A stretch of 64,000 bases of DNA from Chryseobacterium gleum (GCA_945903645.1 CAMDOM010000003.1:1-64000), one strand, 5' to 3'. Counted from the stretch's first letter, positions 1 through 64,000 are shown. The notes: generated by a model from the letters alone, not told the origin. Made by a program: numbers and translations.

Positions 1-981
1 GAGCAATATGGAGGAATGGGCATTAGCGATTTTAGATACAATACGGTTTTCACCGAAGAGCTGAGTCGCAGTGGTGCTGCGGGTCCTGCGGTGGGCTATC
101 CGTTGCACAACGATATTGTGCTTCCCTACATATTGGATTTTGGTACGGAAGAAATGAAGCAGAAATGGTGTCCGAAAATGGTTTCGGGCGAAGCTATTGC
201 AGCTGTAGCTATGAGCGAACCAGCAGCGGGCAGCGACTTGCAAGGTATGAAGTGCTCTGCCGAGGATAAAGGCGACCACTACCTTGTGAATGGGTCTAAA
301 ACCTTCATCACCAACGGTTACCTCTGCGATATTGTGGTTACTGCCGTTAAAACCGATTCATCGCTTGGCGCCAAAGGCATTAGTCTGTTGCTCATTGAAT
401 CTACGTTTGAAGGATTCACCAAAGGCCAACCGTTTCATAAAGTGGGTTTGCATGCCCAAGATACCTGCGAGCTTTTCTTCGATAATGTGAAAGTGCCCAA
501 GGCAAATCTCATTGGCAAAGAAGGCGAAGGATTCAAATATTTGATGCACGAATTGGCACAAGAACGCTTGGTTGTGGGTATTGGTGCTGTTGGCGCTGCC
601 GAGGGTATTTTTTGGAAAACATTGCAGTACACCAATGAGCGCAATGCCTTTGGCCGTTCTATATCCAACTTCCAGAACACTCGTTTCAAATTGGCCGAGA
701 TGGCGTCTAAAATCACCATGGCACGTTCGTTTCTAGACCAATGTACAGGACTTCATTGCGAAGGAAAATTAGATGCAGCAATGGCTAGCATGGTGAAATA
801 CACCACTACCGAATTGCAATGCGAAGTGGCCGATGAGTGCTTGCAATTGCATGGAGGCTACGGCTACATCTGGGAATATGATGTGGCACGGGCTTGGGCA
901 GATGCGCGCGTGCAACGCATCTATGCAGGCACCAATGAGATAATGAAAGAACTCATTGCGCGTAAATTCGTGGGCAAATAG
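1..981 (+). CDS. acyl-CoA dehydrogenase, long-chain type (5' end outside window)
   Basis: The reading frame is open from base 1, so the N-terminus lies left of the window; 326 residues are visible. It is a flavoenzyme that oxidises acyl-CoA to trans-2-enoyl-CoA in fatty-acid or branched-chain beta-oxidation. The family signatures are present in order: the middle beta-domain block AMSEPAAGSDLQG with FITNG, the helical C-terminal domain, LHGGYGY, and the C-terminal RIYAGTNEIMKELIAR. The C-terminal block has Ala where medium-chain enzymes carry their catalytic Glu (YEGT). The segment HELAQER instead resembles the region that holds the catalytic Glu in long-chain enzymes, so the LCAD type is favoured. 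Exact substrate length cannot be read from sequence. The next gene follows 100 bp later on the same strand. Confidence 0.93.
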   Translation, partial: EQYGGMGISDFRYNTVFTEELSRSGAAGPAVGYPLHNDIVLPYILDFGTEEMKQKWCPKMVSGEAIAAVAMSEPAAGSDLQGMKCSAEDKGDHYLVNGSKTFITNGYLCDIVVTAVKTDSSLGAKGISLLLIESTFEGFTKGQPFHKVGLHAQDTCELFFDNVKVPKANLIGKEGEGFKYLMHELAQERLVVGIGAVGAAEGIFWKTLQYTNERNAFGRSISNFQNTRFKLAEMASKITMARSFLDQCTGLHCEGKLDAAMASMVKYTTTELQCEVADECLQLHGGYGYIWEYDVARAWADARVQRIYAGTNEIMKELIARKFVGK

Positions 982-1042
982 AAATAGTTTTAAGTCAGAA
1001 GGCATAAGTCGTAAGCACGAGGCATAATCCTCACCCTCAATC

Positions 1043-1079
1043 CTCATTCGTAATTCCTAATTTCTCATTCGTAATTCCT
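1043..1079. repeat. intergenic direct repeat, two 16-bp copies 21 bp apart
   Basis: CTCATTCGTAATTCCT occurs exactly at 1043-1058 and again at 1064-1079, immediately upstream of the GTG start at 1084. The flanks carry looser echoes (aggcataa twice near 1005 and 1020). It looks like a simple dispersed intergenic repeat, and no function is evident. Confidence 0.6.
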
Positions 1080-1083
1080 CCAA

Positions 1084-1836
1084 GTGGCTAAATATGTGAA
1101 ATGGTTAGGTGGTACGCTTGGTTGGGCCTTTGGTGGGCCAATTGGAGCGCTGCTTGGGTTCGCCTTAGGAACCATATACGACAACGCTAGTGGTGATGTG
1201 GTGCAATGGAGCGAAGACGATGGTTCGCGCGAAAAGGTGAGGCCGCAAACTACGCGTGCCGATTTTGAAGCGTCATTGCTCATTCTTACAGCCGCTGTTC
1301 TGAAAGCAGATGGTGCGGTAAAAAAATCGGAGCTTGATTTTGTAAAGCGCTTTTTCGTAGTCCAGTTTGGAGAGAAACGTGCTGGCGAGTTGTTGCTTTC
1401 GCTGCGCGATATGCTTCAAAAAGAAATTGAAGTGGCATCCGTTGCTCGCCAAATCCGCAGTTTCATGGATCAGGCTTCGCGGTTGCAGTTGGTGCATTAT
1501 ATGTTTCAACTGGCCAAAGCCGATGGCGTTGTGCACAGCCAAGAGGTGGAGCAAATAACCCAGATTGCCATCAATATGGGGTTGAGTGCTGCCGACATCA
1601 ATTCCATCAAATCGATGTTTGTGTCGGAAACCAAGGAAAGCGCTTATGCCATATTGGAAGTGGAACGCTCTGCTACAGATGATGAGGTGAAGAAAGCTTA
1701 CCGCAAAATGGCGGTGAAATATCACCCCGATAAAGTGAGCCACTTGGGCGAAGAACACCTGCGCATGGCCAACGAGAAGTTTCAAAAGCTTACTGAAGCA
1801 TACGAGCAAGTAAAGAAAGAGCGTGGAATGAAGTAA
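1084..1836 (+). CDS. DjlA-like protein: TerB domain plus C-terminal J domain
   Basis: A 250-residue co-chaperone-like protein. Residues about 8-28 form a Gly-rich hydrophobic segment resembling the single membrane anchor of DjlA. Residues about 60-170 are an all-helical acidic TerB-like domain. The C-terminus is a J domain with the DnaK-stimulating HPD motif at residues 214-216 (KYHPDK). In the known family the J domain faces the cytoplasm and activates DnaK ATPase. The start is GTG at 1084; there is no ATG before the conserved Gly-rich anchor, so GTG is preferred. It stands alone: an unrelated gene converges from the right. The function of the TerB part in this family is not established. Confidence 0.88.
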
Positions 1837-1859
1837 ATGCTTTCGGTAGTGTTGAAAGC

Positions 1860-2357
1860 CTATTCCAAGTTGACGTGCGCTCCCACGGCATCTTCAAAAA
1901 AATGATGCAGCACTAAGGTTTGCTCTGCGCCTATGTTTCTTCCCATTCGGGCAATGGCCCAAAGTGCGAAAGCAACAAACGCACAAATGGGCAAATAGGC
2001 GAAATAACTCAAGTCTTGGTGAACCCACCACTCTGACATGCCAGCAATGGCAATCATCAGCGCTACAATGCCAATCATTGCTCGTCCGTAAAAGAAGAAT
2101 GCCCAAACGCCAGGGTCAGGTCCATATAGCCCGCGAATAAGCGTTCCATCATCTGTTTTTTCGAAGGAAACGCTCAACTGTGGCGACCAAAAATGGCGCT
2201 GAGAAGCTGGAATTTTGAGTACAATGTAGCCTTCTACAAAATGCCCCACACAAGGAGAATCGGCAGCATTGAGGCGCTCTTTAATACGGGTTTCCACATC
2301 GTCAGGAACACAATTGCATTGCTTTCTGAAACGCGGACGAACGGCAATTGCTGGCAT
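1860..2357 (-). CDS. hypothetical membrane protein, 165 aa
   Basis: I do not recognise the family. The first ~85 residues are soluble and include a Cys-x-Cys (residues 14-16, QCNC) and a charged helix. Two hydrophobic helices follow at about 90-112 and 118-138, then a short polar tail with a His pair. It starts with ATG and reads leftwards, ending 23 bp after the convergent J-domain gene. Upstream is a divergent gap shared with the pseudouridine synthase gene, holding a 32-bp perfect palindrome. The reading frame has codon usage like its neighbours and no competing ORF, so it is probably real. Confidence 0.6.
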   Translation of the reverse strand: MPAIAVRPRFRKQCNCVPDDVETRIKERLNAADSPCVGHFVEGYIVLKIPASQRHFWSPQLSVSFEKTDDGTLIRGLYGPDPGVWAFFFYGRAMIGIVALMIAIAGMSEWWVHQDLSYFAYLPICAFVAFALWAIARMGRNIGAEQTLVLHHFFEDAVGAHVNLE

Positions 2358-2404
2358 GGCGTGGGGTTTTTGAAGTGTACTTCCGAAACTAGCGGATGCG
2401 GTTC

Positions 2405-2436
2405 ATTCAATCCATGACTTAAGTCATGGATTGAAT
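2405..2436. promoter_or_regulatory. perfect 32-bp palindrome in divergent intergenic gap
   Basis: The half-site ATTCAATCCATGACTT is followed without any spacer by its exact reverse complement, centred between 2420 and 2421. The site lies between two divergently transcribed genes (starts at 2357 and 2530). It has no T-run on either side, which argues against a terminator. A dimeric-repressor operator or a recombination-generated palindrome are both possible. Confidence 0.5.
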
Positions 2437-2529
2437 ACGTTCAAACTTCGAACAAATCAATATCCTTTATTATTACTGACAATGAATCCGCTACTTTTCG
2501 CAAGCGATTTCATTCAGCGTTTATAAAGC

Positions 2530-3111
2530 ATGGTCAAGGCACATCGCCACTTCATAGTCCACAAACCATTCGGCATGATTTCCATGTTCGTATATAACCA
2601 AACCACGCGCAAGAACAAACGCATGTTGGGCGAGCTTTTCGATTTTCCTGATGGAACGATGGCCATTGGTAGGTTGGATGAGGATTCGGAAGGGTTGCTA
2701 TTGCTAACTACCGATGGAATGGTGAGTGAGGTGGTGCGCAGCAAAAAAGTGGAAAAGGAATACTATGCCCAAGTGGATGGGGTTATTACAGACGAAGCAA
2801 TTTCGAAGTTGCAGGCTGGTGTGGCCATTGGGCACGATGGAGGTAGCTACATTACCGCTCCTTGCGCGGCATTTCGAATTGAACCTTCTCCAGAATTTCC
2901 ACCACGAACCAAAAAGATTCGAGACGAACGCCATGGCCCAACCTCTTGGGTTTCGCTAACGCTTACAGAAGGCAAGTTTCGGCAGGTGCGCAAAATGACC
3001 GCTGCTGTTGGGTTTCCTACGCTTCGCCTTTTTCGCGTGCGCATTGGCAACATCCACTTAAATGGAATGCAGGCTGGCGAAGTGGTGGAAGTAGATGCAT
3101 TTGAGGTTTAG
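2530..3111 (+). CDS. pseudouridine synthase, RluE/RsuA family
   Basis: A 193-residue enzyme isomerising a uridine in ribosomal RNA. The catalytic block GRLDEDSEGLLLLT places the nucleophilic Asp at residue 50. The C-terminal signature KFRQVRKM and the GFPTLRLFRVRIG segment are typical of the RsuA/RluB/E/F group. No N-terminal S4 domain is present: the protein begins directly with the catalytic fold (HRHFIVHKPFGM), as in E. coli RluE, which modifies 23S U2457. The exact target here is inferred only by resemblance. It starts with ATG and is a single-gene unit; the next gene converges from the right. Confidence 0.88.
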   Translation: MVKAHRHFIVHKPFGMISMFVYNQTTRKNKRMLGELFDFPDGTMAIGRLDEDSEGLLLLTTDGMVSEVVRSKKVEKEYYAQVDGVITDEAISKLQAGVAIGHDGGSYITAPCAAFRIEPSPEFPPRTKKIRDERHGPTSWVSLTLTEGKFRQVRKMTAAVGFPTLRLFRVRIGNIHLNGMQAGEVVEVDAFEV

Positions 3112-3135
3112 CTGGGCGCTAAATCCCTTGCAAAT

Positions 3136-5166
3136 TCAATGTATCAGAAGTCCAGGATTTATACCAACGTTAGTACCTTTTCGAATAAACACGGCTGGCA
3201 CGCCAAGCGGTGCGCGAATTTCCTGCCACCGATTGCCTAGAAATGTGGTTCCGTAAAACAAATGAATCCACTCTCCTTCTGGGAAATAGCCGCTAACTGT
3301 GGAAGCGCCTTTTTCGGTTACGGGCAGCACCAGCAAATCATCGCCCACAAAAAACTGATAGTTCGTGTTAAGGCATTCTGGGTCATTTGGACAAACTAGC
3401 CACGGATGGCGAATTACGGGAATACCTGTTTCTGCCGCTTCCGTAATCAGCTTTTGGAAATAGGGTTTTAGTTCGAGGTGAATTTTGGCGAAACGCGCAA
3501 AGAACTGCTGCGTCTCGTTGTCAGAATAGTACTGCACCATATCTTTTGGAAGTAACCCTTCATGGGTGCGATAAATGGGCGTGAATGCTTCAAATTCAAT
3601 CCAACGAAAAAGCAATTCCTTGCTTCTCAGATACTTTTTGAAAATGGGATAGTTGAGTGCGGTATACCCTCCAATGTCCGAATGATTGATGGCAATGCCC
3701 GAAAGCCCAGACGAAAGCATGGCATTGATAGCAGATGGCAATCCATCATTTGGTTGAAAACTCACCATCTGATCACCTGCCCAAAAGAGTGTGCTTATAC
3801 CCGAAGAACCTGTCCATCCACTCCGACTAAAGAATACCACTTCGCCTTCCTTGCCTGCTTCTTGTATTGCCTCTCTATTTAGCAAGGCCCAATCTGCCGC
3901 AAACCGATTGTGGTAATCTTTTGGGGCAATACCCGAATGTAATTTGGCATCGAAAGGCGACCATTCTGCAAAGTCGGCCATCCAACCGCTTAGCCCATTT
4001 TCAATCATATTGGTGGTGATGATGCGCTTTATCCAGATGCGCGTTTCGGGATTGGTAAGGTCTAAAATGTAGCCGTCAAACCCACCAAACGGAACGAGAT
4101 AGGGCGTTCCATTCGCGTGATGAATAATCAGGTTGCGCTTCAAAGCCTCGTTGGTCATCGCAGTGCCTTCGAGAAGAAATGGATTGATGTAGCCCATCAC
4201 CTTTATTCCTTGCGCATTCATTTCTTGGCAGAATTGCTTGAAATTTGGATAGGTAAGCGTGTCAGGCTGCCACTCCCAATGCAAACGCGAACCAATAGGC
4301 GTTTTCTTTTTCCCTACCCAATCTTGAATCCAAATGGCACTTATTGTATTGCCGAATCCTTGCGCAGTTTTAATGCGTTCGCGCACCACATTTGCGCCAC
4401 CTTGAATGCCTAGAATTGTTCCATACGTCCAATCTGGAAGAATAGGCATTCGTCCTAAATGCTCAGTTACTTGAGTGATAAGTTCTTTGGGAGATTCTGC
4501 TTTCCACACTCGAAGCTTAATTTTATTGTCGTGCACTTTTAAGCGCACTTTCCCCGCTTGGCTTAAATCAATCTCCGAAAAACAATCGTTTTCAATGAGA
4601 TAGGCGAAATTTTCGGAGCTAATTATAAGTGGAATAGGGAGGTAGGAACTAAACTCATGGCCACCCGCACCTACAATATTCGCAATTCCAGTAACCGACT
4701 TATCGCCTCTTCCAATTCCGTTTTCTTCCACCAAAAACGGTACTTTTTTTCCAGTAAGCTCTACGTGACTAAACTGCTCGCCACCTCCAAAAAATCGGGT
4801 GTTTTTCGAAACATCAAATTCTAGAACTGTGACTGCGACACGCGGATTTTTAGAGGTTACGGTTACTGTTAACGCCCCATTGCTGGCGGCAACAGCCCAA
4901 TTGGCTATCATGTCCGACTTGCCTTCATTGTAACCCATGCCTTCCTTCACTTTAAAGGACCCTAGCTTGCCTTTGTAAGTGACTGTAGCATCAGAAAATT
5001 GGACTTTGGAGTTCAGCAAAAAAGGGATGTCTTCGCGATAGATGCTGGTTTCATTTCCGCTAGCCATAATTCGAAATTCCTGCCCGTGCAGTTCAGAAAC
5101 GCACAAAAGCCCCGCTAACATGCAAGTAGCGAGGCTTCTGGAAAACGAGATTCTACTCCAATTCAT
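3136..5166 (-). CDS. secreted glycoside hydrolase family 31, probable sulfoquinovosidase (YihQ type)
   Basis: A 676-residue enzyme with an N-terminal signal peptide (hydrophobic stretch at about 12-25, likely cleavage before Gln29). The GH31 catalytic pair is visible: nucleophile Asp398 in WMADFAEW and acid/base Asp465 in WAGDQ. All five residues that define sulfoquinovose recognition in E. coli YihQ (the QQRWY set) are present, each offset by seven from YihQ numbering: Gln255 (GIQGG), Gln281 (IQDW), Arg294 and Trp297 (SRLHW), Tyr501 (DIGGY). This predicts release of sulfoquinovose from plant or algal sulfolipid glycosides. The signal peptide implies periplasmic or surface action, unlike cytoplasmic YihQ. 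There is no T9SS sorting domain at the C-terminus. Its ATG lies 2 bp after the stop of the T9SS-sorted protein upstream, so the two form one operon. Confidence 0.88.
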   Translation of the reverse strand: MNWSRISFSRSLATCMLAGLLCVSELHGQEFRIMASGNETSIYREDIPFLLNSKVQFSDATVTYKGKLGSFKVKEGMGYNEGKSDMIANWAVAASNGALTVTVTSKNPRVAVTVLEFDVSKNTRFFGGGEQFSHVELTGKKVPFLVEENGIGRGDKSVTGIANIVGAGGHEFSSYLPIPLIISSENFAYLIENDCFSEIDLSQAGKVRLKVHDNKIKLRVWKAESPKELITQVTEHLGRMPILPDWTYGTILGIQGGANVVRERIKTAQGFGNTISAIWIQDWVGKKKTPIGSRLHWEWQPDTLTYPNFKQFCQEMNAQGIKVMGYINPFLLEGTAMTNEALKRNLIIHHANGTPYLVPFGGFDGYILDLTNPETRIWIKRIITTNMIENGLSGWMADFAEWSPFDAKLHSGIAPKDYHNRFAADWALLNREAIQEAGKEGEVVFFSRSGWTGSSGISTLFWAGDQMVSFQPNDGLPSAINAMLSSGLSGIAINHSDIGGYTALNYPIFKKYLRSKELLFRWIEFEAFTPIYRTHEGLLPKDMVQYYSDNETQQFFARFAKIHLELKPYFQKLITEAAETGIPVIRHPWLVCPNDPECLNTNYQFFVGDDLLVLPVTEKGASTVSGYFPEGEWIHLFYGTTFLGNRWQEIRAPLGVPAVFIRKGTNVGINPGLLIH

Positions 5167-5168
5167 AT

Positions 5169-6251
5169 TTACTCAATCATTACTTTTTGAACCACGCTGT
5201 TTTGACCATCAAGACCTGAGAGTTGAAGCAAATACATGCCGCTTGGTAGGGCTTCCAAATCGAAGTCCAAACGGTTGGCATTCGTAATATTCATAGCAAT
5301 TACTTTCCGTCCGTCTGTTGTGAATACTTGTGCCAAACGAAAGCCTTTGTTATCGCTCCATGTGGCGCTAAACTTTCCGTTTGAAGGCTGAGGGAATACT
5401 TGTATCTCGTTTGATTCAATTGCAGCAATTCCTGTGGTTAGAGGTAGAACGGAAGTCCAAGTGAAGTTCTTTGGGTTATCCAAAGTATCAAATGATAATT
5501 CTGCCAATGCTAGCCCAGATTCTTTACCAATCCAGCTGTAGGAGGTGGAAGTATCTTTACCAGTAAGGCTGGACTGCAATGACCAAGGACTAAATGAGAA
5601 TAGTTTTGTCCAAACCGAATCTACGGTATAGTCTGTGGATTTCACGCGAAGACAATCGTATGTGCCTATTGGTGTGGTTAGTTGGCCGTAGCCATCTGTG
5701 CTATCATATACATGGCCATAATGACGAAGTCGAGCAGCATTCACACTCAAAGGAATTCCAGCAATGGGTACCGAAATGTTGTAGGCAATGGCTTCGAAGT
5801 AGTAGGTATCATCTGAAGCATCATCGTAGTTACGTGGCAAATTATGTACTGTTAAAGCATTGCTAAACGGAACCACAACTGTGCTGCCATTTTGCAATAA
5901 ATCGCCTGCGGTTCCAGTAGCAAGCATGCTATTGGCCGAAGTTGAGAAATACAAATAAGACGTATTATCGTTGGTCATCGCCAAATTGCTACCGGTAAAT
6001 GTGGAGGCATTTGGAGTAGAGGCTGGCGAAACGATGCTTGTAGTGAACGTTTCGCGGATTACTGGTGCAGGAAAAGACCATTGTTGATTTGGACCCGCAG
6101 GTCCAGGACCATACTGCGCTATCGTGTCGCGATATCGGGTTATTTGTTCGCCAATTACGGGCAAATCGCTGGCTAAATACGAAATCTGTCCTTGAGCCAA
6201 TGTTGAACCGCCAAGACATAATACTGTGAACGCGAAGTAGAGTTTTTTCAT
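5169..6251 (-). CDS. T9SS type A sorted exported protein of unknown function
   Basis: A 360-residue protein starting at the ATG at 6251, which gives a clean signal peptide (KKLYFAFTVLCLGGSTLAQ); the longer frame upstream lacks one. The central ~250 residues are beta-rich and unrecognised. They contain a segment (GYGQLTTPIGTYDCLRVK) reminiscent of uncharacterised exported Bacteroidota proteins. The last ~80 residues are a type A T9SS C-terminal domain: FPQPSNGKF, a DGRKV turn, GMYLLQL and the terminal KVMIE. The protein should therefore cross the outer membrane by the type IX system and end up on the surface or released. The sulfoquinovosidase-like gene follows 2 bp downstream, so a role in handling the same substrate is plausible but unproven. 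Confidence 0.85.
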   Translation of the reverse strand: MKKLYFAFTVLCLGGSTLAQGQISYLASDLPVIGEQITRYRDTIAQYGPGPAGPNQQWSFPAPVIRETFTTSIVSPASTPNASTFTGSNLAMTNDNTSYLYFSTSANSMLATGTAGDLLQNGSTVVVPFSNALTVHNLPRNYDDASDDTYYFEAIAYNISVPIAGIPLSVNAARLRHYGHVYDSTDGYGQLTTPIGTYDCLRVKSTDYTVDSVWTKLFSFSPWSLQSSLTGKDTSTSYSWIGKESGLALAELSFDTLDNPKNFTWTSVLPLTTGIAAIESNEIQVFPQPSNGKFSATWSDNKGFRLAQVFTTDGRKVIAMNITNANRLDFDLEALPSGMYLLQLSGLDGQNSVVQKVMIE

Positions 6252-6331
6252 GATAAAAGTGTTTGATTGAGGTGCACTAAAGTATATAATATCGAAGCGA
6301 TATGAACGCGTCAAACCTGCCTTCGCTTTAA

Positions 6332-6339
6332 TACTTTTG
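6332..6339 (+). promoter_or_regulatory. -7 promoter element TACTTTTG for the cyclophilin gene
   Basis: TACTTTTG fits the Bacteroidota sigma-A consensus TAnnTTTG and ends 27 bp before the ATG at 6367. It lies across the alternative upstream start at 6337, which favours 6367. No convincing TTTG is seen at -33. Confidence 0.55.
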
Positions 6340-6366
6340 CGCCTCTTAAAACCAAAACTACAAACC

Positions 6367-6870
6367 ATGAGCGCAACCGCTAATCCTAAATGTTTCTTTG
6401 ATATTGCCATAGATGGAAAGGCCGCTGGCCGCATCGTTTTCGAACTTCGTGCTGATGTGGTTCCAATTACTGCCGAAAACTTCAGGGCATTGTGTACTGG
6501 AGAGAAAGGGTTTGGTTTTAAAGGAAGCAAGTTTCACCGCGTTATTCCTGAGTTCATGCTTCAAGGTGGTGATTTTACCAACCACAACGGAACAGGAGGG
6601 AAGTCTATTTATGGCAATAAATTCGAGGACGAGAATTTCACGTTGAAGCACACAGGTCCTGGAATATTGAGCATGGCAAATGCTGGTCGCCACACCAATG
6701 GTTCGCAGTTTTTCATCTGCACAATTCCATGTGGATGGTTGGATGGTGCTCACGTAGTTTTTGGTCAGGTAACCGAAGGAATGGACGTGGTGACCAAAAT
6801 CGAATCGTTTGGTTCACGTTCAGGCGCTACTTCGGCCTTGGTTACGATTGCCGATTGCGGTCAGTTGTAA
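6367..6870 (+). CDS. eukaryote-type cyclophilin (peptidyl-prolyl cis-trans isomerase)
   Basis: A 167-residue cytoplasmic prolyl isomerase with no signal peptide. By eye it follows human cyclophilin A almost without gaps, including the [15 protein letters not shown] insertion loop that short bacterial PpiA/PpiB lack, the block [11 protein letters not shown], and the ending TIADCGQL. The active-site set is intact: Arg in FHR, Phe-Met-Gln in FMLQGG, Phe in SQFFICT, and the Trp and His of GWLDGAHV. The Trp is the residue that usually confers cyclosporin sensitivity. The start is ATG 6367, just before conserved NPKCFFDI and 27 bp downstream of a promoter element. The gene is monocistronic. The closeness to eukaryotic proteins suggests old gene transfer. 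Confidence 0.93.
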
Positions 6871-6954
6871 GGCGTTAAAGTCAGTCTATTTATTTTAGAA
6901 GGTCGGTGTTTTTAGGCGTATCAAGCTGAAGGCAACTTCGTACCTTGACGAGCC

Positions 6955-9939
6955 ATGTTGCTCAATTGTCACACCCATTTTAGCCTGAAATATGGCATTC
7001 TTTCTCCTAGGCAATTGCTGGAGGAAGCTCAAGCAAAAAGGTGGAAACGTTTTGTGCTTACGGATATCAACAATACATCGGCAGGCCTCGATGTGTTGCG
7101 CATGGCGCCTGAATATGGCATAGAACCACTGCTCGGAATTGACTTCCGGAATGGCGCGCAGCAGGTGTTTGTGGGCATTGCACAAAACAACGCAGGTTGG
7201 CAGGAATTGAATAGTTATCTCTCTCAATTTCTTGACGGAGAGCAGAAGGAGATTCCAGCTCGCGCTCCAAATTTTCAAAATGCATTTGTGGTTTATCCCA
7301 TTCAAACCGAAGTGGATTTTGAATTAAAAAACCATGAATTCATTGGCATTTCTATGGCCGAACTGCGGCATCATCCATTCTCGCGTTGGAAAGGAATGGA
7401 GGAAAAAATGGTGGTGCTCAATCCTACAACGTTTCGCAATAAGAGCGACTTCAATGCCCATCGATTGTTGCGAGCAATAGATTGCAACAGCCTGCTCAGT
7501 CGTTTGCCCAAATCGGAGGAAGCAAATCCGCAGGCAATCATGCCCTTGGAAACGGAACTTGAAGATGCATTTGCTGCATATCCTCAAATTCTATCCAACA
7601 CTACGCAATTACTAAACAGCTGCACTATTCATTTCGATTTCGGACCTGATTTTGGGCATAGAAATCAAAAATGCTATTTGCAAAATGAGGAAGAAGACAT
7701 TGCCCTGCTTCGCAAATTGGCTTATGATGGAGTGGACTATCGCTACGGTCAATCGCCTGAATCCGAAGTTATTGAACGCATCGAACGCGAACTCACTACC
7801 ATCCAAGAAAAAGGGTTCGTTTCCTATTTTCTCATCAGTTGGGATATTGTTTCCTATGCCCAATCGAAGGGCTATTTTTATGTAGGACGCGGAAGTGGTG
7901 CCAATAGCATAATCTCTTTTCTTTTACGCATTACTGATGTCGACCCGATTCAACTGAATCTTTATTTCGAGCGATTTATCAATCTATTTCGAAGAAATCC
8001 ACCCGATTTTGATATCGATTTTTCGTGGAAGGATAGGGAAGATGTGACCCGATATATTTTCAACAGGTTTCCACATGTAGCGCTTTGTGGTGCTTATGTC
8101 ACGTTTCAAAGGCGCTCGGTGATTCGTGAGTTGGGGAAAGTTTTCGGGCTTCCGTCAGAAGAAATTGTTCGGCTTCAACGAGAAATGACAGCCATCGACC
8201 GCAATACCCAACTCATTTTGCATTACAGCGAATTGATTCATGGATTTCCCAGTCATTTGAGTCCGCATTCCGCAGGAATTCTCATTTCAGAGAAGCCTTT
8301 GCATACTTACACGGCCACATTTCTTCCGCCAAAAGGATTTTCTACGGTTCATTTCGATATGATAATTGCCGAAGATGTTGGGCTTTATAAGTGGGACATT
8401 TTGGGGCAGCGAGGTTTGGCCAAAATCAAGGATTCACTTTCCATAATTGAAGCCAATAAACCAGATGCTCAATTTGATATTCATGACGTGCGAAGCTTTT
8501 ATGCTGACGCGAAGTGCAATGCGCTTTTGGCTGCTGGCAAGGCAATTGGCTGCTTCTATATTGAGTCTCCTGCCATGCGGATGTTACTCACCAAACTTCG
8601 CGTGGACGATTACTTGGGGTTGGTGGCAGCCAGTTCTGTAATCCGTCCTGGCGTGGCACAAAGTGGCATGATGCAGCAATACATCCTGCGTCATCGCTAC
8701 CCTGAAAAACGCAAAGAAGCGCATCCTACCTTGCTCGAAATAATGCCTGAGACTTATGGCGTTATGGTGTATCAAGAAGATGTGATAAAGGTGGCGCATC
8801 ACTATGCAGGGCTCAATCCGTCACAGGCCGATGTGTTGAGACGCGGAATGAGTGGGAAATTTCGAGGTCGAGAGGAGTTCTTCCAAGTGCGCGAGCAGTT
8901 TTTTGTGAATTGCCAAAAAATGGGTCGAGAGGATGCGTCCACACAAGATATTTGGCGGCAGATTGAAAGTTTTGCAGGTTATGCATTTGCCAAAGGCCAT
9001 TCTGCCAGCTATGCAGTAGAAAGCTACCAATGCCTATTTCTGAAAGCCTATTTTCCGTTGGAATACATGGTTGCCACCATCAACAATGGAGGTGGTTTTT
9101 ATTCCCAACAAATCTATTTGCATGAAGCGCGTATGCATGGTGCGCATGTAGAATTGCCCTGCGTTAATCTGAGTTTTTCGGAGTTTACTATTAGCGGAAT
9201 CACCATTCACATTGGTTTGGCTTTCATCAACGGAATAGAGACCGCCATGTTGGATGCTTTGATTGAGGAAAGAACCGAGAATGGTGCTTTTGCTGATTTG
9301 CGCGATGTTGTGGAACGCGTGCCCATTTCGCTCGAACAATTGCTGCTACTTATTCGGTCTGGGGCATTCCGATTCACACAAAAAGATAAAAAAACGCTTT
9401 TGTGGGATGCTCATTTTTTGCTTGGAAAAGGGAAGAAACTTTCCTCAGAAAGCAATCTGTTTCGAGTAAAACCTCAAGAGTTTGTGCTTCCCAACCTGTG
9501 GTATCATGAATTGGAAAACGCCTATGATGAAATTGAATTGTTGGGTTATCCCGTCACGGTTTCACCTTTCGATTTGGTGGATTGCGAAGGTCAACCTACA
9601 CTAACATCAAATCAATTGGCAGAGAATGTTGGGAAGGTGGTAGCTATTTTGGGATACCGCGTTCACGTGAAACAGACCAGCACAAAGCAGCGCGAGAAGA
9701 TGCATTTTGGCACGTTGATAGACCTTGAAGGGAATTGGATTGATACGGTTCATTTTCCAAAAGCAGCTGCACAATTCCCGTTTAGAGGGCCAGGAGTGTA
9801 TAAACTTCGAGGAAAAGTGACCGAAGAATTTGGCCACATTAGCTTGATGGTTGAGCAATTGGAACGCTTGCCGAATCTGGATTTAGGCTCGACAAATACT
9901 CGGTTAAGCGATAAGATTACCAGTAAGCAACGGCAATAG
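6955..9939 (+). CDS. DNA polymerase III alpha-subunit homologue, short form (error-prone DnaE2-like?)
   Basis: A 994-residue C-family polymerase, clearly shorter than replicative DnaE (~1,160-1,500). An N-terminal PHP domain starts at CHTHFSLKYG. Its later metal motif reads LTDINN, without the usual His, so PHP exonuclease activity is doubtful. The palm shows GRGSGANS and the catalytic PDFDIDF with Asp351 and Asp353. The fingers and helix-hairpin-helix region follow, with an OB-fold at about 885-970. The tau-binding tail of replicative subunits is missing. This size and layout fit a second, accessory or error-prone DnaE. No imuA/imuB or dinB gene is in the window to support the ImuC role. It starts with ATG 84 bp after the cyclophilin gene; a weak TACCTTGA lies just upstream. 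Confidence 0.85.
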   Translation: MLLNCHTHFSLKYGILSPRQLLEEAQAKRWKRFVLTDINNTSAGLDVLRMAPEYGIEPLLGIDFRNGAQQVFVGIAQNNAGWQELNSYLSQFLDGEQKEIPARAPNFQNAFVVYPIQTEVDFELKNHEFIGISMAELRHHPFSRWKGMEEKMVVLNPTTFRNKSDFNAHRLLRAIDCNSLLSRLPKSEEANPQAIMPLETELEDAFAAYPQILSNTTQLLNSCTIHFDFGPDFGHRNQKCYLQNEEEDIALLRKLAYDGVDYRYGQSPESEVIERIERELTTIQEKGFVSYFLISWDIVSYAQSKGYFYVGRGSGANSIISFLLRITDVDPIQLNLYFERFINLFRRNPPDFDIDFSWKDREDVTRYIFNRFPHVALCGAYVTFQRRSVIRELGKVFGLPSEEIVRLQREMTAIDRNTQLILHYSELIHGFPSHLSPHSAGILISEKPLHTYTATFLPPKGFSTVHFDMIIAEDVGLYKWDILGQRGLAKIKDSLSIIEANKPDAQFDIHDVRSFYADAKCNALLAAGKAIGCFYIESPAMRMLLTKLRVDDYLGLVAASSVIRPGVAQSGMMQQYILRHRYPEKRKEAHPTLLEIMPETYGVMVYQEDVIKVAHHYAGLNPSQADVLRRGMSGKFRGREEFFQVREQFFVNCQKMGREDASTQDIWRQIESFAGYAFAKGHSASYAVESYQCLFLKAYFPLEYMVATINNGGGFYSQQIYLHEARMHGAHVELPCVNLSFSEFTISGITIHIGLAFINGIETAMLDALIEERTENGAFADLRDVVERVPISLEQLLLLIRSGAFRFTQKDKKTLLWDAHFLLGKGKKLSSESNLFRVKPQEFVLPNLWYHELENAYDEIELLGYPVTVSPFDLVDCEGQPTLTSNQLAENVGKVVAILGYRVHVKQTSTKQREKMHFGTLIDLEGNWIDTVHFPKAAAQFPFRGPGVYKLRGKVTEEFGHISLMVEQLERLPNLDLGSTNTRLSDKITSKQRQ

Positions 9940-9971
9940 TTTTGGATGCCAATTGCCCTTAACGAAAAGCC

Positions 9972-9979
9972 TACTTTTG
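9972..9979 (+). promoter_or_regulatory. -7 promoter element TACTTTTG before the epimerase-CBS gene
   Basis: TACTTTTG matches TAnnTTTG and ends 11 bp before the ATG at 9991. It lies inside the longer open frame (ATG at 9946), so it supports the 9991 start. Confidence 0.5.
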
Positions 9980-9990
9980 CAAAGCATCGA

Positions 9991-10998
9991 ATGAAGATAT
10001 CGGCCTCAGTTTACGCAGACCAACGCCAAAATTTGGCGGCTACGGTGCATGAGTTAGAGTTGTGCCATGCCGATATGTTGCATGTGGATTGTAAAGACAA
10101 TCCCGCCATTTTCGATGATATTCGAACGCTTCGAACCTTAACCAAATTGCCCCTTGATTTGCACCTCATAACCGCAAATCCATCACGGTATTTTGAGTTA
10201 TTGGAGGATAATCCAGTCGAATTTCTCACGCTGCAATACGAAACCTTAGATAAAGGTGCGGCTTTGCCCACTTTGGGTTATACCAAGTTGGGTATGGCTT
10301 TTAGCGAAGGTTCGGACGTTGCGTTGTTTCTTCCTTTCGCCCAGCAATGCGATTTTGTACTCATTATGGCTACAACTCCTGGGGAGAGTGGAGGTTTGTT
10401 TCGTACGGAAAGTTTTAGAAGAATCCGCGAGTTCAAACGGTTGTTTCCAGATAAACGGATTCATGTGGATGGTGGAGTAAATGCCGAAGTGTCATTTATT
10501 CTCAGAAATCTAGGAGTGAATTGTGCCGTTAGCGGTTCCTATTTGTTTAAGGAGACAACGGTTGGTGGCGCTATGCTTCAACTTCGAAATGGAGTGACAG
10601 ACTCGCATTATCGTGTTTGCGATTTTATGCGCGGTATGGAAGAGACTCCAGTTTTAAACGAAGATGGGCTAACTACCGAACGCATTTTGACCAGTATAGA
10701 AAAGGCCAAATTGGGATTTACGCTAATTACTGACACAGCAGGATTGCTAATGGGCATGGTGAGCAATGCCGATTTAAGACGTGGAATGTTGAATCAGATA
10801 GACGATTTAAACGCCCTCCATCCAGAGCATCTTATCAATAGAAATCCTATAGCTGTGCACGAAGAATTGATCGTGAAAGAACTGCTTGGGTTCATTCGCA
10901 GACAACCAATTTCAATCAATTATTTGCCTGTGATAAATGCCCATGGTCAGCTCACAGGCTCGTTAACATTCAATGACCTTATTAAAGGAGAAGCATGA
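9991..10998 (+). CDS. ribulose-phosphate 3-epimerase-like TIM barrel fused to a CBS pair
   Basis: A 335-residue protein. Residues 1-210 follow ribulose-phosphate 3-epimerase. The metal ligands expected from the family are present as His31 and Asp33 (HVDCKD), His58 (DLHLI) and Asp160 (HVDGG), followed by phosphate-binding glycines and SGSYLF. Residues about 215-335 form a CBS pair with a SNADLRRGM motif, of the type that binds adenine nucleotides in regulated enzymes. The start at 9991 is chosen because a promoter element sits just upstream and MKISASVY aligns with epimerase N-termini; ATG 9946 is the alternative. The gene overlaps aroF by 4 bp (ATGA), so translation is coupled. The epimerase feeds the pathway that makes erythrose 4-phosphate, the aroF substrate. 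Activity is inferred. Confidence 0.75.
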   Translation: MKISASVYADQRQNLAATVHELELCHADMLHVDCKDNPAIFDDIRTLRTLTKLPLDLHLITANPSRYFELLEDNPVEFLTLQYETLDKGAALPTLGYTKLGMAFSEGSDVALFLPFAQQCDFVLIMATTPGESGGLFRTESFRRIREFKRLFPDKRIHVDGGVNAEVSFILRNLGVNCAVSGSYLFKETTVGGAMLQLRNGVTDSHYRVCDFMRGMEETPVLNEDGLTTERILTSIEKAKLGFTLITDTAGLLMGMVSNADLRRGMLNQIDDLNALHPEHLINRNPIAVHEELIVKELLGFIRRQPISINYLPVINAHGQLTGSLTFNDLIKGEA

Positions 10999-11993
10999 TT
11001 ATTCAATTGAAGAGTGGAATTAGTAAAGCTCAATCCGAACAATTGGCGGTTGCGGCTGACGCATTTTGTATTAGCGAAGGAGGGAAGTTTGTGTTGGTGA
11101 ATAGCTCAAGCGAGAAGGGATTGTTGAAAGAATTGGAACCTCACACAGATAAGTTCTTTGAGTTTTCGAGCGATATGCAGTTGGCAAGTAGAGAATATCG
11201 TTCTGAAACGCGAACCATTCGCTTCGGAAATTCAGTGATTGGTGGCACAACCAATCATACTGTTGTAATTGCTGGCCCATGCTCTATTGAGAGTGAAGGA
11301 CAAATTGTGGAGTCGTCCAAATTATTGAAGGAGTTGAACATTGGAACATTGCGCGCAGGATGCTATAAGCCGCGCACTTCACCTTATAGCTTTCAAGGAA
11401 TGGGTCTTGATGGGCTGAAGTTGCTTGCTAAAATGCGTGAACAGTTTGGACTCAATATTATTACCGAAGTGCGCGATGCCTCGCAAGTGGATGAAGTAAT
11501 TGAATATGCCGACATTGTTCAAATTGGAGCAAAGGCAATGTACGATCAAGGTATTTTGCGCAAATGTGGCAAGGTGAATAAGCCTATCCTGCTTAAGCGC
11601 GGTTTTGGAAGCACGCTACAGGAATTGGTACAGGCAGCCGAGTTTATTTTGTCTGGAGGCAATCAAGACGTGATGCTGTGTGAGCGGGGCATACGCACGT
11701 TCGAAACCAAAACGCGATTTACGCTTGATTTGTGTGGAGTTTCCTATTTAAAGGAATACACGAACTTGCCAGTTATTCTAGACCCATCTCATGCTATGGG
11801 TTATGCGTATGGAGTTCCAGATTTGGCGCGTGCTTGCACCGCAATGGGTGTAGATGGTTTGCTCATTGAAGTGCATCCAACGCCAAAAACTGCCAAATCT
11901 GATGCGTCTCAGCAGCTAAATCACAATGAGTTCCGTGCGCTGATGGCTACACTGCATCCCATTGCAGCTGCTGTAGGAAAACAAATTGTTTAA
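10995..11993 (+). CDS. aroF: 3-deoxy-7-phosphoheptulonate synthase (DAHP synthase, type I-beta)
   Basis: A 332-residue enzyme condensing phosphoenolpyruvate and erythrose 4-phosphate, the first step of the shikimate pathway to aromatic amino acids. An N-terminal ferredoxin-like regulatory domain (~1-75) precedes the barrel, the layout of Bacillus and Thermotoga I-beta enzymes where it gives feedback inhibition. Barrel signatures are IAGPCSIES, RAGCYKPRTSPYSFQG, IGAKAMYDQ, LLKRGFG, CERGIRTFE and DPSHAMGY, together with the C-terminal LIEVHPTP. The ATG overlaps the stop of the epimerase-CBS gene by 4 bp. A strong bidirectional terminator closes the operon 23 bp after the stop. Confidence 0.95.
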   Translation: MIIQLKSGISKAQSEQLAVAADAFCISEGGKFVLVNSSSEKGLLKELEPHTDKFFEFSSDMQLASREYRSETRTIRFGNSVIGGTTNHTVVIAGPCSIESEGQIVESSKLLKELNIGTLRAGCYKPRTSPYSFQGMGLDGLKLLAKMREQFGLNIITEVRDASQVDEVIEYADIVQIGAKAMYDQGILRKCGKVNKPILLKRGFGSTLQELVQAAEFILSGGNQDVMLCERGIRTFETKTRFTLDLCGVSYLKEYTNLPVILDPSHAMGYAYGVPDLARACTAMGVDGLLIEVHPTPKTAKSDASQQLNHNEFRALMATLHPIAAAVGKQIV

Positions 11994-12015
11994 GCGAATT
12001 AGTTTGCCCTAAGGC

Positions 12016-12060
12016 CATAAAAAAATCCCTTTTCAGATTCTGAAAAGGGATTTTTTTATG
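12016..12060. terminator. bidirectional rho-independent terminator, aroF / rplS
   Basis: Two exactly complementary 22-base arms flank a single T at 12038. The core stem is ATCCCTTTTCAGA, with A-runs on the left and T-runs on the right. It stands between the convergent aroF and rplS genes and can serve both. Confidence 0.92.
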
Positions 12061-12080
12061 AGTGATATCCTTGTCGGATA

Positions 12081-12434
12081 TTATTTCATGCGTTTCTCTT
12101 TGATACGGGCTTTCTTACCAGTGAGTGCGCGTAGGTAGAAAATACGTGCTCTACGAACCACACCGCTTTTGTTTAGTTCTATTGAAGTGATGCTAGGAGT
12201 GCTGAACGAAAATACACGCTCTACACCAACACCACCGCTAATCTTACGAACTGTGAATGTCTCCGTTGCACCAGCACCTTTACGTTGAAGAACAACGCCT
12301 TGAAAACGCTGTGGGCGTGTTTTTGCACCCTCAGTGATTAGGTATTCTACAGTAATGGTGTCACCACCTCTAAAGTTCGGATGCTCCACCCGTTTGTTGT
12401 AACCGTCTCTTACTATGTTTATCAGCGCGTCCAT
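12081..12434 (-). CDS. rplS: 50S ribosomal protein L19
   Basis: A 117-residue large-subunit protein located at the 30S-50S interface. Family signatures are FRGGDTITVEYLI, EGAKTRPQRFQGVVLQRKG, TFTVRKISGGVGVERVF, VRRARIFYLR and the terminal GKKARIKEKRMK. ATG 12434 gives the usual length. The open frame runs 10 codons further to a TTG at 12464, but that start is only about 11 bp from the -7 promoter element and no family member needs the extension. It is a single gene ending at the shared terminator. Confidence 0.95.
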   Translation of the reverse strand: MDALINIVRDGYNKRVEHPNFRGGDTITVEYLITEGAKTRPQRFQGVVLQRKGAGATETFTVRKISGGVGVERVFSFSTPSITSIELNKSGVVRRARIFYLRALTGKKARIKEKRMK

Positions 12435-12475
12435 TATGTTCTTTATCGCTTGTTTATCTCCCAAAAATGGGATGG

Positions 12476-12483
12476 CAAAAGTA
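12476..12483 (-). promoter_or_regulatory. -7 promoter element TACTTTTG for rplS
   Basis: Read on the minus strand, TACTTTTG matches TAnnTTTG. It lies 41 bp upstream of the preferred rplS ATG. Confidence 0.55.
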
Positions 12484-12553
12484 AATCTTTTTTCTTTTGA
12501 ATATGCGGTATTAAGAAATTCGTATCAAATTCTGTTTAACCGATTAAACTACC

Positions 12554-13252
12554 TCATTTTCCGCTCGTTACATGAAGATACTTCAATGTCCCAAGCGCAA
12601 GAAAATACTGACCCGAGAGGTATAATGACATATTCAGAACCTGGTCGTATTCAAAATCAACCACAAATTTGTTCCAAGCAATTACGCAATCGGAAAGAAT
12701 GAAAAGTACCGCGCCAAATAGAATAATACGATAGTTCTCACTTTCTGTATGCCCAGCCCGCAATGCTGCAATAATGCCCATAAGGGTAATTACACTGGTG
12801 TAAGCCAACACTGGAATGTACATTTCGCTCAGCCCAGCCTGTAATTTCCAAAAGAATAATGCTGTGAAAAGTATGAATGGAACTGCCACCAAAACCGCTT
12901 TTGGAAGTTGAAATGGCGCACTAGATTTTTTGATGCTACCAATAAAAGCTGCCGCATAGCCTAAATGAGCAATTAGGAACGCACTTAACCCAATGATGAA
13001 GAGCAAAGGATTTTCTCGATCAAGCATCAGGGCAATGTCTCCAAACCAAGAGAATAATAATCCAAACTGCATCAACTTGTAAAATGAACTTGTTCTATCG
13101 GTTGATAACTGGTAAAGCATTCCCATTAAAATGGGCATAAACAGAGGTTTTACGATTAAATGCAGTATATTTAATTCGAATACTAGCACGAGAAGATGTA
13201 ATGCAGTTACACCGAAGTACAAGAGACTAAAGTTCTTTAGGGAAAGGGTCAT
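12554..13252 (-). CDS. YhhN / TMEM86 family membrane protein, putative lysoplasmalogenase
   Basis: A 232-residue polytopic inner-membrane protein with about eight helices. Family motifs are KPLFMPIL, FSWFGDIALM, GLSAFLIAHLGY, the late GAVLFILSDCVIAWNKF and QYFLALG. The two conserved Asp residues of the family (in GDIALM and SDCVIA) are present. Characterised relatives, human TMEM86B and the bacterial YhhN enzymes, hydrolyse the vinyl-ether bond of lysoplasmalogens to a fatty aldehyde and a glycerophospho-base. It lies 19 bp after the alkylglycerol-monooxygenase-like gene on the same strand, so the two probably form an operon. The pairing strengthens the ether-lipid assignment beyond what the family name alone would give. 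Confidence 0.85.
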   Translation of the reverse strand: MTLSLKNFSLLYFGVTALHLLVLVFELNILHLIVKPLFMPILMGMLYQLSTDRTSSFYKLMQFGLLFSWFGDIALMLDRENPLLFIIGLSAFLIAHLGYAAAFIGSIKKSSAPFQLPKAVLVAVPFILFTALFFWKLQAGLSEMYIPVLAYTSVITLMGIIAALRAGHTESENYRIILFGAVLFILSDCVIAWNKFVVDFEYDQVLNMSLYLSGQYFLALGTLKYLHVTSGK

Positions 13253-13271
13253 TTTATATTGATTAGAGTTC

Positions 13272-14498
13272 TCAGTTGGGATTTGAATTTCTCAAATGAC
13301 GCACAATTCGTGCAAACCAAATGAAATTTAGCAAGGTGAAAATTGCGCTGTATTGCAGAATGGAATGAAAATGTGGCGATTGCCAAAAGAGTAAAGCTAC
13401 GATTAGTGTTATCAGTATTCGTCCGTATTCAGCGGCAATTATCCAAGGTTTGTTTTCAAATAGTCCACTAAGGTTTATCAATCCAAATAGAATATAAGCT
13501 GCGCTAGCACCGGTTTCTACGGCATTCATACTTGCTTCAAAAAACAGTAGTGCTGTGCTAATACTGAGCATTACAAGAAACATGACGGCCATATAGATAA
13601 GATGCTGTCCAATGGCGTCTGTGTTGTACTTGTGATAGGTTTTTAGATTGATTTCATGCGGCTTTTGCGGTCCTCCAAGGTATTCGGGCTGCCATCCAGG
13701 AGGCATCAGAAATACCAGAACTTTATCCTTAATACCATGCGCTTTTTTGGATAGATTCCATAAGTCTTTCCAATAGTGGACGTTGGCCCATAATGGATTC
13801 CAGCTATTTAAAGGTGTTGTAATTCCATAAACAACTTCTTCTTCTTCCTCTTGAAATGTGCCAAACATTCTATCCCAAATAATGAGCGAACCCGCATGAT
13901 TTCGGTCTATATATTTCGGATTACTACCATGATGAACTCTATGGTGTGATGGCGTATTGAGTACCCATTCCAAAGGTCCCATTTTTCCTATGGTTCGCGT
14001 ATGAATCCAAAATTGATACAGCGTGTTGAAGGAGTTCATCGCTAGAAACATGACAGGCGAAAATCCGCACAACGCCAGAGGTAAATAGAAAACCCAAGAA
14101 AAGCTATTTTGAAGCCATGACTGTCGAAGTGCGACTGATAAGTTGTATTCCTCGCTTTGATGGTGCACCACATGCGCTGCCCATAATGCATTGATTTCGT
14201 GACTTAAGCGATGAAACCAATAGTAGAAAAAATCCACGGTAAGTAGAAGCAAGACCCAATTTAATACTGATTCATCAAGCGTGAAAAACCGATAGTTTTT
14301 ATAGAGATGCAGGTATCCAAAAAAGAGAGCAGTTTTTAAGAAAATGCCAGTTAGTTGCTGACCAACACCCAAGCTAATGTTGGTGATCGTATCATTAAAG
14401 CGATATAAGTTGCTGTTTTTCCAAACAGAATACGCCAATTCGATTCCTATCAATAGGAAAAATGCTGGAATGGCTAAGGCGATATAATTCACTTCCAT
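13272..14498 (-). CDS. fatty-acid-hydroxylase superfamily membrane di-iron enzyme, alkylglycerol monooxygenase (AGMO/TMEM195)-like
   Basis: A 408-residue membrane protein with about eight hydrophobic helices. The eight-His di-iron set is complete: His96 and His100 (HRLSH), His109, His112 and His113 (HVVHH), and His186, His189 and His190 (HHRVHH, with His185). Beyond the generic sterol-desaturase motifs it shares long blocks with human AGMO: NLSVALRQSWLQ, LYQFWIHT, LNTPSHHRVHHG, DRNHAGSLIIWDRMFGTF and VVYGITTPLN. It also has the C-terminal hydrophobic extension that plain desaturases lack. AGMO cleaves the O-alkyl ether of alkylglycerols using tetrahydrobiopterin. The lysoplasmalogenase-like gene follows at 19 bp. 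A weak promoter-like TACTTTTA lies at 14504-14511. The substrate is inferred. Confidence 0.85.
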   Translation of the reverse strand: MEVNYIALAIPAFFLLIGIELAYSVWKNSNLYRFNDTITNISLGVGQQLTGIFLKTALFFGYLHLYKNYRFFTLDESVLNWVLLLLTVDFFYYWFHRLSHEINALWAAHVVHHQSEEYNLSVALRQSWLQNSFSWVFYLPLALCGFSPVMFLAMNSFNTLYQFWIHTRTIGKMGPLEWVLNTPSHHRVHHGSNPKYIDRNHAGSLIIWDRMFGTFQEEEEEVVYGITTPLNSWNPLWANVHYWKDLWNLSKKAHGIKDKVLVFLMPPGWQPEYLGGPQKPHEINLKTYHKYNTDAIGQHLIYMAVMFLVMLSISTALLFFEASMNAVETGASAAYILFGLINLSGLFENKPWIIAAEYGRILITLIVALLFWQSPHFHSILQYSAIFTLLNFIWFARIVRHLRNSNPN

Positions 14499-14629
14499 TG
14501 TGGTAAAAGTAGAAAACTAATGATGCGATTTTAGGTATCTAAATTATTGACTTTCAGCAAGGATTACAGTCACTTGTCCGAGTTTGAAATTTCAGCACCA
14601 AAAACACACGCTATGTAAATCTATCGGGC

Positions 14630-14637
14630 TACATTTG
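14630..14637 (+). promoter_or_regulatory. -7 promoter element TACATTTG before the dapA operon
   Basis: TACATTTG fits TAnnTTTG and ends 5 bp before the ATG at 14643, implying a very short or absent leader. Confidence 0.5.
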
Positions 14638-14642
14638 CTCAG

Positions 14643-15215
14643 ATGAAGCGATATCTACTCGATATTTCATTTGTGGTTCAATTGCGCACGCGATTGGGCG
14701 CCTATTTTCTTCAACGCGAAGCAACTAGCATTATACGTGCTACCAATAGCATTTCGTTGGATAAGGCTGTGAAATTGGGCGTTCTGTTCTCAGGTGAAGA
14801 CGAGCAAACCTTCAACACAGTGAGTGCCTTTCTCAAGGAATTGCGTGCTAATGGTAAGAAGGTGAAGTGTTTGGGTTATGTGGCTAAACCGCTTGCCGCA
14901 GCATCATTGCGGTCTAGTCAAGATTTGGAGTTTTTTTCGCAGGCGGATCTCAATTGGCATTTCCGTCCAGAAAGCAGTAGGGTTCGCAGCTTTATTGAAG
15001 AACCGTTTGATATTTTGATTGATTTGCGTATGCAAAGCAGCTTGTCAATTCTGTATTTGGCGGCTTTTTCAAAGGCAAAATTTAAAGTTGGCGATTTTAG
15101 CCAAGAGAATGAGCCTCATTATGATTTGATGATTGAACGCAGCGAGGAAATTGAATTGCGCGATTTTATAAAGCAAATCAAGCATTACCTAGGCATGTTG
15201 GATGCTGGCAAATAA
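14643..15215 (+). CDS. hypothetical protein (DUF6913-like), upstream of dapA
   Basis: A 190-residue soluble protein without signal peptide or membrane segment. It has an alternating alpha/beta pattern: LGVLFSGED, VKCLGYV, FDILIDLRMQSSLSILYLAAFSKAKFKVG. This resembles the Bacteroidota-restricted DUF6913 proteins. I am moderately sure of that name, and no function is known for the family. The phrase LSILYLAAFSKAKFKVG near the end is the most conserved-looking part. Its TAA overlaps the ATG of dapA (TAATG), so the two genes are translationally coupled and may work together. Confidence 0.7.
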   Translation: MKRYLLDISFVVQLRTRLGAYFLQREATSIIRATNSISLDKAVKLGVLFSGEDEQTFNTVSAFLKELRANGKKVKCLGYVAKPLAAASLRSSQDLEFFSQADLNWHFRPESSRVRSFIEEPFDILIDLRMQSSLSILYLAAFSKAKFKVGDFSQENEPHYDLMIERSEEIELRDFIKQIKHYLGMLDAGK

Positions 15216-16129
15216 TGGAGAAGTTGAAAATTCAGGATAAGACGCAATTGATGAAGAAATTTGGCGGAACAGGAGTTGCTATGGTCACTCCATTTGACGA
15301 GAAAGGGCAGGTTGACCACACTGCATTGGCTCGATTAACCAATTTTCTGATAGACGGTGGAGTGGATTACTTGGTGGTTATGGGCACCACAGGCGAAAGT
15401 GTTACCCTTTCGAAGCAGGAAAAAAATGAAGTTCTCCAAACAGTTTTAGCCAACAATGGTGGTCGATTGCCAGTGGTTTTGGGAGTTGGTGGAAACAACA
15501 CGTTTGAGATTTGCGGTGAATTGAGTTCACTATTCACCAAGGGATTGTCCGCAATTCTTTCGGTTTCGCCAGCATACAATAAGCCTACTCAAGGTGGAAT
15601 CTATGCACACTATGAAGCGATTTCTAAAGCAAGCCCGTTGCCCATAATTCTTTACAACGTGCCAGGACGTACTGGTTCCAATATGCTGGCTTCTACTACA
15701 TTACGGTTAGCTAACGATTTTGAAAACATTATTGGCATCAAAGAGGCTTCCGGTAACTTGGAGCAATGCATTGATATTTTGAAACGCAAGCCGCACGGTT
15801 TTTTGATGATTAGTGGCGATGATAATTTGACGTTGCCGTTAATTGCTTGTGGCGCAGATGGCGTAATCTCAGTAGTTGGCAACGCATTTCCGCAAGCGTT
15901 TTCCGATTTGGTTCGCGCAGCTTTGGCAGATGATTATACCACAGCGCGCAGTATACATTTCCGTTTGTTCGATATTATAAATATGCTTTTTGCCGAAGGA
16001 AATCCAGGCGGAGTAAAGTGCGCTTTGAATGTGATGGGCATTTGTGAAGAGCACATGCGCTTGCCTTTAGTCCCTATTTCTGAAGAACTACGCAGCAAAT
16101 TGACTGCTGCCGTTCGTGCCTATGCTTAA
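15215..16129 (+). CDS. dapA: 4-hydroxy-tetrahydrodipicolinate synthase
   Basis: A TIM-barrel aldolase condensing pyruvate with aspartate semialdehyde in lysine and diaminopimelate (peptidoglycan) synthesis. Signatures are GTGVAMVTPFDEKG, MGTTGESVTLS, VSPAYNKPTQGG, the catalytic Tyr in LYNVPGRTG and the Schiff-base Lys in GIKEASG. Two starts are possible. ATG 15215 overlaps the upstream stop (304 aa). ATG 15251, whose MKKFGGTG matches known N-termini, gives 292 aa, the usual length. The first is listed because of the coupling signal. The 3' end overlaps the convergent lipoprotein gene by 4 bp. Confidence 0.95.
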   Translation: MEKLKIQDKTQLMKKFGGTGVAMVTPFDEKGQVDHTALARLTNFLIDGGVDYLVVMGTTGESVTLSKQEKNEVLQTVLANNGGRLPVVLGVGGNNTFEICGELSSLFTKGLSAILSVSPAYNKPTQGGIYAHYEAISKASPLPIILYNVPGRTGSNMLASTTLRLANDFENIIGIKEASGNLEQCIDILKRKPHGFLMISGDDNLTLPLIACGADGVISVVGNAFPQAFSDLVRAALADDYTTARSIHFRLFDIINMLFAEGNPGGVKCALNVMGICEEHMRLPLVPISEELRSKLTAAVRAYA

Positions 16130-16584
16130 AACGCGTAGGTAGCAGCCTTGGCGGTATCTCCAGCCCATTTTACCACCACCTTGCCTTTTGCTCCTTGACG
16201 CAAGGGAGAAAGGTTGAACTTCAATTTTTCGCGCACAATAGACCTGCAAGGGTCGCTTTCTAAATTGATGTGTTCTAATTGAAGCAGTGCTTGCGGTGGC
16301 AAACTCTTCATCATAGCACCAGAGAAATACATTTTCCAATCGTGCGATTTGCAACCACCACTGTATTGCACATCCACCAAAAGCGTATCTCCTGAAACTT
16401 CCCAATTCGACACGGTGAAGTCTGTAGGCATTTTCCGATTAGCGGCCTCCGCATCCACTTGAATTGTTCTCCATTTTGGCGGTTCAATCTTCTGATTCAT
16501 GCCTGTCGATTTTGAAGTGGAATCGTTGGATTTGCAGCCCAATGCGAGCAAACTAAAAGCGAAAAGGATGGGAAAGTTTCTCAT
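16126..16584 (-). CDS. hypothetical lipoprotein, 152 aa
   Basis: The ATG at 16584 gives a short lipoprotein signal peptide ending LLALGC with Ser-Asp/Ser-Thr-rich linker after the Cys. The frame continues 10 codons upstream but without a better signal peptide. The mature ~130 residues are unrecognised. They look like a small beta-rich domain with three Cys residues (GGCKSHDWKMYF, SDPCRS), and the pattern around GCKSHDW suggests a conserved lipoprotein family of unknown role. It should be anchored in the envelope. It converges on dapA, overlapping by 4 bp, and follows the TlpA-type gene at about 30 bp, so it may be the last gene of that unit. Confidence 0.7.
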   Translation of the reverse strand: MRNFPILFAFSLLALGCKSNDSTSKSTGMNQKIEPPKWRTIQVDAEAANRKMPTDFTVSNWEVSGDTLLVDVQYSGGCKSHDWKMYFSGAMMKSLPPQALLQLEHINLESDPCRSIVREKLKFNLSPLRQGAKGKVVVKWAGDTAKAATYAF

Positions 16585-16614
16585 TTCAAATTTCAAAATA
16601 AGGTGGTTCTTCAA

Positions 16615-17739
16615 CTATGAATTCGCCAAGATTTCTTCCACTTTTTTCTCTAGCGCTTCACCACGCAATCCCTTGGCAATAATGCGCCCTTCGGCATCAA
16701 CCAAAAAGGTCATTGGTATGCCTTCCAAACTATACACGGGAACAAAACTCGACTGCCAAAACTTCAATTCAGAACCATGTTTCCATGTGAGTTTATCATC
16801 TTTAATGGCTTGCAACCACGCTTCTTTATTCTGATCTAGCGAAACACCGAATATCTCAAAACCTTTGTTTTTAAATCGATTATACATCTTCACCACATTC
16901 GGATTTTCCATTCGGCAAGGTTTGCACCACGAAGCCCAAAAATCGATAAGAACCACTTTGCCTTTGAAATCGGATAGTTTTATAGGTTGATTATTAGGGT
17001 CTAGTACAGCTATTTCAGGTGCTAATCCGCCTTCGGTGGTGCGCTGTGCGGCTTGCTGTTGCGCTTTCATATCTGTTAAACGGGCGTTGAAAGTGGTGAC
17101 ATATTCAGATTTAGGAAGACTTTCTGCCAATGCCTTCCCAACTTCTTCAAACTTGTCGAAGTGCTCTTGTGGGCTCAACGATTGAACTGCTGAAAGAGTG
17201 GTAAGACTTCCTTTGTTTTTATCAATGAAATCATAGACGAATTTAATTTTCTCTGCCTGTTTTGCATTGAACAACGGCTCGATTGTTTTCATCAACGAAT
17301 CGGCATTTGTTTCAGTACGCTGCTGTGCAAAAAGTTGACGCAAGCTATCTGTTTGCTCATAGTTTGCACGCATAAAACGGTCTAATTCGCGAACGGCCTC
17401 AGATCCAGCCGAACCTTTCAACTCATAGCTTTTATAGAAATCTAGCGCATTGCCAGTTAGTTCCACTTGTTCGTCTGGCGCAAGCTGAAGAATAACGTAG
17501 TTGTTAGCACCTAAGCGCAGGCGGTAAAATCCAGGTTCGGCAATAGTTGTTGCTATTTTAAACTCGCCATCTTCGGATATCATCATGGAGTCGAGACCAA
17601 CGACAGATGTGGGCGTTAATTGCTCCAATACAGCTTGTTCGCCCTCGGCATTGGTTATTGTTCCTTTTACGTAAGAACCACTATTGCAGCTTGAAAAAGC
17701 TATGCTAGTAAGGCATAAAACTAGAATTGTGTATTTCAT
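16615..17739 (-). CDS. TlpA-family thiol:disulfide oxidoreductase, lipoprotein (DUF4369-like N-terminus)
   Basis: A 374-residue periplasm-facing thioredoxin-like protein. ATG 17739 gives a lipoprotein signal ending SIAFSSC. Residues about 25-125 are a beta-rich domain of the DUF4369 type common in Bacteroidota TlpA proteins (VKGTITNAEGEQAVLE). A helical linker follows. The C-terminal ~140 residues are an AhpC/TSA-thioredoxin fold with the redox motif WCKPC in LIDFWASWCKPCRMENP, plus the cis-Pro region LEGIPMTFLVDAEG. Its probable job is reduction of cysteines in exported proteins or of apocytochromes. It lies 50 bp after the phosphohexomutase gene on the same strand. Confidence 0.9.
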   Translation of the reverse strand: MKYTILVLCLTSIAFSSCNSGSYVKGTITNAEGEQAVLEQLTPTSVVGLDSMMISEDGEFKIATTIAEPGFYRLRLGANNYVILQLAPDEQVELTGNALDFYKSYELKGSAGSEAVRELDRFMRANYEQTDSLRQLFAQQRTETNADSLMKTIEPLFNAKQAEKIKFVYDFIDKNKGSLTTLSAVQSLSPQEHFDKFEEVGKALAESLPKSEYVTTFNARLTDMKAQQQAAQRTTEGGLAPEIAVLDPNNQPIKLSDFKGKVVLIDFWASWCKPCRMENPNVVKMYNRFKNKGFEIFGVSLDQNKEAWLQAIKDDKLTWKHGSELKFWQSSFVPVYSLEGIPMTFLVDAEGRIIAKGLRGEALEKKVEEILANS

Positions 17740-17789
17740 TTTGATGAAGTAGATGGTTGAACTAGGAAAAACAAAGGTGTGACTTTTCA

Positions 17790-19514
17790 TTATTTAAGAT
17801 TCATGTCATGTTGAATCTGCTTGACTTTAGCTTTAAGCGAGGCACGAACTTCCTCAAACTTTAATCTAGACTCAAGCGGAGCATTTACACTGAAATAGAA
17901 TTTTATTTTAGGCTCTGTACCCGATGGACGGGCTGTGACTACCGTGCCATCTTCGGTAATAAATTGAAGCACATTGGAACTGGGCAATCCAGTGCTAATA
18001 ATGCTTCCATCTTTCAAACACGTAGATTTTTTCAACTTAAAATCATTTAGCCAAAGCACTGGCGACTGCGCCAGTTGCAGTGGTGGATTACTGCGCAAGT
18101 CGTCCATCATTGCGGTAATTTCTTGTTGACCGCTTCGGCCTTCTTTTTTAAGGCTAATTAAATCTTCGTGATACAATCCATGTTGCTCATAAATATCAAT
18201 GAGCACATCATACAGACTTTTGCCTTGAGCTTTTGCCCAAGCGCACATTTCGGCAATTAGCGTGCAGGACAAAACAGCATCCTTATCGCGCACTAAATCG
18301 CCAGAGAGATAGCCATAGCTTTCTTCTCCACCACCAATAAATTGCATTTCACCCTCATACTTCAATATGAGTTCTCCAATGTATTTGAAACCTGTGAGCA
18401 CATTGAAACAGGGTACATTTTGAGCTTTGCTTATGCGTTCAAAAAGGTCAGTTGTAACAATGGTTTTGGCAGTAAATTGCCTACCGTTCAGTTTGCCTAA
18501 TTCGCTCCAACGCGTTATAAGGTAATGGAGTAGGAGCGAACCTGTCATATTGCCATTGAGCAATTCAAGTTTACCTTGTGGATTACGGACAGCAATTCCA
18601 ACACGGTCGGCATCTGGATCGCAACCCATAACCAAATCGGCACCTAATGCTTCGGCTTGCTCCATAGCCATTTGCAATGCTTCGGCCTCTTCTGGATTAG
18701 GCGATTTTACGGTGGGAAAATTTCCATCAGGCACAGCCTGTTCAGGAACCACATGCACATGTGTGAAGCCCAATGCGCTCAAACAACGCGGCACCATGGT
18801 GATTCCTGTGCCGTGAAGCGAGGTGAACACAATGCCCAAATCGGCTTGAGATTTTACCGCCTCAGGAGAAAGACACAAAGAAAGCACACCCTTTTCGTAG
18901 GCATCATCTACCTCTTTATCTATACTAGTAATTAGGCTTTCATTGGCGTTCCACAGCACATGTTCAGGACCAGAAATGGCCTGCACTTCGGTAATTACGT
19001 TGGTGTCGTGCGGGGCTACAAGTTGGCCGCCATCTTCCCAATAAGCTTTGTAGCCATTGTATACAGGAGGATTGTGCGAAGCCGTTATTACAACTCCGCC
19101 TTTGCAACCAAAATGCCTGATGGCAAATGAAAGTTCGGGTGTAGAACGCAGTTCAGAAAATAGATACGCACGAATGCCATTGGCCGAAAAAACTTCGGCT
19201 GTGGTGCGGGCAAAAAGTGCGCTATTGTTTCGGCAATCGTAGGCAATTGCAATGCTTATTGGGCCAGAAAATGATTTCTTCAAATAATTGGCAAACCCTT
19301 GAGTTGCCATGCCAATGGTATAGATGTTTACGCGATTGGTGCCAGGACCCATTATGCCGCGCAATCCACCAGTTCCAAATTCTAATTCGCGGTAGAAACT
19401 TTCAGTAAGTTCATCTGGATTGTTGGCTATCATATCCAAAACGGCATCGCGAGTAGCTTGGTCAAACGCTGCGCCTGTCCATTGATGGGCTTTATCTAGA
19501 ATCGATTTTTCCAT
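17790..19514 (-). CDS. phosphoglucomutase / phosphomannomutase (alpha-D-phosphohexomutase)
   Basis: A 574-residue cytoplasmic enzyme interconverting hexose 1- and 6-phosphates. The phosphoserine loop TASHNPP carries the active Ser146. The metal loop is DPDADRVG, the sugar-binding loop GGEESYGY, and the phosphate loop RPSGTEPKIKFYF. Length and the N-terminal EFGTGGLRGIMGPG match the PGM2-like group used by Bacteroidota and animals (phosphoglucomutase/phosphopentomutase). Glucose versus mannose preference cannot be settled by eye. The gene has its own promoter element upstream; the TlpA-like gene follows. Confidence 0.93.
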   Translation of the reverse strand: MEKSILDKAHQWTGAAFDQATRDAVLDMIANNPDELTESFYRELEFGTGGLRGIMGPGTNRVNIYTIGMATQGFANYLKKSFSGPISIAIAYDCRNNSALFARTTAEVFSANGIRAYLFSELRSTPELSFAIRHFGCKGGVVITASHNPPVYNGYKAYWEDGGQLVAPHDTNVITEVQAISGPEHVLWNANESLITSIDKEVDDAYEKGVLSLCLSPEAVKSQADLGIVFTSLHGTGITMVPRCLSALGFTHVHVVPEQAVPDGNFPTVKSPNPEEAEALQMAMEQAEALGADLVMGCDPDADRVGIAVRNPQGKLELLNGNMTGSLLLHYLITRWSELGKLNGRQFTAKTIVTTDLFERISKAQNVPCFNVLTGFKYIGELILKYEGEMQFIGGGEESYGYLSGDLVRDKDAVLSCTLIAEMCAWAKAQGKSLYDVLIDIYEQHGLYHEDLISLKKEGRSGQQEITAMMDDLRSNPPLQLAQSPVLWLNDFKLKKSTCLKDGSIISTGLPSSNVLQFITEDGTVVTARPSGTEPKIKFYFSVNAPLESRLKFEEVRASLKAKVKQIQHDMNLK

Positions 19515-19537
19515 GAGAGGATTTTAATTCGGGGGCG

Positions 19538-19545
19538 CAAAAATA
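19538..19545 (-). promoter_or_regulatory. -7 promoter element TATTTTTG for the phosphohexomutase gene
   Basis: On the minus strand TATTTTTG matches TAnnTTTG and ends 23 bp before the ATG at 19514. Confidence 0.55.
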
Positions 19546-19574
19546 CACTAGCTCATCTTGCAGGGACGAAAAGA

Positions 19575-20012
19575 TTAGGGAGCTATGTACAGCTTCTGAA
19601 TCCGCTTTTTTGGTCCAGGACAAAAGGCTGTGTGGCAATTCATGCATTGGTCTACCATGGTATTGAACCGAAAAACTGAAAGCGAATCTTCAGTTTCCAA
19701 TTGGAGAGCGGCATCCAAGTAGGCATTGGCAAAAGCGGTATATTCAGCAGTTTTTACGGTTGAATCTGTTGGTATAGCAGAGTGAATTGTAGTGAATTGA
19801 CGTAAACCCGTGGGTACTTCGCCTCGCTCCACTTGGCCTTTTATGCGCAAACCATCAGCAAACATTTCGCGCATTAACAAGGCTAGTTCGCTGTCGCCAT
19901 TCGGGTTTAGTGGTTTGGCTTTGCAGGCAGGTTTGCTAGGGTCATTTGAACAAGACGAACAGATTAACGCAAGTACAAACAGCCAAGCATTAGGAACACT
20001 TTGTATGGTCAT
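19575..20012 (-). CDS. lipoprotein with single C-terminal haem-c motif
   Basis: A 145-residue exported protein. The N-terminus is a lipoprotein signal (LFVLALICSSC). The mature part is mostly helical and ends with CMNCH about 25 residues before the C-terminus. A CxxCH near the C-terminus of a four-helix protein is the arrangement of class II cytochromes (cytochrome c'), and the length fits. The role, whether electron transfer or gas binding, is unknown. Two further Cys pairs, SCSND and FCPGP, are noted; FCPGP sits just after the haem motif. It is a single gene with its own promoter element. Confidence 0.72.
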   Translation of the reverse strand: MTIQSVPNAWLFVLALICSSCSNDPSKPACKAKPLNPNGDSELALLMREMFADGLRIKGQVERGEVPTGLRQFTTIHSAIPTDSTVKTAEYTAFANAYLDAALQLETEDSLSVFRFNTMVDQCMNCHTAFCPGPKKRIQKLYIAP

Positions 20013-20314
20013 TTCTGGAAAAGTCTGAATTGCATGAAATTTTCGTCAAAGGTATTCGGGACCAATCGCCATATTATCGTTTGCGATATTCTTCTTTAAG
20101 TCAAATAAAGTTGGGTTTAGAAAAGATTTATGATTTTAAAAAGTCAAAATAGCACTGTTATTTCAATCGATAAAATGCTTTGAATCCATCGAGCCAACCA
20201 TAAGTGAATCACGCAGTCTTAACGTGAAAATTACATTTCGTTAGTGCGCTGCGAAGTACTATTGCGCATCAATTCGGTTGGTCAACATTTGAGTTTAACG
20301 GTAAGATATTTTTG
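20013..20314. other. intergenic region, 300 bp, AT-rich
   Basis: It lies between two divergent genes. Apart from the promoter element at 20047-20054 for the leftward gene I see no ORF, RNA gene or strong hairpin. The middle is AT-rich with several TTTAAAA-like tracts. Confidence 0.5.
20047..20054 (-). promoter_or_regulatory. -7 promoter element TACCTTTG for the haem lipoprotein gene
   Basis: TACCTTTG on the minus strand fits TAnnTTTG and lies 34 bp upstream of the ATG at 20012. Confidence 0.5.
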
Positions 20315-23300
20315 GTGATTCCCAGCACAAAAACACGCGAATTAAAGCGTGGCTTAGGATTGGTGTTGCTCGCTATTTGCTGGTGGTCTAGCGCTGCTGT
20401 GTCGCAAACTATAATCGTGAACGAGGTTTCGAACGGGCCAACGGGCAACCAAGAGTATGTGGAATTTGTGGTGGCCGATAACAACTTGACTTACAGTTGC
20501 ACCTCTACAGCGCCACCATGCATCGATTTGCGCGGATGGATATTTGACGATAATTCGGGTTATCACGGCACTGGTGGCATAGCAGCAGGTGCCCTGCGGT
20601 TTTCGAACAATGCCATATGGGCTTGCGTTCCCATTGGAACCATCATTTTGATTTATAATGGTTTAGACCCAAATGTAGATATGCCTCCAGACGATGTGAG
20701 CTTGTCTGATGGCAATTGTCGCATCATCGCGCCAGCCAGCAACAGTGTTTTGTTCGAAGGAAATATCGCCACTCCTGGCGCTGTAAGTTGCAGTTATCCA
20801 GCCACGGGTTGGGTAGCTGGTGGTGATTGGACGTTCACCTTTTTGGCCAACTCGGGTGACTGCGCTCGAATTGTGGATTTGTCTGGTTGCGAGGTGTTTT
20901 CCGTGTGTTGGGCCAGTTGCAATATCAATAGTCCCATCTATTTCGAGTCGTTGGGCTCGGGTTCGCAGAATGTTTGGTATTTTAACGATGGCAATCCCAA
21001 CGCCCAAATCAATTGGAGCGAAGGTTCTGCATCTGCCGGAGGAGAACAAACTCCCGGAGCGCCAAACAATGCTGCGAATGCAGTCTATATCGCCCAGTTT
21101 AGCAACAACTGTTCGCCCATAACACCCATTCAAATTAGCAACGTTAGTAGCACAGATACAGACTGTGGATGTGTGGGCACAGCTTCGGTTTCGGCATCTG
21201 GGTCTATTCCGGGTTACACATTTCAATGGTCAAATGCAGCTTTTGTACCCATAGGACAGAATACCAATGCGGCTACCAACCTTTGTGCTGGCACTTATAA
21301 TTGCATCGCCACTTCGGCTATTGGTTGCGCTGACACAGCCACGGTTCCCATTTTGGATGTTGGTGGCGCCACCACAACTGCGCAGAATGTGCAAGTGTGT
21401 ACCAATACCAGCATTACTTATCCAGACGGTGTAACCGCCACAATTGTTGCTCCTACCTCGCACACATCCACTTTGATTGCCGTTTCTGGTTGCGATTCCA
21501 TTATCGTTACTAATGTAACGCTTTCCCCAGCTTTTTCAGCCACAGTGCTAGTGTCGTTGTGTACAGGAAGCGGCTATGTTTATCCTGACGGAACTACAGT
21601 TTCAAATCTGCAAACCAACCAGTCGCAGGTGTCCAACTTGATAGGCGCATTAGGTTGCGATTCTATTATTACTACCACCATAACGGTAGCCAATGCTATC
21701 ACTTCTACCCAAACTATTGATGTGTGCATTGGCGAAAATTATACCTACCCAGATGGAACACAATTAACAAATGCCATTGTAGATCAAAGTCATACTTCCA
21801 CATTTACAACCGCAACGGGCTGCGATTCACTTGTGGTAACCAATGTGGTGGTACATCCTTTAAGTGCTAGTATTGTCGATGTGGAACTTTGCGAATCTGC
21901 TTTAGGACCTTACACTTTTCCTGATGGAAGTACAGTCGTGTTAACGGGAAACTTGACCCAATTGTCGCAGCTCACTAGCGTTTGGGGTTGCGATTCTATT
22001 ATTACCACTGCGGTAAGCGTTTCTCCCAGTTATTCGAGTACTGAAAATGTCGAATTATGCTCTGGCAGTTCCTACGTTTTTCCAGATGGATCTTCGGCTT
22101 CAAACATCATTGCTCCTCAAACACAGGTTTCGGTGCTTTCAAGTGTTTCGGGTTGCGATTCTACCATAACCACCGACATTACAATTACCAGTGTTTTGCA
22201 GAATACTCTGGATATTCCAATTTGCCTTGGGGCCGATTATACTTTTTTGGATGGACTGGTGGCTCTATCTGTTTTGAGCAATGAATCGCATACCACCACT
22301 TTCAATAGTGTGCAGGGCTGCGATTCGTTAGTAACAGAAAACTTATTAGTGTTGCCACTAAATGTTACCAATCAGAGTGTCGCAGCATGTGAAAACAGCA
22401 CTGTAACATATCCAGATGGTACTACTGGAGTAATTACCGCAGATGCTTCCCATACATCCACTTTTATTAGCGCCCAAGGCTGCGATTCTCTTATCATCAC
22501 TTCTGTTGTGATGGATACTCCCATAGCCACAGTAGTGCAAGTTGCTCTTTGTGAAGGCAGTCCTTATGTGTTTCCTGATGGAAGTGCCATAACGGTTATG
22601 GCCAATTTAGTTCAGGTTTCCAACCTCCAAGCAAGCTCTGGTTGTGATAGCACAATTACTACTTCGGTTACAATGCTTTCGCAATACGACACAACTGTTG
22701 TGGAAGCACTTTGCATAGGTGACGATTTTACTTTTCCTGACGGTGAGGTGCTTTCCAATATTCAAGCGGATACCTCGCATGTTTCCTTGTTGAATTCCAT
22801 AAGTGGTTGCGACAGTATGGTGCAAACTATACTTACGTTGGTTAACACTCCGGTAGCTTTTTTCACATCTACTGCCGATAGTGTGGAAGTGCAGTTTGCG
22901 CCCGAAATTCAGTTTTTTGACGCTAGCACAAATGCGCTACAAACAGAGTGGGTCATTTACGATAATCAAAACGAAGAGTTGTTTTCTTTCTTGGATACAT
23001 CTGTCGTAGACTCAGTGTTTTCGTATACTTTTCCTGAAGGTTCGCTTGGAGTTTATACCATTTGCCTAACCGCCACTTCGCGAAGTGGATGCAGCGAGAC
23101 TTACTGCGATTCTATTCCTTTCGAATTGCATATTGGGGTTTACATTCCAAACGCATTTACACCTGATTTGGACGGAACAAACGAAGTGTTTCGCCCCATG
23201 CTGTCTGGTGTGGCACTTGTGAGTTACGAGCTCTTAATCTTTAACCGTTGGGGGCAGTGCATTTTCGAATCGTATAGCTACGAAAAGGGGTGGGATGGAA

Positions 23301-23413
23301 CATATTCTGAAAACCCTGCGCAAATTGGCGTTTACACGTATCAACTCACTTTTTCGGGAGCGCACAGCAATAGGATTTATACGTATGCAGGCCGAATAAA
23401 CCTGATGCGGTAG
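20315..23413 (+). CDS. T9SS type B sorted surface protein with nine Cys-paired repeats
   Basis: A 1,032-residue exported protein. The start is GTG 20315 (a TTG lies one codon before); no ATG precedes the signal peptide, whose hydrophobic core is GLVLLAICWW with cleavage near VSQ. Residues ~30-190 look like a lamin-tail-type domain (IIVNEVSNGPTGNQEYVEFV). From about residue 350 to 848 there are nine tandem units of about 55 residues. Each has an early Cys, a YPDG/FPDG turn and a late GCDS, so each unit can form one disulfide. A PKD-like segment follows. The final ~85 residues are the gliding-motility-associated CHU_C (type B) sorting domain: IPNAFTPDLDGTNE, IFNRWGQCIFES, GWDGTY, GVYTYQLTF. Adhesin or stalk function is inferred. 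Confidence 0.88.
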   Translation: MIPSTKTRELKRGLGLVLLAICWWSSAAVSQTIIVNEVSNGPTGNQEYVEFVVADNNLTYSCTSTAPPCIDLRGWIFDDNSGYHGTGGIAAGALRFSNNAIWACVPIGTIILIYNGLDPNVDMPPDDVSLSDGNCRIIAPASNSVLFEGNIATPGAVSCSYPATGWVAGGDWTFTFLANSGDCARIVDLSGCEVFSVCWASCNINSPIYFESLGSGSQNVWYFNDGNPNAQINWSEGSASAGGEQTPGAPNNAANAVYIAQFSNNCSPITPIQISNVSSTDTDCGCVGTASVSASGSIPGYTFQWSNAAFVPIGQNTNAATNLCAGTYNCIATSAIGCADTATVPILDVGGATTTAQNVQVCTNTSITYPDGVTATIVAPTSHTSTLIAVSGCDSIIVTNVTLSPAFSATVLVSLCTGSGYVYPDGTTVSNLQTNQSQVSNLIGALGCDSIITTTITVANAITSTQTIDVCIGENYTYPDGTQLTNAIVDQSHTSTFTTATGCDSLVVTNVVVHPLSASIVDVELCESALGPYTFPDGSTVVLTGNLTQLSQLTSVWGCDSIITTAVSVSPSYSSTENVELCSGSSYVFPDGSSASNIIAPQTQVSVLSSVSGCDSTITTDITITSVLQNTLDIPICLGADYTFLDGLVALSVLSNESHTTTFNSVQGCDSLVTENLLVLPLNVTNQSVAACENSTVTYPDGTTGVITADASHTSTFISAQGCDSLIITSVVMDTPIATVVQVALCEGSPYVFPDGSAITVMANLVQVSNLQASSGCDSTITTSVTMLSQYDTTVVEALCIGDDFTFPDGEVLSNIQADTSHVSLLNSISGCDSMVQTILTLVNTPVAFFTSTADSVEVQFAPEIQFFDASTNALQTEWVIYDNQNEELFSFLDTSVVDSVFSYTFPEGSLGVYTICLTATSRSGCSETYCDSIPFELHIGVYIPNAFTPDLDGTNEVFRPMLSGVALVSYELLIFNRWGQCIFESYSYEKGWDGTYSENPAQIGVYTYQLTFSGAHSNRIYTYAGRINLMR
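21370..22855 (+). repeat. nine tandem ~165-bp coding repeats (PDG...GCDS units)
   Basis: These repeats within the type B T9SS protein encode units of about 55 residues with fixed landmarks: Cys at about position 9, PDG near 18, GCDS near 42. DNA identity between units is modest, so the repeats are old at nucleotide level, with the protein pattern retained. Confidence 0.8.
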
Positions 23414-23488
23414 GGCAGCAAAGCGAGAAAATGAAATAGCACTAAGCTGTTTGCTTCTGCGCATCTTTGCCGTTGCGAAAGCGCATAC

Positions 23489-24964
23489 ATGGTTCGTTTC
23501 TCATCCTTTAGGGCATTGGCTATTGTGGGGCTGCTGTTGGCCTTGCATCTTCCTTTTCTCATATCAGATCCAGACCCGATGGTTTCTGAACTTAGTCGCG
23601 GCCCTTGGACTGATGAAGGTTTGAATACCATACAGATACGCAACTTTGTAAACCACGGGTACTTGTCGCTTTCGGAGTGCGATAATTTGATTAAGACCCC
23701 GTTTTTCGGTTTTGTGCTCGTGCCGTTCTACTCCTTGTTGGGCACTGATATTTGGGTTGGACGTGCAGTAGTTCTCGGAGCTGTGCTATTGGTTTTATTT
23801 CTCCTGTTGGTGTATCAGCCTACTCGAACTTTCGCTGTGGCGTTTGCATTTCTTGGATTGTTGCAGTTTCACCTCTTTCATTACACGCATTACAGCATGG
23901 CCGAAATGATGGGTGTGGCCTTTATTCTGTTGGGCATTTTTATGATGCGTTTGGCGTACGAAAAGGAGCAATTATCCTGGCACATTTTGGCCGCAAGTGC
24001 TTTTGGTTTGGCCTTTCTAAGCAAGGTGACATTTGCTTACGCACTTTTTATCCCGCTTATTGGTCGCTTCTTTCTGTTCCTGTCAGAGCGAACGCGCAGA
24101 CGCGACAGCATTCGCAGTTTGGTGGCAGATGGCGGAATTTCGCTAAGCGTGATTTCGTTTTTCGCAGCTTCATTCTATTTCAAATGGTTTTTGCGATATA
24201 AAGATGTGTTCGATTTGGTTAAAGCCAATCAAGGCAACAACCGTTTTGATTTGAGCACCGCTTGGGAGCGAACTCAGTTTAATTGGGACAATTTTATCGC
24301 TATAGATGGAATCGCGCCATTTTTTGTTTTGCTTGCCATTACGATGCTTGCCATAATTCGCACATCCGATAGAAGTCGAGGCGATAGAGCTATGCTGTTT
24401 GGTCTGCTTGCTTGGATAATGTTAGAAGGCCATCGCTTTTTATTGGTCAATCCGCCCACGCGCTATCTCATTCCATTGTTTGCTTCGGTCTTGGCGTTGT
24501 CTGCATTTGGCATTACTCAATGGAAAGATTCCAATACCCGAAGAGTAATTGGAGTTTGCGTTATTGTTGGGTTTTCGTTTTACAACCTTTCTTTCTACAC
24601 AGAGAGTCTAGCCAGACGCACATTTGTAATGGATGAAATTGGCAGCTACTTAGAAGCAACCAACATGAAAGAATCCACGGTCTTAGGAGTGTGGGCAACT
24701 GGATTGGCTGCAAAAACAGAAGCACACACACTCCCTGTTTGGAATAATTTCATGAATTATAATGACCCAATTTTTACTTATAAACCGCGTGTAGTCATTT
24801 CAGAAAGCAACGAAGCCGAAAGCAGCCAAGCATTTATTTCTCAGGATATAAACCTAGAAGCAATTTCCGATAGCATCCGTCATTTCGATATTTGGCGCTA
24901 CCATGTCAACATTTATTGGATATCGCCCGAAGCGTGTTCTATTTCATCAAACTTTGCTAAGTAA
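23489..24964 (+). CDS. GT-C fold membrane glycosyltransferase (GT39/ArnT-like)
   Basis: A 491-residue protein with about ten to eleven transmembrane helices and a short C-terminal soluble part. The first loop carries an acidic motif (GPWTDEGLNTIQIRNF). This DE-type motif after helix 1 is the catalytic signature of polyprenol-phosphate-sugar-dependent GT-C enzymes such as PMT and ArnT. The second-loop TPFFGFVLVPFYSLLG also fits the family. It would transfer a sugar from a lipid carrier on the periplasmic side, but acceptor and sugar are unknown. The ATG is 28 bp after a weak promoter-like CATCTTTG. The next gene follows at 15 bp, suggesting an operon. Confidence 0.78.
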   Translation: MVRFSSFRALAIVGLLLALHLPFLISDPDPMVSELSRGPWTDEGLNTIQIRNFVNHGYLSLSECDNLIKTPFFGFVLVPFYSLLGTDIWVGRAVVLGAVLLVLFLLLVYQPTRTFAVAFAFLGLLQFHLFHYTHYSMAEMMGVAFILLGIFMMRLAYEKEQLSWHILAASAFGLAFLSKVTFAYALFIPLIGRFFLFLSERTRRRDSIRSLVADGGISLSVISFFAASFYFKWFLRYKDVFDLVKANQGNNRFDLSTAWERTQFNWDNFIAIDGIAPFFVLLAITMLAIIRTSDRSRGDRAMLFGLLAWIMLEGHRFLLVNPPTRYLIPLFASVLALSAFGITQWKDSNTRRVIGVCVIVGFSFYNLSFYTESLARRTFVMDEIGSYLEATNMKESTVLGVWATGLAAKTEAHTLPVWNNFMNYNDPIFTYKPRVVISESNEAESSQAFISQDINLEAISDSIRHFDIWRYHVNIYWISPEACSISSNFAK

Positions 24965-24979
24965 TTTCGAATTTCTATT

Positions 24980-25909
24980 ATGAGACTGCTGCTTACTGTG
25001 TTTTTAGTTTTGTCAATGATGGGTGCGCATGCTCAGCGCGTTCATAAAGAGCGACTGATTTACAAGGCCTATTCTGACACTATTATTAAGCCACGAGCTT
25101 GGGGTTTGGGTGGGGCAACTGTGGGGATTTGGGTCGGTTCAGTGGTAGGTCTTAATGAGCTTTGGTATGCGAATGAACCGCGATCTTCCTTTCAGTTTTT
25201 TGATGATAATGCCGAATGGGCTTTGATAGATAAGGGCGGCCATTTCTTTTCAAGCTATGCCATTGGATATTATTACACCGATATTATTCGTTGGGCTGGA
25301 TTCAATCGCAAAACGAGTATTTGGGTAGGTGGTTTTACGGGAAGTTTTTACCTTATTGGGATTGAAATGTTGGACGGATTTTCTAAAGAATGGGGATTTT
25401 CATACGGAGATTTTATCGCGAATACCTCGGGTTCACTCGTGTTTATTGGACAAGAGTTGCTTTGGAATGAACAGCGCATTACCCCTAAAATATCCTACCA
25501 TCCTACACATTACGCGCAGTATCGCCCAGATTTGTTAGGGTCAAATTTTGCGGAGCGGATGATGAAAGATTACAACGGTCATACCTTTTGGCTTTCGGCC
25601 AATATCTATTCATTTCTTCCAGAGGAATCGAAATTTCCGAAGTGGCTTAACGTGGCTGTTGGATATGGCGCGACTGGAATGCTGGGCGGTCGCCAAAATT
25701 TGCTGGTGGATGATGACGGTGTTGCATTACCTCGGTTTGCTCGGCAACAGCAATTTTTGCTGTCATTGGATGTGGATTTGACTAAAATTAGAACCAAGAA
25801 TAAGTGGTTGCGGTCAATATTTAAGGCAGTTTCTCTTATAAAGTTCCCATTTCCGGCAATGCGAATTGGTACCGAAGATGGAGTTAAATTCGAACCATTC
25901 TATTTCTAA
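24980..25909 (+). CDS. exported DUF2279 (YfiM-like) protein
   Basis: A 309-residue protein with a signal peptide (LLLTVFLVLSMMGAHAQ). The motif DKGGHFFSSYAIGYYYTD and the following YGDFIANTSGSLVFIGQELLW match the DUF2279/YfiM pattern of a His-containing hydrophobic helix hairpin. The C-terminal part is beta-rich (NVAVGYGATGMLGG), as in outer-membrane barrels. Function is unknown. It sits 15 bp behind the GT-C gene and 3 bp before the Smr-domain gene, so three genes are probably co-transcribed. Confidence 0.7.
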   Translation: MRLLLTVFLVLSMMGAHAQRVHKERLIYKAYSDTIIKPRAWGLGGATVGIWVGSVVGLNELWYANEPRSSFQFFDDNAEWALIDKGGHFFSSYAIGYYYTDIIRWAGFNRKTSIWVGGFTGSFYLIGIEMLDGFSKEWGFSYGDFIANTSGSLVFIGQELLWNEQRITPKISYHPTHYAQYRPDLLGSNFAERMMKDYNGHTFWLSANIYSFLPEESKFPKWLNVAVGYGATGMLGGRQNLLVDDDGVALPRFARQQQFLLSLDVDLTKIRTKNKWLRSIFKAVSLIKFPFPAMRIGTEDGVKFEPFYF

Positions 25910-25912
25910 GTA

Positions 25913-26911
25913 ATGTTGAAAGTAGGGGAGAAGGTGCGCTATTTGAACGATGTGGGAGAGGCCACCGTGAAGCGCATTCTTAGTACCACAACTGTGGAAG
26001 TGGAAGATCAATTTGGGTTGGTTCATCCGCATCCAATAAATCAACTAGTGCCCGCCAATCGCGATAGAGAAGCCACATTAGAAATTGCGAAGAAAGTAGT
26101 AGAGAAAGCGATTCTTCCAGCCAACTTACCAGTTGAACCCATTATTAATATATCAGAGCAACAAGCGTTGCCGGAATTGGCGTTAGTTTTTGTTTCTGAC
26201 AATGCTACTGCTCCCGAAATGGGCGATTTAGATCTTTACTTCGTGAATAATTCAGCATTCCACATGCTGGTAAACGTATCCGCAAAAGAGGAAATTGGCT
26301 TGTTTAGCTTATTTCATGGAAAAGTGAAATCGGGCGACATTCAGATGGTGCGACCCATAAGGCGTCAAGACGTAGATATTTTTGGGACAACGATGGTCGA
26401 TTGTGTCTTTTTTCAAGATGCCGATTATCAACATCGCGAAGCATTTTCCGCGTGTATTAAGTTGAAAGCAACGCGTTTTGTTCGGTCAGGAAACTATGTC
26501 CCAATTGCCGAAGTTAGAGGCTTGTCTATGGTAGTTGCTGTGCAGCAAGCACCTAAAATTAACAACGCGTTACCAGCTTATGCTTCATCGATAGCACCAA
26601 ATCGTATTGTTCGTAAATCTTCAGATTTGCAGGTGTTTGAGGAAGAAGTTGATTTGCACATTGAGCAATTGACAAGTGAATTCAGTTCAATGTCTGACCA
26701 TGAAATGTTCACCTTTCAAATGCGTCATTTCGAAAATCGTTTGAATTATGGGCTAACCAACGATTACGTCAAAATCACATTTATACATGGAGTTGGCACA
26801 GGTAGGCTGCGCGATGCTATTCGAAATGTGCTGCGGGAATATAAATTAAAATTCGAAGATGGAGCGTTTCAAAAGTATGGTGTTGGTGCCACATCTGTCA
26901 ATCTAAAATAG
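25913..26911 (+). CDS. DUF2027 and Smr domain protein
   Basis: A 332-residue cytoplasmic protein. The first ~65 residues are a small beta domain (VGEKVRYLNDVGEATVKRI) typical of Bacteroidota DUF2027 proteins. The middle is a beta-rich section. The last ~85 residues are an Smr domain: VDLHIEQL, then FIHGVGTGRLRDAIRNVL and the closing YGVGATSVNLK. Smr domains in MutS2 and eukaryotic relatives are nucleases acting on DNA or RNA, or bind structured nucleic acid. The DLHI and HGVGTG motifs needed for this are intact. It starts with ATG 3 bp after the DUF2279 gene stop. Confidence 0.85.
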   Translation: MLKVGEKVRYLNDVGEATVKRILSTTTVEVEDQFGLVHPHPINQLVPANRDREATLEIAKKVVEKAILPANLPVEPIINISEQQALPELALVFVSDNATAPEMGDLDLYFVNNSAFHMLVNVSAKEEIGLFSLFHGKVKSGDIQMVRPIRRQDVDIFGTTMVDCVFFQDADYQHREAFSACIKLKATRFVRSGNYVPIAEVRGLSMVVAVQQAPKINNALPAYASSIAPNRIVRKSSDLQVFEEEVDLHIEQLTSEFSSMSDHEMFTFQMRHFENRLNYGLTNDYVKITFIHGVGTGRLRDAIRNVLREYKLKFEDGAFQKYGVGATSVNLK

Positions 26912-26929
26912 CTTGGCGCCAAAACATTT

Positions 26930-26937
26930 TACCTTTG
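26930..26937 (+). promoter_or_regulatory. -7 promoter element TACCTTTG for the TPR gene
   Basis: TACCTTTG fits TAnnTTTG and lies 40 bp upstream of the ATG at 26978. Confidence 0.5.
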
Positions 26938-26977
26938 TGGAGGCTTTATCAGAAGCGGTGAAAAATCGTATAGGACA

Positions 26978-27697
26978 ATGAGTAATCACATTTCGAAAGG
27001 AGAAACGCATTTGCAAGTTGGCGAAATTCAGGATGCGTTGCGTTGTTTCGAACTTGCAGTTGAGCTATTGCCTGATAACCATCGTGCTATTTATCTAATG
27101 GCGTTATCTCACCTCAAATTGGGTCAAGAAGCCATAGCATTGGTGCAATTCAATAGGGCATTGGAGCTCAACCCCGACAACCCAAACTATTTGTCAGATT
27201 TGGCGGTAACAAAACTGCGTTTGGGAGATAAGGAAGGTGCGATGCACGACTTGAATCGCTGTGTGGAATTGGATTCCAAGAATAGCTATCGTTTTGCTTT
27301 ACGTGCTTTTGCACGCAATGGTATGGGCGATGTGGAAGGCGCCATAAATGATTACCGTAAAGCAGTAGAGCTAGATCCAGAAGACCCAATTGCATTAAAT
27401 AATTTGGGAATGGCTGAAGAATCATTTGGCTACACCGATAGTGCTAAAAATCGGTTTGCATTAGCTGATGAAATGAGTGCTAAGTCGAATTTCCCAAAGG
27501 ATCATACAATCGATTTCTCCAAGAAAAAAACGCAACTAGCAAATACAATTGAGCTTCCTTTGACTGAAAATATTGAACCCAACGCTCAAGAAAATCAAAC
27601 TTATTGGAGCACTATTGTTAAGGTGTTTTCGGAGAAACAACAACGAGACGAATTCTTTCAATTTGCCAAGAATCTTTTTAAATTTGAAAAGCATTGA
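26978..27697 (+). CDS. TPR-repeat protein, cytoplasmic
   Basis: A 239-residue protein without signal peptide. Residues 1-165 contain about five 34-residue tetratricopeptide units with the usual spacing of Leu, Gly, Ala and Pro (for example HRAIYLMALSHLKLGQEAIA and DPIALNNLGMAEESFGYTDS). These build a protein-binding superhelix. The last ~70 residues are polar and then helical, without a recognisable domain. Partners are unknown. The stop overlaps the TTG start of the next gene (TTGA), so the two are coupled. Confidence 0.82.
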   Translation: MSNHISKGETHLQVGEIQDALRCFELAVELLPDNHRAIYLMALSHLKLGQEAIALVQFNRALELNPDNPNYLSDLAVTKLRLGDKEGAMHDLNRCVELDSKNSYRFALRAFARNGMGDVEGAINDYRKAVELDPEDPIALNNLGMAEESFGYTDSAKNRFALADEMSAKSNFPKDHTIDFSKKKTQLANTIELPLTENIEPNAQENQTYWSTIVKVFSEKQQRDEFFQFAKNLFKFEKH

Positions 27698-28041
27698 ATT
27701 TCCTTCATCGTCTTAAATATTATCTCATTGGAATTGGACTCGGTTCTCTGATGGTGTACATGATGCTGGTGAGAAATAGAGAAGACTTGCCAGTTTGGAC
27801 GCCCAATGACAGGGTGCTCCAGGAACTAAGGCTTGCCGACATTACCATTGCCCCAAGCATTGAGTTGCCTTTTAGCGATTCGCTGCTTGACGAGCACATT
27901 GAGGAAAGTTCAGTGCTTTTTTCTGAAAGTGATGTGCGCTCAGGAGCTTGTCGTACGTATCAACTAGATTCAGACACAGAGCGAATGCGATTTCAAATTT
28001 GCGACAAAGAGGTACAATTGGTTGCCTATGCTGCAAAGTGA
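27694..28041 (+). CDS. small membrane-anchored hypothetical protein (DUF4258-like)
   Basis: A 115-residue protein beginning with TTG at 27694. The TTG start is kept because the N-terminal stretch NFLHRLKYYLIGIGLGSLMVYMML forms the only membrane helix. That pattern, followed by a PNDRVLQELR motif, matches small flavobacterial proteins I recall as DUF4258-related. The remaining ~85 residues are soluble and probably periplasmic. The TTG overlaps the TGA of the TPR gene. Function is unknown. Confidence 0.6.
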   Translation: MNFLHRLKYYLIGIGLGSLMVYMMLVRNREDLPVWTPNDRVLQELRLADITIAPSIELPFSDSLLDEHIEESSVLFSESDVRSGACRTYQLDSDTERMRFQICDKEVQLVAYAAK

Positions 28042-28126
28042 CTACAATTTTGTGCTCAGAACAGCATTTACAGGAGTTAGATTTTAGTTGCGGATGTATT
28101 GCCGTTTCCGTACTTAAGTAAACGCT

Positions 28127-28134
28127 TATTTTTG
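28127..28134 (+). promoter_or_regulatory. -7 promoter element TATTTTTG for the E2 gene
   Basis: TATTTTTG matches TAnnTTTG and ends 20 bp before the ATG at 28155. Confidence 0.55.
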
Positions 28135-28154
28135 CGAAAAATAATAAGGAGCGC

Positions 28155-29495
28155 ATGGCCAAAGTAGAGGTGTTTATGCCCAAGATGGGTGAAAGCGTAG
28201 CAGAGGCTACCGTTATTCGTTGGTTGAAAAAACCTGGCGATCGCATTGAGGCAGATGAGCCAATAATGGAAATCGCTACGGATAAAGTGGACTCCGAAAT
28301 TCCTTCGCCAGTTGAAGGTGTTTTATCTGAGCAATGTTGCGCAGACGGAGATGTAGTGCAGGTTGGAGCCAAAGTGGCCGTTATTTCTAGTGAAGTGACG
28401 GAATCAACAGTTCCTTCGCCAAAAGTGGAAGATGCGCCCACGGAAGCAGCGAAATCAGTTGCTCCTCTTAGTGAGGCTGCTCAAGCTCATATTATCCCAG
28501 TTGGCGATGTGCCAAAGCATTCAGAATCAGGTAAGTTTTATTCTCCATTGGTTCGAAATATCGCTAAAGAAGAAGGTGTTTCCGTTACTGAATTGGAGCA
28601 AATTAGTGGTTCCGGTAAAGAAGGTCGCGTTACGAAATCAGATATTCTTGGGTATCTTAATAATAGAGGGCAAGTACAACCAGAGCAAAAGGTTCCTGCT
28701 TCGGTTAGTCCAATAGCTGTTGCGGAACTTTCTAAGCCTGCTTCAGTGGCCAAAGTTCATGTTGCCCCGTCCGTGTTCATTATGCCCGGTGACGAGATTG
28801 TGGAGATGGATCGCATGCGTAGGCTCATTGCCGACCATATGGTCATGTCAAAATCGGTGTCTGCGCACGTTACAAGTTTCGTTGAAGCAGATGTTACCAA
28901 TCTCGTTTTGTGGCGCGATAAAGTGAAAAAAGAGTTTGAGTCTAGAGAAGGAGAGAAGTTAACTTTTACTCCAATTTTTGTGGAATGCCTTGTCCGTGCC
29001 ATCAAAGATTTTCCAGGGGTAAATATTTCTGTTGATGGCACAAACATTATCAAGCGGAAATCAATCAATATCGGAATGGCAGCCGCGCTTCCTTCTGGTA
29101 ATCTGATTGTTCCCGTGATTAAAAACGCAGATCAAAAGAACCTAGTTGGTCTTGCTGCCGAGGTGAACGATTTGGCAAATCGGGCTCGTCAAGGAAAACT
29201 CAAACCAGAGGAAATTCAAGGTGGAACCTACACACTTACTAATGTGGGAACATTTGGCAATGTAATGGGCACGCCTGTCATCAACCAGCCTCAAGTAGCC
29301 ATCATGGCTGCTGGTGCAATTCGCAAAAAACCAGCGGTTATAGAAACGCCATCAGGCGATGCAATTGCCATTCGTCATATGATGTTCCTGTCGCATTCCT
29401 ACGATCATCGCGTTGTTGATGGTTCACTTGGCGGGATGTTTGTTCGCAGATTTGCAGATTACCTTGAAAATTGGGACATCAATAGAACTATTTAA
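28155..29495 (+). CDS. 2-oxo-acid dehydrogenase E2 component (dihydrolipoyl acyltransferase)
   Basis: A 446-residue core enzyme of a pyruvate, branched-chain or 2-oxoglutarate dehydrogenase complex; it transfers the acyl group from lipoate to CoA. There is one N-terminal lipoyl domain with the modified Lys44 in ATDKVDSE, a peripheral-subunit (E3)-binding domain at about 131-170 (YSPLVRNIAKEEGVS), and the catalytic domain with His418 and Asp422 in DHRVVDG. GMAAALPSGNLIVPVI and the single lipoyl domain lean towards the branched-chain or mixed-specificity type. No E1 or E3 gene is adjacent, so the complex cannot be named. It has its own promoter and precedes the PorE-like locus by 75 bp. Confidence 0.92.
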   Translation: MAKVEVFMPKMGESVAEATVIRWLKKPGDRIEADEPIMEIATDKVDSEIPSPVEGVLSEQCCADGDVVQVGAKVAVISSEVTESTVPSPKVEDAPTEAAKSVAPLSEAAQAHIIPVGDVPKHSESGKFYSPLVRNIAKEEGVSVTELEQISGSGKEGRVTKSDILGYLNNRGQVQPEQKVPASVSPIAVAELSKPASVAKVHVAPSVFIMPGDEIVEMDRMRRLIADHMVMSKSVSAHVTSFVEADVTNLVLWRDKVKKEFESREGEKLTFTPIFVECLVRAIKDFPGVNISVDGTNIIKRKSINIGMAAALPSGNLIVPVIKNADQKNLVGLAAEVNDLANRARQGKLKPEEIQGGTYTLTNVGTFGNVMGTPVINQPQVAIMAAGAIRKKPAVIETPSGDAIAIRHMMFLSHSYDHRVVDGSLGGMFVRRFADYLENWDINRTI

Positions 29496-29570
29496 ACTTT
29501 TTCACGTATGCCGTTCGTTCGAAAATTGAATCCATTTTCGAGCATAGTTTCGGTTCACTTCGAAAATTTG

Positions 29571-31208
29571 ATGAAAGCACTTATGACTAGACAACTACTT
29601 CTTACCTCAGTGCTTTTATTCCTGTTTTTTGGTTGTGTAATTGGTCAGGTTGATAAGGAGGCCGAATTCAAAAGAATTTATCCAATTGCCACAAATCAAC
29701 TTGCACTAGGCCAGACCCAACAGGCTCTAAAAAACTTATTGTTGCTCAGCGACTTGAGTCCTCAAAATGCAAATGTCAATTACAAAATTGGTATTGCATA
29801 TCTCGGCATAAGCGGTGAAAAACAAAAAGCGGTTCCTTTCTTGGAAAAGGCAGTGGCATCCACAAGTGCATCTTACAAGGACAACTTTAAAGAAACAAAT
29901 GCTCCGTTAGATGCAAACTTTTATTTAGGCCGAGCATATCATCGTAATCTGGAGTTTGATAAGGCTATTAGCGCCTATAAGCAGTACCTAAGCGAAGGCA
30001 AAGTGTATGATGAAGATGAAAAGGCATCTGTGAAGATGTTGATTCAAAATTGCCAAAACGCCAAATTGATTGTGGAATCACCTTTAAGTGCTGAATCAGA
30101 GCCAATTGGAGAGAACATCAATTCTGTATTTGACGAATACGCTGCTGTGGTTGACGCAGCTGAGAAAACTCTGATTTTCACATCAAGAAGGTCAAATAGT
30201 GTTGGAGGATTAAAAGATTTGGATGATAAATTCTTCGAAGATATCTACATCTCAAAGAAAGATAGCGTTACTGGAGTTTGGGGAGTGCCTGTAAGTATTG
30301 GAAATCAGATAAACACAGACGGTCATGAGGCATCAATAAGCCTATCTGCCGATGGAAATGAGCTGTATATCTATCGCGATGATGTTGGTGATGGCAATAT
30401 CTACGTGTGTAAGCGGTCCAACAACGTTTGGGGTGAACCCATCCAACTTAATGCAAACATCAATTCTCCCTTTCGTGAGTCGCATGTGGGTGCCTCATCT
30501 GATGGCCAAATACTTTATTTCACGAGCAATAGAAGTGGTTATGGTGAAATGGATATCTTTTTTAGCAAACGATTGCCTTCAGGCGATTGGGGAATTGCTG
30601 AAAATCTTGGAAGCAGGGTAAATACTAAATATGATGAAGAAGCACCTTTCATTCATCCTGATGGTAAAACGCTTTTCTTTAGCTCAAAAGGCCACAATTC
30701 AATGGGTGGTTTCGATATATTCTTTTGCATTTTGCAAGATGACGGAAAATGGTCATCTCCATTTAATCTCGGTTTTCCTATGAATACACCTGATGATGAT
30801 TACTTTTTTGTAATGTCTACAGATGGAAAACGGGCATACTATTCATCAACGTCTTTTGATGGCAAAGGAGGTAAAGATATCTATATGGTGCGTCTCGACA
30901 CCGATCGCGAAGAACCAGTTACTGTGTATAAAGGTGTTCTAGTGGAGGATGAATATGGCAATTTTCCTGTGGACGTAACCATCATAGTTACTGATGTTTC
31001 TAATGGAGAAACCTATGGCGTTTATCGTCCTCGTCCAGATAATGGAAGATTTGTATTTATTCTTCAGCCAGGAAAAACATATGAAGTAGTCTACGAAGCT
31101 GGTGGATATGAATTGAAATCAGAAACCCTTATTGTACCGCAGGAAACTGCTTACAGGGAACTAAATCGAGCGATTCAAATGTCTTTTGAAAGACTAAATA
31201 CAGAGTAG
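29571..31208 (+). CDS. PorE-like exported protein: TPR, PD40 propeller, regulatory beta domain, no OmpA
   Basis: A 545-residue protein, first of five large exported proteins in a row. ATG 29571 gives a signal peptide (LLTSVLLFLFFGCVIGQ); the upstream 21 codons do not. Residues ~25-150 are TPR-like helices (VNYKIGIAYLGISGEKQKA; ANFYLGRAYHRNLEFDKA). Residues ~165-435 are a PD40/WD40-like propeller with repeated SxDGxxLYFxS strands and the diagnostic FFSSKGHNSMGGFDIFF. Residues ~445-530 are a carboxypeptidase-regulatory-like beta domain (PVDVTIIVTDVSNGETYGVY). It resembles T9SS protein PorE but stops before an OmpA domain, so it would not bind peptidoglycan by itself. The Cys in FFGCVIGQ might be a lipobox, but FGCVIGQ fits signal peptidase I better. 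Confidence 0.83.
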   Translation: MKALMTRQLLLTSVLLFLFFGCVIGQVDKEAEFKRIYPIATNQLALGQTQQALKNLLLLSDLSPQNANVNYKIGIAYLGISGEKQKAVPFLEKAVASTSASYKDNFKETNAPLDANFYLGRAYHRNLEFDKAISAYKQYLSEGKVYDEDEKASVKMLIQNCQNAKLIVESPLSAESEPIGENINSVFDEYAAVVDAAEKTLIFTSRRSNSVGGLKDLDDKFFEDIYISKKDSVTGVWGVPVSIGNQINTDGHEASISLSADGNELYIYRDDVGDGNIYVCKRSNNVWGEPIQLNANINSPFRESHVGASSDGQILYFTSNRSGYGEMDIFFSKRLPSGDWGIAENLGSRVNTKYDEEAPFIHPDGKTLFFSSKGHNSMGGFDIFFCILQDDGKWSSPFNLGFPMNTPDDDYFFVMSTDGKRAYYSSTSFDGKGGKDIYMVRLDTDREEPVTVYKGVLVEDEYGNFPVDVTIIVTDVSNGETYGVYRPRPDNGRFVFILQPGKTYEVVYEAGGYELKSETLIVPQETAYRELNRAIQMSFERLNTE

Positions 31209-31231
31209 GTTTAAATTATTAGTATTCATTG

Positions 31232-31249
31232 ACCTTTTGGAAGGTTTTA
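31232..31249 (+). terminator. possible weak terminator after the first PorE-like gene
   Basis: A 5-bp stem, ACCTT with AAGGT around a TTGG loop, is followed by TTTATTTT. It is short and weak, and lies 23 bp after the stop at 31208. Confidence 0.3.
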
Positions 31250-31252
31250 TTT

Positions 31253-31260
31253 TAACTTTG
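31253..31260 (+). promoter_or_regulatory. -7 promoter element TAACTTTG for the second PorE-like gene
   Basis: TAACTTTG matches TAnnTTTG, 66 bp before the ATG at 31327. The large genes may therefore have a transcription start separate from the first one. Confidence 0.5.
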
Positions 31261-31326
31261 GCCGTTTACAAAAAAAATGAATCTATCATTCAATGGAGTT
31301 TTAATCCTGAATGAGTTAAGAATAAG

Positions 31327-34300
31327 ATGAAGCGATTTTATTTTGGTACGCTTTTGTTGTTGGTGGGGTTTTCTTCTTTCGCTCAGCCATATGGCGATTC
31401 GAAATACAAGCAGAAATTAACAAAAGCAGATGCCCTTATTTTTAATGGTGCCTTTGCCGAAGCTTTACCGCTTTTAGAAGAATTGCACGCTACGGATACA
31501 TCCATTGCCAATGTGAACTTTCTTCTTGGTATTTGCCATCTCAATGGCACCAAAAACTATTTGCAGGCTATTCGTTTCTTCGAGAATGCCTCTCGGGATG
31601 TATCCAAAGATTATACTGAGGTCAATTGGAAAGAGCGAAAAGCTCCAGGTCTTACCTATCTGTATTTAGGTAGAGCTTATCATTACCTAAACCAATTCGA
31701 TAAGGCGGTATCGAACTACTATAATTACCGCTCTTTTATTGATATTGATGATTTAGAGACCTACAACAAGGTTCGTATGGTAATTAAACATGCGGAAAAC
31801 GCAATGGAACTAATCAAAGTTCCCGTAAATGTTGACATTACAAATCTTGGAGCAACCATAAATTCTGTCTACTCGGATTATTCGCCAATAATTTCGGCAG
31901 GTGGGGAAATATTAATCTTTACTTCGAGAAGACCAGGAGGTACTTCTGATGCAAAGGATAAGGACGGTTCTTATTTTGACGATATCTACGTAAGTAAGCG
32001 GTCAGCAAATGATACTTGGGGTAAACCAATGCGCATTGGCGGTGGTATTAATACGGTTGGACATGAAGCGGCCATTGGTATTTCTCCAGATGGACAAACC
32101 TTGTTTATCTATAAAGATGATAACGGTGATGGCAACATTTATCGAAGTGATTTGAAAGAGAGCGAATGGTCAGCTCCTGTCAAAATGGAAAGCAATATCA
32201 ATACTTCCTCATGGGAAACACATGTTGCTGTTTCGCATCAAGGAGATATGTTGGTGTTTACATCTAATCGTACAGGCGGCTATGGAGTTAGAGATTTGTG
32301 GTATTGCTTGCGATTGCCCGATGGAAGTTGGGGTCTTGCACAAAGTATGGGCAGTGTTGTAAATACACAGTTCGAAGAAGATTCTCCTTTCTTGGCCTTT
32401 GATGGCAAAACGCTCTTTTTTAGCTCTCAGGGTCATACCTCGATGGGAGGTTTTGATATTTTTCGTTCGGAGTTTGTGGAAGGAGCATGGACTGAACCAG
32501 AGAATTTAGGTTATCCTATCAATACAGCAGAAGATGAAGTCTTTTTCGTTTTAGCCGCAGATGGAGAAACGGCTTACTACAGTTCCAGAAAAGTTGGTGG
32601 TTTTGGCGATACAGATTTGTATACCATGCGATTGAATCCGAAACAGGCTGATGTCATGACGGTAGCCAAAGGCCAAATGTTGGTTCCCGCAATGAATTAT
32701 GTAAATCTCAAAGCAAGTATTGTTGTTCGAGATGCTGCTGGAAATGACGTAGGAAATTACCTGCCGAATCAATATTCAGGCTATTACATTCTCTTGCTTA
32801 ATCCTGGAGAAAAATACACTGTCGAGTACAGAGTGCAAGGATATGAGTCGATTGTTAAACAAATATCAGTTGACGAGAATACATCCTATAACAAGATTTT
32901 GCGTCCTGTAGATTTGGATACAGTTGTGTTTGGCGAAGATTTGCTGGCACTCCAAGATAAGAAACGAGTAACAGTGGAGGAGACACAATTAGCCGAAGCT
33001 AAAACGAAAGAACTGCTTCGTTTGCAAGAAGAATCACTTTTGAATGCTGAGTTGGATGTTAAGAAGTCAGAGGAAGAAATGGCAAGTTTGGAGAAACAGT
33101 TTGCGATTGACGAAGAAAACAGGAAGCAAATTGAAAGGGTAAACGAGTTAGCTCTATCTGAGGCTGAAGAAGCGGAAAGACAATTAAAGGAGGAACAAGC
33201 CAAACGCAATACGGCCGAGTCTCAGTTGATTCAGACTCAAGAAGAAATAGCTCAGAAAAAATCTAGAGAGCGTGTTAAAAAGGAGCTAGAAGCTAAGGCT
33301 CGAGCAAAAGCCATTGAAACAGCTAGATTAGTTGCTGAACAACAAGCATTGGAAGCGACCCAGGATCCAACTGCTCAATCAGAAGAGACTAAAACTGAGC
33401 AAGTGGTGGAGGAAGTTATTTCTGCTACAACCGTAGGGGAGATTCAAAAGGATGAGCAACTAGCTGAAGCCTTAGCGAAAGCTGAAAAGGACGCGCAGCT
33501 AGCAATGGAAGAATCTGCGCGGCAAGAAGCCGAGAAGATTCGTATTCAGAATGAATTGTCTCAAGCCCAAGTTGTTGAAGAGGCAAGGATAGCAGCAGAT
33601 GAATTACTGAAAATTAAACAGGAAGAGGATGCTCTAGCCAGTGAAGCCATTGAAGTCCCAATGGTGGAAACAGCCGAAGAAAATGCTCAAAAAGAATTAA
33701 CTCCATCTGAGGAGGAAGCGCGTAAGAGAGAGGTTTTTAAGAGGAGATTAGAAGATTTAAAGAAGAAAAAACTCGAACAAGCCGCACCACCAGTAGTTGA
33801 AAATGCTTTTCAAACAGTAGCTGATACGGTTCAGAAAGCGGTATCTGCTGATGAAACTGTTGAGAAAGAGTCTGACTCAATCGTACCAACTGAGGTTCAA
33901 CCGACTATTGAACAAGAGATTGTTTCCAACGAAATAAACGAGCAAGTTGAAGCAACTGCAAGTTTGGTGGATGATTCATTAAAATATCTCATCGAAAGAA
34001 AACAAGCAGAGGAATCGGAATTACTTGCTAAACAGCAGGAGGAGATTCTTGCACAGCAGCGGTTAATTGAAGAGGAAAACCAAAGAAAAATTAAGGAAGC
34101 TGAAATCAGCGAACAATTATTGATTGCTAAACGAGAGGAAGCAGAGTTACGTGCTCAACAAGAGAAAGAATTAGAGGTTAAGTCGGTAGAAGGAGATGAT
34201 GAAAGTGTTTCTTTAGAGGAGAATGCAAAAACACTTGAGAAGTTAAATGAAGATCGCTTGAGTAACGAACTGCGGCTGCAAAAACTTAAGGATGAATTGG

Positions 34301-35988
34301 CTAAATTGAAGGAGGAGGCATTAGCTAAAGAAAGGGAAATTGAAGCAAGACAGCGGGAAGAAGATGCGTTGTTGGCTAGGCAGCAAGAGGAACTTCGCGT
34401 GCAACAGCAACTGGAGCAGGAAGCTACTGAACGTAGATTGAAAGAGGAAGCTTTAGCGAAAGAAATTGAGGAGAAGAAACGGTTGGAAGCTGAATTGTTT
34501 TTAAAACAACAGGAGGAAATTATTGCTCAACAACGACTAGAAGAGGAATTGGCTGCTAGAAAGTTGAAAGAAGAAGAGTTGGCTAAAGAAATTGAAACCA
34601 AGCAACGTGAGGAGGCAGAATTAGTTGCAATACAACAGGAAGCTGAGCGGGTAACCCAGCTTAAAATGGCGGAAGAAGCGAAGGCACGAGAACTGGAAGA
34701 AAAGCAACGTGAGGAAGCAGCATTGTTGGTAAAACAGAGAGAAGAGGAAATTCTTGCTCAGCAACGATTGGAGGAGGAATTGGCTACTAGAAAACTGAAA
34801 GAAGAAGAGCTCGCCAGAGAAATTGAAGATAAGCAACGTGAAGAGGCAAAATCATTAGCAATACAACAGGAAGCTGAACGGTTAGCCCAGCTTAAAATGG
34901 CGGAAGAAGCGAAAGCAAGGGAACTGGAAGAAAAGCAGCGAGAGGAAGCAGCATTGTTGGTAAAGCAGAGAGAAGAAGAAATTGCTGTGCAACGAGCGCT
35001 ACAAGAGCAAGAACAAGCTCAAACTTTAGAGTTGAAGCAACGGAATGCTGCTGAATTGTTGAAGACGCAACAGGAGGAAGAAATAGCGAAGCAGCTTGCT
35101 GTAAAACAGGAAATAGAAAATAAATTAGCTGAAGAAGCGTCAGTAAAAAAACTTGAAGAACAAAAACAATCGGAAGCTCAAGTAATGTTAGAGCAAAGTG
35201 AGGGGAAATCTAACAATAGTCTAGAGGCAAAACAAGATATTCAAGGTAAAGTTGATTGGGAAGCAATTGCTAAGGAGCGCCAATTAATCATCTTGGCGTA
35301 TGAAAAAGATAAGCGCGAACGAGCAAAATTAGAGATTGAGCAACAGGCTCAGAAAAATGTGAATGATGCAAGTTCAAAAAACAATCCCGTTCAACAAAAT
35401 CTGGATGTTAGTACATTTATTGCACAGAATAAAAAACTTGTACAAGAAAATGTGGAGATGAAATCTCAGCTCGATGAGATGAATGCTAAACTAGACATAA
35501 TATTGGTGGAGGTAAGAAAGAGAAATGAGATGGCCCCACCAGTTAATCCTTATGATGAAGAAGCAGTATCTGCTCTTAACAGTGGAAAAAAATTAATTCT
35601 ACAAAATATTTTATTCGATTACAATAAAGCAAGACTTCGGGGAAGTTCTGAACGGGAATTGGACAAATTAGCCAATTTCCTTTTGAATAACGAGAGTATT
35701 AAACTCACAATTTCTGGTCATACTGATGCCAACGGTGAACCAGACTATAATTTACGACTTTCAAGGGCACGGGCCGAATCGGTTCAGAACTATCTTATTT
35801 CACGGGGTATTTCGAAAAATAGACTGAAAGCAATTGGTTTTGGACAGTCTATGCCAATCGCTAAAAATGTTGATGGAAACGGAGATGACAATCCAATAGG
35901 TCGTCAATTAAATAGACGTATTGAGATTAATGTTACGGAAGGTGATGCTGGTTTAATTCAGACGAAAGAGGTCGAAATTCCAGATTGA
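31327..35988 (+). CDS. giant PorE-like protein: TPR, PD40 propeller, beta domain, ~850-residue coiled coil, OmpA
   Basis: A 1,553-residue exported protein with signal peptide (FGTLLLLVGFSSFAQ). Domains in order: TPR helices ~25-150; PD40 propeller ~165-440 with LFFSSQGHTSMGGFDIF; regulatory beta domain ~445-525; a very long Glu/Lys/Gln/Ala/Leu coiled coil ~540-1,385 containing a 77-residue tandem duplication; an OmpA peptidoglycan-binding domain from ~1,425 (ILFDYNKARLRGSS, SGHTDANGEPDYNLRLS, GRQLNRRIEI). The outer domains match PorE, but PorE has no such insertion. A continuous helix of that length would be well over 100 nm, far more than the periplasm. The OmpA end implies an anchor on peptidoglycan. 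Bundle, folded-back or surface-spanning arrangements remain open. Confidence 0.85.
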   Translation: MKRFYFGTLLLLVGFSSFAQPYGDSKYKQKLTKADALIFNGAFAEALPLLEELHATDTSIANVNFLLGICHLNGTKNYLQAIRFFENASRDVSKDYTEVNWKERKAPGLTYLYLGRAYHYLNQFDKAVSNYYNYRSFIDIDDLETYNKVRMVIKHAENAMELIKVPVNVDITNLGATINSVYSDYSPIISAGGEILIFTSRRPGGTSDAKDKDGSYFDDIYVSKRSANDTWGKPMRIGGGINTVGHEAAIGISPDGQTLFIYKDDNGDGNIYRSDLKESEWSAPVKMESNINTSSWETHVAVSHQGDMLVFTSNRTGGYGVRDLWYCLRLPDGSWGLAQSMGSVVNTQFEEDSPFLAFDGKTLFFSSQGHTSMGGFDIFRSEFVEGAWTEPENLGYPINTAEDEVFFVLAADGETAYYSSRKVGGFGDTDLYTMRLNPKQADVMTVAKGQMLVPAMNYVNLKASIVVRDAAGNDVGNYLPNQYSGYYILLLNPGEKYTVEYRVQGYESIVKQISVDENTSYNKILRPVDLDTVVFGEDLLALQDKKRVTVEETQLAEAKTKELLRLQEESLLNAELDVKKSEEEMASLEKQFAIDEENRKQIERVNELALSEAEEAERQLKEEQAKRNTAESQLIQTQEEIAQKKSRERVKKELEAKARAKAIETARLVAEQQALEATQDPTAQSEETKTEQVVEEVISATTVGEIQKDEQLAEALAKAEKDAQLAMEESARQEAEKIRIQNELSQAQVVEEARIAADELLKIKQEEDALASEAIEVPMVETAEENAQKELTPSEEEARKREVFKRRLEDLKKKKLEQAAPPVVENAFQTVADTVQKAVSADETVEKESDSIVPTEVQPTIEQEIVSNEINEQVEATASLVDDSLKYLIERKQAEESELLAKQQEEILAQQRLIEEENQRKIKEAEISEQLLIAKREEAELRAQQEKELEVKSVEGDDESVSLEENAKTLEKLNEDRLSNELRLQKLKDELAKLKEEALAKEREIEARQREEDALLARQQEELRVQQQLEQEATERRLKEEALAKEIEEKKRLEAELFLKQQEEIIAQQRLEEELAARKLKEEELAKEIETKQREEAELVAIQQEAERVTQLKMAEEAKARELEEKQREEAALLVKQREEEILAQQRLEEELATRKLKEEELAREIEDKQREEAKSLAIQQEAERLAQLKMAEEAKARELEEKQREEAALLVKQREEEIAVQRALQEQEQAQTLELKQRNAAELLKTQQEEEIAKQLAVKQEIENKLAEEASVKKLEEQKQSEAQVMLEQSEGKSNNSLEAKQDIQGKVDWEAIAKERQLIILAYEKDKRERAKLEIEQQAQKNVNDASSKNNPVQQNLDVSTFIAQNKKLVQENVEMKSQLDEMNAKLDIILVEVRKRNEMAPPVNPYDEEAVSALNSGKKLILQNILFDYNKARLRGSSERELDKLANFLLNNESIKLTISGHTDANGEPDYNLRLSRARAESVQNYLISRGISKNRLKAIGFGQSMPIAKNVDGNGDDNPIGRQLNRRIEINVTEGDAGLIQTKEVEIPD
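34513..34974 (+). repeat. 231-bp in-frame tandem duplication in the coiled coil
   Basis: Copy A at 34513-34743 and copy B at 34744-34974 are highly similar, with mostly silent differences. Each encodes 77 residues, eleven heptads, so the coiled-coil register is kept. Shorter echoes of the unit lie upstream from about 34030. Confidence 0.85.
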
Positions 35989-36137
35989 GTAAGTCGTTCA
36001 TAGTATTATTCGGATGAATAGTCTAGATTCATAATTCATTTCATTGTTGTAGTTTTAAGCCCAAACAGTATTAATTGGCATCAAGTGTATTCTTTACGTG
36101 TTTTACGTAGTGTTGTAGTGAGAAATAGCGCAAAAGA

Positions 36138-39100
36138 ATGAGTTTTAAGAGTGTTTGGTTTGTATTTCTTTCAGCGTGTATATGCACTCCTTTGAGTGAG
36201 GTTATAGCGCAGTCGAGAGACATTCGACAAGTGACAGAAGAAGAGCTTAACAAGGAAATTGTTGAAACTGAAGAGCAACGTGAGCAAAGGAGAGCAAAGG
36301 TTACGCTTAAAGGAGCTATGGAGCACTACTGGAATGGGAATTTCCGCGCAAGTCTGGAAGATTTTTTAGTGCTATTGGCCAAATCTCCTGCTGATATCGA
36401 TTTGAATTTTTACATCGGAGCTAGCTATTTGGAGACCAATATTGACAAACGTCTAGCTATATCCTATTTGGAATATGTAGTACAGCAACCCAAGTTTCCG
36501 AAGGAAGCAATATATCAATTGGGCAGGGCTTACATGTTTGCTAACAGATTTGATGAGGCTATCATTACATTTAATAAATACAAAGACATACAAAGAGGAA
36601 AGGAGGATAACATTATCACCGGTTCGCGTATGATTGAAATGTGCTTTAATGCAAAGCAGCTAGTAAAGTATCCACGAAATGTGAAGTTTGAAAATCTTGG
36701 AAGTACTGTAAATTCTGCATATCCAGACTACAATCCTTTCATTCCAGAAGATGAATCGTTTATAGTTTTTACAACTAAGCGTCCAGATTGTTTAGGCTTG
36801 CAACTCGACTATGACGGATATAAAACACCAGATATATTTCTTGCCAGAACGTCAAAAGGAGAGTTTCGTGAAGCGCGCAATGTTGGTTCTTCCGTGAATA
36901 CTGAATGGTATGAAGAAGTTGTAGGCGTTTCAGCAGATGGGGCTGAGTTGATGGTCTACATTGATAACTTTGACGGATACGATGATATTTTCGTGTCTCC
37001 TAGAAAAGGAAGGTTCTTTGATGAGTATTATGACATTGGTAAAAATGTAAACTCTGACGATATAGAGACTACTGCCAGTATGTCTACTGACGGTAGTTTA
37101 CTATTCTTTTCTCGTGAGTTGGAAGAACAAACAAAAACTGGAACTGATTTATTCTATGCAAGAAAATTACCCAATGGGACATGGGGTACTCCAATTAAGC
37201 TTCCTGATGTAATTAATACTCAATATAACGAGAGTTTCCCGCACTTATCATCTGATGGTAAGACTTTTTATTTTTCATCAGAAGGACATTCGAGTATGGG
37301 TGGCTTCGATATGTTTATGTCTGAATTCGATGAAGTAACCGGACTTTTTGGCATTCCCAAAAACGTTGGGTATCCTATCAATACAGTGGATGACGATTTC
37401 AATATCTCAATGAGCACTACTGGGAGGTATGGCTATACTTCGCAATTTAGACCCGATGAAGGATTTGGTGAACGTGATATTTATCGGGTTACGTTTCTCG
37501 ATGTGGACCCAGTTTATACGGTAGTGAGAGGTTCTATAACCAACATTAGGGATAGTTTAGAGCGAAATCCTTTGTATAAAGTCGGAAAGTTTGAAATTAC
37601 GATAACGGATATGAACACGGATGCGGATATCGGAACTTATAGACCAAATAAGGTTTCTAGCAACTACGTTCAAGTATTGGAACCTGGCGAGTATTGCGTT
37701 TATGTTCAAGGAGAGCTTTTCTACGATACATCTGCTGTTGTAACTGTATTGGGTAAAGATGCTCAGGTGAGTGACTTAATAAAAGACTACACACTTCGTC
37801 CTGATCCTGATGCCATTAGTCGTGCAGGGTTGCAATCGTCAGATGGTGGCGCGATTTATGCCATGTCTGGTAGTGATGATAAGACCGCACGACTGTGGGA
37901 GTTGCCGTCAGGAAAACAGGTTCTTAAATTGGAAGATACTGATAAAGTTAGTGCTGTAGCTTTTTCTAATACGGGAAAGTATGCTGTTACAGGAACAAAC
38001 AATGGCCAAGTGACGCTTTGGACCATCCCTGATGGGGGAAAGTATAAAACAATGAAAGGACACAGGTCGGTCATTACCGCTGCCGAGTTTACCCCAAATG
38101 GGAAATATGTTTTAACCTCAAGTGAAGATTCTACACTTCGTTTGTGGAACGTGGAAACTGGCGCAGTTGAGAAAACTTATTTAGGTCATGAAGCAAAGGT
38201 TAATGGTCTATCTATTTCATCTGACGGAAAACAATTTGTTTCTGTGTCAGAGGATGGCAACGCTTTGATGTGGGAATTAATGACCGAAGAATTGGTAGGT
38301 GTGTACGATGGTCATAAAGGTGCTGTGAATGCGGTCGATTATTCACCAATAGGAAACTTTGTTGTGACAGCAGGCAATGATGGTACTATAGCGAAGTGGG
38401 ATGGAGCAAGTTCCGCAAAGCAATTAGAATTTTCTTTGCACAGTTCGCCTGTAAATGCTGTCAAAGTTTCTCCTGATGGCACAACTATTGTCTCTGGTAG
38501 TAAGAATGGATTTCTATACTCCTGGAATGCATTGGATGCTAAGGTTAAAAATGCCATGATAGGGTTAAGTTCTGCAAATACTGGAATTTTTATTTCGAAG
38601 AATAGCGAGTATGTAATTGCTAGTGATTTGACCAATACACCAAAGGTTTGGCAGCTTGGTTCTGGACATGACGTAGTCAGTTTAGTTGGTCATTTCAAAG
38701 GAATAAACGATGTTTGTTTTACTCCACATATAAAATTCCCAGAGAAAGTATCATCACCTTCAATGCGTTCTGAACCTGTTACAAGCACTGAGCTTGAGGG
38801 AGAAATTATTGCACTTGAAAAAGAGCTAGCAGAGATTGAAGTTCAAAGTGGTATGGGATATGATCCAACATTGCTTGATGCCAACGTAGACGGAACAAAA
38901 ATTTTAAAAGTAGGACAGAAAATAATCTTGAAAAGAATATACTTTGATTTCAATAAGTTTAATATCAGGGATGAATCGATTGTAGAATTATATAATCTTT
39001 TGGTATTCATTACGTCAAATCCGTCTGTTGTTGTGCAGATTTCAGGCCATACCGATTCTAGAGGAGCCGATGATTATAATTTAAAGTTGTCTCTAAATAG

Positions 39101-39308
39101 GGCAAAAAGTGTAGTTGCATGGTTAAAGGACCGTGATATACCATCAAAACGGATGACGGTAAAAGGGTTTGGTGAAACACAGCACATAGCGCCAAATGAC
39201 AATCCTGATGGAAAAGATAATCCAGACGGTCGTCAAATAAATAGACGTATCGAGATTACCATTGTAAGTGTAGGCGGTGATAAGTTAATAACCACGGTAG
39301 GAAAGTAG
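36138..39308 (+). CDS. double-propeller PorE-like protein: TPR, PD40, beta domain, WD40 propeller, OmpA
   Basis: A 1,056-residue exported protein with signal peptide (FVFLSACICTPLSEVIAQ). Order of domains: TPR helices ~50-170; PD40 propeller ~180-445 with FYFSSEGHSSMGGFDMF; regulatory beta domain ~460-545; then seven classical WD40-like blades at ~560-865 (ARLWELPSGKQ, VTLWTIPDGG, LRLWNVETGA, ALMWELMTEE, AKWDGASS, YSWNALDA, KVWQLGSG), with GH and SxDG turns as in eukaryotic WD40 proteins. A short acidic helix follows, and an OmpA domain at ~930-1,050 (SGHTDSRGADDYNLKLS, GRQINRRIEI). Two propellers plus a peptidoglycan anchor make a likely periplasmic interaction platform. The next gene starts 2 bp after the stop, so the two are surely co-transcribed. 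Confidence 0.85.
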   Translation: MSFKSVWFVFLSACICTPLSEVIAQSRDIRQVTEEELNKEIVETEEQREQRRAKVTLKGAMEHYWNGNFRASLEDFLVLLAKSPADIDLNFYIGASYLETNIDKRLAISYLEYVVQQPKFPKEAIYQLGRAYMFANRFDEAIITFNKYKDIQRGKEDNIITGSRMIEMCFNAKQLVKYPRNVKFENLGSTVNSAYPDYNPFIPEDESFIVFTTKRPDCLGLQLDYDGYKTPDIFLARTSKGEFREARNVGSSVNTEWYEEVVGVSADGAELMVYIDNFDGYDDIFVSPRKGRFFDEYYDIGKNVNSDDIETTASMSTDGSLLFFSRELEEQTKTGTDLFYARKLPNGTWGTPIKLPDVINTQYNESFPHLSSDGKTFYFSSEGHSSMGGFDMFMSEFDEVTGLFGIPKNVGYPINTVDDDFNISMSTTGRYGYTSQFRPDEGFGERDIYRVTFLDVDPVYTVVRGSITNIRDSLERNPLYKVGKFEITITDMNTDADIGTYRPNKVSSNYVQVLEPGEYCVYVQGELFYDTSAVVTVLGKDAQVSDLIKDYTLRPDPDAISRAGLQSSDGGAIYAMSGSDDKTARLWELPSGKQVLKLEDTDKVSAVAFSNTGKYAVTGTNNGQVTLWTIPDGGKYKTMKGHRSVITAAEFTPNGKYVLTSSEDSTLRLWNVETGAVEKTYLGHEAKVNGLSISSDGKQFVSVSEDGNALMWELMTEELVGVYDGHKGAVNAVDYSPIGNFVVTAGNDGTIAKWDGASSAKQLEFSLHSSPVNAVKVSPDGTTIVSGSKNGFLYSWNALDAKVKNAMIGLSSANTGIFISKNSEYVIASDLTNTPKVWQLGSGHDVVSLVGHFKGINDVCFTPHIKFPEKVSSPSMRSEPVTSTELEGEIIALEKELAEIEVQSGMGYDPTLLDANVDGTKILKVGQKIILKRIYFDFNKFNIRDESIVELYNLLVFITSNPSVVVQISGHTDSRGADDYNLKLSLNRAKSVVAWLKDRDIPSKRMTVKGFGETQHIAPNDNPDGKDNPDGRQINRRIEITIVSVGGDKLITTVGK

Positions 39309-39310
39309 TC

Positions 39311-42300
39311 ATGAGTAGTTCACGAATCTCCTTTATTTTCGGATGGACTATTGCAGTATTCTTCCTGTTTAATATTTGTGTTTCACTCGTTGCTGTAGGT
39401 CAGTCAAAGACCGCTTCCCTAAAGGATACTTTAAAATCGAATATTGTAGGACCGCTTGAATTTAAAGGAACAGTAGAAGAACTTGAGAAAAGCATAAAGG
39501 GAGCAATAGTTACTGTGTATGAAGATGCAGATGGTTCAGGAACTACTTTAACAGAGCTGAAGAAAATTGTCACTCCCGGAAATGGAGAATTTGCGATAAA
39601 GTTAGAAATCAACAAGCTTTACGTGATTAGGTTGGAAAAGACAGGGTATACAATGAAAGGGATTGACATTGATACCGATGTTCGAATGGCCAGACCCGAT
39701 AATACCAAAGTCCCTTTGTTTGAATTCAAGGTTGATATGGTTAAAGATACAGATGGATTAGCCTTTAGGAAATCTGTAGCTAAAGTATTCTATCAGATAA
39801 AACGAAACGTCTTTGAGTATGAGTTGGATTATACCAAAGAGGAAATGCAAGAGGAAGAGCAATTGCTTCGCGAACAAGAGGAAAAACGTAGACTTGCTGA
39901 ATTGGCAGCTCAAAAGAAGTTTGAAATTGACGAGGCAGCCAAAATACTTCGAGACCAGGAAAATGCAACTATTGAGGATAAAATTAAAGCTGCTATCACC
40001 ATAGGTAATGAAGATAAAAAGAGGACTATTGATGCTTTAGTTGAGATTTTTCCTCTTAATGACACATTAAGAGTTAAGAAAGCAGATGTCATTTTTACGG
40101 AATTACAGAAAGAACGGAAAAAAGATGGTGCTACATCTGCTACAATAAACTATAATTCTCTCTTTTCTGCAGCTAATGCTTTGGAAGCCAGTGTTGTGGA
40201 AAGTATCTCAAAAGAGCAAGTTAAAAAGATTGAGGAATTGCGTGCGGTAAAATTGGAAGCTGAAAAAAAGAGTAATGCCACAATGACTGTTCAGCAGCAG
40301 GCTTTGGAATTGGAAATGCGGGAGAAAATCGCTGCTGCAAACGTAAAGGACGAAGAGCGTAAAAAGATAGAGGAAAAAGCTAAAAACGACAAAGTTTATT
40401 ACGCTATTTTCGATTCGAATGGAGATCGCAAATTGGCCATTGCTGGATTACTTAAAACTTTTCCTAAAGGTGATTCCTATGCTGAAAAGAAAGCTGAAGC
40501 TATTTATTTGGAATATGAGAAAACAAGACTAGGAGGTACAGCGCTATCAAAGATGGACTTTTCAAAATTATTTGCCGCAGCTGATGTTGCAGAACAAGCG
40601 GCAATTAAAGAGGAGATTGGAAAAGCAGATACTAAAGATAGAATAAAAACGGAAGCCTTCCTAAAGAAAGAGGAAGAATTAAAATCTGTAGAGCAAAAGC
40701 AAAAAGCAGACATCATTCTTTTGGGGTTGAAGACCGAACCTAAAGACGAAGCGTCACAACTTGCTGTTTTTGTTGAATCCTTTCCGAAAAGTGATCCTTT
40801 TCGGCAAGAAAAGGCTCAGGCAATGTTTGAGGAATACACAGTGCAACAACAGTCCATAAAGAAAACTGGAAGTTCAACTACGGCCTTAGATTTTAGTTCA
40901 ATGTTTATGGCAGCTGAAGTAGCCGAGAAGGAAGCCGCACAGGTACAGAAAATGCAGCAGGCGAAGGAAAAAAATGCTGAACAAGATAAAATTGAGAAAA
41001 TAAGAGAAGAGGTTAGACAGGAAAAAATTCTTTTAGGTGAACAAGCCGCTAAGAACGCTAAGCAAGTTCATTTGGCGAAAATGGGCGAGGCTAAAACCCA
41101 AAAGGAGAAAGCAATAGGGCAAGCGTTAGAGTTGGGTGTTGGTGATAGGGCGAAAACCGTACAGGCCATTATTAGCACTTTTCCGAAAGGAACCGAGTTG
41201 CCACAATTGAAAGCTGAGGCCATTTATGATGCATATCTTGAGGAAGGTAAGCGTATTAAAAGTGCTGGTGTTGCGGGAGCTAAGCTAGACTTTGCCGTTC
41301 TTTTTCAAGCTGCGGAATTGGCAGAGTTAAAAGGATTAGAGCGTCAGTATGAAGAAAAACAGGCAGTTCAAGAAAAACAGAATATTGCTTACGAAGAGAA
41401 ACGGATAGATAAGAGTAAGGAGGTTTTACAAGAGAAAGCAAAAGAAGCTACTAAGGAACTCGCGGTAGCTGAACAGAAATATACCCAGACGGCTCAGCAA
41501 GTAGAGCAAAACAGACAAGCTAGAATTAAGGAAGATCAGCTTAGAGCTCAAGAAACTCAAAAGCAACTTGCGATGGAGCAAGCAAAGCGTGATGCCCTAG
41601 ATAGAGAGAGCCAAAGTACTGTTTTGGCGAAGTTAGAGGCAGAACGTAAATCTAGATTAATAGCTGAGGAGGCAAATAAGGAGCGATTGGCTTCAGCTAA
41701 ATTGGAGGAGCAACGAAAGTTGGAAGCAGCTGCTAAGGCTGAGGCTGATAAACTCCTTGCAATTGCAGAGAAGGAGCGTGCCTTGGCCAACGCTGCTAAA
41801 AAACAAACAGAAGAAGAGCAGCTCAAAGAGCAAGCGAAACGTGATGCAGCAGTATTGCTAGCAAAAGCTGAAGCGGACAAGTTGCGAGTTGCAAAAATGG
41901 AGGCTGGTGCTTTAGCATTAGAGACTAAAGCAATTGAAGATGCTAAGGCTGAAAAAATCCGAATTGCAACTAATATGGCAGAAGCCAAACCAAAGGCTGA
42001 GCGAACTAAGGAAGACGAGCGACTGCTAGCTCAGAGAGATGCAAAACTTAATACCGAAATCAAAGCTCTGGCGATTGCCGAAGCAAGTAAGGATCAGGAG
42101 GAGCAACGATTAAGATTTGAGGCACAGAAGGCTGCTAAGGCTGTGGATTTAGCCGCAGCAAATGAAGAAGTTGACCGTATTGAAAAGGAAAAACGGATTC
42201 AGGCTGAGGCCGATAAAATTCGCGCAGCAGAAGATCTTGCTAAAGCCAAGATTGAGGCGGAACGTCTCAAAGAAGAACAACGATTGGCTGCTGAAGCAGA

Positions 42301-43900
42301 CAAGATTCGCATAACTAAAGAGTTAGCTATGTCTAAAGCGGAATCAGATAGGGCGAAAGAGGAACAACGTTTGAAAGCTGAGGCCGATAAGTTGAAAGCG
42401 GCAGCGGATATAGCAAAAGCAAAGGCGGAAGCTGACAGAATTAAAGAAGAACAACGCCTAGAAGCTGAAATCGAAAAGGCATTAGCTGATGCCGAGAATG
42501 CCGAAGCTAAAGCCAAAGCTGACAAGGCAAGGGAAGAGCAACGCCTTAAAGTAGAAGCGGATAAAGTTCTTGCGGATGCTGCTTTGGCCGATGCTAAAGC
42601 CAAAGCTGATAAGGCAAAAGAAGAGCAACGTCTTAAAGTAGAAGCGGATAAAGTTCTTGCGGATGCTGCTTTGGTCGATGCTAAAGCCAAAGCGGATAAA
42701 GCAAAGGAGGAACAACGTTTGCAAGCTGAACGCGACAAAGCGGATGAAGCAGCCAAGATTGCAGCAGATAAAGCAGCTGCAGAAGCTGCTCGCTTAAAAG
42801 AGGTAGCAGCGGCTGAAGAGGCCAAACGAAAAGAGCAAGAAGCATTGCGCCTAGCAGCGGCAGACAAGGTAAAAAAGGAGCAAGAAATTGTTCGTCTATT
42901 GGGCTTGGCAAAACAAGAGACTGTCAAAAACAATCCAGCTTCTGCCATGTCAGCATACCAACAAGTACTCGTGTTAGATGGAGCAAACAAAGAAGCCCAA
43001 GCAGGAGTAAGTGCATCTCAGCTGGCATTGGATGCTCTAGCTTTAGCCGATGCTGAAAAGAAGACCTTGGACAAAAACTACGCAGATTTGGTGGCTAAAG
43101 GAGAAAAGGAACTTGCTACCGGTGCGTTGGCCGAAGCTAAGAAGTCCTTTAGTTCTGCTAGCGTATTGAAACCAACGGACAAAGTGGTCAAAGATTGGCT
43201 TGCAGAAGTGAAACGCAGAGAGGATGAAATTGTTGCTGCTGCCGAAGAAAAGCGTTTGTTGGAAAGACGGTATATACTATTAATGCAAGAAGGAGCGCAA
43301 GCTATGGGAGCTAAAAATTTGGCTGTTGCCAAACTTAGATACACCGAAGCGGCACAGTTGAAACCAGAGGAGGCAGAACCATCAAAGAAATTGCAGCTCA
43401 TAGCAGAATCAGAGCAACAGGTTGCCTTTGCAGCGGAGGATAAACGTAAGCGTGAAGAAGAAGCCAAACTCAAATTTGCAGAGCAGCAGTTGGCTGAAGC
43501 TAACCGCCAAAAATTGTCAGATGCCGAGCGCAAGAAAGCAATTGAAGAGGCCGATGAATTAAAGAAGGAAATTCAACAATCGGCTACATCTGCTGAGACC
43601 GAGCGTGCAAAGCAATTCGATTTGATTAAAGAAAATGTAGAAAAGCTGAACCTCAATGCTGAAGATCAGCGCAAAGCTTTCTTATCTGAACTTTCTAAAC
43701 TTTATCCGCAAGGAGTTACTGAAGAATCTGTTGCTGGAAAGGGTTACAAATTGCTTCGCAACGTAATCAATCAAGGTGGTGTTGTTACGGTTTATGAAAA
43801 ACGTACATGGGACTGGGGGGGTGTGTTTTACTTCAAGAATGGTGATATAGACATTAACGAATCACTGTACAAATTGGAGTTAAAAAATGTAGGTAAGTAG
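39311..43900 (+). CDS. 1,529-residue Lys/Glu/Ala-rich helical exported protein with novel ~75-aa repeats
   Basis: I know no named family for this protein. The N-terminus is a signal or membrane segment (GWTIAVFFLFNICVSLVAVGQ), followed by a regulatory-type beta domain (~50-140). From ~180 on it is almost entirely helical and highly charged. Four copies of a ~75-residue unit stand at about 223-298, 359-436, 465-543 and 597-678. Each has a FPxx(D/T) turn, a KAxxI(Y/F) helix and a closing LDFSxLFxAAExAE-like helix. A shorter A-K-A-E heptad zone (~740-1,190) includes an 87-bp DNA repeat, followed by TPR-like helices (~1,200-1,370). The C-terminus (~1,450-1,529) has a related YPQG turn and a compact aromatic module ending WDWGGVFYFKNGD. 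There is no propeller or OmpA. Its place between PorE-like genes implies a partner role. Confidence 0.75.
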   Translation: MSSSRISFIFGWTIAVFFLFNICVSLVAVGQSKTASLKDTLKSNIVGPLEFKGTVEELEKSIKGAIVTVYEDADGSGTTLTELKKIVTPGNGEFAIKLEINKLYVIRLEKTGYTMKGIDIDTDVRMARPDNTKVPLFEFKVDMVKDTDGLAFRKSVAKVFYQIKRNVFEYELDYTKEEMQEEEQLLREQEEKRRLAELAAQKKFEIDEAAKILRDQENATIEDKIKAAITIGNEDKKRTIDALVEIFPLNDTLRVKKADVIFTELQKERKKDGATSATINYNSLFSAANALEASVVESISKEQVKKIEELRAVKLEAEKKSNATMTVQQQALELEMREKIAAANVKDEERKKIEEKAKNDKVYYAIFDSNGDRKLAIAGLLKTFPKGDSYAEKKAEAIYLEYEKTRLGGTALSKMDFSKLFAAADVAEQAAIKEEIGKADTKDRIKTEAFLKKEEELKSVEQKQKADIILLGLKTEPKDEASQLAVFVESFPKSDPFRQEKAQAMFEEYTVQQQSIKKTGSSTTALDFSSMFMAAEVAEKEAAQVQKMQQAKEKNAEQDKIEKIREEVRQEKILLGEQAAKNAKQVHLAKMGEAKTQKEKAIGQALELGVGDRAKTVQAIISTFPKGTELPQLKAEAIYDAYLEEGKRIKSAGVAGAKLDFAVLFQAAELAELKGLERQYEEKQAVQEKQNIAYEEKRIDKSKEVLQEKAKEATKELAVAEQKYTQTAQQVEQNRQARIKEDQLRAQETQKQLAMEQAKRDALDRESQSTVLAKLEAERKSRLIAEEANKERLASAKLEEQRKLEAAAKAEADKLLAIAEKERALANAAKKQTEEEQLKEQAKRDAAVLLAKAEADKLRVAKMEAGALALETKAIEDAKAEKIRIATNMAEAKPKAERTKEDERLLAQRDAKLNTEIKALAIAEASKDQEEQRLRFEAQKAAKAVDLAAANEEVDRIEKEKRIQAEADKIRAAEDLAKAKIEAERLKEEQRLAAEADKIRITKELAMSKAESDRAKEEQRLKAEADKLKAAADIAKAKAEADRIKEEQRLEAEIEKALADAENAEAKAKADKAREEQRLKVEADKVLADAALADAKAKADKAKEEQRLKVEADKVLADAALVDAKAKADKAKEEQRLQAERDKADEAAKIAADKAAAEAARLKEVAAAEEAKRKEQEALRLAAADKVKKEQEIVRLLGLAKQETVKNNPASAMSAYQQVLVLDGANKEAQAGVSASQLALDALALADAEKKTLDKNYADLVAKGEKELATGALAEAKKSFSSASVLKPTDKVVKDWLAEVKRREDEIVAAAEEKRLLERRYILLMQEGAQAMGAKNLAVAKLRYTEAAQLKPEEAEPSKKLQLIAESEQQVAFAAEDKRKREEEAKLKFAEQQLAEANRQKLSDAERKKAIEEADELKKEIQQSATSAETERAKQFDLIKENVEKLNLNAEDQRKAFLSELSKLYPQGVTEESVAGKGYKLLRNVINQGGVVTVYEKRTWDWGGVFYFKNGDIDINESLYKLELKNVGK
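42545..42718 (+). repeat. 87-bp tandem repeat, two near-identical copies, in the helical protein
   Basis: The copies at 42545-42631 and 42632-42718 encode the same 29 residues (start LKVEADKVLADAAL) with few base changes. A diverged third copy precedes them. The near identity indicates a recent duplication or slippage. Confidence 0.85.
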
Positions 43901-43934
43901 TTGTGCTAGACCAGCGTGACAATTCAATACACAT

Positions 43935-45866
43935 ATGAGAGTGCATAATAAAATGTATAAGTTGTACTTTCTACTTTTTATAGGATTCGCATGTGTATTT
44001 AATGCTTTGGCTCAGGAGCCCAAGGACGATGGAATTAAAGGTGCAACTCCAATGGTTTTGGCTAAAAACTACTTTGATATTGGTGACTACAAAAATGCAT
44101 TGCCTACCTATCAAAAACTTCTTGCTGAAAAACCAGAAGATGAATTTCTAAACTATAGAGTAGGCTTGTGTCATCTGCGTCAAAACATAAATAAAAGCCT
44201 ATCAATTCCTTATTTGCGTAAGGTGGTTAGTATGAAAAATTTTGACAATGAAGCTTTATACGAAGCTGGTTTGGCATACATGTTTAACGAAAATATAGAT
44301 AGTGCCCTCTTGTTTTTTAACAAGTATAAACTCATTGCGGTGGACCCAATCAAAATGGTTGAGGTTACTAGGCAAATTGAATTTTGTGGAAATGCCAAGA
44401 AATTCATGAAGGAGCCATTGAATGTCACCTTTGAAAACATTGGATCTGAAGTGAATTCAGAAGGGCCGGATTTTAATCCTATGGTGCCTTTAGACCAGTC
44501 GTTTATGGTGTATACCACCAAGCGCGAAAAAGGTGTGATGGGCAATAACTTGGATTTTGATGGCTATAAGCCGCCAGATATTTTTATGGCTTCCGTGAAG
44601 AATGGAGAATTTACCAAGGGAAAAAGTGCTAGTGCATTAGTTAATTCTGAATGGGTGGAGGAGCTGGCGGGCATGTCGGCATATGGAGAACACATGTTTC
44701 TTATGGTAGATAACGTGGAAGCATCTGATGATGTTTGGGGCACTGTCTATTCTGGTAGATCTTGGCCAAAGCCTCTTCCATTAGGGCCAAGTCAGAACAC
44801 AGAAGATATTGAGCAAGCTGCATCGTGCAGTCCAGATGGACAAACACTTTATTTCTCGAGGTTTAGCACCATAACTCCAGGCTTTGGAGAGTTGGACATT
44901 TACATGGCGAAACGATTGCCAACTGGAGATTGGGGTATTCCTACCAACCTTGGCCCAACGGTTAATACGCAATATAACGAGAGCTATCCAATGATTTCGC
45001 ACGATGGCAAGACCCTTTATTTTTGTTCTCAAGGGCATAGAAGCATTGGCGGATACGACATTTTCAAAAGTGTTTGGGACGATAAAATGCAACGTTGGGA
45101 ACGTCCCGAAACCCTTGGTTATCCTATAAATACCACCTCCGATAATTTTGTGTTTAGTCCCACTGATGACCCGCGTGTTGGCTACACATCGCAATTACGT
45201 GCAGGTGGATTTGGCGATTTGGATATCTATCGCGTTATTTTTAATGCCTTTCCAGAGCGATTGAGCACAGTGGTTTTGGATATTGATGTGGTGACAGGTC
45301 CTAAGAAGGACTACCTGAAAGTGCATGAATGGAAAACTGCCGATGGTCAATTGAAATGGTTTCCTGCAAGTATTGAATACCAACCTACCGATAGACCTGA
45401 ATACACATTTGTAACCACCAAGGACATTGAAGTAAAAGATGGCGAAGCTTACGAGTTTACAATTATTGGTTCAGTTGCAGGTGGAGAAGTAGGGAGATAT
45501 GATGAGAAAACATTTCCGAAGGGAGGTGATTTTACATTGGTAGACGTCCGTTCAAAGAAGATTAAAGTACCGTTGAAAGGAGTGAAACCAACAGTTACAT
45601 CGCTTAAGGGCAAGAGGGAAGTGAAGGTGGAAGTTAGTGTGAAAGACACCCAAGGCAAAGAGGTAGGTAAGTATAAACCCAACTATAATAAGGGTCGCAT
45701 TGTGGCTGTGCTTGTTCCGGGTCAATTGTATGAATTCACAATTCAATCAAAGGGATTTCAGGAGGTGAAGGAAAAGGTATACGTGATGGATTTGGGTGAT
45801 TATAAAGAGATAATTACTCGTAAGATTACACTGCTTGAGAATGGCCTTGAAATGCCTGTAAAGTAG
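43935..45866 (+). CDS. PorE-like exported protein: TPR, PD40 propeller, C-terminal beta domains, no OmpA
   Basis: A 643-residue protein, last of the five. The signal peptide (KLYFLLFIGFACVFNALAQ) is cleaved before Glu-Pro. The start is ATG 43935; ATG 43953 is a close alternative. TPR helices cover ~35-160 (FLNYRVGLCHLRQNINKS). A PD40 propeller spans ~170-435 with LYFCSQGHRSIGGYDIF. A beta-rich C-terminal section of ~200 residues ends in a regulatory-type domain (VKVEVSVKDTQGKEVGKYKPNYNKG). The N-terminal 430 residues are closest in layout to the double-propeller protein: both have PDYNPF/PDFNPM and FDGYKxPDIF phrases, so they look like sister paralogues. It starts 34 bp after the helical protein, so it probably belongs to the same operon. 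Confidence 0.83.
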   Translation: MRVHNKMYKLYFLLFIGFACVFNALAQEPKDDGIKGATPMVLAKNYFDIGDYKNALPTYQKLLAEKPEDEFLNYRVGLCHLRQNINKSLSIPYLRKVVSMKNFDNEALYEAGLAYMFNENIDSALLFFNKYKLIAVDPIKMVEVTRQIEFCGNAKKFMKEPLNVTFENIGSEVNSEGPDFNPMVPLDQSFMVYTTKREKGVMGNNLDFDGYKPPDIFMASVKNGEFTKGKSASALVNSEWVEELAGMSAYGEHMFLMVDNVEASDDVWGTVYSGRSWPKPLPLGPSQNTEDIEQAASCSPDGQTLYFSRFSTITPGFGELDIYMAKRLPTGDWGIPTNLGPTVNTQYNESYPMISHDGKTLYFCSQGHRSIGGYDIFKSVWDDKMQRWERPETLGYPINTTSDNFVFSPTDDPRVGYTSQLRAGGFGDLDIYRVIFNAFPERLSTVVLDIDVVTGPKKDYLKVHEWKTADGQLKWFPASIEYQPTDRPEYTFVTTKDIEVKDGEAYEFTIIGSVAGGEVGRYDEKTFPKGGDFTLVDVRSKKIKVPLKGVKPTVTSLKGKREVKVEVSVKDTQGKEVGKYKPNYNKGRIVAVLVPGQLYEFTIQSKGFQEVKEKVYVMDLGDYKEIITRKITLLENGLEMPVK

Positions 45867-45920
45867 TTTCTTCCTCGTCCGTTTTTGTGAATGGATTACT
45901 CATAAAGCAACATAGACGAT

Positions 45921-46694
45921 ATGATAAACCTGACTAGACCTCTGGCGTTCTTCGATTTGGAAACCACTGGAGTGAATGTGGCTTACGATAGAATAGTGGA
46001 GATTTCCATAATCAAAATGAACCCATCTGGAGAGGAGGAGGTCTACACCCGATTGGTGAATCCTGGAATGCCTATACCTGCCGATGCAGCTGCCGTGCAT
46101 GGCATAACGGATGAGCGTGTGGCCAACGAGCCGCAATTTAAGTCCTTAGCTCCTGAAATTATTGCTTTTATTGGCGATAGCGATTTGTCGGGCTATAATT
46201 GCTTGAAGTTTGACGTGCCTCTATTGATGGAAGAATTGCTGCGTAATGGTTTCGATATGGACATGCGCACTAGAAAAGTGGTGGACGTGCAAAACATTTT
46301 TCATAAAATGGAACAGCGTACCTTATCTGCTGCCTACAAGTTTTATTGCGATAGCGATTTGCAAAATGCCCACAGTGCTGAAGCCGACACCCGCGCCACT
46401 AAGGAGATACTGGTGGCCCAATTGGAGCGTTATGCCGAATTGGAACCCAACGTGGCCTTCCTTCACGATTTCGGGAAACGTGGCACTGCCGTAGATTTTG
46501 CCGGACATATTATTGAAAACGAACATGGAATTCCCGTATTCAATTTTGGGAAATTCAAAGGGAAAACTGTGGTAGAAGTGTTGAAACAACAGCCTTCCTA
46601 TTATGGATGGATGATGGAAGCTCAGTTTCCGAGCTATACCAAAAAGGTGCTTACAGAACTTCGCATAGACGGATTTAACAAAGGGTTGCTATGA
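45921..46694 (+). CDS. DEDDh 3'-5' exonuclease (DnaQ-like) with ExoX-like C-terminus
   Basis: A 257-residue nuclease. Motif I FDLETTG (Asp12, Glu14) and the later motif with HSAEADTRA give the catalytic DEDDh acidic residues and His; motif II is in GYNCLKFDVPLL. The last ~70 residues (FNFGKFKGKTVVEVLKQQPSYYGWMM) match a small C-terminal module found in exodeoxyribonuclease X-type proteins. It may be a proofreading or repair exonuclease. The specific partner polymerase is not evident. It starts with ATG in a 54-bp gap after the PorE-like locus and overlaps the next gene by 4 bp (ATGA). Confidence 0.9.
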   Translation: MINLTRPLAFFDLETTGVNVAYDRIVEISIIKMNPSGEEEVYTRLVNPGMPIPADAAAVHGITDERVANEPQFKSLAPEIIAFIGDSDLSGYNCLKFDVPLLMEELLRNGFDMDMRTRKVVDVQNIFHKMEQRTLSAAYKFYCDSDLQNAHSAEADTRATKEILVAQLERYAELEPNVAFLHDFGKRGTAVDFAGHIIENEHGIPVFNFGKFKGKTVVEVLKQQPSYYGWMMEAQFPSYTKKVLTELRIDGFNKGLL

Positions 46695-47302
46695 AAATTG
46701 TTTGCATTGGGCGCAACTACGCAGAGCATGCCAAGGAGTTGAATAATCCAATTCCTGCCGAGCCGTTGTTTTTTATAAAACCCGATTCGGCAGTGCTACG
46801 CAATAACGAACCATTTTATCTCCCCGATTTTTCAAAGGATGTGCACTATGAAGCTGAGATTTATGTGCGCATTCACAAAAAGGGTAAAAACGTTCAAGCC
46901 AAGTTTTCTCCAAGTTATTACAAGGAAATAGGCATTGCCATAGATATGACCGCTCGCGATATACAGCAACATTGCAAAGAAAAAGGTCTGCCCTGGGAAA
47001 AAGCCAAAGGGTTTGATGGATCGGCACCCATGAGCGAAATGCTGCCGCTTTCCGATTTTGAAAACATACAAAACATTCACTTCGAGTTGCACAAAAATGG
47101 TGCAGTGGTGCAACGTGGGTGGACAGGTGACATGCTTTTTCCTGTGAACCGAATTATTGAAGAAGCTACTAAGTATTTCATGCTAAAAATTGGCGATATC
47201 ATTTTCACCGGAACTCCAGCAGGAGTGGGTAAGCTCGAAATTGGAGACCGTTTGGAAGCCTTCATCGAAGGAAAAAAAATGATGGATTTCTACATCAAGT
47301 AA
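46691..47302 (+). CDS. fumarylacetoacetate hydrolase family protein
   Basis: A 203-residue enzyme of the short FAH type (YcgM/FAHD1-like), acting as acylpyruvate hydrolase or oxaloacetate decarboxylase in characterised relatives. The start KIVCIGRNYAEHAKEL, the metal-binding Glu pair in HYEAEIYVRI, the Asp in IDMTARDIQ, the FDGSAPMSE block and the TGTPAGVG loop are all present. The ATG overlaps the exonuclease stop. The substrate cannot be told from sequence, and the pairing with a nuclease gives no metabolic hint. Confidence 0.92.
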   Translation: MKIVCIGRNYAEHAKELNNPIPAEPLFFIKPDSAVLRNNEPFYLPDFSKDVHYEAEIYVRIHKKGKNVQAKFSPSYYKEIGIAIDMTARDIQQHCKEKGLPWEKAKGFDGSAPMSEMLPLSDFENIQNIHFELHKNGAVVQRGWTGDMLFPVNRIIEEATKYFMLKIGDIIFTGTPAGVGKLEIGDRLEAFIEGKKMMDFYIK

Positions 47303-47324
47303 CCTTTTCTTTTGTTGTCTGAAA

Positions 47325-48095
47325 ATGAGCCTTCCTTTTTTATTACAAAGTGCCTTAGTAGTATTCATTTTTATGAATGTGATGTTTGGGCTAGCCCTTT
47401 GGCTCAAAGATAACAGCATTGTGGATGTGGGTTGGGGATTAGGCTTTATGCTCATTGCAAATATTGGATTAATGCATTCTGGTTTGGCGCTAATGCCCTG
47501 TTTGGTCTACAGTGCCGTTATGCTTTGGGGCTTTCGTTTAGCTACTTATATCTATGTTCGAAACCACGGTAATGGCGAAGATTATCGCTATGCGGCATGG
47601 CGCAAAGAATGGGGGAAGTATGTAGAATTGCGGAGCTATTTTCAGGTGTTTATGCTGCAAGGCGCACTTATGTTGGTGATAGCCTCGCCTTTATATGCCG
47701 CGTTTTCTTCCAACGAGCAATCTTTATCGTGGAATGTGGTGAGTGGATTACTGCTTTTTTTGGTTGGATTTTATTTCGAAGCGGTGGGTGATGCCCAAAT
47801 GAAAGCCTTCAAGGCCAACAAAGCCAGCAAAGGAACCATAATGCGCTCGGGGCTGTGGAACTACACCCGGCATCCCAACTATTTTGGCGAAGCCCTTCTG
47901 TGGTTTGGCATTGGACTAATGAGTTTTAATTCAACTGTGTGGTATTTGAGTATTGTTGGACCTGCGGTACTCACATTTTTGCTCCTCAAAGTGTCGGGTG
48001 TGGCCCTGCTTGAACGCAAGTATGATGGCAACCCCAAGTATGCCGACTATGTGCGTACCACCAATGCGTTTCTGCCTTGGTGGCCTGAGAAGTAG
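47325..48095 (+). CDS. DUF1295 (steroid 5-alpha-reductase-like C-terminal fold) membrane protein
   Basis: A 256-residue integral membrane protein with six to seven helices. The signature is near the C-terminus: GLWNYTRHPNYFGEALLWFGIG and LLERKYDGNPKYADYVRTTNAFLPWWP, which is the NADPH and substrate-binding end of the DUF1295/steroid reductase-like methyltransferase-reductase superfamily. In relatives this fold reduces double bonds of lipids, but the substrate here is unknown. It is separated by 22 bp from the FAH gene and on the same strand, so it could be the third gene of that unit. Confidence 0.88.
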   Translation: MSLPFLLQSALVVFIFMNVMFGLALWLKDNSIVDVGWGLGFMLIANIGLMHSGLALMPCLVYSAVMLWGFRLATYIYVRNHGNGEDYRYAAWRKEWGKYVELRSYFQVFMLQGALMLVIASPLYAAFSSNEQSLSWNVVSGLLLFLVGFYFEAVGDAQMKAFKANKASKGTIMRSGLWNYTRHPNYFGEALLWFGIGLMSFNSTVWYLSIVGPAVLTFLLLKVSGVALLERKYDGNPKYADYVRTTNAFLPWWPEK

Positions 48096-48184
48096 GCGAT
48101 GCCAAGTAGGTGGAAATTTTCAATTCTTGAATTTTTTACAGTGAAAATTTTTAGGTGTACCTAGTCAAAAGTGAATCTCATTCC

Positions 48185-48192
48185 TACTTTTG
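48185..48192 (+). promoter_or_regulatory. -7 promoter element TACTTTTG for the DUF4920 gene
   Basis: TACTTTTG fits TAnnTTTG and ends 26 bp before the ATG at 48219. It lies inside the longer open frame (from 48171), favouring the 48219 start. Confidence 0.55.
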
Positions 48193-48218
48193 CCGCTCAT
48201 TTAAGCCTTTTACACACC

Positions 48219-48707
48219 ATGCGTCATTTATTTCTTGCCGTTGTTAGTGCAACGGTATTATTCTCGTGCAATCAGCCTCCTGTTGTCGAAAGCACTGATG
48301 CTGCCCTTGCCGATTCGCTTGCTGGCTGGTATGGCGAAGAGTTTGCCATTGCCGATGTTATTCCTGCTGGGCAGTTGAATGCCATTCCTACCGATTCGCT
48401 AAAGAATGAGGTGATTATAGAATCTGAGATATTGGAATGCTGCCGCAAAAAAGGCTGCTGGATGAAAGTAGACATGGGCGATGGCAAGTCGATGCGCGTT
48501 TCCTTTAAAGACTACGGTTTTTTTGTGCCACTTAATGCTGATGGCCGCATAGCTACCATGAAGGGCTACGCTACTGTTGACACCGTTGATGTGGAAATGC
48601 TGCGTCACTTTGCCGAAGATGCGGGCAAATCGCAAGATGAGATTGACGCCATTACCGAACCCGAATACGAACTCACCTTCGAAGCTACGGGCGTTTTAAT
48701 TAAGTAA
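48219..48707 (+). CDS. DUF4920 lipoprotein
   Basis: A 162-residue envelope lipoprotein. The signal peptide is HLFLAVVSATVLFSC. The mature protein carries the DUF4920 pattern: a WYGEEFAI start, the Cys cluster ECCRKKGCWMKV, FKDYGFFVP and a beta-strand-rich C-terminus ending FEATGVLIK. The three closely spaced Cys residues suggest metal binding or a disulfide. The function of the family is unknown. It is monocistronic, with promoter element upstream and hairpin terminator downstream. Confidence 0.85.
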   Translation: MRHLFLAVVSATVLFSCNQPPVVESTDAALADSLAGWYGEEFAIADVIPAGQLNAIPTDSLKNEVIIESEILECCRKKGCWMKVDMGDGKSMRVSFKDYGFFVPLNADGRIATMKGYATVDTVDVEMLRHFAEDAGKSQDEIDAITEPEYELTFEATGVLIK

Positions 48708-48724
48708 TAAAACCTTACCAAAAG

Positions 48725-48760
48725 AAAAGGGCGGCTTGCTCCATGGAACCCGCCCTTTTT
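48725..48760 (+). terminator. rho-independent terminator after the DUF4920 gene
   Basis: The stem AAAAGGGCGG pairs with CCGCCCTTTT around a 15-base loop, followed by a T-run. The A-run on the left may also let it serve the minus strand gene ending at 48779. Confidence 0.85.
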
Positions 48761-48778
48761 TATGCCATAGGAAAGTGA

Positions 48779-49747
48779 TTACCCTTTCAATAGTTCGTCA
48801 ATTATATTTTCTACGGTAATGCCCTCGGCTTCGGCTTTGTAGTTCTTCACAATGCGATGGCGAAGAATAGGGTAAGCCACAGCACGCACGTCCTCGATAT
48901 CTGGCGAAAACTTGCCGTGCAAAGCTGCATGACATTTGGCACCAATTACCAAATATTGCGAAGCGCGAGGTCCAGCACCCCAATTCACATACTCGTTCAC
49001 TTTGATAGTGCTCATAGCTGTATTAGGTCGCGATGATGCGGCAAGTTTCACTGCATATTCATACACATTATCTGCCACAGGTACCTTGCGAATCAACTGC
49101 TGAAAACCAACAATCTCCTCAGCCGATAGCACAGGTTTCAGGTCTAATTTAGCATCAGTTGTGGTTCGTTTCACCACATTCAGTTCCTCGGCAAAGGTTG
49201 GATAATCCAACCACACGTTGAACATGAAACGGTCGAGTTGCGCCTCGGGTAGGGGATAGGTGCCTTCTTGCTCAATAGGGTTTTGCGTGGCCAAAACAAA
49301 GAATGGATTGCCCAATGCATAGCGTTTTCCACCTGTGGTGATAGCGCGTTCTTGCATAGCTTCGAGCAACGCGGCCTGTGTTTTTGGGGGAGTACGGTTT
49401 ATTTCGTCTGCCAAAATAATATTGGCAAACAACGGGCCTTTGATAAACTTGAAGCTGCGGTTTTCGTCCAATATCTCCGTCCCAATAATGTCCGAAGGCA
49501 TAAGGTCGGGCGTAAACTGAATGCGACTAAATTCTAACCCAAGGGCCTGTGCAATGCTATTCACCAATAGAGTTTTGGCCAATCCCGGTACACCTACTAA
49601 TAGACAATGGCCATTGCTGAATATACTTATGAGCACATCGCGTACCACCTTATCCTGACCAACAATAGTTTTTCCAATTTCTAAAGTAAGGGTTTTGTAG
49701 GCCGATTGCAGGGCTTCCATTCCTTCCACATCACTTTTATAGGTCAT
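48779..49747 (-). CDS. MoxR-family AAA+ ATPase
   Basis: A 322-residue cytoplasmic ATPase of the MoxR type. Walker A is GVPGLAKT and Walker B ILADEINR; the sensor region is FVLATQNPIEQEGTYPLPEAQLDRF. The C-terminal lid follows. MoxR proteins act as chaperones in maturation of protein complexes, often beside von Willebrand domain genes, but none is in view here. Its start overlaps the stop of the SurA-type gene by 4 bp, so it is translated with the envelope chaperone operon. This is an odd combination, a cytoplasmic ATPase behind periplasmic isomerases. Confidence 0.93.
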   Translation of the reverse strand: MTYKSDVEGMEALQSAYKTLTLEIGKTIVGQDKVVRDVLISIFSNGHCLLVGVPGLAKTLLVNSIAQALGLEFSRIQFTPDLMPSDIIGTEILDENRSFKFIKGPLFANIILADEINRTPPKTQAALLEAMQERAITTGGKRYALGNPFFVLATQNPIEQEGTYPLPEAQLDRFMFNVWLDYPTFAEELNVVKRTTTDAKLDLKPVLSAEEIVGFQQLIRKVPVADNVYEYAVKLAASSRPNTAMSTIKVNEYVNWGAGPRASQYLVIGAKCHAALHGKFSPDIEDVRAVAYPILRHRIVKNYKAEAEGITVENIIDELLKG

Positions 49748-51123
49748 TGTTCTGCTGGTGTTTTAGTGTGCCACTGGTGAATGAAATTACAGTCCTTAAA
49801 ATTGTCATCAATCTTAACATACGTTTTGCCCACCTTACTATTTATCCATTGTTCTATCACTATGTTTTGCTTATTCACCAAAGCTGCCGCCTGAATCTTT
49901 TGATAATCATCTTGAAGGTTGGCTAAGTGAGGCTCAGTGCGCGATTTAAGGAAATACAGGTTGTACGATTCCTTTCCATCTGCCGACATCGATTTCACAG
50001 GGCGAGATACATCTCCAGCCTTCATGTTATCAACTGTTAAAAAGAGTTTTTGGTCGATAGAACTGAGGTCTTCCATGTCAAACTTAGAAGAAGATGTCTG
50101 CGGATTGTACATCATTCCTCCATTTATTTTACTTTCCTCATCATCTGAATACTTCCCGGCCACGGCTGCAAACGTTACTTTTTCTTCCTTTATTAACGTA
50201 TAAACACTATCCAAAAATAACCGCGCACGTTCCATATCTAAAATTGAAGTTTTGGGTTTGATGAGAATGTGGCGCACATTTACTTCTTCGCCCCTGCGCT
50301 CTATCATTTGCATAAAATGAAAACCAAAAGCGCTTTCAAATACTGGAGAAACAGAGTCTTCTTCTAATCGAAATGCAATGGCGTCAAACTCAGGAACCAT
50401 CATACCACGTTTGAAGAAACCAAGTTCACCCCCTTTTTTGGACGAGCCTGGGTCTTCAGAGTACAAGATTGCTAATGCTCTAAAACCTTCGCCTTTTCTC
50501 ACGCGCTCGCGCAATTCCAATGATTTGGATTTGGATTCGGCCTTTTGCTCTGGGGTTACTTCGGGGCGTTTCATTATGCGGCCCAATTCCAATTCGGCAT
50601 TGATGCGCGGCAAGCTGTCCTTTGGGATATTCATGAAATAGGTTCTCACCTCGGCTGGGGTTACCTTCACATCGCCCGAAATTTTCTTTTGCATCTGTTG
50701 GGTAAGCAGTTGGTTTTTTATCAATCCACGAAACTCTTCTTTGATTTCAAGGATAGATTTCTCGTAGTATTCCTCCAATTTTTCTTGCGAACCCAACTGA
50801 GAAATAAAGTAACTCAACCTTCGGTTCATCTCATCTTCCACCTCGGTTTCGCCCACTTCCAAACTGTCCACTTTTGATTGATGTAGAAGAAGATTGCCGT
50901 ATAGAAGTTCTTCTAAAATAATGCACCTGCTATCGTCATTTGGTTCGTAGCCATTCGATAGCATTTGTAGATACTGCGTTTCTAGCTCAGATTGTAAGGT
51001 AATATTTCCTCCCACAACAGCAATTACGCGATCTATAGCCTTGCGTTGAGCTTGTGCCTCTGGTATTAAATTCAACAAAAGACCTAGGATGAGCAAAGTA
51101 ATCTTAGATGTATTCTTCAACAT
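49744..51123 (-). CDS. SurA-like periplasmic peptidyl-prolyl isomerase, two parvulin domains
   Basis: A 459-residue protein with signal peptide (LLILGLLLNLIPEAQAQ). The N-terminal ~30-170 is a SurA-like helical chaperone core (DRVIAVVGGNITLQSELE). It is followed by two rotamase domains, the first with YSEDPGSSKKGGELGFFKRG and FGFHFMQMIERR, the second starting VRHILIKPK and containing YSDDEESKINGGMM. Like SurA it should escort outer-membrane beta-barrel proteins across the periplasm. It starts 5 bp after the preceding lipoprotein gene and overlaps the MoxR gene, so all four genes form one operon. Confidence 0.92.
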   Translation of the reverse strand: MLKNTSKITLLILGLLLNLIPEAQAQRKAIDRVIAVVGGNITLQSELETQYLQMLSNGYEPNDDSRCIILEELLYGNLLLHQSKVDSLEVGETEVEDEMNRRLSYFISQLGSQEKLEEYYEKSILEIKEEFRGLIKNQLLTQQMQKKISGDVKVTPAEVRTYFMNIPKDSLPRINAELELGRIMKRPEVTPEQKAESKSKSLELRERVRKGEGFRALAILYSEDPGSSKKGGELGFFKRGMMVPEFDAIAFRLEEDSVSPVFESAFGFHFMQMIERRGEEVNVRHILIKPKTSILDMERARLFLDSVYTLIKEEKVTFAAVAGKYSDDEESKINGGMMYNPQTSSSKFDMEDLSSIDQKLFLTVDNMKAGDVSRPVKSMSADGKESYNLYFLKSRTEPHLANLQDDYQKIQAAALVNKQNIVIEQWINSKVGKTYVKIDDNFKDCNFIHQWHTKTPAEQ

Positions 51124-51128
51124 AGGAG

Positions 51129-51995
51129 TTAGTCGGTTATCAGAGTAAATTGATTCTTGTTCAGCGCTTCGTTAAAGATATCTTTCTCCAATTTCTTCAC
51201 TAGTTCTAGCTTGCGTTTGTTCAATATAATGTTGGCAATATTGCTGCGGATATAGTCAACAGGTGCAGGTGTGTTTTTTTGCTTAAGTTCCTTCACATAC
51301 ACAAAATAATGTGCGCTCGAATCTTGAAATTCCACAAATCCTTGACTTCTGAAATTGTCATTCGACATGTGGGATTCCACTGGAAATTGCTTCACCAAAT
51401 TATTGAGTGGTATCCATCGATTTTCGTTCAAATGCATGGCCAAGGCATGTTGCATGGCCAAGTCTTCTAAAATTGTTCGCAGCTCTTCATCGGAAGAACG
51501 CATCCATTTTCCCACATTATTGAGGCCGTTTGTTTGCTTTCCAAACTTTACAAAAAGAGCTCGAACAATATCTTCTTGCAGTTCAAAATCTCCTTTATTG
51601 GATTCGAAATAGGCGTCAATCTCAGGACTAGTAACGGTAGTATCCATTCGCTGACGCACCCATTCGGTTTGATACAAATAGATGATTAGCGACCTGCGAT
51701 ATTCATCCAGTTGCTTCTTTACATTCTTTTGTTCGTCACTCAAATTGAGTTCAGCACGGTCAAGCAATAATTGTTGAGTTGCCCATTGCTGAATGAAATT
51801 ATTAGCAAACAAAATGCTGTCTTCTTTGCTTAAACCTGTTGGCATAGCTTCTAAAAGTTCGTCCAAATGCAGCACATGGTCTTTGGCCGTAGCAATAGGT
51901 TTTCTCGCGGTTTCTTTTTCAAAGAGACCGCATCCTGCAGCCAATGGAAGCAGAACAAACAGAAGAGCTTTTATCCTTCTGCTTTTCGAAATCAT
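51129..51995 (-). CDS. SurA/PrsA-like lipoprotein with degenerate isomerase region
   Basis: A 288-residue lipoprotein; the signal ends LLPLAAGC. Residues ~45-140 form a helical SurA/PrsA-N-like segment (NNFIQQWATQQLLLDRAEL). The middle, where a parvulin domain would lie, starts with ESNKGDFELQEDIVRALFVKF but lacks the conserved AxHIL, GGxLG and FGxH motifs seen in its two neighbours. It is therefore probably a chaperone without isomerase activity. It overlaps the upstream two-domain parvulin gene by 4 bp and is followed by surA at 5 bp. Confidence 0.78.
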   Translation of the reverse strand: MISKSRRIKALLFVLLPLAAGCGLFEKETARKPIATAKDHVLHLDELLEAMPTGLSKEDSILFANNFIQQWATQQLLLDRAELNLSDEQKNVKKQLDEYRRSLIIYLYQTEWVRQRMDTTVTSPEIDAYFESNKGDFELQEDIVRALFVKFGKQTNGLNNVGKWMRSSDEELRTILEDLAMQHALAMHLNENRWIPLNNLVKQFPVESHMSNDNFRSQGFVEFQDSSAHYFVYVKELKQKNTPAPVDYIRSNIANIILNKRKLELVKKLEKDIFNEALNKNQFTLITD

Positions 51996-53956
51996 TTTAT
52001 TTTGCTCAGCAGCGTATCGTCTGCTTTATACTTGTATTTGGAGCGCAATTCTTTAATCCATTCCTGCTCCAAGTATTGCTGATATTCGGCTGTGACTAAC
52101 CCTCTAGCTTCTTTCAGTGTCTTAGTAGTTGGGGCAAGCACTTCTTTTACCACCACAATCACTTGATTTTCTCCCACTTTGAATGGGCCTTGCACACCTT
52201 TTTCCCATGCCACATTTTTCAGCACTTCCTCATCTTCCATTTGATATTTTCCTACCTCAGCACGAAGATTTAGTTTGGAATTCACATTGTAGGCTTTTAC
52301 AATTGCTTCGCTGTCCACTTCGCCTTTCTTGAATTTCTTTTTCAATTCGGCCAACAACGGTTGAAGAATAGAGTCCTTTTGAACATGATAGATTTCAGCG
52401 TCCAATCTTTTCTCCCACATGAATTTGTCTTTACTCTTTTCGTAAAAAGCTTGTAATCCTAAAGTGTCTTTTACTGCTTTTGACCACACTTTTTGATCAG
52501 TCAAATCAAACAAGAGAATGCCATCACGGTATTCTTTCAGCAATGCTTTGTATTCGGGATATTTTTTCTCCAATTGCGATTCTTCGAACGCTAGAACACT
52601 TTCTTCTACAAATTGCGCATAAAACCCATTGAGCAACACACGTAAATCCTCAGGCTTTCTGCGGGTTTGTTGTTTGCCTACAAATTGAGCTAAATCAAAT
52701 TGCGTGAATGACTTGTTACCCAATGTCATTAAAGTTTTGGTAAGTACTTTGGCAGTATCAGCATTCCATTTTCCTTCTAAAACTCTCGCGTCTAAAAACT
52801 TAGCAAGTTCATCTATTGGTGCTGCAAATTCTTTGAAACCAGCTTCTTTCTTCACGCGGTCGATCACGACAGTTCGTGTAAGTTGCGAACGGCTGTCTTT
52901 GCTCACTTTTGCAGTAAGGTCATCTTTGGTAGCCTCGAAAGTTGGAACAGGAATACGTTGCAACAATTTGATGATGTGCCAGCCGTATTCTGTTTCAATT
53001 GGTTCAGATACGTCTCCAATTTCTTTCAAGGCGAAAGCAGCTTTTTCAAATGCTGCTACCATGCGGCCTGAACCAAATTGTGGCAATTCGCCACCTTTAA
53101 CAGACGAACCTTTATCCTCTGAATACTTGGTTGCAAGTTCTTCAAAAGTGCTTAGACCTTTGCCCAAAATACCTTTCACTTCCAACGCCTTTTCTTTGGC
53201 CTTAGCCACATCTTCTGCTGTTGCTTCTTTACCTGTTTTAAGCATAATGTGCGCTACCTTTAGTTCGCCCAACGCATCACGCTTGCCATTTATTTTCAAA
53301 ATGTGATAACCAAAACGCGTTCTTACCGGTTGGCTAATTTGTCCAACTGGCGTGGTAAAAGCCGCTGTCTCGAAGGGATACACCATCCGCATAGCTGAGA
53401 ACCATCCTAAGTTGCCACCATTTTCGGCAGCTGATGGATCTTCAGAATTCTTTTTTGCTAACGCTTCAAAGTCTCCTTTCAAAGCAGCATTGCGCAATTC
53501 CACAATGCGATTGTAAACCGCCAAGGTGTCTTTTGGCAACGCATCAGGACCAACTTTTAAGAGAATATGGCTTGCGCTCACATCTTGTTTCATACGTTCG
53601 TACGCCTCTTTAATCAATGCTTCTGATACATTTTTGTCTGTCAAATAAGGCTTAGCCAATTGTTTCTGATAGCCTTTTAGCTCTTCAATGAATTTTTTCA
53701 AAGTATCCAAGCCCAAAACTTCGGCTTCGCGCACTTTGAGACGGAAATTGATGTACAACTCCAAGTATTCCTTTAAGTCGGCAGGGTCTACAGTTGCTTC
53801 GCGATTGTTCTTTCTATACACTGCCTCAAATTCAGAAAGGCTAACGTTTTGACCATCAACAGTGAGAAGAATTGGGTCTTTCTCTTGAGCGAAAGAAGCA
53901 GTTGTGCCAAGAAGAATAGAGCAAATGGAAACGACAGTTAAAAATTGTACTCTCAT
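51992..53956 (-). CDS. periplasmic peptidyl-prolyl isomerase with two parvulin domains
   Basis: A 654-residue exported protein; signal peptide with ILLGTTASFAQ. An N-terminal SurA-like helical part (~25-120) is followed by two tandem rotamase domains: SASHILLKV to FGYHILKI (with NGGNLGWFS) and VAHIMLKT to YGWHIIKL (with GGELPQFG). A long helical C-terminus (~350-654) has no clear relatives by eye. First gene of the operon with the degenerate lipoprotein, surA and moxR. It has a promoter element 27 bp upstream of the ATG. Confidence 0.92.
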   Translation of the reverse strand: MRVQFLTVVSICSILLGTTASFAQEKDPILLTVDGQNVSLSEFEAVYRKNNREATVDPADLKEYLELYINFRLKVREAEVLGLDTLKKFIEELKGYQKQLAKPYLTDKNVSEALIKEAYERMKQDVSASHILLKVGPDALPKDTLAVYNRIVELRNAALKGDFEALAKKNSEDPSAAENGGNLGWFSAMRMVYPFETAAFTTPVGQISQPVRTRFGYHILKINGKRDALGELKVAHIMLKTGKEATAEDVAKAKEKALEVKGILGKGLSTFEELATKYSEDKGSSVKGGELPQFGSGRMVAAFEKAAFALKEIGDVSEPIETEYGWHIIKLLQRIPVPTFEATKDDLTAKVSKDSRSQLTRTVVIDRVKKEAGFKEFAAPIDELAKFLDARVLEGKWNADTAKVLTKTLMTLGNKSFTQFDLAQFVGKQQTRRKPEDLRVLLNGFYAQFVEESVLAFEESQLEKKYPEYKALLKEYRDGILLFDLTDQKVWSKAVKDTLGLQAFYEKSKDKFMWEKRLDAEIYHVQKDSILQPLLAELKKKFKKGEVDSEAIVKAYNVNSKLNLRAEVGKYQMEDEEVLKNVAWEKGVQGPFKVGENQVIVVVKEVLAPTTKTLKEARGLVTAEYQQYLEQEWIKELRSKYKYKADDTLLSKIK

Positions 53957-53982
53957 ATTAAGCTTAGGTTTTTTAAGTGTGC

Positions 53983-53990
53983 AAAAGTAA
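53983..53990 (-). promoter_or_regulatory. -7 promoter element TACTTTTG for the chaperone operon
   Basis: Minus-strand TACTTTTG matching TAnnTTTG, ending 26 bp before the ATG at 53956. Confidence 0.6.
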
Positions 53991-54081
53991 GATTCCTGAA
54001 CGGGAAAAAACAGGCACCCAAAAGTGCCAAAAAGTGGTTCTGAAAATGAATGAAATCCATGCTTAAAATCGCCAGCAAAGG

Positions 54082-55551
54082 CTATGGACTATAATTGGGA
54101 GCCTCGCTTGTTATAGTGATTCCGTGCGGATGACTTTCGCGAATACCAGCACTCGAAATGCGGATGAATTTTGCTTTTTGAAGGTCGGCTACGGTGTAAG
54201 ATCCACAGTAGCCCATGCCAGCCCGCAGCCCTCCAATAATCTGATAAATTACTTCGTGCAACGTGCCTTTATAGGGCACACGGCCTACTATGCCTTCGGG
54301 TACAAGTTTCTTCACATCATCTTCCGAATCTTGGAAATAGCGGTCTTTCGAACCTTTTTGCATAGCCTCCAATGAGCCCATGCCGCGATATGTTTTGAAT
54401 TTTCTACCTTCAAGAATTACGGTATGTCCTGGAGATTCTTCTGTTCCAGCAAACATGCTTCCTGCCATAATGGTATCTGCACCAGCGGCCAATGCTTTTA
54501 CAATATCACCCGTAAAACGCAAACCACCATCTCCTATAACAGGAACACCTGAACCTTTTATGGCTTTTGCAACTTCTAATATAGCCGAAAGTTGCGGTAC
54601 CCCAACACCTGCAATCACCCTAGTGGTGCAAATGGAACCTGGGCCAATGCCCACTTTCACTCCATCAGCACCATTTTCAACGAGTAGTTTGGCAGCTGCT
54701 CCGGTGGCGATATTGCCTACCACTACTTGTAAGGTTGGAAATTTTGCTTTTACGCTTCGTAGTGCTGTTACAACTCCTTTTGTATGCCCATGTGCGGTGT
54801 CAATTACAACTGCATCAACTCCTACTGCTTGCAAAGCGCTCACACGATCTAGCATATCGCCTGTAATTCCCACTGCCGCTGCAACGCGCAATCGTCCAAA
54901 CGAATCTTTACATGCATTGGGACGGAGCCGTGTTTTTATCAAATCTTTATAGGTGATTAGGCCAACGAGCTTGAAATTGGCGTCCACCACAGGGAGTTTC
55001 TCGATTTTAAATTCTTGTAAGGTGGCTTCAATCTTGCCCAAATCGGTAACATCCTTAGCTGTAACTAAGTTTTTGGAGGTCATCACTTCGGCAATGGGCC
55101 GCGTCATGTCTTTCTCAAATCGCAAATCACGATTGGTGACAATGCCCACTAAAGTCCGATTTTCATCTACCACGGGAATACCACCTATTCGAAATTCAGC
55201 CATCATTTTGAGGGCGTCCGATACTAACGAATTGGCCTCTAAAGTCACGGGATCTATAATCATCCCGCTTTCTGCCCGTTTCACTTTGCGCACTTCTTGC
55301 GCTTGGGCTTCGATGGACATATTCTTGTGAATCACCCCAATGCCACCTTCTTGCGCCATGGCAATTGCCATCGCAGCTTCGGTCACGGTGTCCATAGCTG
55401 CGGACACAATAGGCACTTTCAACTCAATTTCTCTTGTGAACCGACTGCTGATGTTTACATCTTTTGGCATCACCTCCGAATAGGCTGGCACTAAGAGCAC
55501 GTCATCGAATGTCAGTCCTTCGCCATGGAATTTCTCTGGGTCGAGCGTCAT
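54082..55551 (-). CDS. guaB: inosine-5'-monophosphate dehydrogenase
   Basis: A 489-residue enzyme oxidising IMP to XMP, the committing step of GMP synthesis. TFDDVLLVPAYSEV, two CBS domains at ~95-210, the catalytic Cys in GPGSICTTR, the GDGGLRFTGD loop and the flap region YRGMGSLEAM with KLVPEGIVG are all present. The open frame extends 30 codons further up. The ATG at 55551 (MTLDPEKF) fits the usual length, and a promoter element lies within the extension. The CBS pair is the known site of purine-nucleotide feedback. Single-gene unit. Confidence 0.96.
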   Translation of the reverse strand: MTLDPEKFHGEGLTFDDVLLVPAYSEVMPKDVNISSRFTREIELKVPIVSAAMDTVTEAAMAIAMAQEGGIGVIHKNMSIEAQAQEVRKVKRAESGMIIDPVTLEANSLVSDALKMMAEFRIGGIPVVDENRTLVGIVTNRDLRFEKDMTRPIAEVMTSKNLVTAKDVTDLGKIEATLQEFKIEKLPVVDANFKLVGLITYKDLIKTRLRPNACKDSFGRLRVAAAVGITGDMLDRVSALQAVGVDAVVIDTAHGHTKGVVTALRSVKAKFPTLQVVVGNIATGAAAKLLVENGADGVKVGIGPGSICTTRVIAGVGVPQLSAILEVAKAIKGSGVPVIGDGGLRFTGDIVKALAAGADTIMAGSMFAGTEESPGHTVILEGRKFKTYRGMGSLEAMQKGSKDRYFQDSEDDVKKLVPEGIVGRVPYKGTLHEVIYQIIGGLRAGMGYCGSYTVADLQKAKFIRISSAGIRESHPHGITITSEAPNYSP

Positions 55552-55584
55552 TGCTTTGAATTTCTGCTTGCGTAAAAATTCGTG

Positions 55585-55592
55585 CAAAGATA
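55585..55592 (-). promoter_or_regulatory. -7 promoter element TATCTTTG for guaB
   Basis: On the minus strand TATCTTTG fits TAnnTTTG and lies 33 bp upstream of the chosen guaB ATG. It sits inside the longer open frame. Confidence 0.55.
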
Positions 55593-55676
55593 ACTTTCCA
55601 AACGGAGGCTGAAAGGATGAGTTTTTGGTTGAAAACAGCACTTGATTTGAAGGAAATAATCTCGATTAGAAAATTC

Positions 55677-55684
55677 TAATTTTG
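55677..55684 (+). promoter_or_regulatory. -7 promoter element TAATTTTG for the 55706 gene
   Basis: TAATTTTG matches TAnnTTTG and ends 21 bp before the ATG at 55706. It overlaps the alternative TTG start at 55682. Confidence 0.5.
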
Positions 55685-55705
55685 ACCAACATCCAAGTTC
55701 AGTTT

Positions 55706-55951
55706 ATGCAACCCGAAGTATTTCAAGCTCTGAATATCCATAAACGGTGGGAGGTGGTGCGCTCGCAAGGAATTCCTGTAGCAAAGCGCTATTATCGTGG
55801 ATTTGATGTGCAGCTTTACGCTTTGGGATTGATATATATCGAAACTTGGAGTCGCGCTGGACTTTCAATGATTGAATGGATTGAAGTGATGCCTACCCAG
55901 CGCGTGGCAGATGTTTATGGTGCGGACTTAAAAGAGATATTGAATTCATGA
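55706..55951 (+). CDS. small hypothetical protein, 81 aa
   Basis: I do not recognise the family. It is a short cytoplasmic-looking protein (RGFDVQLYALGLIYIETWSR) without membrane segment or signal. The predicted alpha/beta pattern is compact. ATG 55706 is preferred over TTG 55682, which lies in the promoter element. Its stop overlaps the ATG of the following lipoprotein gene (ATGA), so the two are coupled. Confidence 0.65.
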   Translation: MQPEVFQALNIHKRWEVVRSQGIPVAKRYYRGFDVQLYALGLIYIETWSRAGLSMIEWIEVMPTQRVADVYGADLKEILNS

Positions 55952-56409
55952 AAAAGAAACAGGTTTTATTTTCGATGATAGTGTTGATGATTGCCTTCAT
56001 TTGGTCAGGCTGCGAAACATTTACAGACCTCGGGTTAAAGAATGCCAATTGGGAGTTGTACAACATTAGAACGCCCAATGCTGACTACAATTTGATGGCA
56101 ATTCGCATGCCCGATTATCGCGATAATGACCCCGCCTATCGGTACCACATTCAGTTTTATGATGGAGACCGCTGCACGGGAACTTACTATGCTGCCGACA
56201 CATTGAACTATGAAGTGGAAGGAACTTGGAGCTTGCCTCAGCATGATATTTTGCGCATTAAGCTGGACGGAGTAGTGGACGGTGATTTTCTCATTTCCAA
56301 ACTTGAAAGCCAAGTATTTTTCCTTTCTACCGAAAAAAATTATCACGGCATAGTTGGGTTAGAGCCAGCGTTTTTTCCCATGGATATGTACATTAAACGG
56401 AGCTATTAG
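55948..56409 (+). CDS. hypothetical lipoprotein, 153 aa
   Basis: Lipoprotein signal (LFSMIVLMIAFIWSGC). The mature ~130 residues are a beta-rich domain (YHIQFYDGDRCTGTYYAADTLNYEVEGTWSLPQHDILRI split over several strands), similar in outline to the small lipocalin-like or META-like lipoproteins that often carry a WSL..D.L motif. I cannot name a family with confidence. The second Cys (DRCTG) is unpaired. It is coupled to the 81-residue gene and followed 14 bp later by the GMC oxidoreductase gene. Confidence 0.68.
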   Translation: MKKKQVLFSMIVLMIAFIWSGCETFTDLGLKNANWELYNIRTPNADYNLMAIRMPDYRDNDPAYRYHIQFYDGDRCTGTYYAADTLNYEVEGTWSLPQHDILRIKLDGVVDGDFLISKLESQVFFLSTEKNYHGIVGLEPAFFPMDMYIKRSY

Positions 56410-56423
56410 CCCATATCATTACC

Positions 56424-58028
56424 ATGGAAAAAATTTACGACCACATTATTATTGGATCTGGCTTTGGCGGAAGTGTGAGTGCTATGCGCCTTGCCGAGAA
56501 AGGGTATGATGTATTGGTTATAGAAAAAGGTAAGCGCTGGAAAAACACCGATTTCCCGGAAACGAACTGGAATGTGCGCAAGTTTTTATGGTTGCCAGCG
56601 CTTCGTTTTTTTGGGTTTATGCGCATTGACATTCTGAATCGCATTTTGATATTTAGCGGCAGTGGAGTAGGAGGCGGCAGTTTGGTGTATGCAAATACGC
56701 ACATGTATCCGCCCAACGCGTTTTTCGATAATCCTATTTGGTCGGGTATTCGGGATTGGAAAAGCACCTTGGATCCATTTTATGCCAAAGCCCGCTTTAT
56801 GCTGGGTAGCACCAAGTATGAAAAAGAAGGCCCTGAAGACCGCATCCTAAAGGAAATTGCCAAGGACATGGGCAAGAGCGACACCTACGCCCCTGTAGAC
56901 CATATTGGCGTGTATTTGGGGGATAGCGGCAAAGATGTTGATCCATATTTCAACGGATTGGGGCCCAAACGCAGAGGCTGCATTGAATGCGCGGGTTGCA
57001 TGGTAGGTTGTCGCTACAACGCCAAGAATACGCTCGACAAAAACTACCTGTGGTTTGCTGAGCAATGGGGCGCCAAAATAGAAGCCGAGCGCGAAGTGAC
57101 TCGGGTGGAATATGAAGATGGGCTCTATTATGTTACTACCGTTTCGTCTACCTCATTTTTTGGGAAACAAGAACGCACCGTAAAATCTAAAGGCATTGTG
57201 TTTAGTGCAGGTGTGTTGGGCACATTGCGATTACTTTTTAAACAGAAATTTGATTTAGGAACCTTACCAAACCTCAGCGACCAGTTGGGCGCCAATCTTC
57301 GCACCAACAGCGAATCGCTTTGCGGAATTGCTGGTATTCCCGAAAAAATGAACCATGGAGTGGCCATTAGCCGTGTGTTCAACCCTGATGAACATACCCA
57401 CATCGAGTTGGTAAAATATCCCGACCGTTCAGGAGCTATGGGACTTTTGGCTGTGATGGCTGCTGGCGATGGCCCAGCATTGATGCGCACCTTGAGTTCA
57501 TTTTGGAGTTTTATTTCTCGTCCATTGCGTTCCTTTCGAGTTATGCAGAAAGATTTCGCCAAGTATTCCATCATTCTCCTAGTGATGCAAAGCCTCGACA
57601 ACGCTTTGAAAGTGGAGTGGAAGCGGGGAATTTTTGGAAAGAGCCTACACGTGAAAGACAGTAGAGGCGAGCGCGCCCCGGCCTACATTCCAATTGGGCA
57701 AGAAGTGATGCACCGCTATGCCGAGAAATCGGGCGGAGTGGCGATGAACAACATGGGTGAGGTGTTTCTAAACATGAGCAGCACGGCTCATATTTTGGGC
57801 GGTTGTCCTATGGGGAAAGATGTGTCAACTGGCGTGGTCAACGACCGCTTCGAGGTGCATGGCTATACCAACATGCGAATCCTCGATGGCAGCATTGTGC
57901 CTTGCAATTTGGGTGTAAATCCAAGTTTGACCATCACCGCTTTGAGCGAATACGCCATGAGTCTTGTTCCCCAAAAAGAAGGTAGCACCTCCCTAAAATT
58001 GGAAGAACGCATGGCTGCCATCGCCTAA
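56424..58028 (+). CDS. GMC-family FAD oxidoreductase with four-Cys motif
   Basis: A 534-residue flavoprotein. The N-terminal dinucleotide fold IIGSGFGGSVSAMRLAEKG is followed by the GMC signature GSGVGGGSLVYANT. The C-terminal block STAHILGGCPMG with VNPSLTITALSEYAM matches the cholesterol-oxidase-like branch, including the active-site His and Asn regions. Residues ~190-205 carry CIECAGCMVGC, a spacing of C-x2-C-x2-C-x3-C. It is seen in other members of this branch and could bind iron-sulfur or zinc. The substrate, an alcohol or sterol-like lipid, is unknown. No signal peptide. A hairpin terminator follows. Confidence 0.9.
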   Translation: MEKIYDHIIIGSGFGGSVSAMRLAEKGYDVLVIEKGKRWKNTDFPETNWNVRKFLWLPALRFFGFMRIDILNRILIFSGSGVGGGSLVYANTHMYPPNAFFDNPIWSGIRDWKSTLDPFYAKARFMLGSTKYEKEGPEDRILKEIAKDMGKSDTYAPVDHIGVYLGDSGKDVDPYFNGLGPKRRGCIECAGCMVGCRYNAKNTLDKNYLWFAEQWGAKIEAEREVTRVEYEDGLYYVTTVSSTSFFGKQERTVKSKGIVFSAGVLGTLRLLFKQKFDLGTLPNLSDQLGANLRTNSESLCGIAGIPEKMNHGVAISRVFNPDEHTHIELVKYPDRSGAMGLLAVMAAGDGPALMRTLSSFWSFISRPLRSFRVMQKDFAKYSIILLVMQSLDNALKVEWKRGIFGKSLHVKDSRGERAPAYIPIGQEVMHRYAEKSGGVAMNNMGEVFLNMSSTAHILGGCPMGKDVSTGVVNDRFEVHGYTNMRILDGSIVPCNLGVNPSLTITALSEYAMSLVPQKEGSTSLKLEERMAAIA

Positions 58029-58047
58029 TCTCTCCCCTTAATCCCAC

Positions 58048-58084
58048 AAAAAAATCCCATCCAAATGAATGACTGGGATTTTTT
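58048..58084 (+). terminator. rho-independent terminator after the GMC oxidoreductase
   Basis: AAAAAATCCCA pairs with TGGGATTTTTT around a 14-base loop. The mirrored A and T runs let it work in both directions, so it can also end the convergent lipoprotein gene at 58103. Confidence 0.88.
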
Positions 58085-58102
58085 AGTTGGATGGATAACC
58101 GA

Positions 58103-58924
58103 TTAGTTAAGCTGAATGGCGTAGTCGTTGCCATTCACTGTAACCACAGCATCGTTGTCGCAGGTGCCATCGCCAAAATTGATGGTTTTCACAGGCTTAT
58201 CTGTTTTGGTTACTTCAACAATACCAGATGTTTTCCAACTGCATGCTTTCACTTTGCGCACAGGCTCTAAGATAAGTGCAGTGAAACTTGTACCGTCAGA
58301 TGATTGCGCACTGTGGCTTCCGTTCACAAGATAAATATCGTCCAAGCGCTGTGGTGTGCCAAAACCTTCAATCCATTCGCGGGTGCGGTCGGCTTGCCAT
58401 TGCAGCACTTCGCCATCATCTTTGGTAAGCGTGGCATCTACCGTAATAGTAAACCAGATATTACCATCGGTATTCAATCCTTCGTTAAACACCGTTTTCG
58501 TGCCTTCCACTTGGGTGCCATCTACCACATAGTTTGTAGTGGTGATAGTGTGCAAATGACCTGGTTCAGCATAGGGGCCGGTGTAGGTAACCGTAACCAA
58601 ACCACTGCGCATACGGCCATCGTTACCCATACAGCCCGTACCAAAATCAATGGTCAATACGCGAGGTTCCGATACCGTATCGTGTGTTTTTATGGCACAG
58701 CTGCTATAAACAAGTTGTTCATCCTCCAATTTGTACGAAATCAATTCGCCTGTGGCAGCCTCATCGGCCATGTCATGCAGGTCATCAAACAGTTGTTCGC
58801 CAAGGGCGCTGTCTTTCGCATCCTTCATGCTTTCTTCCACATTATCCTTATTACAACTTCCTAACACAAGCATTAAGGTGCTTGCAACCATTAACGAACG
58901 AAATGCAATCATGGGCTTTTTCAT
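58103..58924 (-). CDS. hypothetical lipoprotein, 273 aa
   Basis: Signal peptide ending LVLGSC, so envelope-anchored. The mature protein is beta-rich with repeating phrases (ITIDFGTGCMGNDGRMRSG and INFGDGTCDNDAVVTVNG), each a strand-turn with a Cys. This suggests duplicated small beta domains with disulfides. The family is unrecognised but of a type frequent in Bacteroidota. It converges on the GMC gene and shares its terminator. Promoter not evident. Confidence 0.7.
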   Translation of the reverse strand: MKKPMIAFRSLMVASTLMLVLGSCNKDNVEESMKDAKDSALGEQLFDDLHDMADEAATGELISYKLEDEQLVYSSCAIKTHDTVSEPRVLTIDFGTGCMGNDGRMRSGLVTVTYTGPYAEPGHLHTITTTNYVVDGTQVEGTKTVFNEGLNTDGNIWFTITVDATLTKDDGEVLQWQADRTREWIEGFGTPQRLDDIYLVNGSHSAQSSDGTSFTALILEPVRKVKACSWKTSGIVEVTKTDKPVKTINFGDGTCDNDAVVTVNGNDYAIQLN

Positions 58925-59075
58925 GGTGTTTTGTTTTTAGTTATGGGGCTAAGACGCACCCGATGGGCAATGGTTTAATGGGGTGGTAAAGAAAGAAGAA
59001 AATTATTGGGATTGTTCTTATCCAATCGTGACAATAGGAGTGGACTCAGTCTATTGAACACTCTGGATAATCGGG

Positions 59076-59243
59076 CAAATGCCCAGCACCAATTCGTTCG
59101 CAGGTACTGCAACGGGACAAATGCCCAGCACCAATTCGTTCGCAGGTATTGCAACGGGACAAATGCCCAGCACCAATTCGTTTGGAGGTATTGCAACGGG
59201 ACAAATGCTCAGCACCAATTCGTTCGCAGGTATTGCAACGGGA
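59076..59243. repeat. tandem repeat, 4 x 42 bp, upstream of the PhoD-like gene
   Basis: Four contiguous copies start at 59076, 59118, 59160 and 59202, differing at only a few bases. The core of each copy reads CAGCACCAATTCGTT. The period is a multiple of three and several frames are open, including the one leading into the phosphatase gene. There are no spacers, so this is not a CRISPR array. The copy number is likely to vary between strains. The remainder of the 58925-59294 gap holds nothing recognisable. Confidence 0.9.
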
Positions 59244-59294
59244 CACTTGGCTCAACTGCTTTTACATTTGCCTCAAATCCACAGTTCAACGCCT

Positions 59295-60359
59295 ATGGCA
59301 TTTCGCATCGCAATTTGGTTCATCCTATATATACCCTTTATTAGCCTTGGGCAAAGCGAATTTCCAGCGCCATGCCATAGCGTTAACAGCACCGTAAAGG
59401 ACAGCACCATCAGCCGCATCGCTTTTGGGTCGTGTGCCAAGCAAAGCAAGAATATGCCCGTGCTGCTCTCGGCCAAAGCGGCCAAACCCGATGTGTTTAT
59501 TTGGTTGGGCGACAATGTTTATGGCGATACGGATGATATGGCCGTGATGCGCGCCAAGTATAACGAGCTTAGTTGCAGGCCAGAGTTTAAGGCGTTGAAC
59601 AGCACCGTGCCTTTCCTAGCCACGTGGGACGACCACGATTATGGGCAAGACGACATGGGCAAAGAATACCGCTTCAAGGAAGCATCGAAAGTGGAGTTCA
59701 TGCAGTTTTGGAACGAACCAAAAGACAGTGAGCGGTATGCCCACCTAGGTATCTATCATTCCCGAATAGTAGGGCCAGTGGGGCAAAGGGTTCAATTTAT
59801 TATGCTCGATACCCGCACTTTTCGCGATGCTATTTTACCAGCGCAAGGCAAAGGGACAAAGCATGATTATCGCCCGCACACCGACACCACGCCAACCATG
59901 CTAGGCGAGGAGCAATGGGCCTGGCTGGGCAATGTGCTGCGCGAGCCTGCCGAATTGCGCATCATTTGCAGCAGCACCCAATTTGGAATAAGCTACAATG
60001 GCTACGAGGCTTGGGCCAATTTTCCGCACGAGCAAAAGCGCATGGCGCAATTGGTGAAAACCACCCGTGCCAATGGAGTGGTGTTTATTAGTGGAGATGT
60101 GCATTGGGCCGAAATGAGTAAGTATGAGGCCGAGGGCTGCTACCCGCTGTATGACATTACCAGCAGCGGCATCACCCAAACTTGGCCAACAGTAGAAGGC
60201 AATACCAATAGAGTAGGGCGCGTTTTTAAACCAAATAATTTTGGATTGATAGATATAGATTGGAACAGCGAAGACCCGCACCTGCATTTTCGCATTGCCA
60301 ACCGCAACGGCATTCATGTGCGCAACCATAAAGTAAAGCTCAGCGAATTGAAGTTTTGA
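59295..60359 (+). CDS. PhoD-like metallophosphatase, exported
   Basis: A 354-residue phosphatase or phosphodiesterase. ATG 59295 gives a signal peptide (RIAIWFILYIPFISLGQ). The metal-binding motifs of the calcineurin-like/PhoD group are there in order: RIAFGSCAKQ, WLGDNVYGD, ATWDDHDYG, and SGDVHWAE late in the chain. Asp and His ligands are all present. It probably releases phosphate from esters outside the cytoplasm. The same frame stays open through the 42-bp repeats to 59079, but a start there would bury the signal peptide, so it is rejected. The next gene, porX, is 132 bp on. Confidence 0.88.
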   Translation: MAFRIAIWFILYIPFISLGQSEFPAPCHSVNSTVKDSTISRIAFGSCAKQSKNMPVLLSAKAAKPDVFIWLGDNVYGDTDDMAVMRAKYNELSCRPEFKALNSTVPFLATWDDHDYGQDDMGKEYRFKEASKVEFMQFWNEPKDSERYAHLGIYHSRIVGPVGQRVQFIMLDTRTFRDAILPAQGKGTKHDYRPHTDTTPTMLGEEQWAWLGNVLREPAELRIICSSTQFGISYNGYEAWANFPHEQKRMAQLVKTTRANGVVFISGDVHWAEMSKYEAEGCYPLYDITSSGITQTWPTVEGNTNRVGRVFKPNNFGLIDIDWNSEDPHLHFRIANRNGIHVRNHKVKLSELKF

Positions 60360-60421
60360 GGGCAGATTGGATTTATTTTCTGCTTCGTCCACTATTCTCC
60401 AACTTCTCGCGTTGGTACTCC

Positions 60422-60429
60422 TACTTTTG
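60422..60429 (+). promoter_or_regulatory. -7 promoter element TACTTTTG for porX
   Basis: TACTTTTG fits TAnnTTTG, 62 bp upstream of the ATG at 60492. Confidence 0.5.
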
Positions 60430-60491
60430 GAATCTCGCTAGCAATTCTGCTTTGGGGACCAATGCAATCACAATAAAAAACTACAATCTCC

Positions 60492-62045
60492 ATGGAGAAG
60501 ATTAAAATACTTTGGGCTGATGATGAGATGGATTTGTTGAAACCTCATCTGCTTTTTTTGAAAGAAAAAGGATTTGAAGTGAGCACAGCTACCAATGGCG
60601 ATGATGCCTTGGATTTGTTTGATGGCGACACGTTCGACATTGTGTTTTTAGACGAAAACATGCCCGGAATTTCGGGTTTAGAAACCCTTTCGCGCATAAA
60701 AAACAAGAACAGCTTGGTGCCTGTGGTAATGATTACCAAGAGCGAGGAAGAGCAGATTATGGAAGATGCCATCGGCTCCAAAATCTCGGATTACCTCATC
60801 AAACCCGTCAATCCGAACCAGATTCTGCTCACCATCAAAAAGAACCTCGACACCAAGCGTTTGGTGCGCGAAACCACGAGCCACAACTACCAAAAGGAGT
60901 TTCGCGAAATAAGCATGAAACTCAGCGACCGCCTCGATTATCAAGAGTGGAAAGAGGTGTATAAAAAGCTGGTGTTTTGGGAATTGGAACTGCAACGCAG
61001 CAAAGACGAAGGCATGGGCGAAATTTTGGCCTCTCAGAAAGTGGAAGCCAACAATCAGTTTTTTAAGTGGATAGAGCGCAACTATCAGGAAATTATAAAT
61101 GGCAAGATGGCCGCAGCGCCAGTGCTTTCGCACACGCTGTTCAAAACTGCTGTTGCGCCAAAACTGGGCAAAGGCAAACCCACGTATTTCATCGTTATAG
61201 ACAATCTGCGTTGGGACCAATGGCAGGCCATTCGCCCTGCTGTGCTCGATATTTTGAAGTTGGAGAAAGAAGATATGTATCTCGGTATTCTTCCAACAGC
61301 AACGCAATATTCGCGTAATGCCATCTTCGCAGGATTAACACCTTTGGAGATTGAACGCAGGTTTAAGGATAAATGGGTGGATGATGAGGACGAGGGTGGT
61401 AAGAATCTTTACGAGCATGAGTTCCTTGCCGATCAGTTGCAGCGTTTGGGCCTCACCATCAAGCACAGCTACAACAAGATAACCAACAACTCTGCGGGCA
61501 AAAAGCTGGTGGACACCTTCTCTAACCTGAAGCCCAACGACCTGAACGTGATTGTATACAATTTCGTGGACATGCTATCCCACTCACGCACCGAGAGCGA
61601 AATGATACGCGAATTGGCCGATGATGAGCCGGCCTATCGCTCGCTCACCATGTCGTGGTTCGATCATTCACCGCTAAAGGACATGATGGAACTGATTGCA
61701 GAAATGGACGCCAACGTAATCATCACCACCGACCACGGCACCATCCGCGTAAAGGAGGCCAGCAAGGTGGTGGGCGACCGCAACACCAACACCAACCTGC
61801 GCTACAAGCAAGCTAAGAACCTCACCTTCGAGTCCAAGGACGTTTATGCTGTCAAAAATCCGCACGACATCCAATTGCCCAAGCAGAATGTGAGCCAGGC
61901 GTTCATCTTTGCCCGCGAGGATAAGTTTTTCGCCTATCCCAACAACTACAACCACTATGTGCAGTACTACCGCAACACGTTTCAGCACGGAGGAATTTCG
62001 TTGGAGGAAATGTTGGTGCCGATAGTGCATTTGACTTCGAAGTAA
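60492..62045 (+). CDS. porX: T9SS response regulator PorX (receiver plus PglZ domain)
   Basis: A 517-residue cytoplasmic regulator. The receiver domain (1-~120) has the phosphoacceptor Asp54 in FLDENMPG, acidic pair ADDEMD and the Lys in LIKPVNPN. A helical linker follows. The C-terminal ~320 residues are a PglZ alkaline-phosphatase-like domain with IDNLRWDQW, a probable nucleophilic Thr (LPTATQYSR, Thr269/Thr271) and the metal motif VIITTDHGT. In known species PorX works with sensor PorY and the sigma factor SigP to control T9SS genes, and its PglZ part hydrolyses nucleotides. No porY is in this window. bshC follows after 5 bp. Confidence 0.95.
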   Translation: MEKIKILWADDEMDLLKPHLLFLKEKGFEVSTATNGDDALDLFDGDTFDIVFLDENMPGISGLETLSRIKNKNSLVPVVMITKSEEEQIMEDAIGSKISDYLIKPVNPNQILLTIKKNLDTKRLVRETTSHNYQKEFREISMKLSDRLDYQEWKEVYKKLVFWELELQRSKDEGMGEILASQKVEANNQFFKWIERNYQEIINGKMAAAPVLSHTLFKTAVAPKLGKGKPTYFIVIDNLRWDQWQAIRPAVLDILKLEKEDMYLGILPTATQYSRNAIFAGLTPLEIERRFKDKWVDDEDEGGKNLYEHEFLADQLQRLGLTIKHSYNKITNNSAGKKLVDTFSNLKPNDLNVIVYNFVDMLSHSRTESEMIRELADDEPAYRSLTMSWFDHSPLKDMMELIAEMDANVIITTDHGTIRVKEASKVVGDRNTNTNLRYKQAKNLTFESKDVYAVKNPHDIQLPKQNVSQAFIFAREDKFFAYPNNYNHYVQYYRNTFQHGGISLEEMLVPIVHLTSK

Positions 62046-62050
62046 AAAGA

Positions 62051-63640
62051 ATGCACCGCGAGAATATCCCTTTAGCCCAAACTAACTTCTTCAACCGCCT
62101 CATCCTCGACCTGATTAGCGGCAAGGATGCAGTAAAACCGTTCTACGGCCTTCCTCATACTGTGGAAAGTTATGATGCCAAGATGCAAGAGCGCAGCAGT
62201 TTTCCTATGGATCGGGCCACGTTGGTCGATGTATTAGTTCAGCAATATGAGTCCATCGGTGGAGCGAAGGATACGGTGCTTTCCAATATCAATGCGCTGC
62301 GCGAAGACAAGACATTCACCGTAACCACTGGCCATCAGCTAAATATTTTCACCGGACCGCTTTACTTCGTTTACAAGATATTGCACACCATCTGTTTGGC
62401 AGAGGAACTACAAAAGCACTACCCGAACAACCGTTTTGTGCCTGTTTATTGGATGGCCACGGAGGACCATGACATTGCGGAAATTTCATTCTTTCATCTT
62501 TTTGGGAAGAAATATGAGTGGAATACCACCCAGACAGGCGCCACTGGAAGGATGCAAACCACTGGGCTAACGGACATATGCGATGATTTGGAACAGGTGT
62601 TCGCATCTCAACCGCAAGGACTCAAGTTGGTGGGGCTTTTTCGTGAAGCATATTCTCAGAAGAACTTGGCACAAGCCACAAGGCATTTTTCCAATGCATT
62701 GTTCGGCCATTATGGGCTTGTTGTGGTGGATGGCGACAATGCCTCTCTCAAATCGCGCTTTGCAGATGCTATGCTTCGCGATGCCTTCGATGGTGTTGCT
62801 TTCAAGGCGGTGACAGCCACTAGTAGGCAACTCACTGAGCTGGAATACCATACGCAAATAAATCCTCGCGAGATTAATCTGTTCTACTTGGCCGATGCTG
62901 TACGAGAGCGCATCGTTCGCACCGACACAGGTTTCCATGTGTTGCACACCGAGCTGCGTTTCACAGACGAGGCATTGCGTAGCGAGATAAAGGCACATCC
63001 CGAAAAATTCAGTCCCAACGTGGTGCTTCGACCCATATATCAAGAATGTGTGCTGCCCAATTTGGCCTACATCGGTGGCGCGGGCGAAATGGCCTACTGG
63101 CTGCAACTTAAAGATGCTTTTGGCTCGATGGGGTTCAGCTATCCCTTGCTCGTGCTTCGCAATCATCTGTTGCTTATTGATGGCGCATCCTCATCGCGCA
63201 TGGCAGAACTAAACCTTGTTTCTCAAGACCTTTTCCATCCCGTGGAAGACCTCACTCGCGCGCACGTGCTGGAGACCGTGCAGGCCAACATGGATCTGAC
63301 AGACGAGCAGCTATTACTCACAGAGATGTACGAAAGGCTGAAAACTACAGCATCAGAAATAGATGCCACGCTTCTGGCTTCACTCGATGCTGAGTTAATC
63401 AAACAGCGTCAGACTATCGGGCAGTGGGGAAGCCGCTTCTCACGTGTGCTCAAAAAGAAAAATGAGACATCGGTAGATCGTATCCGCAAATTGCATGCTA
63501 AGCTATTTCCAAACAATTCGCTACAGGAACGGTACAACAATTTGCTGCAGTTTCATCCAACAAATGAAGCCGATCTCATATCCAAGTTACAAGCCTCAAT
63601 TGAACCATTTGCAACCGATTTGGTAATAGTGAGCGTCTAA
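62051..63640 (+). CDS. bshC: bacillithiol biosynthesis cysteine-adding enzyme BshC
   Basis: A 529-residue enzyme adding Cys to glucosaminyl-malate, the last step of bacillithiol synthesis. The family pattern is clear: VTTGHQLNIFTGPLYFVYKI, PVYWMATEDHDIAEI, NVVLRPIYQECVLPNLAYIGGAGEMAYW and a coiled-coil C-terminal region. Length agrees with the family (~530). It begins 5 bp after porX, so the two are co-transcribed here; bshA and bshB are not in view. Confidence 0.95.
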   Translation: MHRENIPLAQTNFFNRLILDLISGKDAVKPFYGLPHTVESYDAKMQERSSFPMDRATLVDVLVQQYESIGGAKDTVLSNINALREDKTFTVTTGHQLNIFTGPLYFVYKILHTICLAEELQKHYPNNRFVPVYWMATEDHDIAEISFFHLFGKKYEWNTTQTGATGRMQTTGLTDICDDLEQVFASQPQGLKLVGLFREAYSQKNLAQATRHFSNALFGHYGLVVVDGDNASLKSRFADAMLRDAFDGVAFKAVTATSRQLTELEYHTQINPREINLFYLADAVRERIVRTDTGFHVLHTELRFTDEALRSEIKAHPEKFSPNVVLRPIYQECVLPNLAYIGGAGEMAYWLQLKDAFGSMGFSYPLLVLRNHLLLIDGASSSRMAELNLVSQDLFHPVEDLTRAHVLETVQANMDLTDEQLLLTEMYERLKTTASEIDATLLASLDAELIKQRQTIGQWGSRFSRVLKKKNETSVDRIRKLHAKLFPNNSLQERYNNLLQFHPTNEADLISKLQASIEPFATDLVIVSV

Positions 63641-63681
63641 ATGAATTGGCTAGGCTAAATACAGCCAAGCAACAGCAGTAT

Positions 63682-64000
63682 TTAGAACACCTTTGGAGCG
63701 TTTTTTGAATTGTTGAAATTGTAGCAATTCCGAGCGCGATTCCGTGCATTTTTTGATTTCGATTTGAATCCAGCACGGGTAAATTCAAAAGTCATAGCTA
63801 TTTCGTGCGTGCCAGCTGTATTGCCCGCCAACTTGGAAATAGTCAAGTCGTAGCTGTAGCCAATTTGATACATAAAGGTTTTTCGCTTGTCACTACCACG
63901 CACGCCAATGTTTAACATGATTGCGTCAGAATCATCCGATTCCAAACGCATTTCATTTCGATACCACGCACCAATCATCAATGGCTCGCATAACGCATAC
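63682..64000 (-). CDS. PorP/SprF-family T9SS outer-membrane protein (5' end outside window)
   Basis: The frame is open to the right edge, so only the C-terminal ~105 residues are seen. Phrases EPLMIGAWYRNE, MLNIGVRG, YQIGYSYDLTISKLAGNTAGTHEIAMTFEF match the last beta-strands of the PorP/SprF barrel family, which attach to the outer-membrane face and secure T9SS-dependent filaments. The Lys/Arg-rich tail after FEF with a terminal Val-Phe is typical. It converges on bshC. In many genomes such a gene sits next to a large type B (CHU_C) protein, which should be looked for just to the right. Confidence 0.85.
   Translation of the reverse strand, partial: YALCEPLMIGAWYRNEMRLESDDSDAIMLNIGVRGSDKRKTFMYQIGYSYDLTISKLAGNTAGTHEIAMTFEFTRAGFKSKSKNARNRARNCYNFNNSKNAPKVF

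Follow-up and report, generated by a model that had tools for sequence, protein, structure and literature searches.

A conserved locus of PorE-like exported proteins with unusual additions in Chryseobacterium gleum

Do five large genes that lie in a row in Chryseobacterium gleum, all predicted to encode exported proteins, contribute to one envelope structure? We addressed this question in a window of 64,000 nucleotides, that is, the whole stretch of DNA that was analysed. An ORF check of the window placed five reading frames (G1–G5) on the plus strand, together spanning 29508-45866. The frame of G1 opens at 29508 (29508-31208, 566 codons); the internal ATG at 29571 is its likelier start, as it better matches the position at which the signal peptides of the orthologs begin. 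The block is flanked upstream by a gene for a 2-oxoacid dehydrogenase E2 acyltransferase (28155-29495, plus strand; Pfam 2-oxoacid_dh 3e-76), which recurs in many loci of the class. Two conserved neighbours follow downstream on the same strand: a DnaQ-like 3'-5' exonuclease (45921-46694) and a fumarylacetoacetate (FAA) hydrolase-family gene (46691-47302; Pfam 2e-47). The intergenic gaps measure 118 (G1-G2), 149 (G2-G3), 2 (G3-G4) and 34 nt (G4-G5), and owing to the first two of these a single transcript is only putative. Sequence scans revealed promoter- and terminator-like sites at the locus at no more than chance level.

Four of the proteins, G1, G2, G3 and G5, have a TPR region, a PD40 propeller and a CRD in common. 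Pfam recognised PD40 in G1 (1e-22), G2 (1e-20) and G5 (4e-14); for G3 it was absent among the matches listed (best 25 of 56). The NCBIfam models of PorE and CHU_0125 matched all four across the TPR-PD40-CRD part (E 1e-39 to 1e-74). Each of the four also carries the shared motif (FSSKGHNSMGGFD, FSSQGHTSMGGFD, FSSEGHSSMGGFD and FCSQGHRSIGGYD). Thus, domain searches and motif agree with the initial annotation, which had described four proteins with a TPR, PD40 and beta-domain core and one shared phrase. It had also called them consecutive, whereas G4 intervenes between G3 and G5. The motif is not peculiar to the locus: a collection scan with two patterns, one of them a close variant of the motif, found at least 594 stretches, at least 572 encoding relatives.

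What is attached to the core differs from protein to protein. In G1 (29571-31208), the core (29685-30926) is followed by a CRD (30942-31139) and there is no OmpA domain. In G2 (1553 aa, 31327-35988), the core (31423-32667) and a CRD-like domain are followed by a charged helical rod of about 835 residues (33007-35511) and an OmpA domain (35611-35880; Pfam 1e-20). G3 (1056 aa, 36138-39308) has the core at 36315-37526, then a CRD-like domain, a WD40 propeller (37854-38777; Pfam 1e-44) between the CRD and OmpA, and the OmpA domain itself (38940-39218; Pfam 1e-17). These Pfam matches bear out the earlier assignment of OmpA to two proteins and WD40 to one. G5 (643 aa, 43935-45866) also lacks OmpA, but the expectation that nothing is attached to its core (44052-45275) did not hold, as about 180 further residues, a beta region and a CRD, extend past the propeller (45276-45815). 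Sequence searches against solved structures gave no match for G1, only generic TPRs for G5 and nothing convincing for the C-terminus of G4.

Judged by eye, all five proteins start with a signal peptide, in line with the export proposed before. The N-termini of G1–G5 and their orthologs, read by eye rather than with a dedicated predictor, are of the FAQ/VAQ type and signal-peptidase I-like, and the same reading showed no conserved lipobox in them. On this reading, no lipoprotein is apparent among the five. An idea of a disulfide track (PMC12635249) was rejected: the cysteines of the core are not common to all four proteins, and the sole cysteine of G4 lies in its signal peptide.

Both OmpA domains keep the residues expected of a peptidoglycan-binding module. 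The Asp, Asn and Arg positions that bind DAP in PorE (PMC7192894) are occupied by these residues in 99%, 99% and 100% of 78 aligned relatives, G2 and G3 included, and the DAP-binding Asp and Arg of the PorE domain are present in both proteins.

How close, then, is the locus to characterised proteins of this kind? Against the PorE model (NF052230), G1, G2, G3 and G5 score 135-228 bits, below the cut-off of 600. G2 and G3 follow the TPR-propeller-CRD-OmpA order of PorE from Porphyromonas gingivalis, with intact peptidoglycan-binding residues, but carry a rod or a WD40 propeller inserted ahead of OmpA. Unlike PorE, none of the four appears to be a lipoprotein, two of them (G1 and G5) have no OmpA domain, and no PorP gene lies beside the locus. 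The premise that PorE is known as a single protein does not hold in general: Tannerella forsythia is reported to have 14 homologs and F. johnsoniae over 20 (PMC7192894), and the relatives studied here contain up to 33 matching places per genome. The finding holds and is conserved, but its kind is already known: a PorE-like set with unusual additions. PorE-like expansions had been described before.

Within NCBIfam, all four proteins match best to the model of CHU_0125 from Cytophaga hutchinsonii (NF053607; 178-252 bits), a protein whose deletion makes cells sensitive to harmful compounds and raises vesicle numbers sixfold (PMC5891637). The locus might thus encode integrity proteins of that type, each a separate Pal-like tether that holds the outer membrane to peptidoglycan with no shared complex. 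CHU_0125 indeed shares TPR, PD40 and OmpA with the locus proteins; however, it is a single protein of 656 residues with the annotation of a Pal lipoprotein (PMC5891637), in contrast to the multi-gene locus. The scores fall far under the cut-off of 620, there is no lipid anchor for the outer membrane, G1 and G5 are devoid of OmpA, and tethers that act independently would have no need of a fixed gene order. Taken together, we regard separate tethers as quite unlikely.

That order proved to be conserved. The entire block, E2-G1-G2-G3-G4-G5-exonuclease-FAA hydrolase, is contiguous in two loci of the same genus (L069 and L070), and other loci of the genus are partial, with contigs ending inside the block (L071/L072, L074-L079, L080/L081). 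In family f4, the five genes likewise lie between E2 and exonuclease; L073 and L276 have all five and L275 a truncated set, and the G3 of this family has no WD40 propeller. Loci of families f46 (L257) and f42 (L258) retain the G3-G4-G5 part, with an OmpA-bearing gene upstream that the end of the contig interrupts; G5 is not followed by the exonuclease in L258. Complete or in part, the five-gene order is thus kept across the genus and at least three other families. In a tree built from 80 rows of the TPR-PD40 core, G1, G2, G3 and G5 each fell into a starred clade together with the f4 ortholog, and the clades of G3 and G5 were sisters. The set is thus old and ordered, and predates the split of these families.

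A more variable form of the cluster, in which an E2 acyltransferase gene is followed by 1 to 5 PorE-like genes, the exonuclease and the FAA hydrolase, recurs in many records of Bacteroidia, among them L082, L085, L086, L100, L122, L125, L128, L148 and L162. A TPR-PD40 gene lies immediately upstream and on the same strand in 18 of the 30 closest exonuclease orthologs, in ten families; as the 30 were the top matches among 84 genomes with a hit, this share is probably overestimated. At 1e-40, the CRD and WD40 region of G3 was matched only in its own genus among 119 class genomes, and the G3 orthologs of L073, L257, L258, L275 and L276 have no WD40 insert. The tandem expansion proposed initially is right in part: the cluster itself is old and class-wide, and it is G4, together with the long rod and the WD40 propeller of G3, that is lineage-specific.

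Conserved order alone might be explained by ancestry, with ordinary paralogues in independent, partly redundant roles merely sharing a stable chromosomal stretch. PorE-like genes are plentiful in the relatives, and functionally unrelated genes (E2, exonuclease and FAA hydrolase) sit in the same conserved stretch, and both points speak for such an explanation. It is harder to reconcile with the distinct ortholog clades and the position-specific architectures retained across families, or with the presence of G4, which is not a paralogue of the others, at the same position in four families. We consider ordinary paralogy very unlikely.

Alternatively, the five proteins could do PorE's job in type IX secretion (T9SS) and anchor to the wall either T9SS rings or the type B surface proteins that PorP binds. 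Their core is that of PorE; PorE binds PorP, and PorP in turn binds a protein with a type B CTD (PMC9143113). A T9SS is encoded in the genome, with SprA, GldM and six places that resemble PorP; 6 kb upstream of the locus lies a gene for a 1033-aa protein (20312-23413) that carries a type B sorting domain of the T9SS (CHU_C 2e-14, Bac_Flav_CTERM). The presence of SprA in 38 of 39 relatives makes co-occurrence with the T9SS uninformative. The surroundings of the genes tell against such a role. In F. johnsoniae, 6 of 10 porP-like genes adjoin porE-like genes (PMC9143113), whereas PorP was found within two genes of 0 of 46 E2/exonuclease-type clusters, in a search with a profile built from five PorPs of the own genome, by which distant PorPs might be missed. 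None of the six own-genome PorP-like places adjoins a PorE-like gene, and neither PorP nor any T9SS machinery gene adjoins the five-gene locus. The several non-lipoprotein, OmpA-bearing PorE homologs per genome in F. johnsoniae (PMC9143113) resemble the proteins of the locus, but the locus differs from the F. johnsoniae pairs in that genes for PorP and type B CTD proteins are absent from it, in its fixed E2/exonuclease surroundings and in the added G4. With the low PorE scores and the missing lipoprotein signal also counting against it, a T9SS accessory role seems unlikely, and a link of the locus to secretion is unproven.

Three further genes were recorded in the same genome. A PorP-like gene (C3:63781-64776, minus strand) lies 18 kb downstream of the locus and starts inside the end of the window; another of the PorP-like places (on C28) has an internal stop. 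A 775-aa OmpA protein (C2:143671-145998; L181:5672-7999) has the outer membrane exchange protein TraB as its best NCBIfam match (205 bits, cut-off 700).

The initial annotation had read the G2 insert as an 850-residue coiled coil. In fact, the rod is 42% charged, and its longest stretch free of glycine and proline runs to 336 residues. Opposite charges at i/i+4 are enriched (z +9.9) and like charges depleted (z -8.4), but there is no heptad excess of hydrophobic residues (z -1.5), and a Fourier test was likewise devoid of heptad signal. Two proteins served as controls, E. coli TolA as a helical rod and MukB as a coiled coil. TolA gave an i+4 salt-bridge z of +5.5 and MukB one of about 0, while the heptad z of MukB was +1.9 and +3.5. 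The coiled-coil reading was therefore dropped, and the helix of about 835 residues looks like a charged, TolA-like rod. In six orthologous G2 inserts (440-651 residues), salt-bridge values were also high (z +4.4 to +11.1) and heptad signals weak (z +0.9 to +2.5). Chemistry that is kept while length varies fits the role of a spacer. A tandem repeat of 231 bp (77 residues) was found within the rod, at 34485-34983.

If fully helical, the 835 residues would span about 125 nm, at 0.15 nm per residue. This exceeds the width of the periplasm several times, which rules out a rod that spans it in a straight line. The rods of G2 and G4 share with the central helix of TolA a long helix with i/i+4 salt bridges; TolA, however, is anchored in the inner membrane and its helical region has about 240 residues, whereas the two rods are longer and belong to exported proteins.

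G4 (1529 aa, 39311-43900) had been described as propeller-free, helical and repeat-rich, and this picture stood and was extended. After the signal peptide comes a CRD-like beta-sandwich (39401-39739), then four helical repeats of about 80 residues each (39974-41356; pairwise alignment z 14-17), a charged rod (41711-42970), a TPR-like region and an uncharacterised C-terminal domain with the motif W-x-W-G-G-[VI]-[FY]-x-F-K (43631-43897). There was no match to the protein in Pfam or NCBIfam. AlphaFold models of two pieces of G4 reached a mean pLDDT of 72.7 and 76.2 and a poor pTM of 0.41 and 0.35; the N-terminal piece matches transthyretin/prealbumin/CRD-like beta-sandwiches over part of its length with modest confidence, and the C-terminal domain has a pLDDT below 50.

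The C-terminal domain, about 70 residues long and found in long exported proteins, was matched in 60 of 119 class genomes (E <= 1e-4), and we found no Pfam or NCBIfam model for its W-x-W-G-G-[VI]-[FY] motif. G4 can be assigned to a family of rod proteins that has no name as yet, with a CRD-like N-terminus, a long helical middle and this C-terminal W-x-W-G-G domain, a layout seen in G4, its orthologs and an own-genome paralogue. The paralogue (1497 aa, C3:113748-118241; L177:4749-9242) lies on the same contig outside the window, and a PorE-like TPR-PD40-OmpA gene (C3:118709-120700; L177:9710-11701) is convergent to it. Among 20 further loci inspected, members of the family stand next to PorE-like genes in the five-gene loci and in L273, and one gene away in L262, but in most they do not.

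An order kept across several families points to a single scaffold of several parts that lies between outer membrane and cell wall. We lean, by a small degree, towards G1–G5 being subunits of one peptidoglycan-anchored periplasmic scaffold beneath the outer membrane, and its best reading is a PorP-independent variant of the PorE kind. The complex, its location, partners and function are all parts of this reading that we infer. All five proteins would be exported in soluble form, and G2 and G3 would grip the cell wall through the DAP-binding residues of their OmpA domains. G1, G2, G3 and G5 might use their TPR and propeller heads to dock envelope partners and each other, with the CRD-like domains of the set as likely adaptor modules. 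The rods of G2 and G4 could then serve as long spacers or ties that run along the wall and not straight across. A bolder version, to which we assign a low probability, is a PorP-independent periplasmic machine of Bacteroidota with wall-anchored propeller heads, salt-bridge rods of up to ~100 nm along the peptidoglycan, cross-ties made of G4-type proteins and, as an added docking site, the WD40 head that is specific to the genus.

Several points count against a scaffold. Conserved order demonstrates linkage and not physical association, and the E2, exonuclease and FAA hydrolase genes, which have no plausible part in it, are equally conserved. G1, G4 and G5 have no recognised anchor, the rod exceeds the width of the periplasm, and the ortholog rods carry weak heptad signals. 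As for the dedicated envelope structure proposed at the outset, a gene order conserved nowhere had been named as evidence against it, and the order was found to be conserved; the part of the proposal that concerns secretion was not borne out to the same extent.

PorE-like proteins are much multiplied in the envelopes of Bacteroidota, and we found a tested role for PorE and CHU_0125 only. The locus marks a class-wide, PorP-less group at a fixed chromosomal site, so that roles beyond T9SS anchoring become testable in a culturable relative. It also reveals the unnamed long-rod family of G4, and rods longer than the periplasm is wide pose a structural puzzle. Finally, in Bacteroidales-type records (L157, L159, L163, L171 and L175), PorE-like genes lie near another recurring set of genes, whose products have ~175-190, 256, 334 and 205 aa.
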